Shown piece after piece: positions 1-64,000 of a stretch of DNA of 64,000 nt. Source of the stretch: Actinernus sp. WN-2022 (lineage: Eukaryota > Cnidaria > Anthozoa > Actiniaria > Actinernidae); the NCBI GenBank assembly GCA_030867875.1, contig JAOWCC010000569.1, positions 930,001 to 994,000 on the forward strand. Direction: 5' to 3'. Under the pieces are notes generated by a model that saw only the letters and a program-made list of their open reading frames with translations, was not told the DNA's origin and made no database searches. The position numbers and the translations under genes were made by a program. Position 1 is the stretch's first letter. Each line of letters begins with the position of its first letter.

Positions 1-7
1 ATTAGAT

Positions 8-268
8 TTGAAGAAAGAACAACAAAACAGAGTATTGAAAACCATGTGGCGTGCATTAGGTGCTAATCTGGATGAGGCAAATGCTGAGCGAACAGCGAAA
101 TCACTGGATTGTGTTGAACTCATATATGAATCGGTAGATGAGGACTGTTTCTACTGTGATAGAAATGCACACAGATCAGTAATGAAGGAAGCAGAATCTG
201 TCCAGCAGATTGTCAGTGATCTATTCTCAAAAAAGGTGTTTCAGAAAACAATGGGAAGGGAAGGCTAG
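8..268 (+). CDS. Hypothetical coding fragment at the window edge
   Basis: An 86-residue open frame with a charged, protein-like composition (CVELIYESVDEDCFYC, then RNAHRSVMKEAESVQQIV). It may be an exon of a gene that continues left of the window. The following 150 bases still look weakly coding in the same direction but contain stops. I recognise no family, and the assignment rests only on composition and length. Confidence 0.25.
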   Translation: MKKEQQNRVLKTMWRALGANLDEANAERTAKSLDCVELIYESVDEDCFYCDRNAHRSVMKEAESVQQIVSDLFSKKVFQKTMGREG

Positions 269-691
269 GCTATCCCTCATTTCCAAGATTTCAGAGGAGT
301 CTTCTGGAGGGTCTGGACTACAGAGATCTCCACAGCTGGTTAAAGCATCACATCAAGCTCTGGGTGTCAATCAATGAAGATGGTCAATAAAAACATTGGA
401 CTACCAGTCCCAGGACATTTTTGTGACATATATACTCTTTGTTTTGGGAAATATGATTTACATGTAGTTACCATAATTATTCATGAACAATAAGAGACCC
501 TTATATTACATAACTAATGATAACTCCATATTGCCAAAGGGATGATGGGTAAATAACAGAATGGCAAAAATATTTGTTAATCTTACTACTGCACTCACTG
601 TCTGATGAGTTTTGGAGGGTTAACATTTCAATATGCTAATGCTAATGATGTCCAGTTAACGGCTGTTTTACAATTGAGTGTCCCAACATTT
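269..691. other. No gene seen
   Basis: AT-rich sequence between the edge fragment and the helicase pseudogene. It holds no open frame of note, no tRNA and no obvious inverted repeat. The 3' end of the minus-strand helicase message probably lies here. Confidence 0.4.
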
Positions 692-1862
692 TCATGTGTC
701 ATATAACTGTTCTGTTTGAAAAAAAGCCGTCATCTCATCAATGTTTGTTATATCAAGAAAAACTTTCTGGATTACCTCCAAAATTCTAAAGGCATTGTAA
801 ACAGAATACACAGGAAAACTGTCAATAATGTCAGTGATAGTAAATATAGAACCACAGTTATTTACAATATCATCAACAAGCTGCACTGAAAACCCACTGG
901 CAGACACCTTGTCCAGCAACACTCCTTGTGATGACTTGACATCTTCAAAGACCTCCCGCAATGCTCCCCTCAAGTCCTCCTTATCCTCCTTAGTAACATT
1001 CCGTCTGTTGTCATTAACATGCTCATCACAAGACAGACTGGACTGAATTTCAAATGATGGCAGCTCTGTTCCACACTCAGTTTCTTCACATTTGCCCAAT
1101 TTAGCACAAAAACAGCAACAATTGTGCAGAGGCTGTACTTCCTTCGCTTCAGGATCCAATGCCTTATATGCAGCTTTCCTAAGACAGCCAGGAGCTTTCA
1201 CAAAGTCCTTTATTTCTGCCTCGCAGTGACTTGTCTGTTGGCCATGATATAAGATGAGGACATGTGACTGATGGCCATCCCTTCCTGCTCTCCCAGCCTC
1301 TTGGTGCTGATCCAGTAATGTCCTTGCTGGGCCCCAGTTCACAATATATCTCACATCAGGAAAGTTCACCCCCATGCTAAAAGCAGTGGTTGCCAGTTCC
1401 ATCCCCTTTGAATGATGTTACCACTCTCTCCTTTGTTGTTTTCCAAGAATTAGAGTGATATATCCCAATAAGATAGTTTTCTGGTATTCGTGAGTTCTCG
1501 GGGTAATATACAGCTCCACCTAGCTGGTATATCAAAATGTTCACAACATTGGCTATTTCATTCATGGTATTACAAAATATGATGGTCTTTGGACACTTGT
1601 TCTTGTCTTTCTTCAGCAACTCTATTAGCCATCTCAACTGCTCATCCATCTCATTCTTTTTAACCTTCTTCACCGAAAATCGTATGTTCTCTCTGTTGGG
1701 ACTTACATATAGACAAAGGTGATCAGGTTTCAGGCACAGCTCCCTTTTGATTATAGACTGTGTTATTTTGTCAGCGGTTCCAGTCAGTGCTGCCATTGGA
1801 GTACCTTGGAATAAATTGAAATCAATATTTTACTGAGAACAGTTTGAAAGTTTTTGAGAAAT

Positions 1863-2025
1863 AGGCAAGATCTGTATTCTCACAGATGAGCTGAAACAAG
1901 CTCCCCAATAAAGGCTCATGTGGGGGAATTCATTAAAAGTTTGTGAGCATTTGAAAAGATTCCCCCACATGAGCCTCCATTGCAAGCTTGTTCCAGCTCG
2001 TCTGTGAGAATACAAATCTTGCCTG
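1863..2025. repeat. Fold-back element in helicase intron 2
   Basis: The arm from AGGCAAGATCTGTATTCTC pairs with the reverse complement at the other end (GAGAATACAAATCTTGCCT). The inner arms pair too (GGCTCATGTGGGGGAA with TTCCCCCACATGAGCC). Almost the whole 163 bp folds on itself. No coding capacity. Confidence 0.8.
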
Positions 2026-2244
2026 TTGCATATGGTACAATATGTTTGCTTATTTTTGGAATTTTACGGTATTCTTGGTTTGCAGTCATTCCCTCAACAA
2101 TCAAAAGTCAAAGATGCAGCGGCCTTGCACAAAACAAAGATTCTCTTGTTTATTGTCATCAAAGATGCCCACCATGACATCATGTGCAAACTAGCTACAT
2201 GTACACGTAGCTTAAGGTCACCAAAGGTTTGCAGACAAATACTT

Positions 2245-2651
2245 TTAAAGTGTCTATGAAATGAATTTTTTTTATTTAAAATTACACAACTTTACACAAA
2301 AATTGATGTAAAACAAACTTTGAAATGGAAAGACTATTTTTCCTGACCCAAAATAACCACCTTTTGTGCGACAGATTCTAAGGGGACTGGAACACAATTG
2401 TGACGTAAATACCTTTGCAGACGCTTTTGTTTAGAGTTTGAAAACAAAAGCGCGTGCAAAGGTATTTACGACACATGCCTAATTTACATGCTTCTGACAG
2501 AGCAAAATTTGTCGCATGAATTTTGCCATGTTCGACTGAGCTTTTGCAGTTTTGGAGGGTAGGATATTCAGTTATAACAACAGAAGCTGATAACTTAAAG
2601 CTTGTTTCATAAAATTAAGTGAAAACAATTTTCGTTTCATAGACACTTTAA
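2245..2651. repeat. TTAA-flanked MITE
   Basis: A 407-bp element with TTAA at both ends and terminal inverted repeats AGTGTCTATGAAA / TTTCATAGACACT. It contains an inner hairpin (CGTAAATACCTTTGCA with its complement, about 2402-2472). TTAA target sites are typical of piggyBac-type cut-and-paste elements, so this is probably a non-autonomous relative. It lies in intron 2 of the first helicase copy. Confidence 0.7.
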
Positions 2652-3237
2652 GAGTAAATTAGGTGTTGTTTTTTTACTTCCGGACAAAAACAAAAGCACA
2701 GAAAAAAGTGATTGATTGAAAACTAACTCCAAGCGTATATTTCATATCATCATACATGTATCTCCCTCAATTTTAAATACATGTACATTTGGACAGCATT
2801 TTCAGGGAATAAAACAACATATAGCTAAAAGGAAGGTAATCAGAATTTCGGCTGCCTTAACTTTTAATACCAGTAGTTATTTCACTGGAACTTCACGAAA
2901 CAACCTACCTTCTTTGCAAAATGATCGTAACATTGCCAACTTTCCAAATGCATCCCGTTCGGCTCGTTGATCTTTTCCTTTACCTCTTTTAGAGTTCCTA
3001 TATAAGGAGAGAGCATTCTTAGTTCGACTTGACTGATAACTTACAAATGCAGTGGCTATTCGTACAGGAGCCATACATGGACTTCAGTTTGCTATACTTT
3101 GTGTGGGACCCTTTACACCAACTGTTATTTTCTATTCGTACAGGATTCTTCTGAGAATGTATAGTGACAAAATTAGAATGCTAACCCGACCATAAACTTA
3201 CCCTAACCATTTCCAACACAGTTCCCAGGTAGAAGTG

Positions 3238-3528
3238 TGCCAATGTCGGTGTTAAACATCTAACTAAATAACTATTTAGTTAACTAATTTAAGTGATGTC
3301 AACTAAATCTAGTGTAACTAAATTTCCAACGGTCACTTTGAAATCCAGGGGCCCGCATGTAAGCTTTCAGTTCGAAAATACAACTGTTCTCATACAAATA
3401 ATACATAGACTAAGACACATCTTCCCCGGATCTGAGAACGGTTAGCACATGACTTTTTAAATTAGGTACGTCAACTAAATTTAGTCAACTATTTAGTTTG
3501 TTAGATGTTTAACACCGAAGTTGGCATG
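3238..3528. repeat. MITE with about 30-bp terminal inverted repeats
   Basis: The left end carries CGGTGTTAAACATCTAAC and the right end GTTAGATGTTTAACACCG, each followed inward by ACTAAATAG-type repeats that also pair. The interior is non-coding. It directly abuts the next element and lies in intron 1 of the first helicase copy. Confidence 0.75.
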
Positions 3529-3536
3529 CCTCTAAT

Positions 3537-3773
3537 GCACCTATCAATGTTAAGCCCCAGGGGGCGGGCAAGGGGTGGGGATTTGACAGGCAGGGCTATC
3601 CCGAGGGTGGGGATTTTGACATGCATTACCTGCCCCAGGGTGGGATTATTTACAGGAAACATCGGGAAAATAGGGCAGAATTTGATATATTTGACCAAAT
3701 GTGTTGTCCCGAGGGAGGTAGCCTGCATAGCCACCCCCCCCCCCCCCCCCTGGGGCTTAACATTGATAGGTGC
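3537..3773. mobile_element. GCACC-family MITE, 237 bp
   Basis: The ends are perfect inverted copies (GCACCTATCAATGTTAAG and its complement), followed inward by CCCCAGGGGG runs. The dinucleotide AT flanks both ends (3535-3536 and 3774-3775), which fits a 2-bp AT target duplication. The long open frames read on both strands here are products of the palindrome, not genes. The same end sequence bounds the 6.3-kb insertion at 14791-21110. Confidence 0.75.
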
Positions 3774-4526
3774 ATACATGTAACTAAACGATGAGTTTTA
3801 TGCATTCTCACTCTGAAGAATCCCATACGAATAGAAAATACAAGATAACCAGTATGAACAATTGGTTACGAACAATTGAATTATACGTTGAAGTTTATGT
3901 ACAAGCGAAAATAAAGTCTGGTAAAATTCAGGCTTTTTCGATAACGTACAGATTTGAAATCGAGATTCAAAAATGTAAAAATAAAATGTAAAAATGCTCC
4001 AAAATGCCATTCTTTTATAACCCATAGAGAAAAGAACTGTACCTCTTTCCAGTCCAGGTTTCTACCGTATGGGACTCGTCTACCACAAGAGCAGCAAAAT
4101 TTGAATGAAACCTGTTGTCTCCTTTCAGCACCTCGAGGAAAGCTGTGTCGAGCGCGTCTTCGGCAGAAGCAAAGAGGAGCTGGAACTTCCCTTCCTTGAT
4201 GTCATCGAGCTTTGCATCTTGGAGCGAACCGGCAGATAGTCCCAATGACCTAGCCTCTTCTAATTGATCTTCAATGATACTCTTCAAAGGGCAAATGATG
4301 ACAACATAAGCCCGCTCTTTCGTAATGAATTCCTTCACCCTAACCAAGAGTTGGAAAATAAAACTTTTCCCGAAGCCAGTGGGAAGTACGGCCAGTACAT
4401 CTCCTTGGTTTACAAGCTGACGAACTGCAGCCCTCTGTTCCTTGAGCGTGAAAACCCTTGACAGGACAAAAAATGTAAAGATTCTTCGAGGGTTTTTGAA
4501 AACACGTCTTCACAAACATCCGCCAT

Positions 4527-5403
4527 TTTAATATCTGCCGGGCAAAGTGAGAGTTTGATTGACAGATTATAGCGCTCAGCCAATAAGTCGCACCGTTCGC
4601 TGGCGAACGGAGATCAACAAAAGCTCTGCGGTCGATTGCAGGCTCTCGTGCTAACGCACTCGGCTCCGGTCGCTCGGGCCCGGTCGCTCGGCCTTCGCCC
4701 TCGGTCGGCTACACTCTGCATATATCCCCGAGAGTCTGCTACGCAGGCTAGTGTGACAGAAGATACATATTTTGAGGCGAACATTTGCATAATCGCTCGT
4801 TGGAAATGGCTGATTTTTGTGTACTGGAAGTACAACTTTACAAGTCAACATGTGTCCGAGTGAACAAAGGTTTCTACAACACTCTAGTAGTCTTACTTAA
4901 GAAATGGATTTTATTTCCGGCGAGACCTTACTCTGTCAATAAGAGGAGACAATGAAGCGAGAATTCAGTGGAAGGTTCGAAAACCTAGGATATTTTTATT
5001 TGGAAAATGTTTGCATCAGAGCCGAGCACATGGAGGCCGATTTCAAGATTTCAATTCACTGGAATCTGCAGGTTAGTTATTTTCGAATGAAAGAAACTAT
5101 TAAAGAAAGTAGACTATCTAGGAGTTAAGCCGGCTAAATACTCGATATTTTAATACGTGGCTCCAAGAGAAACGTTTTCGAGTTAAATGTACTCGCAAGG
5201 CGTCAACTAAACTGACCGAACGCCAAAGTAAGTTATCTACTTCTGTTTTTATTCATTGTCTATTGAAATGACTGTCTTTGTGGCGATATTTACCGTAAAA
5301 TGATTTAATTCAGGCGAAATATTTGACTTCTTTATGAAATTGTTATTGACAACTGATTTCAATTGAAATTCACGGCTGACAGTGCACTCAGTTTGAATAT
5401 TAA
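4527..5403. other. No gene seen upstream of helicase copy 1
   Basis: This should contain the promoter of the minus-strand helicase. A GC-rich patch (4630-4760, with repeated CGGTCGCTCGG) gives short open frames on both strands that look like base-composition artefacts. No TATA-like box stands out. Confidence 0.35.
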
Positions 5404-5596
5404 AAGGGTTAGAGACTTTATGTTTGTGCTTTATCGGCAAAATACAGTCACTTGCTGACTGTACGATGAACTCAAAATTTCTTCATACTGCATTCGGCCT
5501 TCGGCCTCATGCAGTATTCATTATTTTTCGTTCATCGTACAGTCAGCGCGTGCCTGTATTTGTCGATAAAGAACTCACAAGCAGTCTCTAACCCTT
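5404..5596. repeat. Fold-back element
   Basis: The outer arms AAGGGTTAGAGAC / GTCTCTAACCCTT and the inner arms TGACTGTACGATGAAC / GTTCATCGTACAGTCA pair along nearly the whole 193 bp. The loop is the palindrome TTCGGCCTTCGGCC. Non-coding. Confidence 0.75.
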
Positions 5597-5612
5597 ATAC
5601 AATGTGACTTTG

Positions 5613-5858
5613 TTAGACCAGAATACTTTGTGGCTCCCCATGGCGATTAAAATGGCCATACCTGGCCCTAAACCTCAACATTTCCAGATTTTTTGAGTAT
5701 TTAAAAGAGGCAATAAACCTGTCACTCACTACAATCTTGCTGTACCACCCATCCTGCCGTAACACCTTTAAAATGTTCTCATTGTCAAGTACCCTCTTGT
5801 ACTTATTAATCAAGCTTTTAAACAGGTGCATTATATTTTCCTCTGTATGGATGTGCAA
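5613..5858 (-). CDS. Hypothetical 81-residue frame
   Basis: The frame begins MHIHTEENIMHLFKSLINKY and stays open for 81 codons on the minus strand. Composition is plausible for a protein (mixed charged and aromatic residues), but I recognise no family and see no partner exon. It could be a chance frame between two repeats. Confidence 0.2.
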   Translation of the reverse strand: MHIHTEENIMHLFKSLINKYKRVLDNENILKVLRQDGWYSKIVVSDRFIASFKYSKNLEMLRFRARYGHFNRHGEPQSILV

Positions 5859-5987
5859 TTCTTAAACATAGCGCGTAGATTTAACTAGACCTCCTCCGTT
5901 CTGTTCTGTTCAGCGGTAACGACTGCTTTAAAGCAATCAAAAACTTCCATAGGAACTTTCCATGAGAAATGTACTGTCCAAGGCCGT

Positions 5988-6251
5988 TTAAAGGGGCTAT
6001 GTCATGGTACTGCGCATGTATCGAGTAATAGCTCGTTTAGTGGCTGTTAATTGGATACAAACAGGATTTTCAATATTTTCCCTGGAGACTGTTTATATAC
6101 ACTGTCTGTTAGTCATTTTTGCATATTTGCTCTCATTTAAAGCATCCCACATGGCCGAGAGGTTCGTTAGTTCATATCAAAATCGGTGGAAATAGCTCTT
6201 TCCGGCCCGGCAAAACGAATGTAAAGTCTTACCGTGACACAGCCCCTTTAA
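5988..6251. repeat. TTAA-flanked MITE
   Basis: A 264-bp element with TTAA at both ends and terminal inverted repeats AAGGGGCTATGTCATGGTA / TACCGTGACACAGCCCCTT. Its ends resemble those of the element at 53142-53459 (AAGGAGCAGTGTCACGAT), so the two look like one TTAA family. Non-coding. Confidence 0.75.
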
Positions 6252-7121
6252 GGATGTCTTCGGCTTCATTCCTCGTGTAAGCACTCGACTCCAATGTACC
6301 ATTGTTCGGGCAAAATACGAGCAGGTTGTGTCAAATGAAACTTGAACGCCTTCTCATTACTTAGAGTATGCTTCTTCACAGCTGCTCTACTTAATTCTAG
6401 AACATCGCTAGCAATTGCTGTCGATAGCCATTTATTTGTTGCATGTACTTGTTCGCAGCTTCATGAACTAATACAATGAGCTCCGCCATTTTGATTTTGA
6501 GAGCACACAGCTGACTACGAAGCACAGGCTCAGCCTAGCTGAAATGGCCGGACTTCCGAGCCCGTCAGCCCGGCGTGTCAGCGTCTGCTGTCTGCTACTG
6601 TCTGATTTTCTGTGCTCTTCTCTTGTGCGACGCCACCTCGAGGTGTTTATCAAGAACAGATTTTCTCACATGGTCGACTACAAGATTGTACGTGGAACAA
6701 AATAACAGGCCATTATCAGCATGAAATATACCTTGTGGGTATTGATTTACTCGATCTCGAGCTGAAACATGTATCGCTTCGTGACGTTTCCGTTTAATTT
6801 CCTCTGTTGATTATCTTAACAAAATTATCCATGTTTTTAAAACATAATTGAACTCGCAAAACGCTATGGAGGAACACGATCTGAAAAGAATTCACGTTTC
6901 CCGCGGAAGAGAGTTTTTTTCTATTCCAAATTGTGATTCGCCACTTAGGAAACCTTGTCTCTAGATTTTCCACCAATAATGAGGCACGTTCTATCGAAAT
7001 TTAGACAACAGGCCCCCACGGTTTTCAACATAGAACGCCTTGTCATTCCCGTTGTGAATCGTCGTTTTGATTGCTCAATGTTCGACGATATGGGAAGGAA
7101 ATATACTGTTAACTTCGGATA
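6252..7121. other. No gene seen
   Basis: Several open frames of about 60 codons occur on both strands, but none is supported by splice sites or family resemblance. This is the left flank of the ISL2EU-type element. Confidence 0.35.
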
Positions 7122-7240
7122 AATTCGCTCTTATCAGGCGTCCGCCATGTTTGTTTGAAAGCGAGGCTAATTACGCATGGAAATCCAATAGGCGGCGGCA
7201 ATCACTGGCGTTTCTGTAAGTGGAGCTCCAACAGCAGTTC
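7122..7240 (+). repeat. Left terminal inverted repeat of the ISL2EU element
   Basis: It starts AATTCGCTCTTATCAGGCG and runs through GGAGCTCCAA. It matches the complement of 11430-11545 with about nine mismatches. The nuclease gene's expected start codon lies inside it. One T is missing here compared with the right copy (CAATAGGCGG against CAATATGGCGG), which removes that ATG. Confidence 0.85.
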
Positions 7241-9123
7241 AAACTGGTTTGGACTGGACAGCCTCGCTAAAAATCCTCCCAAAAATCGATATGAAGGATG
7301 TCGAATCATTTGTTTACAGCGAAAAGGCTCCAAGAAGTGGTTTGACGAAGGGATACATTTTGTTTTGTGAAGGATTCGTTCACGAGTTTCAAGGTCAGTA
7401 GCGAGTAAAACAACTTTGGATATTTAATGTCCGTATTCCTTTTCTTTTTGGGGTATTCTCTAGAACTTATATTTTATTTCTCAGTTGCTAATAATGCAGA
7501 GGAAAAGGATAAAATATATCTGAGATGTAAGTGCTTTAAATCGTTAAGAAAGAACGAGGAACCACACCGGCTTAAGGTCAGTAACTGAGTTACAAAGTGA
7601 GTATACCAGATATTCTCATTTGAACCTCTGATTTTTGTTTGTTTTTATACATGCCCTTCCCTGCTAGCAGAGGTCTCTCTCTGTCTTGGTAAAATGGAAG
7701 GCGAGGGAGATAGAGGTCTCTCCATCGCCTTCCATCAGTTACCAAGACAGAGGGAATACATGCCCTTGCAAGATGAGGACAATATTGCAGAATAACGAGT
7801 AGTTATTAGTCTCCAAATATTATATTTGTTTTTACTTTGGTATGTCTCAGATGTGTTTGCTGGCCGCATCAACTGGCACTTCTCCTAATTTAAAGTACTT
7901 CAGCATTCATGCAGCTGTAAGGCTGGGCAAGGAGTTTGTAACCACAAAAGCGCATTTTTGTACCAGGCAGCTCACTACAGTATGCTAAATATCAAAACAG
8001 TTCCCGTCATCCCTTCAAAGACATCTCTGCCTCAAGAATGGCATAAGCCCAGGTCAGCTGGAGTATCACCTGAGCGCTTACAGAATGTTAAAATCAAGAA
8101 ACCCGAGCTGAAGCCAGAGAAGGGAAGAAAACGATCCATTGATGGAGTTCAAAGCAGCCTCTACAACCCCCTAAGTACACATTTCCCACCCAATAAGTTT
8201 ATTAAGGATTTCCAGAAAGAAATGGTTACTAATTTTCCTGGCACTCAATTTGCAAAGCTGTTTGAATATCCCTCCGAAACAACTGACACAGAATGTAAGT
8301 TTGGTCCTGCTCCAAAGGGTAGTGTTCTGTCCTATCAGCAGAAGGTGATACCAGATTATGCGAACATTATAAAAACGCCCCAGGCTAAAGAGTTTCCTAA
8401 CCTACCAACGAGTACATGTTCTCAAACATACACTACAGTACTTGAAAAAAAGGAGGAGTCATACTTTGAAGGGCAGCAAGTGTCATTAGAAGAGTGTCAC
8501 ACGATTGAGGGGCAAACACGTGCCCAATCAGAGAATCCTTATTGGCTTTAGGTGAGAAAAAACAGAGTGACCGCTTTAAAATTCAAGAGGGTAACAGCTA
8601 GGAAAAAGGACTCTGAAAGCCTAGTAGGGCAGCTGAAAAAAAGGTTTAGCAAACGGAAGCCATGAAATATGGTCTAGCTCATGAAGGAGATGCTGCAATG
8701 ATATACGCGGATTCAAAAGTTGTGAATGTCAGGAGGACTGGATTTGTTGTAAACCCTGGGTGCCCCCACCTAGGTGCAAGCCCTGATTATATTGTCTATG
8801 ACCCATCCAATAGTGAAAACCCATTTGGATTATTAGAAATTAAATGTTTACAGTGCTCCTCCACAACAGATGCCAAATGTATGAAGATGTGTAATGACCA
8901 GCCAAAACTAAGAAAAACGCATGAGTATTATTATCAAATACAAGGGCAACTTGGTATAACTGGGCTCCAGTGGTGTGACCTTATGGTGCTGTGCAAGGAT
9001 GACTGGCACATTGAAAGGCTGTTCTTTGACACAGATTTATTTTATTCAATGTGTTGTAAGTTAGATAGATTTTACTTTGAATACTTTTCTTCCTTCATTA
9101 GTACCCTAGATGCAAAATCGTAG
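7190..9123 (+). pseudogene. SWIM zinc finger / YqaJ-type nuclease of the ISL2EU element
   Basis: YqaJ domains are lambda-exonuclease-like nucleases. Exon 1 (about 7190-7393) encodes DVESFVYSEKAPRSGLTKGY; exon 2 (7485-7576) gives IYLRCKCFKSLRKNEEPH in matching phase. The third exon starts at 7851 or 7904 and holds the SWIM finger CSCKAGQGVCNH. The YqaJ core (8662-9123) has LGASPDYIVYD, GLLEIKCL (the E-x-K pair) and YYYQIQGQLGITG. Breaks: the start ATG in the terminal repeat is lost; a frame change probably falls near 7900 if the exon starts at 7851; an in-frame TAG at 8549-8551 sits in WL-stop-VRKNRVTA, where a glutamine would suit; and the frame shifts near 8660, just before MKYGLAHEGDAA. It converges on the transposase gene. 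Confidence 0.8.
7676..7757. repeat. Short fold-back insert in a nuclease-gene intron
   Basis: The arms TGTCTTGGTAA..ATGGAAGGCGA and TCGCCTTCCAT..TTACCAAGACA pair. The unit is bracketed by the direct repeat ATACATGCCCTT (at 7649 and 7759), which looks like a target duplication of about 12 bp. Confidence 0.55.
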
Positions 9124-9721
9124 AACCTATGCAAAAATGTGTGGCCTACAGTACTTAGTATAAATTCTGAATTAAAACATTTATTTAAGCTTCGCCAAAA
9201 ACATGACACAGTCTACTGAAAGAGCAGTAAGAAGTTGTTTATAGTATGCAGTTTCATAATTGTATGGCAGTTCGTTCCAAAGTGATTAGCATTTAAAACT
9301 TTGGGAAAACATGGCTGGCAGCTAGGGCCATGGCTGTCCGATTTCATACAAAGTTCTCAGTCTTATTTCAAATAGCAATATGAAAGCTGACACAATTTCA
9401 GATTACTTATTTAATTTTTGCATGCAATTTCATCTGACAAGGTTAGTTTTCTCATGTGATCATGGTTGACCAGTGTAAATAAATAAAAAACAGCATTATT
9501 GCATAGGGTCTAATGGCAAAGGCCTGGATATTGCAGGGATACTGTTGGGAACTGCTCATCTATTTATGGAGTAGAGAAGCCTGGGGAGAAATGAAGGGCT
9601 GGGATTTGAAAAAAAGAGCTCTGTTATTATGGCAAGATGGCTTAACATTATTCCTATTATCTGGGGAGTTACGTAGCTCCTGCTCCATAGATAACAAGCA
9701 GTTTTTCAAAGATTGATCATG

Positions 9722-11414
9722 TTAAAACAAGGGGCCTTGAAAGTTTGTAAGAATGCAGCAAATTGTCCACAGCTGATTAACAGTTGAGGCCAAGGAGAGT
9801 GGTACAGTAGCATCAAAAATGTGGTATTCTTTCACTCTACGTATGGCACGTTCTACGTGTATCCTCAGTTTTGCAATCTTTTGAGTTTTCTGCACATCTT
9901 CAGGAGAAAACTGTGCCTTTGCTCTAAGAAATGGTGGTATATTTAAATGGAAGTTGATCGGTATCAGTAAATCCTCAATAGTAAAGCCCTTATCAGCCAT
10001 TACCCCATCACCAGCTTCTAACAGTTCAATAAGTCCACATCTCCTTGTTATTTCCTTATCACTTATTGAACCAGTGTAGAGTGAAGAAATAAAGGAAATG
10101 GCCCCTGCTGGTGTTATGCCTACCAAGCTCTTGAGAGTTGTAGAACTTTTGTAGCTTGAGTAAAATTCACAATGAAGTACTAGTGAAGATGGAGTTTGCA
10201 CCTTGATTTCAGTACAATCGATTATTACTCTGCAATTAGGAAACAGTTCCTTAAACTGACCAGGCATTGTCATATCAATCTGCTTCCTGCTTGACCAAAT
10301 TGGAAGGGTACCCAAAACACAGTACAGGAAATTGGTCCAGGTGAGTAGTAATCTGCTTACTGTCGTCAAAGAAATCCCAAATCTAACTGCCAAATCCTGC
10401 TCGAATAGACCTAGCTTTACTTTACAAAGGAACAAAAATAACTGATCTTCAAGCCCTAGTGCTTGATGCCTAAAAGGAGACATATTTAATTCCAAATTTG
10501 ATTCATTGTTCTTCTGGTTACTATTCCGGCCCCTTTGCAGTTGAGCCCAAGATATCATGTTATCTGCATTTGGAGTAACTAGCAAAAGAAAGCTCTTTAA
10601 TAGCGTATGTGATGGAAATCCAGTAAAAAATCTGATTACCATCATACATAAATTTTGCCAGACCAAAACGATGTATTTGTGTAACTTTGTCTAATTCCAT
10701 TTTAAGTCTATTGATTTCTTCTCTGGCTGCATCTAACTCCTTCCTTACTTTAAAAGTACCAGATTCCGACACTGTTGTTAAGGAGTTTGTGGCCAGCGTG
10801 GGGCTGTCCTGGACAGAAGCAGACAAAAAACGTGAGGAGATATTTTCTGTAGCAGTCTCTTGGTCTGTAAGACGTTTTCGTCTTTTTGGAGGAGGTCGCT
10901 TTGGCTTTGTTGAAGTCCAAGAAAAAATAGAAGGTATAGCAGAAGACTGCAGAACTCGTTTCCCGGTGAGAGTTTTCTTGAAATCCCCGGGTTTAAAGTG
11001 AGCAGAGCATACCTTTGTGTGTGGCAGTACCTGAGTGAAAACAAATGAAGATGTTCACTATAGTAACTATCATGATCAACGGACAGAGTAAATTGAGCTC
11101 TATAATAAAGGACTGAACAGTCACTGCACACGTGTAGTCAAAGACATAATGGGCTACGAAGATGAAGACACAATAGATAATGACAAGGTCAGCACTCAGT
11201 AGACAGTACCGACAAGTCTGAAACAACACTTCCCAGAAAATGAGTCAGTAAATACTCATTTTAGTACCTTAAAATCAGTGCCAACATCTCTTCGAACCTT
11301 AATGATCCATTCAGCACGCCTTTTTGATTCCTTAGGAAAACTGTGGAAAGATATCTCGCTACTATAACGTGAATCATTGGTACACAATGGCACACAACAG
11401 TGATACGCCGCCAT
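9722..11414 (-). pseudogene. THAP-domain DDE transposase of the ISL2EU element, one frameshift
   Basis: This is the cut-and-paste transposase of the element. Exon 1 (11414-11268) opens MAAYHCCVPLC and carries the FHSFP and RAEWI blocks of a THAP DNA-binding domain. Exon 2 (from 11030, phase 0) supplies VCSAHF, completing the C2CH zinc ligands, then IPSIF. A basic stretch and a coiled coil (KELDAAREEINRLKMELDKV) follow, then a helix-turn-helix (LAVRFGISLTTVSRLL) and the DDE core: first Asp in IIDCTEIKVQTPSS, second in VMADKGFTIEDLL, Glu in IHVERAIRRVKEY. Stop at 9722. The frame changes by one base in a run of six T (A on the plus strand, 10625-10630), where five would keep it open. That is either a real lesion or a homopolymer read error. 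Everything else in the frame is intact. Confidence 0.85.
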
Positions 11415-11429
11415 ATCCGATCTAGATCA

Positions 11430-11545
11430 GCTACTTGGAGCTCCATTTACAGACACGCCAGTCATTACCGCCGCCATATTGGATTTCCATGCGTTATTAG
11501 CCTCGCTTTCAAACAAACATGGCGGTCGCCTGATAAGAGCGAATT
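11430..11545 (-). repeat. Right terminal inverted repeat of the ISL2EU element
   Basis: The complement of the left repeat. Read inward on the minus strand it contains ATGGCGGCGG, matching the place where the nuclease ATG would be on the left. The transposase start lies just inside it at 11414. Confidence 0.85.
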
Positions 11546-11959
11546 GGGTAAGAATCTTTGAGAAATAGCTAAAATAGATACCTGTTTTATGATTTTCTAC
11601 AAATTTCTCCAAATTATGCTGGATTATGCGGGAATTGCCGAATTATACGGATTACGCGGAGCAAGCCAACTTATGCAGGTCTGCATCCACGCATAATTCC
11701 ATAAGCCCTGTCTTTGTATCAATGAATATGACGGTTATAGTATTCAATTTTAGCTTATTTTTTTTATTTGATTAAGTAAATTAGAGTATTGTTTATAGCT
11801 TTTGACTTTGATTGGAACTGGGAGCAGTACATTCTTTGTTTTGATTTGATGGACGTTAATAGGCCTTTTGAGATCCACAGTTTGGTGAGTTGCTTCATTT
11901 TGCTTAGCAAGGATTGTTTCATGGAGACCTTGGGAGTTATTATAAATATTTTCCAGTTA

Positions 11960-12850
11960 ATTAATTGAATATCTTACAGATATTTATCTTTGTTAAAATG
12001 TCAATAATTCCTAAAGTAAATTTGTTCTCTGTTCTTTTGAGTTGAATTGTTACAGAGACAAAACACTGGCAAATGATCTGATACGTCAACCAAGGCAATC
12101 CCAGATGTGGTGTTCTGTATAGGCATGTTAGTGTAAATATGATCAATTAGGGTGGAGGGTCAGTAATTCTGGTAGGTTTAGAAAGTTGTTAGAGTAGAGC
12201 ATATCTAGGTATTCATCAGTTTTTGGGTGTTCATTGAATTTTAAGAAGTCAATATTAATATCCCCCAATAATGTAGACCTGATATTTCTTGTCATTCAGA
12301 TGTTGAATTATATTTTTCAGTTGCAATGTTAAATTATGCGATGTTGGCAGTGGAATGCCTAGATATATACATCCAATAATTGTATTGGATTTACCATTAC
12401 CAGAGACAATTTCAGTCCAGCATGATACAACTAATGGCATTGAAAATTTTATATCTGTTCTATGAATAGCTTGAAGGTCACTGGATATATAAAGTCCTGC
12501 TACATGTACTCCTGTAGCAGTTTCCGAATCTGTATGACAAAATATATAATGGGGTATATCAATATTAGTTACATTATACATAGTGAAGTAATCTTATTTA
12601 CAGATAGTACAATTACAAGAAGCCTCTGACATTAAAGATATAAACTTGTTTAGTCCTACAATAAAACTGTATACTACTGGAATTCCTGACATGGTCATGT
12701 AAATTATTCCAGAGGTGGCAAGCAATGTATGAGAGTGATCTATGTGTAAATTCAGTGTTAGGTGTGGACTGGGTAAATTTACTACCACAATCCCTGAGGT
12801 TGTACTTTGTGTGCTTAACATTAAACAGCTCAGCTATGTACCTAGCTTCT
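11960..12850 (-). mobile_element. LINE fragment: endonuclease region of a CR1/L2-like element
   Basis: The minus strand reads like an apurinic-type endonuclease of a non-LTR retrotransposon, broken into pieces. Pieces include AGLYISSDLQAI, PLVVSCWTEIVSGNGKSNTI, IIGCIYLG and KKYQVYIIG followed by a frame with DFLKFNEHPKTDEYL, and finally VDVSDHLPVF, the SDH catalytic signature. Upstream (12594-12821) is a GLNKFISLMSE-like piece. There is no reverse transcriptase, and the element is truncated and frameshifted. Confidence 0.7.
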
Positions 12851-13031
12851 ACATTTTTGTAACAGAGTTAAAGACTGTACGTGGCGAGGAAATATAATAA
12901 GACATAATTGCCTTGATACTATCCTGGAAATTACAGGGATAAGCAATACCCTCTAACAGGGCCTCAAAGTGAACTTTTCTTTCTTTCTTGCCACCGTTGT
13001 CGGCACAGTTTAGTTTACCAAAGTAAACTGC

Positions 13032-13177
13032 AAAATATATAAATATATATCAAACATACATCTAACATTATGGATGCCATTGCTTCTTTTTTTTCAAGTT
13101 GCCTATAATCAAGGCCTTCTGGAAATAAAAATTATCCCATGATGTTTGATATATTTTTGACATATATTTATATATGG
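13032..13177. repeat. AT-rich fold-back element
   Basis: The arms ATATATAAATATATATCAAACAT and ATGTTTGATATATTTTTG..ATATTTATATAT pair imperfectly. Non-coding. Confidence 0.55.
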
Positions 13178-13734
13178 TGAGGGGATCCATGACGAGCCCC
13201 AGGGGATAAAAAAGTGTTTTGCCTGGATTTCAAATCCTCGCAAAATCACCAGAAGCTGGGTACTCGCCACCTGACATTTCCCTTGAGTGATGTATTTTTG
13301 TTTTTCTGTATCCCAAGAGGAAATGAACCGTATTACTTATGGCAACGGATGCTACAAACTATTACAAAAAGTGCTATTGTTCACAATGTCAACTAATACA
13401 GGTAAAATCAGGTATCTTAAGCTAACATTCGTATTTTGATATAATTGATAAAATGTGCATGCTTTTTGTGCAACGTTGCATTCTTTCAATCCTATTTCAT
13501 AATTAGTATTACGTCGACACCAAATAATATTCTGTAATTTATCTGTAAAAAAAACTGATTATTTGTAAATCCTGAACTTTACCGGGATTTAAACAATTTT
13601 CTTCACTAACTGTAACTGTATAATTGTGTTACGTCTTTCGCTGCACTTCATTCTATGTGGTAACAGATGTTACAAAAAAGCTTTATCAATTGTAAAGCTT
13701 CTTGCTGTCTATTTTCAGCCTTAATTATTGGCCA

Positions 13735-14788
13735 AAACCCGGCCATCATGGAAGCCTTCAAACATTTCAAGTGATTTGTCGCTAAACTCTAAATTCCTCC
13801 GAGATTTTTCGTGAGAAGTAGGCTCCTCGATGACGCATAGCACATCACTGAAGTCTACCCATATTACATCCGGTTAGGTGGACCACTTGAAGCGGAGCAG
13901 CAGTGTTGTCGATGTTTTCATGAAGGAAACTTTAGCATCCTTTTCATTCTTATCCACATCAAGGACCTGTCCAACGTACCATGCCTTGTCACCGATAGCA
14001 GGGACCCAGTCACCCTTCTCCACCACAATGCCATTATTTGTATCTGGAAAGAGAGAACACAACAAAAGGAACTTATACTTTTGTAAAAGCGTTTGGCAAG
14101 TGTATGAAACGAAAAACTCGCATCTTAAATAATGTATTAATTACCTTCAATGCTGGCAGGCTTGATCTGAGGTGTTTCCCATCCACATGGGGGAATCGAC
14201 AGCAAAACTTCCGTTAACAAAGCAGGTGCTGCAAAAACACTAGGTGTCTTTTACAGCGATTAATCTGAGGGGCTAACAACAACAGCACGTATCTTCATCG
14301 TTCCTTGTACCGCTGGTACATCGCCAAACCCTTCGATGTCTGTTTTGGCTTTGGAATAGTCTTCATTGGATACGAAGTAGTACTTGATTGAGCTGTCCTT
14401 CCTTTTCTGTGCCCAGCTATAGAAATATTTGGCTCCCTGGATGGTCACTTTCTGTTGCCTGACTGCCTCATTGGCCAGCCTCTTGGTGGTGCCCCCTACA
14501 CCATCACAGAGACCTTTCCCATGGCCAGCCTCAAAATAGTGCCAAGATGCTGGCATTCCAAACTCTTCATCGTGCTGCATCACAATGTAAAATATAGTTT
14601 ATTCCTATATTCACTATGGGGCTGTCAGTGTAGTAATGAAGGTAGCGCACATCAGGATGCATTGTTTCCAGTTCTGGTATCAGCTTCCTGATGATAGCGT
14701 ACACAGTACTCGCGTTTTGGCTTAGTTCATCTGAGGTAAACACGGTACTCTGGTTTGCGAGGCTAGTATCATCGGATCCACCACAGTA
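13735..14788 (-). pseudogene. Unknown multicopy family (FEAGHGKG motif), C-terminal half
   Basis: This is the downstream half of a gene whose upstream half lies at 21113-22530. I know the family only as a multicopy one of unknown function in cnidarians. Seen here: LANQSTVFTSDELSQNASTV, PDVRYLHYYTDSP, then WHYFEAGHGKGLCDGVGG. A second exon (14228-14145) has IPPCGWETPQIKPASIE, and a third (from 14043) has WYVGQVLDVDKNEKDAKVSF..RFKW. The GT-AG sites between exons fit. An in-frame TAA at 13874-13876 is followed by the still coding-like PDVIWVDFSDVLCVI. Frame changes also fall around 14590-14640. The break with the other half is the 6.3-kb insertion starting at 14791. Confidence 0.7.
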
Positions 14789-15085
14789 ATGCACCAATCA
14801 ATGTTAAGCTGGGGGGGGGGGGGGGGGCAAGGGGCATGGGGCATGGGGCAGGGAGTAGACAATTTGATGATTTTCACCATCAAATTCCCCACCCTTGGGC
14901 ATACATTTCATGTCAAAAGTACTTCAAAATCCCCCCTGGAGGTCTTTGATCAATAAATGCAGTGGGAGGGGAAAACATGAGTATTAAAGTCAAAGCAACA
15001 CATAAACAAGCTGAATGCTCCAATATGTCTTCACAATTTCAACTAAGCGAAAAGTGGGAATAAAAGCACCTATTATTTATGTGCC

Positions 15086-15460
15086 GTGTCTGATATCACA
15101 GTGCTGTGCAAATTTCGGCAACTGTCCTCTCTCACTGAAGAATTTCAGTACTTCGCTAAATTGGTACACTTCTTACAGTCTGTACCAGGATCTGGAAGAG
15201 GTAACGGCAAAAAAATTTCCATCGACCTCCCGGATACCATGTTATCTCATTCGTTTGACCTTGTTGACAACTGGGTGGCTACATCCATCTTGATAGTAGC
15301 AACAAAGCACAAATGCAGTTCTTTGTTCAAGTGCCAATCGAATGTTGACTTGGATTTGTCATACATTACTGGGTACTCCTTTGCTAATTTCGCCTTTGCA
15401 GCTTTACTGCCTTTCATCTATAAAACCCGACAGCAATCAAGCCAACAAGTGACTACGTGA
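15086..15460 (+). CDS. Hypothetical 124-residue frame
   Basis: The frame opens MSDITVLCKFRQLSSLTEEF and has a central polar stretch and a hydrophobic FANFAFAALLPFIY segment near the end. No family is recognised and no partner exon seen. It lies in the left part of the 6.3-kb insertion and could be an exon of that element or a chance frame. Confidence 0.2.
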   Translation: MSDITVLCKFRQLSSLTEEFQYFAKLVHFLQSVPGSGRGNGKKISIDLPDTMLSHSFDLVDNWVATSILIVATKHKCSSLFKCQSNVDLDLSYITGYSFANFAFAALLPFIYKTRQQSSQQVTT

Positions 15461-15994
15461 CTACATTCAAACATTTAAATTACCAAAAAGCATCAACATG
15501 AATTTAAAAAACATAGCCAATGTACAGTGTACAAGAAAAAAGCAGACTTGAAGGTCAATTTACTAACATGTTTAGGCCACTGAAGCGCTCATCTTCGCCC
15601 AGATAGAAGCGAGAGAACAACGCCAAGCAGCGAATGTCATGTGACATGCACAGTGCAGGATAAAACCATGGTACCAGGCTCTTCGCGGTTTGACAAATAG
15701 GAAAATTAAATAACCTACCTACGGGTCAACAGACAGACAGTATTTTATTTGGAGTTTTGTACGAACGTGTACATCAACTTGAATCCAAATATTTTATACA
15801 GTATATCTAACTAAGATTGTTTTAAGAGAAAAACAGTGAAATATGTATTTCGCTGTTGTTTCACTTGTGAGGATTTGAATCTAATTAAATATTCTGGCGC
15901 GATTGACATATGTTGAAAATCGTTTTGTAGAGTTGCACTGACACCAAAATCAAAGGGATCTATTTGTTTGTAATGTGGTTACCTGATTTCTGAT

Positions 15995-16706
15995 GTAGAC
16001 AAGAGGAGAAAGTTATTTGACGGCTCTAAAAAGATCCAAGTTTGCAAGAACCTCGACAGAATTCTTGAAATTTCCTGTGAACTCTGCCCAACTGGATCTG
16101 GGTTTTCATACTTATCGAACGTTATTTGCCGTTCTTGTTCGGAAAAGAATGTGACCTTATTGAAGAAAGTCGATAAAATAACTGAAAGTTTCAAGGCAGC
16201 TCGAGAAATAATTAGAAAACGGAGAGGAGAAACAGTCGTCAAGCGGTCGAGAAGTGAAGCTGAAGAAGACGAAACAAGAGACAAGTCAAACAGTGTAAAA
16301 AGACGTGTCTCGCTCTTTCCCGACTCTCAAGAGGACTCTCAGCATCCCTCAACATTTGCTACTTCATTGAAAACCCAGTCAACGCAAACTGAGGCATCGC
16401 AAACTGAGGCATTTCAACCAGCACTCTCAAAACAGCCATGTTCCCTATGGAAAGCCAACTGGTAGTTCTAAATCGGGAGATTTTGCCAAAATCGAGCTGT
16501 ACAAGCGAACAGGCCAACCGAAAGCAGAAAGCCCACCGAAAGTTCCAAGCCCGCCACAACAGGCAAATCCACCAGCAAGTCCCCCGTTATCCAGTTCTTC
16601 TACTGTTTCGAGCAGTCCGCCGGATTTATCGTGGTCTATTTCCTATGCACACCAGTTTTTCCTCGATATTGAAGAATCACGTTTTATGCCAGCTCTTAAA
16701 AAATAA
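15995..16706 (+). pseudogene. ZAD-like cysteine domain protein remnant
   Basis: An open stretch upstream of 16151 reads RRKLFDGSKKIQVCKNLDRI, then ISCELCPTG and NVICRSCSEKNVTLL. This CxxC pair with a following CxxC resembles ZAD-type zinc-associated domains. A basic, charged linker follows (RKRRGETVVKRSRSEAEEDE), then Ser/Thr/Gln repeats (STQTEASQTEAFQ). Around 16440 the frame changes and continues as YGKPTGSSKSGDFAKIELYK, a proline-rich part, and SYAHQFFLDIEESRFMPALK before a stop at about 16706. The protein may be longer if more exons exist. The single frame break makes it a likely pseudogene. Confidence 0.45.
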
Positions 16707-16754
16707 AGATTAAACAAAAATCAGCTGAAATCATGGGACAACTGAACAATCTAG

Positions 16755-16975
16755 AGTGCCAGGGTGGTGCAGTAGTTTAGTGCTTCGCCTCTCACCACTG
16801 TGGCCCGGGTTCCATTCCCGGACGTGGTACCATATGTGAGTTGAGTTTGTTGGTATCTCACCCTTGCTCCGAGGGTTGTTCTCCGGGTTCTCCTGCCTTC
16901 GCAAAAACCAACACACTAAATTCCAATTCGATCTGTGGATTAGCCGGGACCTGGCTTTGATCAGCCCGCATGGTT
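16755..16975 (+). mobile_element. tRNA-derived SINE
   Basis: The head has an A-box-like GGTGGTGCAGTAGTTTAG and a good B box (GGTTCCATTCC) at tRNA-like spacing. The tail (GTGAGTTGAGTTTGTTGG, then CTCCGGGTTCTCCTGCC) matches a cnidarian tRNA-SINE body as I remember it. The 3' limit is uncertain. Confidence 0.7.
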
Positions 16976-17840
16976 GTTTCAGGTCTCGTTAGAAATTCAG
17001 ATCTTTGTGTAAGCCAAAAAGAGTACCTGGCATCACTATTGTCAGAGTGTTGTTTGAGTGCATGCCACGATGAGGAAAAACAGACCGTTTCCCAAGTGAT
17101 AGACACAGTAGTCGAGAAATGAGGGGCCAAGGGATCATCGAAGGAACTCATATCTGAAGAAATAAGACAAGATAAACATTCATCGAAGGCATTGCTGCAA
17201 AGCCAAATACCTAGCACCAGAAGTTCGGAAAGGAGGGAGGGAGACAGAGTAAGGCAAGCGATGTCTTTTCTTTACGTTTTATGCTGAAGTCGATTTCAGT
17301 ACCTTTAGGATTCTACAATCGTTAAAAAAGCTACTTCTGATATTGTAAACAACAGTAAAATCATTCATGTGATTCACTAAAATATATGCTCTTGCTGCCA
17401 TTTACAGTAAAGAAGAAATGGGCTTCATCTGGTTGACAAACGGAAATATATGGAATATAGTACACGCTCAGTATGACTTTTATTAGTGTTGTCAGAAATT
17501 CCAGTGCAAGCGAAAGAAAAGCTTAAAACCAGGTTACAATCTGGAGTAGCGCAATATTCCACCTATTTCGCCTACCCTGGGTGGGGAGACGATTTCCCCC
17601 GGGCGTAGGGGGAGGTTGAGTTCGTGGTGGCACAGACATAATTACACGGAAAATTATGCTGGGAATTTTAAACGAACTAAAACCCTACCCTGATTCATAA
17701 AAAAAACGTAACCGGTCAGTAGACAAGATCTTACTCACATATACTATAGCTAGGGTTCTCAAGAAAACCTCACAGCTGTGTGACCACTTTTATATATGTC
17801 AATCCATTATTTAACTTAATTCTCAGATAAAGAAAATAAA
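16976..17840. other. No gene seen
   Basis: One minus-strand open frame (16858-17217) mostly overlaps the SINE and has no recognisable family. The rest is unremarkable apart from a short G/C-rich patch near 17585. Confidence 0.35.
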
Positions 17841-17982
17841 CTTACCTTAAGAGACGGTTTGCTGTTGTCCTGTTGTTTCTCTGGAGTCTAGAAATGGCAT
17901 TTCAAAGTTAGAGAAATGCCCCATAAACGCCATTTCTAGACCCCAGGGACACAAAAGGACAACAGCAAACTCTTAAGGTAAG
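17841..17982. repeat. Fold-back element
   Basis: The arms CTTACCTTAAGAG..GTTTGCTGTTGTCCT and AGGACAACAGCAAAC..CTTAAGGTAAG pair. The inner arms TCTAGAAATGGC / GCCATTTCTAGA pair as well. Confidence 0.75.
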
Positions 17983-18089
17983 TAAGTAAATAAATTCTTC
18001 TTCCTATTAATATTTATTCTAGCCGCTTACCACTCAAGCAAACTTGTACAATAGATATTTATGTATTTTCTGTGCTCCAAATATCCTCA

Positions 18090-18265
18090 TTTATTTTTCT
18101 TGTGATAGGGGTCAACTAGAAAGCCTATGGCTCCTTTGACCTCTATGCACATTCTTGAAAATCATAACTATTTTATTATTACCGTATCTCTCTTTTTCTT
18201 TCTACGATTATTTTATTGTGTAATTATCTTTAAAAAAAATAGTGCAAAATAAAACGAACTTGAAC
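18090..18265 (+). mobile_element. 3' end of a LINE, plus strand
   Basis: A non-coding stretch ends AAAATAAAACGAACTTGAACTTG with three TTGAAC repeats. Short tandem repeats at the 3' end are typical of CR1/L2/RTE-type elements. No coding part is present, so this is a strongly 5'-truncated copy. Confidence 0.5.
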
Positions 18266-18307
18266 TTGAACTTGTCAAATGGCATCAAGGACAGTGTAAT
18301 GATCTCT

Positions 18308-18665
18308 AAAGCTACTTCACACCAGCGACGAAAGCGTTGTAATCGTAATCCCAGTCGTAAGAGAGTTACGATCTAGTGTGAATAAATAATTCATAAGCAA
18401 AATGTAAGCCTCGCTTTCATGATGTTTGCTCTGTCTGTATATGTAAGCCTGGTTATGAGCCTTGTGATTGGCCCATTCTTATGATTGCACTTGTAATTAT
18501 GTTTACCCAGTTCACACTACATGTAGATCGCAAGCAAAAAGAAAACCTTCTGATCCTTATGATTACGATTATGGCGCTCTCACCACGTTGCTTACAATTA
18601 CAATGTTTGATTCACGCTAGGTTTTAATGCTACTTACGATTACAATGCTAGTGTGAACAGGCTTA
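18308..18665. repeat. Imperfect terminal-inverted-repeat element
   Basis: The left end GCTACTTCACACCAGCG..TTGTAATCGTAA pairs imperfectly with the right end TTACGATTACAATGCTAGTGTGAACAGGC. The interior repeats TTATGATTACGATTAT-like motifs. Non-coding; hAT-like affiliation is only a guess. Confidence 0.5.
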
Positions 18666-18751
18666 AACAAATGATAACATAATAAAATATTGGCGATTAA
18701 GTAATACTTTTCTTGATTGAGTATGGAATGTTATTCTCAGACTCATTTAAT

Positions 18752-20750
18752 CTAAGATTCGGACTCTGTTGAAGATTCTTCTTCAGAACTGATAATTCCA
18801 TGCATTTTTTTAGCTCTAAAAATAGTGCTGTCAGATGAAAAGGACATATCACTATCATTGTCTGACAGGCTGTTAGTGCTAGCATCAGTAAAGTAAATAG
18901 TAAATAGTTTCCTTCACACGTTTGTCAGTTCTCTTATGGTACATTGCAAAAAGACGGCTTCTGTCATCTTTTGGCTCCTCTCCTGTTGGTGTATAATATG
19001 CCTTGCCCCCTAAATATTGGCTAAAAAGTTCATAAAGTTCTTTCATGTGCTCTTTCCTTCTGCAGAATACAATCACTTTGGCTGTGTTCTGCTGCTTTTG
19101 TTCCAACTCTTCAATTAACCAACTGAATGATCCATGTAAGTCAGTGGCATCAATCTCTACAACAGAGTAACGAGTGTCAGGTCTATTTGGGTCACTTAAT
19201 ACCTCTACACAGTCCTTCATACATAAATCCTTTATGATAATCATCTTTGTTTGCCTGGTTGCAGTAGCAGTTAAAGACACAAATGGCACTTCCTTCCGCA
19301 GCAGGGAACGTAGCTCTCCCAGACGGCCATAGTCACTCCTGAATGCTTATGTACTTCCTTGGTCTTTCCCCCTGAAATAAAGTAATTTATGTTATGTCAT
19401 GTTATGTTGAGAACAAATGATAAACAAACTAGCTAGTGCCTTTCATAAATGTTAGATGCATCTTAGGGGGAGTTTACATGATACTGGAACGAGTTTCATT
19501 CCGGAATGAGTTCACTCTGGTTCCTCTGTTTACAATGTACATGATACTGGAACAAAACTGAAGTCATCCTGGAATGAATTCACTCTGGTTCTCGTATCGT
19601 TAGGTATCGAAAGTTTCATTCCAGTATGAGATATGTACCGGTATCATGTAAATGCGGTATCACTTTCATTCCGTAACGAAATCAAGTGACCGAGCAGACT
19701 GGGGTGGGTAATGCATGCGTATTTGACTTTTACTCTACTGAGCCGTGTTTACCCTTTTTGTATTCATGCTGGTTTTTGATAGTGAGGGCTCCACATCAGT
19801 CTGATTCTCATCCCTTACACTGACTTGCATGTAAGAAAGTCGATCTGGAATGAAACTTGTTCCAGTATCATGTAAACACCCCCTTAGTTTGTTTAGTTTG
19901 GCTGTGCCATTCTGCCAAATTTAACAGAATAACATTGGTTATTTTGAAAACATTGCTTCTCTTGGGAGTTTGATAAATCTAAAGTTCCACTGTAATAAGT
20001 TTTTGATTAATATTGTTTGATGTTGGGCTGCACCTGGTATTGCAAACTACACATGTAGGTTACTTGTAAATTGCAAAGCTCATGCCTCATGTCCACTTCT
20101 AGATATGATTAATAATTTTTTTTTGGATGCATGCTAAACAGGAATAAGCTTGTTTTGTCCTGCCATTCCTCAATAAACAACAATTACCCAATTCTATAAA
20201 GGCAAATTGCAGTCTGAAGGATAGCTACATGTACATGTACTAGAAAAAAGATAAACTCTTACCACTTTGCAATGCAGTGACTTTCGTCCACAAATACAGC
20301 TTTGATGAAATCTTTCAGGTACTCGCTTCGAAAGATTGTTCTATGATAATTCAAAAGCGCTTCTGGGCTTCCAAACACCAGGTTATACTTGCCGTTCGTG
20401 ATGTCATCGAGTTCAGTTGCAGTACTTTCCGGGCCGATGCACGCTGCAGCAATACCACGTTTCTTCAACGAGGCAACTTGATCCTTCATAAGTGAAATAA
20501 GTGGCCCTATAATGATACAAACTGACTTAATCAAGACCTGACTTCGAGCTTGCTGGACACCGAAGGCCAAACAGTCGAAACAAAGACTGTCGAAACAAAG
20601 ACTCTTTCCCGATCCCGTCGGAGAACACATAAACACATCTTTCCCATCTAGAAAGGCTTCAACAACCTTTCGCTGACTTTCTCTTAAAGTCGTATAACCA
20701 ACTTTTTCTAAACCCAAGGCAATTGCTTCCTCGATCTTGTTTAAAGACAT
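18752..20750 (-). pseudogene. RecQ-like DNA helicase, copy 2, nonsense and internal deletion
   Basis: Exon 1 (20750-20263) starts MSLNKIEEAIALGLEKVGY and has CSPTGSGKSLCFD (Walker A), GPLISLMKDQV and VDESHCIAKW (motif II). A short in-place duplication reads CFDSLCFDCLAF. Exon 2 starts at 19371 in matching phase with WGKDQGST, then an in-frame TAA at 19349-19347, then AFRSDYGRLGELRSLL, VPFVSLTATAT (motif III) and VIVFCRRKEHMKELY. The frame ends at 18885, right after RVKETI. The usual motifs V and VI are missing. Another frame then gives an acidic tail (LSDNDSDMSFSSDST..SSEEESSTESES) ending at 18752. The arrangement suggests that a deletion fused the helicase core to its C-terminal tail. The start at 20750 fits family starts better than the upstream ATG at 20777. 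Confidence 0.8.
19466..19883. mobile_element. TTA-flanked MITE, Harbinger-like
   Basis: The ends GGGGGAGTTTACATGATACT and, in complement, GGGGGTGTTTACATGATACT are inverted copies. TTA flanks both sides (19463-19465, 19884-19886), the 3-bp duplication typical of PIF/Harbinger elements. It lies in the intron of helicase copy 2 and has no coding capacity. Confidence 0.75.
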
Positions 20751-20887
20751 TCTGATTCTACGATGTGAGAGATTCAAGATGGCGGGTCATGACGTCATGG
20801 CTAAATGCCCTATTTCTATTGGACAGCTTTGTTTACGTCACCGGTGGAAAAATACACCGTTAAATTGCGCGCGAAACGGGTAGCAAA

Positions 20888-20998
20888 AGTCCCTTAAACC
20901 AGAGAAGTGAAAAAAGTGAAAATCAACCAGAGAAGTGAAAATCTCGTTTTAAAGAAGCGAATGTGGGAAATGAAAATCTCGTTTTAAGGGACTTTGAG
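20888..20998. repeat. Short inverted repeat near the right end of the 6.3-kb insertion
   Basis: AAAGTCCCTTAAA pairs with TTTTAAGGGACTTT. Inside, CAGAGAAGTGAAAA and GAAAATCTCGTTTTAA each occur twice. Confidence 0.5.
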
Positions 20999-21112
20999 AA
21001 AGTCTAGTGGAGGATCTATCATTAAGAGGAACAACTGGACATGGACAAACATGGACGATAAAATCCCTATCCCTGGTCCCACCTCCCCCCCCCCCGGCAT
21101 TCATTGGTGCAT

Positions 21113-22530
21113 GATATGCCACCACTGGGTGCAGAGTGACCATTATTGTGTTCCAGTAGGCAGACTGGACCTCTTGCAAAGACGAGCATGTGTAATTTTA
21201 GGCAAAGTCCATTTGGACGATCATATGGCCTTCCTGGGGATTGGACTTCAGGGATTTAAACTGGTCCTACTGTACTGTCACTCTGTTTGCATGGGCCCTG
21301 AATTCTTTGACATCAGCTCTAGAAATGACAGAGAACTTTCCTTTATCAACTACTGTTTCGACGATAGACATTGTCTTCCTGTTTTCAACTTCCACTGGCT
21401 GTACTTTACTTTCTTGTCGCACTGCTCAAAGACATCATCAAGTTGATCATCTTTGCACTGGCTGATAAAGACGTCAGGGCTTTTGCTGACCTCTATCCCC
21501 ATTGACCTCAAACAGAGCAGTTTAAGAGCTAGGTTTATGATGGCGCTGGCACAGGCAGGTGTGGTGTGGGACGTGAATGAGGTGGTAAAAATGTAGCTAG
21601 GACGAAGTTTACAGAAAAGAGACCTTGAGATCTTAACATCTGGATTATCAGCCTTAAACTTTTGATGCAAATTGCCTAGATAGTCATTGAGATATCGCTT
21701 TTGGTCTTTCTCCTCCTCGTGCTTCTTATAGTCAGTCTTTCCAGGCATCATTCTTGAGTTGTCATCATGTAACATAAAAACTCAGTTACCTTCACTTTTA
21801 GCTATAGGTCCAACTTTGGCTTTGCGCTGGAGTAACCGTTGTGAAATCCCAGTTCTCATGTTAATCTGACTCAACGGGCAATACTTTCTTACAATTTTCC
21901 CACTATCCCTAATTTTCGCTGCCTACTTTCTGGTGGACCACATTCTCTTTAACTTCCTGGATTAAGGCATTTGCAAATTCCAGTTTCTTCTGTATCTTGG
22001 GTGATACACGTCTTGGGTTGAGGCTTGCCTCCCGAAGTTCTCGACGAGATCTGTTTTTCGGTGTATTTCTTGCCGTATTGTTGTCACTGGTACAGCTTAA
22101 TTTTGCAGCAGAACATTGTGCCATTTTTCGGAGCCTCCAGGTTTCCTTCTGTGCATCCTTTTTTGCGTTTTAAGGTATTGTATTTCACAGTGCACATTTG
22201 ATAGAGCCCTGCTTACTCTCCTTCAGCTACTTTCTCGTTTCGCAGCACTGTCAAAGTTGAATTTTACAAGTAGCAAGGAGGACTGACTGCTTTGGCCTCT
22301 CGTTCTACGATTCCTGTCGAGTACGTTCTGTTGTGCTTTTCGGGTCTGCACAGCCACTACTTTCTTTTGTTTCTCACGATACAACTGAATTCGTTGTTGT
22401 TGCTGTAGCCTCTTTTTTTAAGAGCCACCTGGTCGAGTTATGTTGTGGGCACGTATGCTCGCCTTTTCTTCGCCTTTCTGCAGCTTTTGCCGTTGCCGTT
22501 GCCGTATTTCTGCTACAGTTTTTTGCCATT
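21113..22530 (-). pseudogene. Unknown multicopy family (FEAGHGKG motif), N-terminal half
   Basis: The upstream half of the gene continued at 13735-14788. The first part (about 22530-22140) is a basic, Gln/Lys-rich region (EIRQRQRQKLQKGEEKAS, later QLYREKQKKVVAVQTRK) with an in-frame stop near 22410. Then come RSRRELREASLNPRRVSPKI and LEFANALIQEVKEN. The next block has DDNSRMMPGKTDYKK, YLNDYLGNLHQKFKADNPDV and SLFCKLRPSYIF. The last has QYSQWKL-like and VQMDFA..NYTCSSLQEVQSAY, ending in VTLHPVVAYH at the insertion site. Several stops and frame changes (near 21790, 21900 and in the last block) make it a pseudogene. Function unknown. Confidence 0.65.
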
Positions 22531-22753
22531 TGTAACAAAATGTTTCTCATTTAAGATGATAACGCAAGTGGTATCCTGTCAAAATATTCTAATGTACACA
22601 ATTTCGATTGGTCCTGATCAAACTTGTTTAATTTACATATTTTCACTCGTTATTTTGGGATAGAACTAGCTCTTTTTATCTAAACCTTCAATACAATATA
22701 TATATTGCTTTTTGGGGAGTAAAAACGTTACATTTACGTTAATATTATAAACT

Positions 22754-22867
22754 AATTGCGATTTTGAGACGCCGATACCGAATTATATTGCCGGCCAGTT
22801 GGGAGAAAATATATTTTCTTCCAACGCTGGCAATATAATTCGGTATCGGCGTCTCAAAATCGCAATT
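22754..22867. repeat. Near-perfect long hairpin
   Basis: Arms of about 50 bp (AATTGCGATTTTGAGACGCC.. and its complement) surround a short AT-rich loop (GAGAAAATATATTTTCTT). The GAGACGCC..ATACC core recurs as another small hairpin at 23428-23465. Confidence 0.8.
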
Positions 22868-23517
22868 ACTTTTGTATCACGATTCAACAATTAAGTCGGG
22901 AATTGTTAAAAGAAAGAAGAGAATGAAGCACCAAAAACTCATGCTGATCGTAATTTCAATTATCTAAAGGCGCTTAGTATATCCATGGCAACAGTTTCAC
23001 GGCTTGAGACTTGAGTGGAGAAAACTTTCGCGACGTGTTTTGAAATCTCTTCAATGCTTCTAGTTCTACATCAATTATTGTCAAATAAACATCAGTTTCA
23101 AAAATGATAAGTGAATTATCTAATTTTAAAAGAAGTAAGTTTTTTGTTCTTTGAAATAACGACTTTTGCAATTTTACTGCTTTGAGACGGCGAAATTTGT
23201 ACTTTAGCGGATACGAGTGTTAGATTTCTGACGAAAACTACAATGCCAACCTATTATATTTAGGATTGAAGATTCTTATCTTGTAATTTACAACGATTTG
23301 AAGGTGAAATTGTAGAAATCTTGCCACGACGTGCTCAATACATGCTGTTGAAAAACGACTTCTGAACTTGACCGGGAACCCATGTAACTACAAGGGCTCA
23401 CGAAAGGGCCAATCAGAGGCTGGTATTCTGAGACGCCAATACCATGTTATATTGGCGTCTCAAAAGTAAACAAAATGATCAGTGAATCGTGATACACAAA
23501 CTAATGGTCGTTTTAAA
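22868..23517. other. No gene; small hairpin at its right end
   Basis: No coding signal. At 23428-23465, GAGACGCCAATAC and its complement form a hairpin with the same core as the one at 22754-22867. Both are followed by ATCACGATTCA-type sequence in one orientation or the other, so the block may be one larger, rearranged fold-back element. Confidence 0.4.
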
Positions 23518-23799
23518 CATAGTTAATAGAGTGGAATGGTTAGGAAACTCAGGGACCTTCTTTGTTATAGGTCTTTGTTAGCTTTTTTCAACCACCATCG
23601 TGCACAAAACACAATAGAAATTCCAACATGTTAATCAATCAGCCAATAGAAACGTGTGAGTTCAGTCGTTCAGGGAACGCTAATGAACTATGATCGTGCA
23701 CAATCTTTTGTCTTACCCCTTCCAACCTAAATCACAGCGCCTTTGTTAGCCCTTTTGAAGTTTGCCGGGTTTCTTAACCATTCCACTCTATTAACTATG
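23518..23799. repeat. MITE with 7-bp TTTTAAA direct flanks
   Basis: The ends CATAGTTAATAGAGTGGAAT and ATTCCACTCTATTAACTATG are exact inverted copies. TTTTAAA flanks both sides (23511-23517, 23800-23806) as a likely target duplication. An inner pair (TCGTGCACAA-type) also matches. Non-coding. Confidence 0.75.
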
Positions 23800-23806
23800 T
23801 TTTAAA

Positions 23807-24679
23807 TGAATTGAAAGTACTCTACTTAGTTGAAAACAAATATTAATCACTTACCTTTGATTCTTTATCACTAAAACAGACGTTGCCTAGAGGAATAAGA
23901 TCAATTTAAGTAATGTAAAGCACGTGTCTCGTCACATACTGAAAGAGAGATTGCATGCTTTCTGTGTCTCGCGTTACACTGAGCGTTCTATTTTTGTCAG
24001 GCAAAACGTCATAAATAGGTCAATACGGTGTACAACGTTTATCGAGACTGGTCTGGAAAATGCGGCGATGGATGTGACAGCGATGGACGTTACAGAACTT
24101 GTTGTTTTTTGCCACATCTTTGTTATTCAGACATGAGCGTTTATATACTGCAGGCTACAATGTCAAACCAAGTCCTATTACTACAAAACATATTGTGCCT
24201 CTACTTGAAATTGTATTCTAGGAATTCTGGTAACATAATGCTGGTTACACGCTTAATCATACGCACCTGGCTGGACAACTTCAAGTGATTGCCGTAGTCT
24301 GGCCAAAACCCAAATTGAATATAAGTTTTATATAAAATTAAGGAGCGATTAGTATAAAAAGAAGCAGTGATAGTGATTCTGCACCAGGGTGGCAATTTGT
24401 TTTTTGATTATCAAAAATGTAAATTCAATAACCAGACCAAAAGAGTACAACTAGCCGTTTAGCCTTTTATCCCCTGAGAAAAAGACACAATAACGTTTTA
24501 GCTAACGGATTTAACAACTCTTAAAATTAGCTCGTTTATAGTAACATTGAGCTGGGGACATCGTCAAATGGGTGAAAATGAGCTATTTAAGGTCAAATTA
24601 TAAAGATGCCATGATGGTTATGTTTGTTTTCTTGTTCTTATAAAAAATAATTACCCCATGATTCTAACCCTTTTTCGGG
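23807..24679. other. No gene seen
   Basis: Open frames near 23924-24288 overlap on one strand and show no family resemblance. No inverted repeat or tRNA was noticed. Confidence 0.35.
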
Positions 24680-26420
24680 TATTGAGACGGCTGGGACATA
24701 AACTAAGCGATTTGCCCGTTTTGTGTGTGGAATGGGTGTGTATTGGAGTCGTTCCAAACCGTAGGTACTGTCCCTGAAGATAGAGAAACATTAGAAATAC
24801 TAGTTACAGGTTCAGCAAGCTCCTAAGCAAATGATTTAAGGACATGGGGTGGTATGTTATCAGGTCCACTAAGGAGTTTTTACAGCCTTCATAAGGCTGA
24901 ATTATGGGAACTTGGTCAGCGGCTGGGATGAAGGCTGGCAGACTCATTAAATCTAGAAGTGGAATGTCTACATTAACAGAGACAAAGAGTGTATTAAATT
25001 TATAGGCTCAGGTCAGTTAAAATGTCACCATGCTTGAAACAAAATGACTGAGTATTTTCAGACCTACCCAACATTTTGTTCACAATCTTCCACCATTGTG
25101 GACAGTCATCGTTCCTCAAATGTTGGCCTTTTTCAGTATTACATTTCCGTTTCCTTTAAGCGATTTCAGTTTGAACTTTATACCTATAGAGTTGCCACTG
25201 ATATGGGTTTCCACTATGGAAGGGTTTCTGATGCTCATACATAAAACTGCTTGATAGGTGTAGTCATCCATGGTTTATCGGTGTGATGAATACTAACGCT
25301 TTTTGTAGGAAAGAAGAGGTCAAGTGCGGAGGTAAATGACGAAGCTAAAGCACCTATCACGGGATTTAATCCAATCCCACTAAACCAATCACGAAGTGCA
25401 GCCCACTGTCTGAAAGTATTGAACCCAGACCGAGTGTAGCAATGCACGCGACGCTTAGCTTTTTTTGCTCCGACTAGTATTCTTAGCAATTGAAAACCAT
25501 TGCACAATATTGTGGTCAGACGAACCTAGCAGTGCTAGAATAAATGGTTTGTTGAATAAATTATGCAAATTAGTAATGAGATCTACGATGGCTGACCCCT
25601 AGTGTGTTGTTTAACAACTATTTTTTAAACTATGACTAGTAATTAAGTTAGAGATATCTAAATTATTAAAGTCACCAAGAATGGATAAGCCACAGTCAGG
25701 GTACTTATCACGGATGAAATCAGTAGTATTCACGAAATATTCATGAAGATCACGCTGCTCTTGGGCAGACTGATCAGGAGGATTATACACAATGCAAATG
25801 GCAATTCCAGATAGAGTTCTTGGGAGGCAAGTGGGCCAGAGCCACACACATTAAAAATTCGGATTCTCTATGTTAATTCTACGTTTGCATGAAATACTGC
25901 GGAATAAGTAAACACAGATTCCTCCACCATGGCCGTTTGATCGGTCCCTGCGATGAACGATAAAATCATTGATAGATAGTAAGTCATCATCAATCTCATC
26001 ATGGAGCCAGGATTCAGTTATTGCCGCTATATCTATCCAGCTGGAGGTTAAATCAGCTGACAATTCATTTAGCTTTGGTAGCAGCGAGCGAGCATTTATC
26101 AAACAAAAGCGTGGAGGTGTTGTAGAATTAAAGCCTTGTGCAGTCGTTGGAATGCTAATGCAATTACTTGCTTTGTTGTCTATATCATTAAACAGCGTGT
26201 TGTGGTGATATGGAGTAGAATGTTGGATATTCTCACAGGTATAGTACGGCTGCATCTGTCATTGTTAGTGCAATTAGAACAGGTATTATCAGAGGGAGCT
26301 AGTACATGCCGATTTGTATAGTTCCTGTAGTTTCGTTTTGTATTTAGTCCTTTGGTTATAAAATAAAACATCTTCATGTAGTAAATCAGAGGGTCCATTA
26401 GGCCTGTACCGAAGTATGTT
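24680..26420 (-). mobile_element. LINE remnant, endonuclease plus start of reverse transcriptase
   Basis: A non-LTR retrotransposon copy in pieces. The endonuclease starts around 26100 with FCLINARSLLPKLNELSADL and AITESWLHDEI, then GHGGGICVYL, and continues at 25847 with AICIVYNPPDQ and LSILGDFNNLDI. A linker gives SVSIHHTDKPWMT (near 25270). The reverse-transcriptase N-terminus follows with PDNIPPHVLKSFA and ELAEPVTSIFNVSL (around 24880-24780). The catalytic part is missing. Stops and frame changes are many. CR1-like by motif order. Confidence 0.7.
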
Positions 26421-27364
26421 AAGCGGATTTAGTACATCAACTAAAGTACGGTTATTACCGTAGTTGTCCGTTTCAGTTACAAAAGATGCAATGAAGAGTG
26501 TGTAATCCTTTGTGGTTTCTCTGTTCGATATGAGGATTAGTCAGGACCAGGTTATTATATTATAGGTTATTATAGGTGGATATCGCCACAACAATATTAA
26601 CTTGTAAATGGCTAAGCCATTGTGCTGATCCAAAAGTGGCAAAGCGATGTATCATACATGTTTGTTTCATTGCATAACGGGTAGTTTCAAACACGAATAT
26701 TCAAAAGGACCGACAAACTGCTGTAATTAATATTCGGGACATTAGCAACTTCTTGATTCAAGTCAATTCTACGATAATTTGTGTAAAGAAGGAAAAAGGC
26801 AGTTAATATGAAAAGCCTCGTGGCCGGTATTTAGACCCCACTCCCAAGACCAATAGTTTTCCGAATTGAAGTTTTCCTACTTTTTAATTTTGTTTTTGGA
26901 CAGAAAAACAAGTAGCACTGGTGAAAGGACCACAATAAAATTAGTAAGAATGTCAAGTTTGGGGGTTATACGTTATACTGGAACAAAGATATTGCCACCC
27001 AAATTATGTCTATATTAACATACTTTTGTTCAGCAAGAATCACCAGTTTGCATATGCAGATCATACCCACTTTAGCCACCTGCGGCCAATTTTCGGCCAA
27101 TAGTAGCGGCCACGTGTCTGCTGATATGTTGTCCATGAGTCGGTCGATAATTTCATACTCTCTGGCTGCTCCCCATTAAGGGCTATGGGTAAAAAGCAAA
27201 TTGGAAGAGTACCATAGAAATGTAGGCAAAAGCAACGATGTGCAGAATGCGAAGGCTACACGACGCACGAGAAACGAACAGTGAGGTCAATAAGCTGTGG
27301 CCGTGCAAGTTGAAGGAATAATGGTATAATAAATCCTGTATGATCAGTCTTGCAGTCTTAGCCG
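26421..27364. other. No gene seen between two LINE remnants
   Basis: AT-rich, without a convincing frame. The short minus frame 27183-27446 overlaps the 3' tail of the next LINE. Confidence 0.35.
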
Positions 27365-30300
27365 GTAGTGCAGTGCAGTGCAGTGCAATGCAATATTCTT
27401 TATTTAAAGACGGAAGACACATTAACCTTACATAGTTATCTAACATACAGACCTATGTTACAAATAAATTTTAAAAAAGAAAAAAGGTATGGGAGAAATG
27501 TACACACGAGATACAATATTGCAAGATATAATAAATAATTGTAATAAATATACCGATAATTAATATCAAATAAATTCAAAAACAGATAAACTTACTAGCA
27601 GACTATGCAATGGACACAGCGCCAGAAATGCAGCAGTAGTGAAGCAAGAAGCGAACGTTGTAGCTGAGGAGAGGTGCGGAAGAAAAAGGTTACGAAGCTT
27701 ATGTGTAATAGAAGCCAGAAGTGAGCGTAGTAGTAGATGTAGTAAGCTGCTTGCACTAAGGATCCAGGGAATTGAAAAATGTAGCAGTGCTGTAAGCCAG
27801 AGTGGACTTGCCGGAAATACTGCGAGTGTAAGGTACAGCGGTTATGTTGGCTGGCTCTGGTGCAGTAGCCAGAAGCTCTACGAGTAGTAGAGGGGAAATG
27901 AAACGTGTTCTTAAAACATGTAGGTGCATCAGGATTTAGAAGGATGGTAAAGGGAAGTAGATGTTCCTACATTTAATCAGGTCGGTGATCGGAATCCATT
28001 GAAGCTGGGAGGCCAGATGAACAGAGGGCTGAGAAAAGTCGGCATCCAAGAGTATTCAGGCAGCGCGTTTTTGAAGCCGAAGAAGCCGCAGCATGAGGAA
28101 GTGGGAGCAGTTTCTCCAAGCGGCAGAACAGTAGATAAAATGGTTATGGATGCGTGAGTTAAAGTATAAAAGCGTAATGTACAATCATAGGCGAGGAAGG
28201 GCTTGATTTGAAGGGGCAGAGACAGTCTACTGCTGATGATGGCACAGATGTTGTCGACGTGATGTTCCCATGACATGTAACCGTCTAAAGTGACGCCTAG
28301 TATTTTGGCATGGTCGACCTGCTCGATACTGTTACCGTTGACTACCACATTTAATGCAGAGTAAGTAATAGCGTACGGAATTTCCGAGAGGAGGTGACAA
28401 GTAAAGACTTGGTCTTAGATGTGTTGGTCTTAGATGCCATTTTGTTTTGCCTTGTCCATGGAAACACAGCTAAGGTGACTTAATTTAATGACGAAAGAGT
28501 GGCCAGAGGTGAGTGTAGTAGTGTCGTCGGCAAACATTGTCTGGTAAGTGGTAAAGTATAGCTGCAAATGTAGGTCATTAATAAATATAAGAAAGAAAAG
28601 CGGCTCGAGGATGCTGCCTTGTGGCACACTTACAGACACTGGAAGTGCGTCCGACATAGTGCCCAGGAATAGGGGTATGCCCTGACAAATAGGAGCAGAA
28701 CCACACGATAGTCGAGGGGGAATAGCCATAGACATGGAGCTTGTAGAGTAGCGTATTGTAATCGACCAGGTCAAATGCCTTTTTCAGGTTGATTAGGAGA
28801 AGTCCATATAGAAGTTTGTTATCCATATTGCTCAGTATCTTGTCCAAAAGATCAGCGATGGCAAGCTCACATGAACGGAACCTACTAAAGCCAAACTGTG
28901 AGTACGTGGCGCTCTAGGACTTTAGATACCACATCGAGGATGGATATTGGATGAAAATTGGAGCGGTCAAAGAGCGAGCGGTCTTTATACATTGGCGAGA
29001 CTTTGGCAATTTTCCACAAGTCTGGGAAAAATCGAGGAATCGGCAATTTAAAAAAATAGCTGTTAAGACCGTCCAAACCGGCAGCCTTGACAGTGGAAAA
29101 GCAGAAACCGGTGAAATATCGAATCAAACACCAGATGGAAGCTTGGAGATAACAAACTCGTTAAGGTGGTCCTAGTTGGAACTACCAGGAGGGCTACTGA
29201 GTTTATAACAGTAGATGTAATAGTGTTTGTTGAGTAAGTTAGCAATGTCAAAATTATTGTGATAGTTCTTGCTGTTAATGATCAGGTGGCTAGGCAGATT
29301 AGGGCATTTAGAAGGAGCCAGATTACGAATAATGCGCCATAGTTTTTTTTGGATTATACACGTTGCGGTTGATAGATTCACGATAGAATGTGCTCTTTGC
29401 GTTCCTAATAAGATGCACTACTATATTACGCGCCGCGTGGCACTCGTGTCAACAGGATTCATTGTTTTCAAAATAGCTTTCTTATGTAAATTATTGTGCC
29501 TATTAATAGCCGTACCTATCTCAGCAGAAAACCACTCGGGCTGAAACTGTTTCCTAAAAGGAACGTGCGAGTCAGTTACGCTGTTAAATAAACTGTACCA
29601 GTGCCCAAAGGCATCGTTAAGGTCTGTAAACATATCCATTGCATTCCATGGAATGTAGACCAAGTCGGCTAAAAAACTATCAACAGAGAAATTCTTTAGC
29701 GAGCGAAAAACTATAGGTTTGTGCCCAGCTGCTTAATGCTATACTTAATGCTCCTGGATTTCCAGGAAGTAAGTATAGGTAGATGATCACTTAGGGAGAT
29801 CGTAGAGTGCCTGAACATAATCCTTAAGAGAGACAAAAATGTGATCTAAAAGCGATCCAGATATCGGCCTAATAAGTACAGTTATAAGCTGTTGAAGATT
29901 ATATAACTGCATTAAATTCAAGAAACGATTGGTTACAGGTGTTCTGGATAGTAAGTCAAAATTAATGTCTGGTTACCCTGGCAATCAGCTTTGTTCAGCA
30001 TAGCATCTAAAAGTTCCAGATACGAAGCATCAGAGGATGGAGGCCGGTAAATAAACGAAACGAAACATGGCTTTGAGCACCGGAATTTTAGTTCAAACCA
30101 GATGCATTCAATCCATTTCATTTCGAGATCACATCTTTTTACCGGTAGATGAGCTGGGACGTCAATAAGCACTCCTCCACCCTTTTCCCCTCTTCTATCA
30201 GCGCGGAATATGGAGTAGTTATCTGCGGCCAAGGAAGCATTTGACCAGGAATCATTGAGGAATGTTTCTGAGATTACAAACATTAGATTTGGCTTGCCAC

Positions 30301-30530
30301 TCCTTCGATCGGAAACGGATGATTTCATCCAGTTTGTTTGGTTTGTTGGTGAGAGAGCAAACATTATAATGGCAGAAGTTCAGGTGTTTGTTGGGGAACT
30401 CAAGTAATATCGTGTCCTGGCAAGCCATGAACGAAGATGACTGGTCTGTGGGTTGTGACAAAGCATTGCAATGATTGTCCAAGCTGCTGTCAGCGATTGA
30501 AGGCCCGGGATTTGACAGAATACCAGTAAG
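27365..30530 (-). mobile_element. Decayed LINE with endonuclease, reverse transcriptase and repeat tail
   Basis: Read on the minus strand. The endonuclease begins near 30420 with NKHLNFCHYNVCSLTNK, then VISETFLNDSW, RADRRGEKGGGVLI and VSFIYRPPSSDASYLELL. The reverse transcriptase starts near 29110 with AAGLDGLNSYFFKL and continues with LLINLKKAFDLVDYNTLL, SVPQGSILEPLFFLIFIND and MFADDTTTL, where FADD replaces YADD. The C-terminal part has KILGVTLDGYMSWEHHVD. The 3' end is a TGCAC repeat (27366-27390) after AATAAAGAATATTGCA. Many frame changes show it is dead. CR1/L2-type order. Confidence 0.75.
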
Positions 30531-30591
30531 TATCCCAACTCAAAACAAGTCGCTGAAGTTGGAAGTGGGTGACTGAGTTTAGTAGCCAACC

Positions 30592-31026
30592 CTACTGGCG
30601 AAGAACCTTCTGCGACAAGGCAGCAAGGGGAGCAAGATGGTGACCACTGACACATGCTTCATTGTAAAACACATTGCTCACAGTCCCAAACCTAACTATA
30701 TTGGCTTGATTTCCACAAAAAGTAGCATTATGAAAGCATAGCTCTTGGTTGTAGCAAATTTGCCAGTTCAGTAACAACACGGAGCAGAAAACTGCAAAAA
30801 TGGCGCAGCAGTCCGCAACACAACCATGATGACGCATTAAGCTAATTGTCTTAGTATCAGAGTCTTGGTATCTAAACTGAACTAGAGCAGATTTCAGTAT
30901 TTCCGTAGCTGTGCTGTAGCCGTGCTGTATCTCTGATTGGTTGATGGTGCACTTGCCGTAAGTGTGCCTGACAGTGAAGGGGTTTCTGTATACGTCATAG
31001 ATGTTATTGAGCGCATTTCTCGACAT
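30592..31026 (-). CDS. Hypothetical 144-residue frame
   Basis: It lies just 5' of the LINE at 27365-30530 and contains a hydrophobic stretch (CCAIFAVFCSVLLLNWQIC) within a cysteine-rich part. It could belong to the 5' region of that LINE or be unrelated. I recognise no family. Confidence 0.2.
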   Translation of the reverse strand: MSRNALNNIYDVYRNPFTVRHTYGKCTINQSEIQHGYSTATEILKSALVQFRYQDSDTKTISLMRHHGCVADCCAIFAVFCSVLLLNWQICYNQELCFHNATFCGNQANIVRFGTVSNVFYNEACVSGHHLAPLAALSQKVLRQ

Positions 31027-31154
31027 ATGATTTCTTGTTTCTGTAGCTGGAGCTCATCTTTTTTCTTTTTTTTTTCATTCGACTTTGTGGTGTCGATATG
31101 GGGCTATGACAAACAGAGAGAGATAACTCTTCCAAGTTTTGACGTCTTTTCTAG

Positions 31155-31800
31155 CCATGGCATGGCGACTGAACAACAACGACGGTATTTACGAGAAAGG
31201 GTCTTCATTTTGCACTCAAAAGTGGCACCAAATCCTTTTATCGTGGCTAAGAACAGGAAGAAAAACTGTCACGGAAGAAAATAACTTTTGCTCAATTAAT
31301 GCAGTGCGAAATATTACCGATAAGTTTGTTGCCACGGGAAGTTGCGAGCCAGACAATCAGGAAAAACCGCCGAAAATTATGAGCCCGTGGAAACGTGCGT
31401 ACTTGGAAATTGTCGTTGTGGTTAACCCGTTCATGTACCTTGAAGAAATGAAAAATACCATGCAGATGGACTTGAATTTGCCGAATAACGAAGTTCCTTC
31501 AGTATCAGTGATCTGCAGAACATTTCAAGAATTTTACTTGCAAGGCACAAAGCTACCAAAGTCGCAGCCGAGCGTTTAACCCAATTGAACATGGCCCGCC
31601 GAGCAGCATTTTTATCGCTGAAGAGCGACTGTCAATCCAAGGATGCTCTTCTTTGTGGACGAGACCGGGTTTCAGCTTGAAGATAACTTAAGAACTGTAG
31701 GAAGGTGCCACAGAAATGATGCTTCTTCACCTCTTTATGCACGAAAGAATGATGCACGAATTAAGATGTCCGTTCTAGCTGTAATTGGTTTTGATTACTG
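31155..31800 (+). mobile_element. Tc1/mariner-superfamily transposase fragment
   Basis: A helix-turn-helix-like N-terminal part (NNDGIYEKG, then INAVRNITDKFVATGSCEP) is followed by RAYLEIVVVVNPFMYLEEMK and, after a frame change near 31580, LNMARRAAFLSLKSDC and FVDETGFQLEDNLRTVGR. The FVDETGF block carries one of the catalytic acidic residues and its position fits the IS630/Tc1/mariner core. ARIKMSVLAVIGFD follows, then the copy breaks off into unrelated sequence with repeated GATTACTG. No terminal repeats were found. Confidence 0.65.
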
Positions 31801-32079
31801 ACTACTATTGATTACTGTAATTGATTTAGATTACTGACTTTAAAGCTCTCTTGCTTCAGAATTACCTACAAGTTTTAAACTTTTAAACTCTACAAGCAGT
31901 TAAATCATTTAACATGTGTGCAATATTTCATCAATTGCAGCGAAAATATAATCTACTTATTAATAGTAACATGACATTTTTTACCAATAATATTTAAAAC
32001 AATAGACCCTGAATTATCTGCGATCTTACTTTTTACACCTACAGCATTTCCACTGTCTAGACTGTCTACATCAGTATTT

Positions 32080-32619
32080 GTCCTTGAACAATAATATGCC
32101 AGCAGAGCACGTCCTGTTTGGCTCGTACGTACTACTTCGCCACTCAGCCCATCTCTCGTACACTCTGTATGCCCACATAGCCTTGTCTCTGGTATTGCGT
32201 GGTACAGACTCTTAAACCAACTGCACTAAACTCCTTTCTTCACGAAGGGTAAAACGCTCAATTTGGTGTTCCTGACTAGTCACTGAAATAAAAGGAATAG
32301 CACATTAATTACATTAATCCAACATTATTGAACTTACACAAAACTAAACAAGGAAATAGTCATGTTAAGTAGCAGTTACCTTTTTCTTTTTTTTAACTTC
32401 AACCACGCTTTCTCCCCTCTCATTAGTAAGACGGCTCGCAGGTTCAAAATCCTTTCTATTAAAATATTCCAACATGTCAACAGACTGCGAGAGAATTTCA
32501 CCTAATCCGTCTTCAATGTAGACACCTTCCAGAATAGTCATTTGTCGTCCTTCAAACTTGTCCACAGCTCGAGAAGGCATTTCTTTCCAACCGTAATCTT
32601 CTACTTCTAACAAATACAT
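32080..32619 (-). CDS. Possible two-exon fragment resembling DUF3504/Crypton-type proteins
   Basis: The first frame (32619-32365) gives EVEDYGWKEMPSRAVDKF and GVYIEDGLGEILSQSVDML and ends in a lysine run before a GT. Downstream, after a possible acceptor near 32285, one frame reads QEHQIERFTLREERSLVQL and, past a stop, VPRNTRDKAMWAYRVYERWA. That last motif resembles the N-terminal arm of tyrosine-recombinase-like (Crypton-derived) proteins. The junction phase does not fit well, so this is weak. Confidence 0.3.
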
Positions 32620-32845
32620 CTTGCTTTCAAACGGGAGAGCGCTGACTGTATAACTGTTTTTCTTTTTATTGACAGTCCTTTACAATATAAATGTCTGCAT
32701 ACAAGTGAGTAAGTTTAGTGCGTTTTCTCTCCTTTTGGTATGCACGGTTTACATCTCATACATGCAACATCAGCATGGAAAAATATTCTCATTACAAAGC
32801 TAACAAACCTTGTTTGTTCTAAAACAATGGAACTGTGTATTAAAT

Positions 32846-32940
32846 TGGATAGTGACTTTGCTCCTCAGTCTTCTTAGAAATAATGACCTTTGCGCTCGGT
32901 CATTATTTCTAAGAAGACCTCGGAGCTCATCCATTATCCT
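32846..32940. repeat. Hairpin element
   Basis: TCTTCTTAGAAATAATGACC pairs exactly with GGTCATTATTTCTAAGAAGA around the loop TTTGCGCTC. The outer arms (GGATAGTGA / TCCATTATCC, GCTCC / GGAGC) extend it. Confidence 0.75.
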
Positions 32941-33509
32941 ATACATAATTTTGGGAATAATAAGTACATAAAAGGACCGGGTATTATTCTGGAATAATAG
33001 GTTTAAAAAAGAAAAACATATATTTTGAAGAATCAAATTACAAACTAGTCAGTGGGAGAATAAATTAATCATGTTAGACATTTGAGACATCTAGATTCGC
33101 TGAAGTGACTGAACAGCTACAGGTATTTTGCTAGGAGTTCCTGGCATAACAGCTTTGAACTTATGTTAATGGCATAGACTGACATTTTATTTGTTAAAAA
33201 CATTGTTTTCTGCATTGTTTTATATTAGCAGATAAAATTAATATGTGAATAGAGCAGAAGAGTAACTAATCACATTATAATTTTGTTACTTTCTGATAAA
33301 TTATTGAGAATTAAAGTAGGGAAATATAAAAAAATGGGGGGTGGGTGGGTGCGTGGGTGCGGGGGATAAAACATTTAGTCCAAGGTTAAAGAATCCAAGT
33401 CATCCAAAAGGCATTGCGCGCTCATGTTATTGTTTACATACGGGAAACTCTTTCCCGAGCGTGACAATTCTAGTCGATCGAGCCTCTGGCTCGTTGAATA
33501 CGGGTCAAG

Positions 33510-34030
33510 AAAAACTCTTTAAAATACAATGGAGGTCAGTTATATGGAAGTAGGCGGGAAGTGCGAATGAGAGTTTGGATGAAGTTTCTCCTGGGCCAGC
33601 AGCGAATATCAGTTCGCCAGTCGCTCTTGCCCGGCCTGAGTGAGACGAGCGATCAACAGTTTATAGTTGCACATCAAGAATCTCTTGGCCGTGTGGTAAG
33701 CATAATTCATTTCGAAACTTTCAATTCAGGAGTGGTTTTTAGATCCCATTGTAGATGGTAGAAGTTCAAAAGTTAAAGTAAGTAAGGGTCTAGGATCCTA
33801 ACGACCTTTCACTAACCATGGAAAACGTGTATGTGTTTGTTTCAGGTTTGGTCGTGTAAGAATACAATTGTAGCAGAAAGAAAAGGTGCAAGAATGAAAG
33901 GATGCCCATGCAAAAATGCGTCTCTGAAATGCTAAAAAGACTGCAAATGCGTTACTAAAAAGGCAGCCTGAAAGAACAAGGAAACAGTGGAAGTTGTTAA
34001 CCGCAATCCTAGTGCGTAACTGCTCGACAT
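33510..34030 (+). other. Weak coding signal: cysteine-rich exon-like pieces
   Basis: A frame from 33567 (MRVWMKFLLGQQRISVRQSL) ends at a GT near 33700. After an AG at 33846 a frame reads GARMKGCPCKNASLKC, stop, KDCKCVTKKAA, a cysteine spacing like CXC-type tails. It may be part of the same decayed gene as the P2X7-like exons to the right. Confidence 0.3.
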
Positions 34031-34253
34031 CGAATAGAAGTTGAAAATTCTGAGATAAATAAAGGTGAGGGTTTGAATTTACTTTATATTTCAGTTTGCT
34101 TTTTAAAACTTCCAACTGTGCTCCATTACCTGATTCTTTTCTTCGATATTTCAACAATGGCAGGACATATCAAGGTGGATTAGAGAATCATATGGGTATA
34201 TTTAGCTAATTCAGCCCACTGATACCACGTAAATAAATTGATACACAGGTCTC

Positions 34254-35030
34254 CATTGAACAACTGTCAGAAGAAGACAAAGTTTGGCTGCCCTTACAGC
34301 TTTTAAGGCAAGGTCGTGGAAGCCTGGAGTTCGCCAAGAACATGCTCGAGGTTGCAGAGGGTGAAACAGAACTTAAACCAAATGGGCCATTTTATATGCA
34401 CACCCCCCCCCTATTGAGTATGTCACTTCTATACCCCTTTGGATATAATTTTGGGCATACCCCCTCTGGATGTTTTTATTCTTTTTTTTTGGTTGCTGTT
34501 TCTCCAGACCCTGTTGGATAGCCTTTCCAGCCCTTTAGGATTTTTCTCCCCCTTGCATTATGTCTTGCCCTATTGAGGAAATTGCTTTTTTACCCCCTTG
34601 GATACCCTCTCACCCCTTCTGGATATCCAAGTTGCTCAATAGGGGGGTGGGGGGTGTGCATATCAAATGGAATGGCCCAATAGTGGTCCAGAACATCCTG
34701 GTTGGTGCATTGCGGTGTGTGTAGAGGCATGCCACTGGAGATAGAAAATGTTTGCTGTAAAAAATTAACATACGTCACGTCATACACATTATTCAACATT
34801 TGCCTGGATCAAGAGGTCCTTACATTAGCTATATATACGAGCTAGGTGTGACATCAGAGCAGATGACCCGGACAACTCCAGAAAGTCTTTCAGAAAGGCA
34901 TGCTACAGACAGTACTGGCTTTGGAAATATTGAAAACCGAAGGGTACTTCCATCATGTGTTGTGCTGATGATCATACAATGCTATCCAGCACCAAATGGA
35001 GTGCACATGGGATACAGACAAGCTTGAACA
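34254..35030 (+). pseudogene. P2X7-like intracellular domain, decayed
   Basis: Animal P2X7 receptors carry a cysteine-rich cytosolic domain that is also found alone in multicopy cnidarian genes. Here the lead-in reads QLSEEDKVWLPLQLLRQGRG. After removal of the inserted MITE the frame continues PNSGPEHPGWC, then in a shifted frame CGVCRGMPLEIENVCCKK and LDQEVLTLA. The next part has DNSRKSFRKACYRQYWLW and, shifted again, RRVLPSCVVLMI and PAPNGVHMGYRQA, ending at 35027. Two or more frame changes and the insertion make it non-functional. It is not a channel gene: no transmembrane part is seen. Confidence 0.6.
34384..34678. mobile_element. MITE inserted in the P2X7-like exon
   Basis: The ends GGGCCATTTTATATGCACAC and, in complement, GGGCCATTCCATTTGATATG are inverted copies, followed inward by C runs. 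AAT flanks both sides (34381-34383, 34679-34681). Taking out the element and one AAT leaves the host frame open (ELKPN joined to SGPEHPGW). The interior repeats CCCCTTTGGATA-like blocks. A 3-bp duplication suits a Harbinger-type element. Confidence 0.75.
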
Positions 35031-35755
35031 TCAATATTTTGTTTAATCCGATTTCCTACCAGATGCTTGGTGCATTTATCAGTGGCTTCCTCCAAGGTAG
35101 ACCCACAGTTCAATCAGGGGGGGGGGGGGGGGGGGGGTTGCAAAAAGCATGGAATAAACCTCATGATTTCCCCCATGGTTGGAGGAATATCACACATCAA
35201 AGAAAATCCTGGTCATGAGATTACAATCTTATGAATTTTCCCTCTCCTATCTTGAAGCTTCAAACAAAGTCAAGCATTTTCCCTTATACCCAGGAGCAAA
35301 ACTTACAATCAAACCCCCTATATTCCCAAACATACCCCCCTGGTCAGCCCAGTGTCTACCCCTGGGAGAAGCAGCTGATAAGTGCATTATTCGTATTTAT
35401 ATTGCATACAGGATACATTCACAAAGTATTTTTCATTTTCAGTCATCTGGCTATATGAATATTGCTGACAGGTCAAATAACATTTATTATAGAGGAAGGC
35501 ACCCTTTTGCCCCAAATATTTCGTGTAAATGGCAAGTCTCCAAAATGTGGCATAATTAAGGCCAACCCAGGGCTGAATCCTGCCTGCCATCTTGTTCTCT
35601 TCCTTTCTGTTAATGAGAAACAGAGACTTGTATGTTCAATTATGGTCGATAGGGTAGGTTAAAATGTCTTAAATGATGGAATTGTTTTTGCAAAACAGGC
35701 AGCTACTTTTCACCTGACAGCCAGTGTAATTCAGCCTGGGAACAAGGTTTGCCAA
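35031..35755. other. No gene seen; poly-G run
   Basis: A G run of about 20 lies at 35118-35138. Overlapping open frames in 35179-35662 show no family features and are read in several phases, so I take them as chance. Confidence 0.35.
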
Positions 35756-35757
35756 TT

Positions 35758-35895
35758 TTTGCTTTGATGAAGGGCTAGCGCTCGAAACATCAGCTGCTAC
35801 TCGCTTTCCATGGTGGTTAGTATACCTCAATCAACTTTAGTTGATTATATACCAGTGTTTATCTTACTGACGCAGACCAACACTAGTTTTTTTTC
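35758..35895 (+). repeat. Dispersed repeat, GAAGGGCTAGCGCTCGAAAC type, copy A
   Basis: The sequence GATGAAGGGCTAGCGCTCGAAACATCAGC is followed by GGTGGTTAGTATACCTCAATCAACTTTAGTTGATTATA. It matches the complement of 37700-37835. I associate this sequence with ends of Penelope-like elements, but that is from memory and no coding part is present. Confidence 0.5.
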
Positions 35896-36225
35896 AGGAA
35901 CTAGTTACCTATCGTGTTTACCAATTTGCACTGGTTCAAATCGACTGTGCTATTGAGCTCATCTTTCACTATATGTTTAAGTTGCAGGATATTATTCACC
36001 TTTTCCATCAGGAGGTAGTCATGATAACACAATGTCAACAAACTTCTGTCCAAATTTGTACCTGATTTTACTTAAATCTGTGAATCAAAGTCAGAGCAGT
36101 GAACAATAATATTACAAATTAATAGACCACAATTCCATTCTCTTGTTAAATTTTGTCCACTTGATACAGTCTAATAGAGTTTGTTTCACAGATTAAGTAA
36201 ATTCACAACATTGAACTAGAAACAA

Positions 36226-39200
36226 CTATTTCAGCTTTTTGAATCTGGATAGTTTGGCTTTCACCAATTCTTCAGTTGCAGGGGATTCCTTCATAGCAAT
36301 GGTTGGTGCTAGGTTTTTCGGATGTGAAGAAGAGACATCAATGTGTCTAGCAATGTAATCTTTATCTTCGGCACGTCTATACAGGATGTCAGGTACTAAT
36401 GCTGACCAGTGGCCATAGTTCTTCTCTTCTTTGACTGCTTCTACCCTCCAATTTTTGGAGCGTTTGGAATACAACTTCTTGTACTTCCCTTCCAATTCCC
36501 TTCGGAAAAGGTGGAAGTTATGGTCCAGAGCTGCTAACAAGACCCTTCCTGTGAATACGTCATACCTATTTTTTTCAAGAATAAAGTAAAATTATCTTGC
36601 AAAAAGATATATACATATCTTACTGGAGTTAAATACCTTTTACAAAATTCAACTGCAGCCTACTAAATTTTACTATTATCAAAGGAGTTTAATTTCCTTA
36701 TAAAAATTATTGTACAAAATATTAATGTAGTTGTCCAAATATCATTGGTAGGCACCTATACAGCTTTATATTACAGCTAAATCAACTCTCTTGAATACAA
36801 GAGGCAGTGAATGGCAACCTATATCGTATACCATTCATGTCAACAGTTGCTTAATTCCACCTGCTCCTACTTTGATAAATATTACATGTACTTTTGATGA
36901 CCCATTTCATAGCAATATATAGAACAAAATGTCGACTTACGAGAATGCAATTCTCTTTGGTGCATATTTCAACAGCATAGAGTTGAAGTTTTCGAGGTTA
37001 CTTGTGTGCCTAAAATAAAGAAGAATTTCTATTTTGTGATATTCCTTTTTTTATACACCGAGTGATTATAACAGGTCAGCATCATTCCTCAGATATTCTC
37101 AACATAAAACTGAGTTAATAAATAATGAAATGGAAGAGTGTGGGTCAAGTATCCAACCAGTCTGTTTTTACTATCATTCTGTCACCCACAAATTAAATTT
37201 GTACATGAAGTTAGAGCCCATGAAACCTACATGTACACTGCACAGAGCTGTGCAGTGTACATTATGTCCCTCATTTCTCTGCTTTTAAATGTTAGTACTT
37301 ACAGTTGCTATATAAATTGATAAGTGCATACATTCCCACACACCCCTTCCACCCACCCCCAGGCTGGGACTAGGTGGGGATATGTGGGGCAATTGATAGT
37401 AATTAACCTTTTTTTTTGCTGTACTTTCAATGTTCGTGGGAGAGGATGGGGATTTGACTAGGGCCCAGTTCACCTCTTATTCATTCCATGTTGGTGCCAT
37501 GGTGGCAAATGTCAGTTTAAGATTTTAGCCAGTTTTTTTTTCCATACCAAAAAAGTCACATACCATTGGGAAATACAGGAACTGGACCATCAAAGTTCTG
37601 TTTGTGAAAGAAACCAGACGAGGTATATTTACTGTAAAGTGCAGTGACAATCCAGGATGCAAAATAGAGTGGTTCCGGCCACTTTCAGTGTGTTTGACTT
37701 ACAGGACTTAACAAAATTTATGTAAACCCAGTAAACTGAAAACACTGTATAATCAACTAAAGGTCAATTAAGGTGTGCTAACCACCATGATAAACCAGTA
37801 GCATCTGAAGTTTTGAGCATTAGCCCTTTGTCAGAGCAAAAAGAGCTTAGCATACATGTACCAAATAACCTTTAGTTGGATTGTACCAGTGTTTAACCTC
37901 CCTGCCGACAATCCAATCTAACCTAAAAAGCACATAGAACTTGAGACTCTTGAGCCACTGAGGGTCAAATACAATTTTCCTTAACTCCTTTGCAGGTTTT
38001 GAGGCCTTAGCCATCACTTGTGTTTCACTGTCTAAGTGTGACAATGGCCCATGTTGGCATTCTCCATCGTCCCATTCATGTTCGCCACAGGCATGATGGA
38101 TGACTCCAATCCACATATCCTAGTTTTTAAAAAAAATATTACAATTACCGGTACCGGTACTACATGTACATGTATACTATATGTTACCCTGTTAGCAGAG
38201 GTTCCTAATCTTTACACAACTTTTTACACCATTAAACAAAAAACGGGAAACTAGTGTAACAGAGATTTTATACCTTGAGTTTGTCTGCATCACCACCACA
38301 GGCTTCGGAACAGTGCCAGAAATGATTCCTCACCGGCTGGATCCAATCCAAAAGAGCTTCGCAACCTTTGATCTTTGCTGCCTGGATAAAAGCACAAACA
38401 ATTTGAACACATGTATATACCATGTTTCCTCGAGTATAAGCCGCATCTTTTTTGAGTTTTCATAAAAAAAATTGCGTCAAAGTTTGGAGTGCAGCTTGTA
38501 CCAAAATTATTCAATTTTTTTTGCAATGATTACAAACAAAGCCAGATAAACAATTTAGTAATGACAACATTATCAACAGAGCACAAATGTCAGCAAGTTG
38601 TTCTACTCCAGCTCATCTCCTTTGTTTTCCAAATAATAACTAGCAGTCAATTAGCTTGTTATCTTCTCTGCTAAGGCCTTTTATGATTCCTAGTATTGGA
38701 AAAACCCATAACTGGCCTTAGAAGCCCTCGAATTTTCAAAATAAAATCTAGTCTCATTCCACAGTCAAGTGTATGATGGAGCATGGTTACAGAAGAAACG
38801 CTTGCCCCAGACCTCCCTCCTTGCAAGAGGGGGGACCATGGAGAGTGACTTGACAATGGTATGCTTTTTTCCCCATTGTTGTTGTCAGTAAGTGGATAAC
38901 AAATATTATGCTAATACTCACAGCAGTCATTTTGGCAGTGAGCTTGATGGATTTGTGCCACATGTCCAGCGAATGGAAGAAATGCTCCAAAACTTTACAA
39001 TTCTTTTCTGAAAGAGAAAAACACATGTTTCAACAACCAAGTCGGGAAGTAATAATGTCAGGAAAAGGTTTCAATAACTGAAATCTTCAATTAATTTATC
39101 AATACAGGAAAGGATGGAGGGTACATGTAGGTACCATTTTGCAATGCAAGTACAAGCAACAGATAAGCAATGCACAACTAAGGAGGGAACCATGGTAACC

Positions 39201-42200
39201 CCCCGGCACCTGTCACACTGGTTTCACAGTGGAAAAAGATACAGTACTTACCTAGGTCTTAGACCTGCCATAGTAGGGACAGGTGGGTGGGGCAATCCGG
39301 CAAGCAAATGCGAAGCAAGCAAGCTAGAACTGTGCACAAGGGCAAACTCGTCACATTTGACGACGTTGTTGCGTATGCGTTAAATGAGCATTGTCCAATA
39401 GCTATTTGCAAAGCAATCCCAAAATAACTTACCATGGGAGCAAATTCGTCAGACAAGACAACCCCATTAAGCATGCAGTTATGAGAACAATATGCTGGCC
39501 AATCTCCCAGTTAACTATTAAATCTCATTAATGCACATGAGATGGCTGAAGATCAGAATGAAACTATAATATTGCTTTCATTTGCATCTATCAGTAGGCA
39601 TGTATGAAGGAGACTACTTGGGGAATGACTACATTTTTTTTTCCTGAAATAAACATAAAAAAATTAAAACTCCTACACTAACCTCCACATAATATTAAGA
39701 GTTCTGGCTAGGGCTGCAGGTGCAACAGTTTCAGAAATTACCCATTATCACAAAATGTTGGTCTCTAAGGTGCACTTTTATCACAATCAAGGCACTTACG
39801 AACAAAAAGTTGCTTAGAAATTGACAAAATGAAATGTGGGTCATTTGATACATTGAACAAAATTGCTAGCCAGAAGCCTGACATTTCTTGACCATTCCCT
39901 AGTTTTACTATACTTACCTTTCAATTCCCGAACCATTTTCATTATGACCCTGGAGGCATCTGTTACCAGCTCATGTAGATTCAGGATTCCAACAATCCTC
40001 TCCAGAATTCTTTTACATCCCACTTTTTCCATCAATGTGGATGTGCCACCAGCCTCCCGTTTGTCTATCACTTCCAGATCAACTATTACATTGAGGTAAT
40101 GGTCCATCATTGTGTACAAGCAGTACTTTGCACTGAAGCCAGGAGAGTCCATACGGCCATCACCACAAAGCACAAGCACTTCTTTCTCAAAAATCTTCCA
40201 AATTCTCTCCTTCATCTGACACCACAATGCTTTAATACTTGGAACCACATAAAGGGTCTGAATTCGAGTAAAACTAGACTGTGAAACAAAGTTCAAGTTC
40301 ATACATTTTGAAAACAACTTAATCTTCTCAAAGTTGTTTCCAGACACCAGCACAGCTGCAGCAAGCAATGTTGAAGACACAAATAAATTCTGACCTCTCT
40401 TCTCTGCCAGAATGGTCGATGAATGCCACACCCCAGAATGGCCATTCTCACAACTGTATGATATGGATAGCACACCACCTTCCAGCTTTCTGTCTATTAC
40501 TTTTCTTGTCAGTGTGCAACCTTCTTGTTGGCATACACCTTCAATCAAACTAACCACCTTTTCCACTTCAACCACTACTCTTTCTGCTTCAAACATCTCC
40601 ATATAACTATCCAGTGATGAGCTACATTTCTTGATTTCTTCAAATTCTTTTTGGAACTTAAACTTTAAAGTTTTGCAGTGCTCCTCAAAGGTTATTGGTC
40701 CAATAGTGACTTCTGTGTCATGTTGATCAACAATTTCGGTGAGGTCAATTTCATCATCGTCTTTTTCATACTCATCCAGATCCAAGGCTGTCAGGGTGGC
40801 ACTGTCTGATGTTGATCTGCTAATGTACATTTTGTATGATCAGGCATGTTTGTACATGTAGATTAGCAATGTGACATACACAACATTAGATAGGGTGTAC
40901 CTACGACGACTCAAAATAACTGTACCTTTCAGAATAAAGAAGTTATAACACCATAATAACATTGATTAGCGGTATGTTGAATATGTTTATTTAATTGGCT
41001 TGAATTTAAAGTGATTTTAATCAAAACTAATTCGAATGGGGTTAGACCATTTGCACATGTAGTATTATGGACTTTGAAAAATGTGACAAGTTATATCAAT
41101 AAAAATATATACATGTATAACAATAACAAAAGTTAACTCAAGTACACTGTAGTTACTAGTTGGGCACACAAAGAAGCACTAATGAAATACATGTAGTATG
41201 TACATCTCGAAGACATTAGCTTGTCAAAGCTACTCTTAAATTAGAGATTAAATAAAGTTTATGTATGCGTGGATGTATATATGTACAGCGTTTGACAATT
41301 TGTCAGTTCCTGGGGAGTAGGTACTTAAGTTGTCAAAGAGACTGAGAAATTCAAAACAAATGCTTCACATTAACTGACATGGGGAAGCTTGGAATTTATA
41401 GGTATATGGCTTCTGAAAGGTTACACATACAATATACAGGACTATGGTTTACTAAGTTTACTTTCAGTTTGTTTTTATGACTGCTCTTTACCATGTCACT
41501 ACCAATATTGCGTTATACTAAATCATTTGCCTGGTTGTAACCTAAAGCACACACATGTACACACAGTATGAATAAAAGGCAAAAAAAGGTAAAGTTATAT
41601 TCATTTACAATGTATATAGTGCAAATTATATATGAATATGTTCAAATGCACTTCACAAGGTAATATGTTTGTAATACAGACTGCTATCATGTTGCAATGT
41701 GCTGCCATGCAGTTTACAATCATGAGTGATTATTAGTATATCTGCAAAATACTAGGCTGTTGTATTGGGAAACAACCCCCTACTCTTTCTCGAAATATAA
41801 CATCCCACTTGAATAGATTAGAAGAGAAAGGAGACAAGGCCACCAGGTTATACAAGTATGTCCCTGCCCAAGGATGCAGCTGGGATGCGAACCCCTAACC
41901 TCCCACACTCTAGGCCGTGCTCTGCCATCTGAGCTACATGTAAACAACGAGGTGGTTACAACATAATGTCTGAAATGGCACCAAATGCATGAATTTCATC
42001 ATTACCTAAAAGGATGTTCATCACTTATCTCTGGGTCATTTTCATCTTCACTTCTCATTTCTGTATCAATAGTATCAGTGGAATCACCATCTGATAGACT
42101 TCCACTGTAAGAGGACATGTAGTCCATCAACACTACTTCTTGGACACTTTCTTCATCATCAGAACTATACATGTACAAATTACAATTTCAATCAACAAAC

Positions 42201-44142
42201 TTCATTGTTTCTTGTTTAGGCTTGCTTGCCACTGATTTCAAATGTATCTAATTATTTCAATATGTTAGTATTATGTATATATATATATATATATTGTGGC
42301 AAACAAACAACAGAGAGACAGAAGCCACATTGGATGGTAGGAACAATAGAATTTCATTCCATTCAGTTTTCACTTTTACATTTTAACAAATTGGCTTAAC
42401 TGCTGAATACCCTGCCACTTCAGGAACATATGGTTAGGGTTTGTTAAAATGGTTGGCTAACCTTTGTATGAAAACAATGGAAAATGAATTATTAATATAC
42501 ACATTCCTGAAGTGACAGGGTGTATATTATGCAGTTACATGTACTCCCAACACGTTTTATTGCTTCTGCCATCCAACATGGCCTCAGTCATGTGATGGTG
42601 CAAATCCTCTATAAACTACTATACATTTTCAACCATAAAGACAATTAGAGTACAAGCCGCAAATAAATATTAATCCAGTATTCTTTCTAAATAAAAGCAA
42701 CTGCAAAGGTATTTACATCACAATTGCATCACAAGCTTGTCTCCTAGAAGCTGTCACATAAAAGTTCAATTGTTGTAATGGTCAGGAAACAGAACTGTCA
42801 TTTTCAATTTCTCTTTTAGATCATTTTATGTTTTATTATAGAAATGTAAAATAAACAATTCCTTCAGAATAAAAAAAAGATTTCATAGAATTGCATGAGA
42901 CGAAACCATCAAGACAAAATGGAGCACTTCAACTGTAGTTGAAATATTTACATGTATTGCTACAGTTGTATATTATTACTTTTCTTGGTTTTGATCCCCT
43001 TCAAAAGGGTTTCCGACCAAGCTAGCAAATGCAGGGTTGACATCTTGAAGGCTTTGCATCATGGTCTTCAGGCCAACATCAAGCTGTGATTTGATAGTGG
43101 TCTCTCCTGTGACATCCACTCTAGCAGATATAATACGAAACTTGTTAGAGATACACGTAAGATGAAGTAAATATAACAGAATAGATCAATCATTTCAATC
43201 ATTTTTTTACTCCATTACATGTAGTATTTTACAAGCAGTAGAAAGAAAAGAAAAAAGTGAACATTTGATTTGATCTAGACGTTTACATACAATGAGATAG
43301 GTATGCTGTAGAAGAAAATATAATTATTTACACAAATTGATAAGGGTCATCCTAATAGCAGATAGATAGGATAGAATCCAGAGGATAACCCTAGCATAGA
43401 TCATTGCATCATGCATGCGAATAAAAAGAGAGATGGCATAATATAGTATATAATAAAATTTAAACTATACTAACATCACTTCTGAATCCTCCCTATGTAA
43501 AACTGTCACTGGAGAAATATCAAGTTGGAGACCTCTTAGACTTGGCAGTCTTGCATCAATCGGCTTCGATGGTGTGGACTGAAAGAGTTGCCGTTTTCCT
43601 AAATAGAAACCATTTAAAGTTTAGTAAGAAAGCCAAGCCCAAGGTATTAAAGCTATGTAACTACAATTTATCACACCTCAACCGCGAATTTTAGCTGAGC
43701 AGTATTTGAAGGAACCATTTGAAATTGAAGTCGTAAGAGTGTTTCAGACTCAGTTGAGTTCAGTAAATCTATCGTTCTTTCGTTGTGACATTCTGTAACA
43801 TAAAGCTCTCCTTGAATTTGGAAAAAGATAACGATAGTTGGGGTGTTATAAAATCAAAAGAAACGTTACTACAACTATTAGCAATGGAATTCAACACTTA
43901 CTTGATGTAGGCTGTTGCTCAACGGTTCCTTGTTGAAAGTGAAAACTTTCACATCTTTCGCGTAACTCAGCGATGCTCTGGTGAAGTAAAACTTCTGCGA
44001 ATTCGCTATTTGTAAGGCCTTTTATATTAAGACTTTCCTTCCTCTGGTTCCAAAGGACATATGTGGAATTTCTCATAACGATTCTCTTCGAAGCCTCCTT
44101 GCACTTTTTAGGCCGACCTCGAATAGGCATCTCAGCCGCCAT
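36226..44142 (-). CDS. Intact ten-exon gene, transposase-like RNase H-fold protein (787 residues)
   Basis: Exons on the minus strand: 44142-43902, 43598-43475, 43120-42980, 42164-42006, 40816-39918, 39007-38922, 38381-38274, 38119-37923, 37009-36941 and 36565-36226. All have GT-AG ends, all phases fit, and there is no in-frame stop; the coding sum is 2364 nt. The N-terminus has an AT-hook-like RGRPKK, followed by an acidic middle (DDEESVQEV, DEYEKDDDEIDL). Cys317, Cys322, Cys344 and His348 could form a zinc site. The core carries GDGRMDSPGFSAKYC (about 440), VTDASRVIMKMV (about 508), SLDMWHKSIKL, WIQPVRNHFWHC, HHACGEHEW and AALDHNFHLF. This spacing of acidic residues resembles DDE-type transposases, and similar proteins are multicopy in cnidarians and fish. 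Whether it is a live element gene or domesticated is unknown. The exon 2 donor (GTTAGT) is the least certain junction. Confidence 0.75.
37231..37262. repeat. Perfect 32-bp palindrome in intron 8
   Basis: ATGTACACTGCACAG and CTGTGCAGTGTACAT are exact complements around a 2-base centre. Confidence 0.8.
37695..37840 (-). repeat. Dispersed repeat, GAAGGGCTAGCGCTCGAAAC type, copy B
   Basis: In complement it reads GCTCTGACAAAGGGCTAATG, then GGTGGTTAGCACACCTTAATTGACC and TTTAGTTGATTATACAGTGTTTT. This parallels 35758-35895 in the opposite orientation. It lies in intron 8 of the ten-exon gene, just after exon 8. Confidence 0.5.
42274..42294. repeat. TA microsatellite
   Basis: About ten TA units at 42274-42294, in intron 3 of the ten-exon gene. 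Confidence 0.85.
42397..42537. repeat. MITE of the GAATACCCTG family
   Basis: TAACTGCTGAATACCCTGCC..CTTCAGGAA pairs with TTCCTGAAG..CAGGGTGTATATTATGCAGTTA. The element at 53460-53680 has closely similar ends (GAATACCCTGTCACTTC). Length 141 bp, non-coding, in intron 3 of the ten-exon gene. Confidence 0.7.
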
Positions 44143-44528
44143 CCCACGTACGTACTTGGGACGGCAACTTGGGTCGTTATAATAGTTGAAAAGATAGCTC
44201 AGCTTGATTCACACTTAAAAATAATAACATAAACACGAAGACTGATAATTCCAAACAACAACTTGACGATACAATGGACTTTAACGTTAACACTTAGGGC
44301 GATGGAAACAGATGCTCCTCTTTATAGGCTAAACTCTCTACTTGTCCGCCATTTATCCTGGCATACAAAATGGCGATTCGCACTAGTGAGCGCGCAATGC
44401 CTTTTGGATGACTTGGATTCTTTAAGAACAACCCAACTTACGTATTAAAACGAGAAAATGCTATATAGTCAGGTCGATATACCACCTGACCCACAACAAA
44501 TTGCAACAAAAGGTTTCTCAGTGGTTTT
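44143..44528. other. Upstream region of the ten-exon gene
   Basis: No open frame of note. The promoter of the minus-strand gene should lie here. The segment 44335-44375 has two CCGCCAT/ATGGCG-type motifs in opposite orientation, of unknown meaning. Confidence 0.3.
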
Positions 44529-44707
44529 CATTCCTACTGGATATACTGATCAACACAAAAAAGTCATTTTCAAGATGGCCGCAACCGGGCTTTGAAATAA
44601 CTAAAACAGCTATAACTTCAATAATTGTGATAGAAACATAATTGTTGGTTCTGGTCCATGGTTTTAATGGATCAGCAATCCACTGGTGTCAATAAAATTC
44701 AGATCTG
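44529..44707 (+). repeat. Long-range inverted repeat, left copy
   Basis: CATTCCTACTGGATATACTG through CAATCCACTGGTGTCAAT to CAGATCTG. The complement of 63114-63318 matches it with small gaps. Orientation places the CATTCC end outward on both sides. Confidence 0.75.
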
Positions 44708-44856
44708 CTCAGTATTCAACACAAAAGCCAAGATGGTGGCAAAAATTCAAGAGCGAAAAATCAATACATTTTCCATCTGAACCAAAATGACTGAAAACCT
44801 GGTGCCACGAAACAGTTATTTGTGAACATTACATAATGACAGTTTAACTTACAATG

Positions 44857-47800
44857 TCAGTCCTCATCACTGTCCTCTAGTTCCTCAGAGGCTTGATTTA
44901 GTGGATTGTCACAAAACGACACTTGGCATGATCCACATGCAGACGTACACGGAAGCCCATTCTTTCTGCAGCTGCAACGGGGTGTGGCACAAGCTGTGGT
45001 GCAGTTGCAGCGTATCATCATCAGAAGAGCGTCTGGTGCAGCTTTCATGGCAGTCATGATAGGTACAAATCGATTGTCTTCAACTCCCCAGCCCCAGTCC
45101 AGTGGATCGAGGTCACCCTCCATCCCCATCCAAACCATGACCTGGTAGTGCACTCGGAGACAATGAAACTTGGTGGCAGATTCCGTTGGGGGAAGACGTT
45201 CAGGTGTAACGAAAGACTTAGCAGCAACGACCTTCTGTGTGAATATCTTGCAACGCATGGCTGCCAGAGAACTTGTGCTCTCCCCACCAAATATAACGAC
45301 CATCGCTTGGCTGCCAAGTTTCTGTATTTCATCGGGGCTCACGCCTCTCGAAGTGAATGTATCTGCACACAACTGGAGGACTTGATCATCTGCCACGAAT
45401 TTCTGAAAGACTGATTTTTTCCCAATGCCATACACACGAGATGTTGAATCACATCCTGTGAAGGCGTGCAGGAATAATAGTTGAGTGCACAACTTATTCC
45501 CAAGAAGATGCTTCATCCGATTGATGTCATATACTTTCAGATTGCTTCTTGACTGGTTGGTATACAGTAATGGAGCAAAAGCATCAACAAATCTGTGTCC
45601 TCTCCGATTAGTGTGGTGGAATACAGAATTGTGCTGTCTACGGCTGTTTTGACAATGTCCACATCAGCGTCCCCTAATGCCTGAATAACTGTGCAGCCCA
45701 CTTTCTTCAGCTGATCACCTATTAAGGTGATCAGCTGTTGCTTGTTACTGCCGACAGATAGGAATTCATCTCTCTTTCCGTCAAATTCAGTTTCTCCGGT
45801 GAAGTTCACAGTCGGATAGCTGTTGGCTTGTCCCGTCTCTGCTGAGTGTTATCCTTTATCGAAGGGCCTGCACCATAGCCATCAAAGACAACAGTTGCTG
45901 TTCCATAGTGTTTTGTTGTGAAGTGTGCATATGCTCTGGCTATTTTGCCATATGTATCTCCCTTCTTCCACTTGAGCTTGTGCAGCAAGGATCCACCATC
46001 AAGCACATACCTTTCAGTCTTAAGGTGTGCTGAAGGTGTGGTTTCAGGTGCTCCTTCACATGCCAGTGCCTTGGTACAGTGGTCATTGACGGCTTGAGCG
46101 AGTTGAGGTTTGTCGGCCTTCCTCAAGATCTTGTTGTCCTCAAAGAGGGATGATGGGTATGGACTGAGCTCAAAACTCATCACGTCCTCAAGTGACAAAT
46201 CACCTGTCTGGGAAACCAACAGGAATCGCTAGAACAGCACACTGGAGTCGATGGTTCTGTGAGGAGCTACCTGCAGAGCATTATAATTTCCCAGGGTCTT
46301 TGCTTTCTCTGTCCTCTTGATGGAGAAGGAAAACACTGGTTGTCCAATCATTCTCTCGATGGTTTTGTTCCCAACAGCTTCATATTCATGCACGTTGATG
46401 TCTTCGTTTACCACGATACCATTTATGATATTTCTTAATGTAGGATCAGAGGAGAAAGGTGAAAATGCATTCAGCTTTGTGCTTATCTTCGAGAGGTCGG
46501 ATGCATCTCTTTCAATTCTGGCACCAGTTGCTTCTTTATGCTGTTCGCTTGTTGCGTATGTGAGATCATTGAAGTCCTGCATGGCGACGTTGACCTCAGA
46601 TGTTATGGGGGCTGACATTGTCCACAATGCTCGCTGTTCCTCTGTCATCTTACTGCCATGAGTCAAGCCACCGGTGCTTTTTAGTGATCTCATGAGTGTT
46701 TGTTCAACGACTAGATCACAGCTGAGGCCTGCCCAAAACTGGTTTGTTCGCCGGATCACATGGAAGCCATTTTGAAATTTCTCATAGACATCTGGGTGTT
46801 GGCTCCTCCAGTCCACTCATTTCTTGTACGTAGAGATAAGCGGACTTCGGGTAGTTGTAGTGTCCAGCTGCTGCAAATATTGGCAAGGCATCAGCAACAG
46901 CTTGCAAGTGATCCTTCCAAGCCCCAGTGCGATCTGCCTTGATCATTGCCCGAGCAGTATGGAGCATCTTCTGATAGCCCAGCCACAGCTTACTCGTTTT
47001 GGATTGTGCAACAAGTTCAGATTTCTTATTTTCAAGTTCATCAATGATCTTTACAATTGCAGCTGATTCTTCAAGACTTTCAAGAGAGATGTCACCCGTT
47101 AGCAAGGACGAATACATTTTATCAATCTCTTCTACTTGGAGCATGAACTCGGGATTTCCATCCACTACAGATGCCACAATAATTCCATGTAGACACTTGC
47201 TCACCAGTAGATGGCCACGGAATGCCCTCTGAACAGCTTTTCCGGACATCATATGAACTACAGCATTTTCACCGTACACCAGATCCAGGATGTTTTTTAG
47301 TCCTGTTCCCGCCATCAACGTGCCTATTGCTCCAAGCAGATACATGAACGTGTGAAATGCACCCAGCCTAAGCACGATCCCCTTCAAAAGGCTATTCTCT
47401 GGTGCAGCACTAATTATCTCGGCAGCTTTCCAGTACAGCGGTTGATCAAACGTGATCACAGGAGGGACATGGTGTCTGATGGCCATGTTGGACAGGAAGT
47501 CCAAAGTGGACAGAATGCAAGACTTGTCACCTCGATACATATCAATCATTGGCAAATACAGAATGGAGGATGCGCCAGGATGTGTCTGTCCTCGATGAAG
47601 GATGTGCATCATCCCCTGCCAGCCTGGTACCGTCTGCTTGAAATGGAAGGATAGCTCCAAGAAGATGTCAGCTCTCATGTCACAGACTCGGAGATCTGGG
47701 AGATCTCGGAACTTGATGTTGCGAAGAACATTGGTGGCAAAACCATATTCTTTGATATCAATTTTGGACATCTGTACAATGTTCAATTCTGAAATCTTCT

Positions 47801-50800
47801 GCCTTGTCACAAGATGACTTAATTTTCTACCAGGAGTCAATGCAGCTGTCATGCCCATTCCATGAAAAGTACCTTTGCCATCAAGGGTGATGATGTTGTG
47901 ATCTACATTGTCACCGGCAAACAACACTGATAGGTCAAATACGCCTGTTTCTTCAATTAGTAAATCGGATGTGACACAGCTTGCCGCATTCTTTTCAAAC
48001 CGCAGTACTTCACCATATGACGAGCCGTACCCCATATTACACAGGGTTTCCACAAGGAATTTTGACCGATATATAATAATAATAATAATAATAGTCTTTA
48101 TTAATACTACACAACAGACGTGTGAGTTTACATGTAATAATGATATATATATAATAATGTAGAATAGAACTATGTAAATAATAAATCGATGAATAAATGT
48201 ATTGTAATGTAAAATATAATAATTATTGCCACAAATATTCTGCTAATTATTTTTGTTATATAAATTGAAAAAGACATCTGTTAAAAAACGATCTTTTAAA
48301 TCTTTCAGTGCTGACTTTGGGAAGAATAAATTGGTGCCCACGCTCTCGAAGGATTCTCCCTCTCTTAGGTGGCAGGAGCTCATACAGGGCATGATTAGGA
48401 TCATTAATGATTCTTTTCCACATCTTAGTGTCTCTGTCTCTAATTACATCAGACATAAGTATGCTTTTAGTAGTATATCCAAACCGAAACGTCCGTTTAC
48501 AAAACCTATCAATACGTTCAAGGTATTTGCTCTGATAAGCAGAGCCCCATACTTCAATACCATATAAAAATAAGGACATTATAAGAGAGTCAAATAGTTT
48601 GGTCAGTTGGTCCACAGAGTATCCATAATATTTACAAACTCTAAGAATGTACAGTCGGCTGTTAGCTTTACATAGTAGGCTATCTATATGGAGGTCCCAG
48701 TTACAGGGGTTGTCTTGAAATGTTACTCCAAGTAATTTCAACCAACTTTTCCTTTCAATCCCTGTTACGGGTGCCGGAAGAAGTTGGGGAGACTTTCCTC
48801 GTACGACCATCTCCCAGGTCTTAGAGAGATTAAGAGTCATACGATTATTGGACGACCAGTTCTCAATGTTATTAACTTCTGCAGCAGAGGAGTCGTGATT
48901 CTTTCTGACTGGTACCGTAAGAGTAATGTCATCCGCATATTTAATTAGCATATTGCTAGATGGATGAACAATTCTAATATCATTGACCATAAGGGAGAAT
49001 AACACTGGTCCTAACACCGTTCCTTGTGGGACTCCTCGATTGATATTTACAAAGACAGTAGACACTCCATCAGTTACGACTCTTTGTTGTCTACCACTGA
49101 GAAAACTAATTATCCAGTTAATAATATACGGGTTAATGTCAATCTGTTTGAGTTTATCACATACTATATTATGAGTAACTGAATCGAAGGCCTTACTAAA
49201 ATCAAAGGAGAAAACGCGAACAAAGTCAATAGACTGATTATCGAGCAGCTTAAGCCATGTATGATAGCACTTAATAAGGGCCATAGTGGAATTGTGACCC
49301 TCTTTATATGCAAACTGATCAGAACCTATTACCGATTTAAGAGTTTCATGTAAGTATTTTCTGTATACTATTCTTTCGAAAAGTCTCATTATGATGTTAG
49401 TCAAAGAAATAGGTCTCAGTTGATTACTGGAAATTAGAGGAGACTCTTTTGGAATAGGCGATACATTAGCAAGCTTCCAGAGGAAAGGTACTGTATGGTT
49501 CCTAAGTGAGCAATTGAATATTTTAGTAATAGGTGGCGCAAGATGGTGGGCATAATCTCTCCACATCCAGTATGGGAATTCATCAGGTCCAGGAGCAGTG
49601 CGTTTCTGGTGAGCAAGGAGTAGTCTAACAGTGTGTTCATCTACTGTAGGAATTCTTGTGTTATCAGGGATGGGTAGGAGCTGAGGAGCGGAGTACTGGG
49701 GGTCTGTGTTGATATTTTGAAAATAAGTGTTAATAGTGTCAGGGCTAATAATGGAGCCAACCGGAACGCTACAATTTTTCCTACCGGTGATCTTATTTAC
49801 AGTATCCCACCAGGTTTTAGCTCCAGTGCGGTGTTTTATGTTTTCTTTATTAAGAGCTTCTAATTGGCTGATACGAATGAGTTCATTAATACGTTTCTGC
49901 AGATGTAAATTCGTAGACTTATTGTTGTTATGATTGTTCCTATTTCTGATTTTTAGAAGGTGCTTAACCAGGGGAGACATGAAGGGCGGGTCTCGAGATG
50001 ACACTTTGACCTTAATGCGTGGGAAACACTCATCAAAGATGGGCCAGATAGTATCATTGAGTAACTTTACACTTTCACAGGGGTTGTTGCAGTTGTCAAG
50101 GAGACTCCAGTCACAGGATCTAAATTTCTCTTCCATTAAAATTCTACGATGGTCTCTTACATCTCTAAAGTAGACAGTCTTTCGAGCAGGTTTAGCAGCG
50201 ACACGGGGAGAAGCTAGAACTGCTAGGTGGTCAGATCTGACTAGACTTTCCAGTACAGTAATTCCACTCCATAAATGAGGAGAATTCGTCAAAAACACAT
50301 CCAGGGTGCGCTGCTTACGTGTAGCGGCTTTAACCATTTGTGCCAATGACTGTTGAGTGATTAAATCGTTTATATCTAACTGGTTAATATCTCCCGCAAT
50401 TATGATCTTAGCATCAGGGTTAGAAGACAAAATGGTCTCACAACTTTCAGTCAAGTGTTCCAACAGTTCAGAGGGACAGTACTCAGGATCCGGTGAGTGA
50501 TAAACTGCAGCAACAATATACTGAGAATTCAGAGTTATAATTTTACACCACATACATTCAAAGTCATTTGCAAGATGAGACAACGTAGTTATTTGCCAAT
50601 CACTCCTGCAAGCGATCGCTATTCCTCCACGACGTCTCGGCTCAGGGCGATCTTTTCTTATTAGTATGTATCCTTCAGGGCAGACTAAGTGCGTGAGTAT
50701 ATTCTTGTTAAGCCATGTCTCCGATATGAAGCAAATGTCAATATTGTTAGAATGAAGTTCGGCATAGAGAGCAGGAGCAGCATCAGCTTTAACTAAGGAG

Positions 50801-52414
50801 CGAGCATTTATAACCATGCATCTTGGTATGATTCTTGGAGGGGTTGAATCCTTTCCTCCAGTTATAAGTACAGGAACAAGTGTCTGAGAGCGCTGACTAT
50901 ATGCAAATGAAGTAGCATTTGTGTTGTGATGGCGAAGGTCGGGACGGTTAATTACAGAAATATGTTTCGCTGACTTAGCACTTGAGAGTTTACCAGCCCT
51001 TGTACCACAGGTACGAAGTAGTCCTAGGTCTTTTAAGTTCCAAATTAGGTGTGGAGGAAGGTTGGCAGTGGCACATTTCTTGAGCGATAGCAGTTCATAA
51101 TTAGTAATGGCGGCCGAGCGTGAAAACACATAAGCTTCGAATAAGTTGTTAGTTCCTATACAGGATGTTCCAGGCCCGGGATTCGGCGAGATATCCATGC
51201 AGACTGTTAGATCGATTATGAACAACTTCGAGGGGAGAATTAAACAGGTCATTCCGTGCTTAGATGATTTGGGATGATTTGATATGTGATGGACCTGCAG
51301 AGCGAGACCAATCTGGAGTGGTGCAATGACAGCCTGAGGTCTGACTGCTTGTACAATGGCTTGTCCAATACTAGCCACTTCACGTTGCGTGTGTTTGCCA
51401 ATGAACAGACAATTCAACATATTTCGAAGTGCATCTGGAAGGAATGCCAGTGCAGAGTCAAGTTCAAGTTCTTCTGATTTTGGGTAGTGATCAGTAACAG
51501 ATGGTACACCTGTCTTGATATCACTCTTAAGCTGCCGTCTCAATTATGGCCTTCTTTTGTTTCCTCTCCTTCTCGCTGTGCTTCTTTGTAGAATGACCGG
51601 AGTATGTGTGACGTTTTTTCCCTGAATGTGACTATGCCATTTAGACCCTCTCCTTCAGCAATATAAATGGAGTCCTCATATCTTTCCTTCATTTTCTTTT
51701 TCAGATAGTAGTTGGTGTATGGAAGAGATTTTTTATCCATAAGTAACTCTTCCATTTTGCCACGAAGGTACAAAGCAGTCATCTGTTCCTCATCATTCAT
51801 CTCAAGATATGAACACATTCTGGAAAATGCCTGCTCTTGATCACTATCTCTCGGACGTCCAGATTTCCTACTTGTTGAATCTGGTCCACTCCGGAAGTGC
51901 ATTGGTACATCACGCCCAGTGCGGAAATGGACACTGCACTGATGATGATATAGGCAGTGGGCTGCATGAAGATCTCCACCATAGTACTCAATCCGCCCTT
52001 TCACTGTGAATGACCAATCATCGGACCAGTTCTCACACAGCACTCCCGAATAGTTTCGGCAAAGTCGTCAGTCTTCACATGACTGTAGTCAAAACTTTCA
52101 AGGTGCACTGTGGTCCCACAGAACAAGCAGTCAGATTTGCTGTTGAAAAGCCCGGTCAACACACGTGAACTTCGCTTCCTGGATGATCCGTGTTTCATCT
52201 TTTGATTCAGGATGTCATGTTGATTTATATACCGTTTACGACAGTCCGTGTGTACCTTGCATCCAGCCGCCACATAAACGTCGTCACCTCTCTGAACACT
52301 GGCTGCATTGATGCCATCAGCGCCCTTCTGACGAATTTGCACAACGTCACTTCCCTCCTCAAGCCTCTCCTTGCAAATTGGACAGCTATCTTCGGACATC
52401 TCAGGAGCACTCAT
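44857..52414 (-). pseudogene. PIN/FEN-like nuclease family gene, broken and split by a LINE
   Basis: A long minus-strand gene of an uncharacterised multicopy invertebrate family. Start MSAPEMSEDSCPICKERL at 52414, with a zinc-like CPIC and a CRKRY block. Parts in order: WSFTVKGRIEYYGGDLHAAH; GQAIVQAVRPQAVIAPLQIG; AGDNVDHNIITLDGKGTFHG (46782-48053); YEKFQNGFHVIRRTNQFWAG; VLDGGSLLHKLKWKKGDTYG with VVFDGYGAG; QALGDADVDIV; GEDTDLLMLLLHY; FLHAFTGCDSTSRVYGIGK; a CXC-like CNCTTACATPRCSCRKNGLP tail; stop 44857. The GDAD, GEDTDLL and FTGCD motifs resemble acidic metal-binding sites of PIN/FEN nucleases (inference). Lesions: frame changes near 52030, 51540, 46812, 45830 and 45550, an in-frame TAG at 46229-46231 (LF-stop-RFLLVSQTG), and a LINE at 48071-51285. 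Confidence 0.75.
48071..51285 (-). mobile_element. Young CR1-like LINE with intact endonuclease and reverse-transcriptase frame
   Basis: One uninterrupted frame from about 51252 (MTCLILPSKLF) to 48256, near 1000 residues. Close to the N-terminus is MDISPNPGP, a 2A-like motif. The endonuclease has MVINARSLVKADAAPALYAE, CFISETWLNKNI, RRGGIAIACR, AAVYHSPDPEY, IIAGDINQLDINDL and VRSDHLAVL. The reverse transcriptase has QKRTAPGPDEFPYWMW, FSFDFSKAFDSVTHNIV, GVPQGTVLGPVLFSLMVND and KYADDITLTVP, then LKLLGVTFQDN. The 3' end is about 190 bp followed by an AAT repeat tail. ATATC at both junctions may be a short target duplication. The host PIN/FEN-like pseudogene reads into it in frame, giving a fused frame from 51543. 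The intact frame suggests recent insertion. Confidence 0.85.
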
Positions 52415-52481
52415 TCTTCGAACCTGAAAGACAGAAAAAACCATTCAGGGAAAGAGCATTCAAAAAGAACACATCATGTCG

Positions 52482-52582
52482 GAGGGAGGGAGAGAGAGAC
52501 AGAGAGACAGAGAGACAGAGAGACAGAGAGACAGAGAGACAGAGAGACAGAGAGACAGAGAGACAGAGACAGACAGACAGAG
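52482..52582 (+). repeat. AGAGAC microsatellite
   Basis: GAGAGACA-type repeats (AGAGAC unit, with AGAC at the end) over about 100 bp. The long open frames read in several phases here (SLSLCLSV, ERQRDRET) are repeat artefacts. Confidence 0.9.
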
Positions 52583-52594
52583 AGCTATATCGAA

Positions 52595-52854
52595 GGGCAC
52601 TTTCGTAACCAAAAACAGGGCACTTTGGTAACGAATAGGGCACTTTGGTAACCTGGCAGGGCACTTTCGTAACCGGAAAGGGCACTTTGGTAACCTGGCA
52701 GGGCACTTTCGTAACCGGAAAGGGCACTTTGGTAACCGGGAAGGGCACTTTGGTAACCAACAGGGCACTTTGGTAACCAATAGGGCACTTTGGTAACCTG
52801 GTAGGGCACTTTGGTAACCTCAGTGGGACATGCAGTAGGGCATTTTGGTAACCA
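52595..52854 (+). repeat. GGGCACTTTGGTAACC minisatellite, about 12 units
   Basis: Units of 20-23 bp, each with GGGCACTTTGGTAACC or the CGTAACC variant, followed by 4-7 variable bases. The last two units are diverged. The same core recurs singly near 62450 and in related form at 62050 and 61850. The GYQSALPGYQSAL-like frames on the minus strand are artefacts of the repeat. Confidence 0.9.
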
Positions 52855-53141
52855 TAGAAGACTCAGGCGGGTAGTACAACAAGTTTATTCACTAAATTTG
52901 GCATCTCGTGCTCGACTTTAAGAGCAACAAATCATATGGAGCATTAATGCTAAAAATCTAAATATACCAAAATTGTAACAAATAAGGTAGGAAAGCTATG
53001 CCTTCCCCTATCAAAACACAACTACTACTCTACATCTACATCTAGATTATCATGCATTAACATTTACTAGACATAAAACATTCGTAACGTTTCTCAATCT
53101 AAGTCCTAACTTTTCAATGTAAATTAGATTTTAACAACGAC

Positions 53142-53459
53142 TTAAAGGAGCAGTGTCACGATTCTGATTGGTTGTTATAGACAATGGAAAAATCACGCTA
53201 TGTCACGCGCCGCTGCAAATTTCCCTTTCGAATGAAATAAATAAAATGCTGCTTTATAAAAATCAGTAACATCAAACATAACCATATAATACTGAAGTAT
53301 AGTTTTAAAGCAATTTCGGCTCGAGATATCGTGCAAATACGCCGATGCAAGCGGATTACTCACGGACTTCTACTTCTGTCACGTCTTTTGATTTCTTGTC
53401 CACCTGACACATTTTCAAAACTTTGGGCATGAATACTAATCGTGACATTGCTCCTTTAA
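53142..53459. repeat. TTAA-flanked MITE
   Basis: Ends TTAAAGGAGCAGTGTCACGA and TCGTGACATTGCTCCTTTAA, 318 bp, non-coding. The end sequence resembles that of 5988-6251. Confidence 0.8.
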
Positions 53460-53680
53460 GAGCCGAATACCCTGTCACTTCGAAATATCACTTGAAAACT
53501 CCTTGTAAACTGCGGTGCGAAATTATCCATATATATATAGCTCGTTCTATGAATGATTTGGGGTTGGAAATGGTTAATTAGGTTTTTTTTTATTTCAGAG
53601 TTAGGCTTTTAGAAGGTTTTTATGAGAATTTGAGAAAATACATTATTAATGAAACAAGTGTCAGGGTATTTAGCAGTTAC
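53460..53680. repeat. MITE of the GAATACCCTG family
   Basis: GCCGAATACCCTGTCACTTC pairs with CAAGTGTCAGGGTATTTAGC. It abuts the preceding TTAA element directly and shares ends with the element at 42397-42537. Confidence 0.65.
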
Positions 53681-53924
53681 TCCTTTTACAACTAAAATGT
53701 TTCTATACCTATAGTATATGCAAGCCGGCGATATGCTTAACGTGACATCTTCTTGTCAAGAGATCAGAGTGCAAAACCTTAGCAATAGTTTCTCTTCATC
53801 GTGTTTTCTATTGCTTAAATGCACTACATAATATCTAAAACTGAACATATCAACGTGCGGCAGCGCGGTATTAGGTAGTACAAACAAACCATGGAAACCA
53901 AACTATTACTCAGTATAAAGAATG

Positions 53925-54131
53925 TAATATATAAAGTGGTAAGCTGTAGTGCTAAGTGTACACGCCCTACGAGGGAAAGAGAAAAAATCTCTGACCCAAG
54001 TGGGACTCGAACCCAACGACCTCCAGGTTACATGTCTGGCGCTCTACCAACTGAGCTATCAAGTCAGATGAGAGCAATCGTGGGTATTGGTGCGTTATAT
54101 GGGGTCACGGCGATTATATATGTATATGTAT
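53925..54131 (-). repeat. tRNA-bearing dispersed repeat, copy A
   Basis: About 207 bp nearly identical to 59200-59413 in the same orientation. It contains the tRNA-like sequence below and an AT-rich ATATATGTATATGTA end. The first 50 bp (TAAAGAATGTAATATATAAA..) occur a third time at 59446-59496. Confidence 0.8.
53992..54066 (-). tRNA. tRNA-like gene or pseudogene, copy A
   Basis: On the minus strand: TGACTTG, A box TAGCTCAGTTGGTAGAGC, loop around ACATGTAAC, B box GGTTCGAGTCC, then TGGGTCA, which pairs with the start (with wobble pairs). Reading a 7-base anticodon loop as CATGTAA gives TGT, but the base before it is A rather than the usual T, and the anticodon stem has a mismatch. It may therefore be a tRNA-derived repeat head rather than a working tRNA. 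Confidence 0.5.
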
Positions 54132-54286
54132 AATAAATTATGTGCGATACGAAGTTTAGCATATCATTGTATTCTGTGCGTTTTGGAATCCGCCCAAGTG
54201 TACACGTGTTGTTTGGTATGGCAATTGGTGTTATTCGTTGTAGCGTGTTATGTTAAGCTAGTTGTGTAATAGCTTTGTTTAAGGAG

Positions 54287-54293
54287 TATATAA
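54287..54293 (+). promoter_or_regulatory. Candidate TATA box upstream of the DIRS-like element
   Basis: TATATAA within GGAGTATATAAGCAGG, about 110 bp before the first coding signal of the retroelement. Position and context fit a core promoter; nothing else confirms it. Confidence 0.35.
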
Positions 54294-54399
54294 GCAGGTA
54301 ATTAGAGTTAGTTCGTTCTCTCGGTCGCGTGTCCAGCACTTCTACAGTTTACTTTATTAAAGTCTAATTAATTAAATTAATTTTTTTCTTTTTCTTCAT

Positions 54400-56240
54400 T
54401 TCAGTGCTGGGATTACGGTCATTTGATAAGGAATTGTCCGTCAGTTATCGCAACTTCCAACGCCTCTAGCCGTCCGCCAGCCCGGGCGTGACAACTAACA
54501 GAAAGCAATACTTTCAGTGTTGATGCAGACATTGTTGATACCGATGAGTATCCTTTAATCGTTGATTATCAACTAAGTAAAGGGGTTGAGTTTGTAGAAG
54601 GTTCTACCAGCGTGAAAGGTCGCCTGAAACAGTGTTATAACTATTGGAAATCTGCTATCGATGCCCCCAAGTTTGTATTAGATATTATATCCGAAGGTTA
54701 TAAGTTACCTTTTACTGAATTTCCACGGCGGTGTTATCTATGGAACAATCGCTCTTCCAGGGATCATTCCCAGTTTGTAGAAGAAGCTATTGTTAAGTTG
54801 TTATTGAACGATTGTGTGCAAGAGCATTTGGAGCCACCCTATTGCGTGAACCCATTAACAGTTGTCGAAGGAAAGAAGCTAAGTCTGTCTTTACAAACAT
54901 TCGTTTAAGTACGAAGATTTACGCTGCCTTTCTAAGGTATTTGAGCTCAACTACTGGTTCTTCACGTGGGACCTCGAATCTGGATACCATAATGTAGATA
55001 TTTATAGCGGTCACCACCAATACTCGGGCTTCGCCTGGTCTTTCGACGGTAAAACTCGCTATTTCGCATTTAAGGTTCTTCCATTCGGTTTGAGTACTGC
55101 TTCTTTTTGTTTTACCAAATTATTGCGTCCTTTGGTAAAGCGTTGGCGTTTAATGAGTCACAACTGCTTCGTTTATTTAGACGACGGAATCTCGGGACAT
55201 CCGGACACGGATTGTCGGCACGTGTGGCTAGTTTAATACATTAGAAAGACTTGAAGTTAAGTGGATTGAAAATGAACGCGAAGAAATCGTTCTGGGAGCC
55301 TATATTTTTTATATGCAAGTCGAATGGCTTGGTTTTATTATCGACACTATGAGAATTAAGTTTCGTGTTCCTACCAAGAAATTGTTAAGCTGCAAAGTAG
55401 GCTGGATGTTATGATAGCTTCGGGCAGTACGACCTTCAGAGAACTCGCGGCAGTTGCCGGTTTCAGTTCGTTGTATTTAGCAGTCGGTCCGATTTCTAGG
55501 TTATTTACGAGGCAAATACATTTTACTATTCAATCAAGATCGCATTGGGATTGTACATTTCCTCTTTCTATGCCCTTGACGGAAGAGTTACGATTCTGGT
55601 ATGTCAACATAGAAGCCTTTAACGGCTATGGTATAGAACCGAAGTTTTCTTCAGGTGCTGTTATTTATTGTGATGCTAGTGATTACGCTTATGGCGGTTT
55701 CTGTGTTAAGTTATATGAGCAGCCGGTCAGCCGGTATGTTTAACGAATTCGAGAACCGTCAGAGTTCAACATACAGTGAACTGAAGGCCATTTACTACGT
55801 CCTTAAGGCTCATATCGCATCACTCACACACAAGAAAGTGAAATGTTTTACTGATAATGTAAACGCATCCAGAATTGTTTCGATCGGTAGTCCTAAGCAG
55901 CAGCTCCAATCATCAGCGACAGATATATTCCGGTTATGTTTGGAAAACGACATGCAAATAGATGCGCAGTGGATACCTCGCGATGCTAGGCCATCGGCTT
56001 TCTTCTGGCCTTTATTAAAGCCTAGTCCTTCGAAATTTGCTTCATTTATTAAAGAAGTTGTATGCTTGCCTAAGAGATCTGACTTAATCATTCCTGGTCC
56101 AGGTCAGAACGTGTATTATCACAGCAAGCCCTCGGTTTTCTTCGGTTGCGCGAAATTCAACATGCTGGCGTTACGTATAGATTTCAGGTTAGCAATCTCG
56201 ATCATGACTCACTTTATTTATTTTTTGGGGATTAAGTGAT
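54400..56240 (+). mobile_element. DIRS-like retroelement remnant: knuckle, reverse transcriptase, RNase H
   Basis: A zinc-knuckle-like CWDYGHLIRNC (54402) is followed by a reverse transcriptase: YKLPFTEFPRRCYLW, EEAIVKLLLNDCVQE, FTWDLESGYHHVDIY-like (frame-changed), FKVLPFGLSTASFCF and CFVYLDDGISGHPD. The LDDG form in place of YxDD suits DIRS-type enzymes. VEWLGFIIDTMRIKFRVPTK and TTFRELAAVAGFSSLYLAVG lead to RNase H with VIYCDASDYAYGGF, STYSELKAIYYVL and KCFTDNVNASRIV, then DAQWIPRD. The last part reads PGPGQNVYYHSKPSVFFG. No tyrosine recombinase was found downstream. Several frame changes and stops (for example near 54900, 55230 and 55745) make it dead. Confidence 0.65.
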
Positions 56241-56289
56241 TACTAGGTATGCCACAGAATAAGTACCATATTAGTTGAGGTACACAATA

Positions 56290-56700
56290 CAGCGAGATAT
56301 ACCTGAGAGGAAGTACCTTAAGCTATTATTCAACAGCGTAAGCGGAATTGCCTCAGAAGACGATTGTGTCTGAGAATGAAACCCGTTTTTTACGGAAGTA
56401 CAGCAATATGCCTGAGAGGAAGTACCTTATGACTATTAATGTCTATAGCATAAGTGGAATTGCCTCAGAAGACGATTGTGTCTGAGAACGAAACCTTTTT
56501 TTTTATGGAAGTACAGCAATATGCCTGAGAGGAAGACCTTATGACTATTAATGTCTATAGCATAAGTGGAATTGCCTCAGAAGACGATTGTGTCTGAGAA
56601 TGAAACCTTTTTTTTATGGAAGTACAGCAATATGCCTGAGAGGAAGTACCTTATGACTTAATGCCTATAGCATAACTGGAATTGCCTCAGAAGATTTATG
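56290..56700 (+). repeat. About 115-bp tandem repeat, four copies
   Basis: Each unit runs CCTGAGAGGAAGTACCTTA.., GGAATTGCCTCAGAAGACGA, TTGTGTCTGAGAATGAAACC and ATGGAAGTACAGCAATATG. Units begin near 56298, 56411, 56524 and 56634, the last shortened. Diverged pieces continue to about 56960 (CCCGAGAAGAAGTACCTG). It directly follows the DIRS-like remnant. Confidence 0.8.
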
Positions 56701-56960
56701 TCAGAGCATATTATAATCGTAAGTCAAGGCTGGGTACCGGGAATCAATAGATACACAAAAAGAGAATTGTGTCCTGTATGAGATCTATAATGGAATCAGT
56801 TATAACTGTAAAAAGGCGATATGCCACTATTAAGGGATATACCCGAGAAGAAGTACCTGTTATAAGGGAAGTTAAGGTAGTATTAATGGCTATACCTTAT
56901 GTCAGTATAGCGTAAGCAAAATTGTGTCATCGAGAAATAAACTATAATGAAGTAAGGCAA

Positions 56961-57301
56961 GATGCCAATATGCGTAGATATATGCGAATAAAAGTACTTT
57001 ATAGCTTTAGTTCACTACTAATCCAGTTATTTTCTCCAAGATCTGTTGCAGGTCGGTAAGTTTAACACGAGCCTTGAGGTGCATCTTTGCAAGTCATAGT
57101 TCCGCAACTGATTGACATCTTAGTGGAGTCAAGTGCAGCCACTACAGCGCAGAAGTACAGTAGCGGGTGGAAGAGATGGAAAGTATTAACGACATACATG
57201 TAGGATGGAAGAATCCGAAATCCAAATATAGATACATGGAAACCATTCCCGAAGAACTTGTAAAGATCACCAAGGCTATGAACATTTAGAATACAGTAAC
57301 T
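56961..57301. other. No gene seen
   Basis: The minus-strand frame 57062-57385 runs through the LINE tail's ATT repeat (LLLLLLLL) and is not credible as a gene. Confidence 0.4.
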
Positions 57302-58752
57302 TAATAATAATAATAATAATAATAATAATATATAGAGCATTACACTAAGTCTCAATGCTTTACAATATATTAAAAAGCTAACCAATATACAATATATTAT
57401 AAAGTAAGAAAATATTCACGAAAAAGGTGTGTCTTGAGAGAGGACTTAAATAAACTAAGAGTATCTGCACATCTAATGTGTGATGGCAGGGAGTTCCAGA
57501 GTTTGGAAGCAGCAACTGAAAAAGATCTATCACCGTAGGACTTAGTGTTCGATGTTGGTACTGTGAGAAGGTTTTGTGAAGCAGATCTCAGAGAACGTCG
57601 AGGTTGGTATACGATTAAGAGTTCTGATATATATGCAGGAGCTTGATTGTGAAGAGCCTTATATGTGAGTAGTAAAGTCTTAAAGTCAATCCTAGCTCGT
57701 ACAGGTAGCCAATGAAGGCTCTGCAGAACAGGAGTTATGTGATCATTCCTCTTTACACCCAAGATTAGCCTTGCAGCAGCATTTTGAACTCGTTGAAGCT
57801 TGTCAATTTGCGTGTCTGGTAGTCCAAAGAGAAGGCTATTACAGGAGTCTAGCTTGGATGTGATGAATGCGTGCACAAGCCTTTCACAGTTTTCTTGGTT
57901 GAGATGTTTTCGTATTCTGCCAATGTTCCTAATAGAGAAGAAGGCTGACTTACAAATGTTATTTACGTGATTCGTCATCTGTAGATGACAATCCACCGCA
58001 ACGCCAAGGTTGCGTGCAACTGGCTTCGGAAGGATGATTGATCCATCAACATTGATTCCAGGCATAGGATCACGATGAGAGAACCGTGATGAAACATGAA
58101 TGACTTCGGTCTTGTCTGGATTACACGAAAGTCCGTTGGTAGTACACCAAATAAGCATGTCCTTGACACACAACTCTAGCTTCGTCAGCACGGAGGAACG
58201 ATCTTGATGGGAACCGATGGATATGTAAAGCTGCGTGTCGTCTGCATACATCATGCAATCTAGGTGATGGGCTAAAATCACATCTTCCAGAGGAGCAAAG
58301 AATAACGAAAAAAGAAGAGGGCCTAAGACGGACCCTTGGGGGACACCATACTGTAGTTCCCTATCAGACGAAGCAACATCCCTAACTCGGACTGAGTGAG
58401 AACGATTCAGGAGATAGGAGTGAAACCATTTCAGGGCTGTGCCACATATTCCATACCGATGGTGAAGTCTTTCCAGTAACAGTATATGGTCAATAGTGTC
58501 AAATGCAGATGACAGGTCCAACAGGACCAGTACTACTTCCTGATGGTTGTCAACTGCACGTAGCATGTCATTAAATACCCGCAAAAGCGCAGTCTCAGTA
58601 CTGTAGAAGCATCTGTAACCTGATTGTAGCTTGGCTAGTAGACGATTAGTGATAAGATAGTTCAGCGTTTGAGTGGCAGCTACGCGCTCGAGAGTCTTTG
58701 AAAGGAAAGCGACATTCGTGATAGGGCGATAACTTAGAAATAGCTGATGATT
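57302..58752 (-). mobile_element. 5'-truncated L2/CR1-like LINE, reverse-transcriptase part intact
   Basis: An open frame enters at about 58752 without a start (SYRPITNVAFLSKTLERVAA), passes SGYRCFYSTETALLRVFND, LVLLDLSSAFDTIDHILLLE, YGVPQGSVLGPLLFSLFFAP and MMYADDTQLYISI, and ends with LQSLHWLPVRARIDFKTLLL and SLFKSSLKTHLFREYFLTL, stop at 57397. The C-terminal LHWLPVRxRIxFK..Y block is typical of this LINE group. The 3' end carries ATT repeats (57303-57332). The endonuclease is missing through 5' truncation. Confidence 0.85.
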
Positions 58753-59199
58753 AGAGCCCCCGTAGGAAGGGCTGGCGTCTGGAGCCTCGGTTCCTACCCA
58801 GATTTCCTGCGCTCACAATCCGTTAAGTGAGGGCAGGTTTTTTCTGGCCTCCGAGTATCTGCTGCGGCGGTTACGTGCTCAGTTCGCCTTAGTAATACAA
58901 CTACACCATTTTATTTAGTCGCAATTCCGTGCGATACAATTCTGTTACATATACGCATAATAATTATTCAAACCAAATGGAGTAACACGAGCTGGGGTAT
59001 CCAACCCTCGGGGAGTGCCTCATTGGTCAGTCAAGAAATCTGATAATTATTAATTTCAATATTGTATTGTAGAATTATTCTTTATAATAATAATTCGCAG
59101 TGCTGGTCTACCACGGCACATGCAATATTCTCCACACTGTGTCTGTCTTGTTAGTTATTGAAAGGGTAAAATAGCACAGTAAAATAGCACTAGTAAGTG
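58753..59199. other. No gene seen
   Basis: A GC-richer patch (58760-58870) followed by AT-rich sequence. No frame, tRNA or inverted repeat recognised. Confidence 0.35.
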
Positions 59200-59413
59200 T
59201 AAAGAATGTAATATATAAAGTGGTAAGCTGTAGTGCTAAGTGTGCACTCCCTACGAGGGAAAGAGAAACAATCTCTGACCCAAGTGGGACTCGAACCCAA
59301 CGACCTCCAGGTTACATGTCTGGCGCTCTACCAACTGAGCTATCAAGTCAGATGAGAGCAATCGTGGGTATTGGTGCGTTATATGGGGTCACGGCGATTA
59401 TATATGTATATGT
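59200..59413 (-). repeat. tRNA-bearing dispersed repeat, copy B
   Basis: Nearly identical to 53925-54131. The leading 50 bp (GTAAAGAATGTAATATATAA..GCTGTAGTGCTAA) are repeated at 59446-59496, after CACTAGTAAGT in both cases. Confidence 0.8.
59276..59350 (-). tRNA. tRNA-like gene or pseudogene, copy B
   Basis: The 75 bases appear identical to copy A at 53992-54066, with the same A and B boxes and the same doubts about the anticodon arm. Confidence 0.5.
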
Positions 59414-59496
59414 AGTTATGATATTGAATCATGTTTGCCGCGTAGCACTAGTAAGTGTAAAGAATGTAATATATAAAGTGGTAAGCTGTAGTGCTA

Positions 59497-60004
59497 ATAT
59501 ATTTACCAAAGCACTCATCAGATCGGACGAGTAAAATTTATCACGTACAATTAGTCTATTTTCTTCAGAGCTTTGCAAGTCAATTTTTATGAGATTAAAA
59601 TGTTTAATTAACAATATGTTTTAATTGGAAATCTTGTCAGGTCTGAAATTGTGTGAGGTTTATTTATCGTAAGGGAGGGGTGGTCCATCACAACATACAG
59701 TCTCTTATGGTATGTCTCACCTTGGGGAGACAGTCAGTTCGATTCTAGCAAGGAACGGCGTTGTGTCGACGAATCAAAGAGGCGTTTCACATTCCCTTGC
59801 GGGTTAAACTTTTTCGTACAAGTTAATTTCACATTCAGACAATTAGAATTTGATTGGACAAGTCAAATGAAAAAAACAATAACGTTTTTTGCCCTGCGAA
59901 AGTTTTTATTTTTCCAGGACTCTACATGGCTGCGTGGTCTAACGTGCTGACGGAATCATGTAAATATTAATTAACCATCAGCGAGATCTAAGAGTAAATC
60001 AATT
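59497..60004. other. No gene seen
   Basis: AT-rich, no frame or repeat of note apart from the end of the tRNA-repeat lead. Confidence 0.35.
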
Positions 60005-60690
60005 TTTATTTAAACATATTTTTTAATTACGAGTTCACCCCATGAGCTCTATTAGCTCATCTAGGGGGCTCACACGTTACACTTACAATACAGTATTATA
60101 CAGTAAAGAGACGGACGTTACAAACTACAGACTATATGATAAAGAAATAAAAAATAAAAAAAGTGATTAGGTATGAAAACGATTAGACTCTCTTATATAA
60201 TACTGAACGTGGTAAAAAATATCAACATTTTCATCGTTGGTTAATAAGGAAGATCCAAATAGAAAAAGAACGATTTTTTGAGAGTCTGAAAAGCTCAACC
60301 ATCTGTTTGAAACGATCCGACCAGCAGCGGAGAGCAAATTTGGTCTGAGGGCAGTATAGGTGGGACAGTGTAAAAAAAATTGCGATATACTTTCCTTACT
60401 AAAACCACAGCTACATGCAGGAGAAATCTTGATCCCAATCTTAAAGAGATAATAATTTAGAGCACATGCATCTACAAATGTAGTCGAAGTCTGGTATGAA
60501 TTATAGAAGAATACCTATCAAGTGAGTAATCAAAAAGCTTAAAATAATCTGGGACATTAAATAGACTAACTAACGCTCTCTTAAAGGGACATAATGCATC
60601 AAGCAAACGAATTTCAATATCAATCTCATTCCACAACTTAGTAGTAAACGGGAAAAAAGATTTATTGTAACGTTCTGTAAAGAGTAATTC
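60005..60690 (-). mobile_element. 5'-truncated LINE, C-terminal end only
   Basis: The minus strand reads SFFPFTTKLWNEIDIEIRLL, PFKRALVSLFNVPDYFKLFD, IIHTRLRLHL and, after a frame change, ALNYYLFKIGIKISPACSCG and ISQFFLHCPTYTAL. The last part is the CxCG..HxxxxC zinc-like motif at the end of many RTE/CR1 reverse-transcriptase proteins. The 3' untranslated end contains GAGCCCCCTAGATGAGCTAA. A short copy with at least one frame change. Confidence 0.65.
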
Positions 60691-63113
60691 TAGTCAGTAG
60701 TAATCAGAGCGGCCCGCCCTAATCACGCTGATGCTTAAATACCGTAATAACACTACTTTATTAGTCATTCTAGTCTTCGTTTAAAACAGTCAGCTTAAAG
60801 GATTGGAAAAACAAACTGCATGTTATTAACGGGCCTCAAATGTTTCAAAATAAGTATTGGAGTAAATACGATGGTACTATGGAACAAACAACTTATGATA
60901 TGATTGTCGATCTAGCTATCTATATGACCGTTTTGGTGTTTATATATGTTTGGTATGCTTCAGTTATTGAATGTTAACAAAGCTTTTTGCAATTTAAATG
61001 CCTATGTTAGGTTCCCTTGACATAAAAGGCTGTTACAACAGGACCAACTACATCTCAGAATGAACCCTAACCAAAAGATCGATCTCGTATTTGAATGTAA
61101 TAAAGTTTTTTTGACTTACTCGTGCACTGTACTGCAACTTAGCAACGTGGCATAGCTTCCACGGCCTCAAAGGATCATGGGATTTTGTAGTCCGTTGTCA
61201 GTGTTTTTAAAAGTGTTCAGGGTAATGTATATTAGACTGGATTTTTCTTAATTCTTAACTCGGGAGTATGTATGGCGAACTAGCACAAAGCCTTGCATAA
61301 CAACGTACAATAATAACGATTGCCAGTGATCAAATACAACTAATGTGGTTGAAGGTCATTTACAATATTTATTCGAGCTTTCTATACATCTGGAAGGGAT
61401 TGTGGGAATTAATGGAGTCGCATACTAGCAGGAATGGAAAACGGAGAAAATGAGTTTACATGGCGAAATTACCATAACAGCTATTAAAATTTCAGTATTA
61501 CGTTAATTGTTTTTATTGCCTGTAAAGGGTGGGTAGGGCCTAGGAACACGTCATTGAATACATTAATTCCAAGATTGACAATTATGCCTGCGCAATGATT
61601 GAATATCGGTTTATAGATTGGTTCTTACATTTGTTACCGCAAATACACGATAGTCAGTATTAAATGTTCGGAGAAAATATGGATATTTAATTTATGGCGC
61701 GAGTTTAGTGCGCATGATACAATAAAACATTTAAAATGTATTCGTAGAGAAAGGAAATATGCCTTAATCAATTTCCATCATAAGCAAGAAAGTGTAGAGA
61801 ACTTCTATGCGTGAAATTTGCCCATAAGAAAACTCACTAGCTAATGACGTTACCAAAGTGCCTCATAGGTTACACAAATGCCCTATTCTTTCGATACAAA
61901 GATAATTCAAATATTTAAGCAACAATAAGTGCAATTGTTAAGATTTTGGTGTTGGTGGTAACGTCTGCCAAGATCATGTTCTACGATAAAGAAAGCACTC
62001 GATTACCTCTACAAAATAAGAGAAAATTAGCTTTCTTAAATTTCTGTCAGATGGGGAACTTTGGTAACCTGTAGGTCCAAGTTATGCAAAAAAATCCTAG
62101 GAGGAGGAGAAAATAGGGAAAACATTGAATATTTTACCAAATGGTAGCCAACACTATGGTGCAAATGTGTTCCACGTTTGAATCTACCACATATAGTTGC
62201 AGCAGATTTACAGACGCTTTGTCTAAAATTAGATAAAATAAAAACCTTCAATTTCAGGTCAACATGCACCCTGCATAGAACACATGTACTACAGCAGCAT
62301 ATTCTTTGTCTAAAAACCGTTAGAGATGAAAAAGTTTCGTGGTAAGAAAGTGAATGGTATGCACTTTAGTACGCACTAAAATATCCACCATTCCATGGGG
62401 AAGTCTAGTTTTACCATGTACAATTTAGCCTTACCACGACATAGGGCACTTTGGTAACATCTTTTGACTTCTTTCTTTAATAAGATTTCGAGCTTGAATG
62501 CGTTGAAGTTAAATTTCTTTACAAATCAAGATTAATATAAGAGTGTTACTATAATATGAGAAGGGAATATCACCTCTTTGTGTTTACAGAGATATCTTGC
62601 AAGAGAGACATGGTTACCATAATTCCCTACTTTCGATATGGAGAGAGACAGATATATAGTGAGACAGACAGACAGACATTCTGAATGCTTTCTTAGTTTT
62701 GGGGAAACAAATTACAGCAATTTGGGGAATATTAGTAACACAATATATCTAGACTATTGGATAAATTGTAGCACTCGAAACCTTGCGATAATTGGCCAAT
62801 TTTCGAGAAAGATTATCGAAAGATTGCGGAAAAACCCGGCCGCCATGTTGTTTTTAGGATTCAGTTTACCGCGCGGTCCACAGCTAACCCGGTAAAACGG
62901 AATAGAACGCGGAAATATCAACCAATGAAATTCTTTAAAAAGTCGACAAACCGGTTTTTCTCAGCTTATCCCTGGGATAGTTATCCGGAGGATAAAGTCG
63001 TCTTTCGGGAACGGATTTTTGTCTGTGGGATAACTATCCTTGGGATAGGGAAGTTATCCTAAGGATAAGTCCTATCCTGAGGATAACTTATCCGTCCTTT
63101 CAGGAACCGGGCC
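60691..63113. other. No gene seen; scattered repeat motifs
   Basis: About 2.4 kb with no convincing frame. It holds GGTAAC/GGGCACTTTGGTAAC motifs related to the minisatellite at 52595 (near 61850, 62050, 62445), a short AGAC run (62640-62680), and a cluster of GGATAA/TTATCC inverted motifs at 62965-63095. Confidence 0.4.
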
Positions 63114-63318
63114 CAGATCTGAATTTGATTGACACCAGTGGATTGCTGATCCATTAAAACCATGGACCAGAACCAACAATTATTGAAGAAGTTATAGCTG
63201 TTTTAGTTATTTCAAAGCCCGGTGGCGGCCATCTTGAAAATGACTCAGTTTTAACCCATTTCCGGATGTCAGATTTTGGTAGACTTTTTTCTGTTGATCA
63301 GTATATCCAGTAGGAATG
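63114..63318 (-). repeat. Long-range inverted repeat, right copy
   Basis: In complement it matches 44529-44707 over most of its length. It has an extra segment after CAACAGAAAAAAGTC and lacks a GATAGAAACATAATT-like segment present on the left. Confidence 0.75.
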
Positions 63319-63552
63319 AAACGCCTAACAGGAAAATTCCCGCTGAGAAAAGGCAGAGAAAATTTATCAATGTCTCGATCATATGCAGATTCTCTGGCGA
63401 CATGCAAAACATAGAAAGCCTCGCAAAATAAATATATGAAAAAGCCGAGTACGTACAAATGACAGTGAAACGGGGACAGCTTCCGAAAAGGCTATCGAGT
63501 ATTGATGTGTTGCATACATTTCCAAGAGTTCAGCTACAGGTTATCAAAGTGT

Positions 63553-63580
63553 GTGATCACAGAAAACCTTCTGTGATCAC
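63553..63580. repeat. Short hairpin
   Basis: GTGATCACAGAA and TTCTGTGATCAC are exact complements around a 4-base centre. Confidence 0.7.
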
Positions 63581-64000
63581 GATACCTCTAGCGAGACACG
63601 CAATACATTTGAGAATGTATATCGTATTAATTTCGATATACTAAACATTTACAATTATTTATGATAACGGGATTGGTTAATCGTATTTATTGAACTTCTG
63701 AATGACTACAAACTATTTAAAGGTCGTTAAATTGCTCATATACGTGTTGCAAACGTCTACAATGAATAATAGTATCTTATAATACTGTATGAATAACCAT
63801 GCTATAATCTGTGTATTTATGATATCATGCATACAATAATTATGTTTCTGGCTAATGCTTAAAGGGTTTTTCTTACAGCTAAAATTTAAAAAACATATAC
63901 AGAACATTTCGCAACCTTTCATCCAGAATAAAATTACTGCTTGTTGTTAATTCCCGCCCATACGAAACACCTGTTAGTTTGGACCATTCTGCATTTCTCA
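63581..64000. other. No gene seen at the window edge
   Basis: AT-rich, with one short minus frame (63713-63922) that has no recognisable features. Confidence 0.35.

Follow-up and report, generated by a model that had tools for sequence, protein, structure and literature searches.

The 6.3-kb segment bounded by GCACC ends in the genome of Actinernus sp. WN-2022 is an approximately 1-kb element (hereafter, the GCACC element) that carries a LINE-like fragment and is broken by a separate helicase transposon at positions 15856–21006. All coordinates are positions in the window, the 64,000-nt stretch of DNA that was analyzed (assembly GCA_030867875.1, JAOWCC010000569.1:930,001–994,000, forward strand). 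The preliminary description of this DNA had treated the 6.3 kb as one insertion and suggested, as one of two possibilities, that the GCACC ends delimit an undescribed element carrying a helicase. The segment is instead a composite of nested insertions, and the helicase lies in a different transposon, which has ends of its own and, in its family, 9-bp target duplications. Almost certainly, the segment is explained by successive events: insertion of the GCACC element, presence of the LINE-like fragment, duplication of the locus, and then insertion of an AcademH-like transposon.

Borders and distribution of the GCACC element

The outer borders are as first described. The left terminal inverted repeat, GCACCAATCAATG (positions 14791–14803, plus strand), is preceded by AT (14789–14790), and the right end, GCACCAATGAATG, which starts at 21110 on the minus strand, is likewise preceded by AT (21111–21112). 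When the flanks are joined with one AT, they read as HPVVAYHYCGGSDDTSL in a single frame, which confirms the reported in-frame joining, although this frame contains other stops; Pfam detected no family above the cut-off in the gene-like flank. The left body of the element (14791–15723) has a counterpart at the same site in L002/L009 with 83–87% identity, and sequence comparison places the right body at 21038–21110, including the right inverted repeat (21098–21110). The left body contains a gene remnant (about 15085–15460, minus strand) that recurs in several GCACC copies. A Pfam search with the minus-strand remnant piece, in its L002-like form, gave no family above the cut-off, and no relatives of the remnant were found among candidate proteins of 0.55–1.75 times the length of the 106-aa query.

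A 237-bp MITE with related ends had been reported elsewhere in the window, and it is indeed present at positions 3537–3773, with GCACCTATCAATGTTAAG at each end, AT on both sides, and no helicase. The 20-base pattern consisting of AT and the left end, ATGCACCAATCAATGTTAAG, has 79 exact copies in the host genome and none when read backwards, indicating that the pattern is commoner than expected by chance. AT precedes all 31 of the GCACC-type ends examined, among which the 10-base flanks take 19 different forms; one of these ends (L058) had been chosen by a pattern that included AT. The support for the AT duplication is family-wide. In the seven copies for which both ends were found, AT is common to both flanks and there is no longer duplication, the flanking bases being A|AT|A (three copies), T|AT|T (three copies), and A|AT|G (one copy). 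None of these seven copies contains a helicase. GCACC/AT copies occur as MITEs of about 0.2–0.5 kb and as longer copies with the gene remnant.

Within the GCACC element, a fragment of a high-copy, LINE-like repeat is present in two parts on the minus strand. The first (15724–15854) matches L031–L036 with 83–87% identity, and the 31 bases of the second (21007–21037) are identical at at least 38 other places. Frames in L031 and L033 contain a CxxC...HFLV(E/K)CPLYNN motif. About 20 bp of the LINE-like sequence is missing beside the nested element.

The nested helicase transposon

The nested element (15856–21006, minus strand) was delimited by piecewise alignment to the 12,005-bp copy L029+L056, with 89–98% identity, and by comparison with short copies (L043–L054). 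Its own end, TAGACTTTCTCAAAG, lies at 21006 on the minus strand, and the helicase-side end (20972–21006, minus strand; TAGACTTTCTCAAAGTCCCTTAAAACGAGATTTTC) occurs elsewhere with other flanks. The window copy retains this end but lacks approximately 112 bp at the far end and approximately 6.2 kb from the middle; the junction of the internal deletion is at 18269–18274, and the deleted part corresponds to about 4167–10334 of the 12-kb element, including the DUF6589 gene. Because the far end is lost, the 9-bp duplication of the window copy is not visible. The stretch at 16429–17572, a gap between aligned pieces, has no counterpart in the full-length copy. A tRNA-like, SINE-like repeat was noted by eye inside this stretch at about 16757–17035; scans for tRNA genes and Rfam families gave no call in this region or in the other stretches covered.

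The first helicase exon (20259–20786, minus strand) encodes a DEAD domain (PF00270, E = 1.3e−18) and has four full-length exon matches with 91–95% identity. The second exon (18885–19346, minus strand) is broken: it lacks residues 161–427 and has a stop codon close to the beginning. Its match to Helicase_C is weak (E = 0.004, below the cut-off). The RecQ-like helicase pseudogene described previously is real as to this first piece, but with the stop codon and the deleted core the helicase is dead and the coding capacity of the window element is lost. To judge from the AcademH literature, the helicase presumably served the transposition of the AcademH-like element; no tie between it and the GCACC element was found. 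The open frame at 15974–16465 (plus strand), formerly described as a “ZAD-like remnant” within the 6.3-kb insertion, corresponds to an exon of the full-length copy L029+L056 (residues 1–152, 96.7% identity) that lies close to the far end of that copy, and parts of it also occur in short copies. This exon is probably the start of the transposase gene of the AcademH-like element, and Pfam detected nothing above the cut-off in this frame or in a 366-aa frame.

The end of the nested element gave 413 candidate matches in the genome, and among the 40 listed, 39 lie outside the window. The TAGAC end was found with differing flanks in L020, L029, L037, L038, and L042 and in all 12 further copies (L043–L054). 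A second end was sought in 14 copies, and an exact 9-bp target duplication was present in 12 of them, namely, 10 of the 12 copies L043–L054 together with L020 (CCAAGTATA) and the 12,005-bp copy (CCTTTATTG); L048 and L052 showed no duplication within the fetched stretch. The ends have the form TAGACTT...AAGTCTA, the inverted repeat being exact over 7 bp only. Short deletion derivatives account for 11 of the 12 measured copies with both ends found, and the 12,005-bp copy is full-length, containing RecQ-like helicase, DUF6589, and ZAD-like frames. The L029 frames contain PF00270 and PF00271 and match RecQ-type PDB chains (best E = 5e−15), and the DUF6589 frame was identified with PF20231 (E = 7.8e−26). 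We assume that DUF6589 marks Academ transposases; the word did not occur in the literature searched. Six short stretches lying upstream of related helicase copies were inspected, and the TAGAC end was not seen in three of them (L039, L040, and L041); it is also absent from L030. The AcademH-like family is probably young in the Actinernus host.

Paralogous loci and a second nest

The order of events can be read from two paralogous loci. L002 (C635:149351744) is the same site as that in the window, with flanks 95–97% identical. Its element is 1,232 bp in length and comprises the counterparts of 14791–15854 and 21007–21110 (83–97% identical) without the helicase segment. At the nest point, L002 retains ACTATGTTTTGGGAGTTCAG, a close variant of the sequence found in six of six fetched LINE-like copies, out of the 38 other places listed. 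With this sequence intact, L002 represents the empty site that preceded the nested element rather than the outcome of a deletion, and the helicase transposon arrived after the locus duplication, in the window copy only. The other paralog, L055 (90% identical), is the one empty paralog found and lacks the whole GCACC insertion, but its junction (CAGTAAT|ATGC) is 3 bp shorter, so that this site is no proof of the 2-bp AT duplication.

Another GCACC element, L010, also contains a RecQ-like helicase, located some 0.7 kb in from the left end, and a near-identical duplicate of it exists (L005 versus L003, 99.9%; helicase match at C540:51324430). The L010 helicase is contained in a 10,026-bp element (843–10868 in L010) whose inverted ends are perfect over 87 bases and begin with TAGCCTGAATGTC; in its target duplication, TGACTACTT/TGCCTACTT, eight of nine bases are the same. 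Directly past this element, the GCACC sequence continues as it does in L007, from which the insertion is absent. The helicases of L010 and the window match at 33–37% and are at different points of the GCACC element; the nest in L010 is independent of that in the window and involves a different AcademH-like element. An alternative delimitation of L010 as a 9.6-kb GCACC element (287–9875) was rejected, since the “end” at 9875 is the edge of a short MITE, as judged by eye, and the GCACC sequence resumes after 10868, beyond the nested element.

Alternative explanations

That the GCACC element is itself the helicase carrier, with L002 and the short copies as its deletion derivatives, is hardly credible, although L010 and its duplicate do adjoin a RecQ-like helicase. 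As described above, the L010 helicase belongs to an element with its own ends, is only distantly similar to that of the window, and is differently placed; moreover, a deletion could not have restored the unbroken LINE-like sequence of L002. With 150 of the 152 helicase matches in the genome considered, a match lay within 10.5 kb of 4 of the 79 exact ends: the window, L010, its duplicate, and C942:4693095, the last of which was rejected because it is a 513-bp MITE without a helicase. The expectation that a helicase would recur between GCACC ends at a fixed place fails in the paired copies (0/7), and the window and L010 are separate nests. L002 and the nested ends show that the helicase is present only through an independent later insertion, the very finding that the preliminary description had named as counting against its proposal. 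Its other suggestion, a cargo-filled derivative, came close, in that later insertions did fill the GCACC element. An assembly artefact joining unrelated pieces is equally improbable: the segment is indeed pieced together from different repeats, but its outer junctions recur at the independent locus L002, and elsewhere the nested element has other neighbors at its helicase-side border.

The affiliation of the GCACC family is a separate question. ISL2EU, of the PHIS superfamily, resembles it in having short terminal inverted repeats and a 2-bp AT target duplication, which is the rule for ISL2EU in PMC4482050, where the target is given as A|AT|T. Membership is possible but rather unlikely: AT precedes the GCACC-type ends throughout, but A|AT|T occurs in none of the seven paired copies, and a Pfam scan of 11 frames from GCACC copies and their surroundings (nine frames and two of L015) detected no transposase, THAP/DDE or otherwise, and no YqaJ. 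In addition, none of the 79 exact ends lies within 10.5 kb of any of the 150 YqaJ matches considered, from an incomplete list of 152 drawn from 682 candidates. It is more doubtful still that GCACC/AT elements constitute a lineage of DNA transposons separate from all known superfamilies and serve AcademH-like elements repeatedly as a landing place; two independent nests, in the window and L010, were seen.

Proposed history and relation to AcademH

The preferred explanation of successive insertions begins with a non-autonomous GCACC element, approximately 1 kb long, that moved by cut and paste and duplicated 2 bp (AT) on entering a gene-like sequence, itself probably a transposon relic. The LINE-like fragment may have entered the GCACC element or may already have been part of it. 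The locus with the GCACC element was then duplicated, after which the LINE-like fragment received an AcademH-like transposon, and this in the window copy alone. This transposon copy is dead: its far end, approximately 6.2 kb of its middle, and approximately 20 bp of the neighboring LINE-like sequence are missing. The loss of the middle may have preceded or followed the insertion.

The nested element looks like a broken copy of a known kind of helicase-carrying transposon, and we infer the name AcademH from its resemblance to this lineage of Academ DNA transposons (Kojima 2020, as cited in PMC10045372 and PMC10799480). Both combine a RecQ-like helicase gene of superfamily II with another large gene, and the 9-bp duplication of the nested family fits the 9 or 10 bp reported for AcademH in PMC10045372; the window copy itself is broken. 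The helicase lies inside the 9-bp-flanked copy L029+L056, whereas the GCACC element has neither a helicase of its own nor such a duplication. The AcademH lead in the preliminary description was good for the nested element but not for the GCACC element. The nested family differs from AcademH in its inverted repeat, TAGACTT, which is short, with just 7 bp exact. AcademX, of the same superfamily, differs from the nested element in its 3–4-bp duplications and its nuclease in place of the helicase according to PMC10045372, in which the nuclease pairing is implied. The excerpts of PMC12730594 and PMC9179366 contained nothing further on AcademH or GCACC-like ends. A Helitron was dropped as a candidate for the nested element on the basis of the inverted ends and target duplication.

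These results remove a false lead, because without the genome copies the nest mimics a new superfamily of helicase-carrying transposons. Furthermore, an AcademH-like family with clear 9-bp duplications may help in studying the role of the helicase in transposition.

Structure of the 6.3-kb segment and its insertion site

The 6.3-kb segment is a nest of insertions, in which the RecQ-like helicase is a passenger, brought in by another, AcademH-like transposon of which a broken copy survives here. The outer element, here called the GCACC element, has the borders given in the preliminary description, with the ends GCACCAATCAATG at 14791 (plus strand) and GCACCAATGAATG at 21110 (minus strand) and AT on either side; a 237-bp MITE at 3537–3773 has related ends and AT flanks. 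When the flanks were fused with a single AT, one frame ran through the joint (HPVVAYHYCGGSDD); because this frame carries stops farther out, the interrupted gene was probably a relic already. The two parts of this "host gene" (13688–14790 and 21113–21728) have their own stops and few relatives in the genome; the joined flanks gave five matches, four of which were the two inserted loci. By eye, part of the gene resembles a frame adjoining a Peptidase_C48 (Ulp1) frame in another stretch of the host genome (L023), and the gene may be a transposon relic.

Two paralogous places were found for the insertion site. In one of them, L002 (contig C635), a GCACC insertion occupies the site that it occupies in the window; the other, L055 (C734:36360886–36361183), lacks the insertion and is continuous across positions 3–300 of the 300-base joined query (90%). 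Because L055 is three bases shorter exactly at the joint (CAGTAAT|ATGC), it is alone no proof of an AT duplication. AT precedes all 31 GCACC-type ends with ≤3 mismatches in the window, L009–L028, and L058, ends that represent 19 different 10-base flanks and are not all independent. The query behind L009–L028 started at GCACC, the pattern behind L058 included AT, and the right end in the window (21110), with >3 mismatches, is outside this count.

The element at L002 is 1,232 bp long, with counterparts of window positions 14791–15854 and 21007–21110 (83–97% identical), and window 15855–21006, including the helicase, is absent from it. In the window, 15724–15854 and 21007–21037 both match one single high-copy repeat; the 31 bases at 21007–21037 occur exactly in at least 38 other places (40 matches listed of 53 candidates), and the repeat is unbroken at the point of the helicase segment in all six copies fetched. 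A frame of this repeat in L031 contains ERTCSQCPNETEDEKHFLVECPLYNN, which we take to be typical of LINE proteins. Since L002 keeps a close variant of the unbroken repeat sequence at the nest point (ACTATGTTTTGGGAGTTCAG), it is a genuine empty site with respect to the helicase segment, which makes the nest younger than the locus duplication. The window has lost approximately 20 bp of the LINE-like repeat to the left of the nest.

The nested element and its relatives

The nested element (15856–21006, minus strand) has its right edge at 21006, reading TAGACTTTCTCAAAGTCCCTTAAAACGAG on the minus strand, and the same end occurs with unrelated flanks in L020, L029, L037, L038, and L042. A search of the genome with the 220 bases at 20787–21006 gave 413 candidates; the 40 matches listed, one of them the window itself, were all ≥95% identical and began at base 1 or 2 of the query. 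This end was present with at most one mismatch in all 12 copies fetched from the 39 non-window matches listed, and in 10 of them a second end (...GTAGCAAGTCTA) followed at 753–1,281 bp, and then an exact 9-bp duplication; no such duplication was found within the stretches fetched for L048 and L052. The L020 copy is 1,169 bp long and flanked on both sides by CCAAGTATA. A 12,005-bp copy (L029 and L056), flanked on both sides by CCTTTATTG, contains two helicase frames, one of 177 aa and one of 476 aa (PF00270, E = 1.3e−19; PF00271, E = 4.4e−12) and, on the opposite strand, a 399-aa frame with DUF6589 (E = 7.8e−26), a 366-aa frame, and a 214-aa frame that is 96.7% identical to the ZAD-like frame of the window. 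Among six further helicase copies, the TAGAC end was found upstream of three (L037, L038, and L042; short stretches) and was not found in the short upstream stretches of L039, L040, and L041; L030 likewise lacked it.

The window pieces 21006–19833, 19817–18903, 18897–18269, 18274–17573, 16428–15916, and 15913–15856 are collinear with the 12-kb copy and match it at 89–98%. Positions ~4167–10334 of that copy, including the DUF6589 gene, are missing from the window, as are the last 112 bases at the far end of the element. There are two smaller alignment gaps in the coordinates of the 12-kb copy: 1158–1830, probably an insertion in L029 because it is mostly absent from L030 too, and 2723–3527, where a deletion in the window took out the helicase core. 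The second exon of the window helicase has a stop close to its beginning and lacks residues 161–427; the helicase is therefore non-functional. Window 16429–17572 has no counterpart in the full 12-kb copy. A tRNA-like (SINE-like) repeat was noted by eye inside the nested element at 16757–17035, for which neither ARAGORN nor Rfam gave a call. Elsewhere in the window, tandem arrays occur at 52493–52819 and 56288–56694, their units being 8, 21, and 112 bases long.

Helicases and other GCACC copies

The preliminary description raised the possibility that the GCACC insertion is a helicase-carrying element in its own right. This idea fails under the refuting condition given there, the helicase having come by an independent later insertion. 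When the 20 stretches L009–L028, drawn from the 40 GCACC-end matches listed, were searched by tblastn with the window helicase, a helicase was found in one (L010). There was none in the seven GCACC copies with both ends found; these include L009, which represents the L002 locus and has its site in common with the window. For four of 79 exact GCACC ends, a helicase match (150 of 152 used; 150 of 1,929 candidates scored) lay no more than 10.5 kb away, namely for those of the window, L010, its near-identical duplicate on C540, and C942:4693095, the last being a 513-bp MITE with no helicase within.

L010 combines a GCACC end with a RecQ-like helicase whose identity to that of the window is 37% in the first exon and 33% in the second. 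Its GCACC sequence, common to L007 and L012, is interrupted at 843–10868 by a 10,026-bp element (L010 with L057) with perfect 87-base inverted ends (TAGCCTGAATGTC...), the flanks of which, TGACTACTT and TGCCTACTT, are identical at eight of nine bases; L007 is the uninterrupted version of the site (TGACTACTTTATCAGG). This element also carries a helicase and a DUF6589 gene (E = 6.3e−26), and is a second AcademH-like element, forming an independent nest. In the window and in L010 alike, the helicase thus arrived with a later insertion, each time at a different point of the GCACC element. The L010 element starts with TAG, as does the nested family of the window. In L012 (G000:C1706:17559000–17568900), dense open frames at 2142–9818, approximately 1.9 kb beyond the GCACC end, resemble, by eye only, the gene set of a polinton- or adintovirus-like element.

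Classification of the two families

A passage of PMC4482050 gives ISL2EU elements an AT duplication and the target A|AT|T. The GCACC element shares the AT duplication, but the target A|AT|T occurs in none of the seven paired copies, the flanks being A|AT|A in three, T|AT|T in three, and A|AT|G in one (L009). The first two forms, found in all six of L013, L018, L025, L026, L058, and window 3537–3773, are AATA on one strand, and this target may be a real insertion preference of GCACC elements; a one-side flank is common to L013 and L026, and likewise to L018 and L058. None of the 150 YqaJ matches used (of 152 listed; 682 candidates) fell within 10.5 kb of any of the 79 exact GCACC ends, and Pfam gave no transposase match in 11 frames taken from GCACC copies or from the sequence around them. 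For these three reasons, we give the GCACC family no superfamily name.

For the nested family, a passage of PMC10045372 describes duplications of 9 or 10 bp in AcademH and of 3 or 4 bp in AcademX, and PMC10799480 counts AcademH among the sources of DEAD and Helicase_C domains. Both the helicase and the duplication of the nested element agree with AcademH. DUF6589, which we take to be a marker of the Academ transposase, suggests that the full-length element may encode such an enzyme. The helicase has 334 relatives at E ≤ 0.001; those named among the 120 listed include sequences from Paramuricea, Dendronephthya, Antedon, Ptychodera, Haliotis, and Mercenaria. In the 1.39-Gb genome itself, a first look for exons of RecQ-like helicases gave 1,929 candidates, of which 150 were scored, and many of the matches listed fall into same-score groups with 30–50% identity to the window helicase. 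Several other helicase-carrying families may therefore be abundant in this genome.
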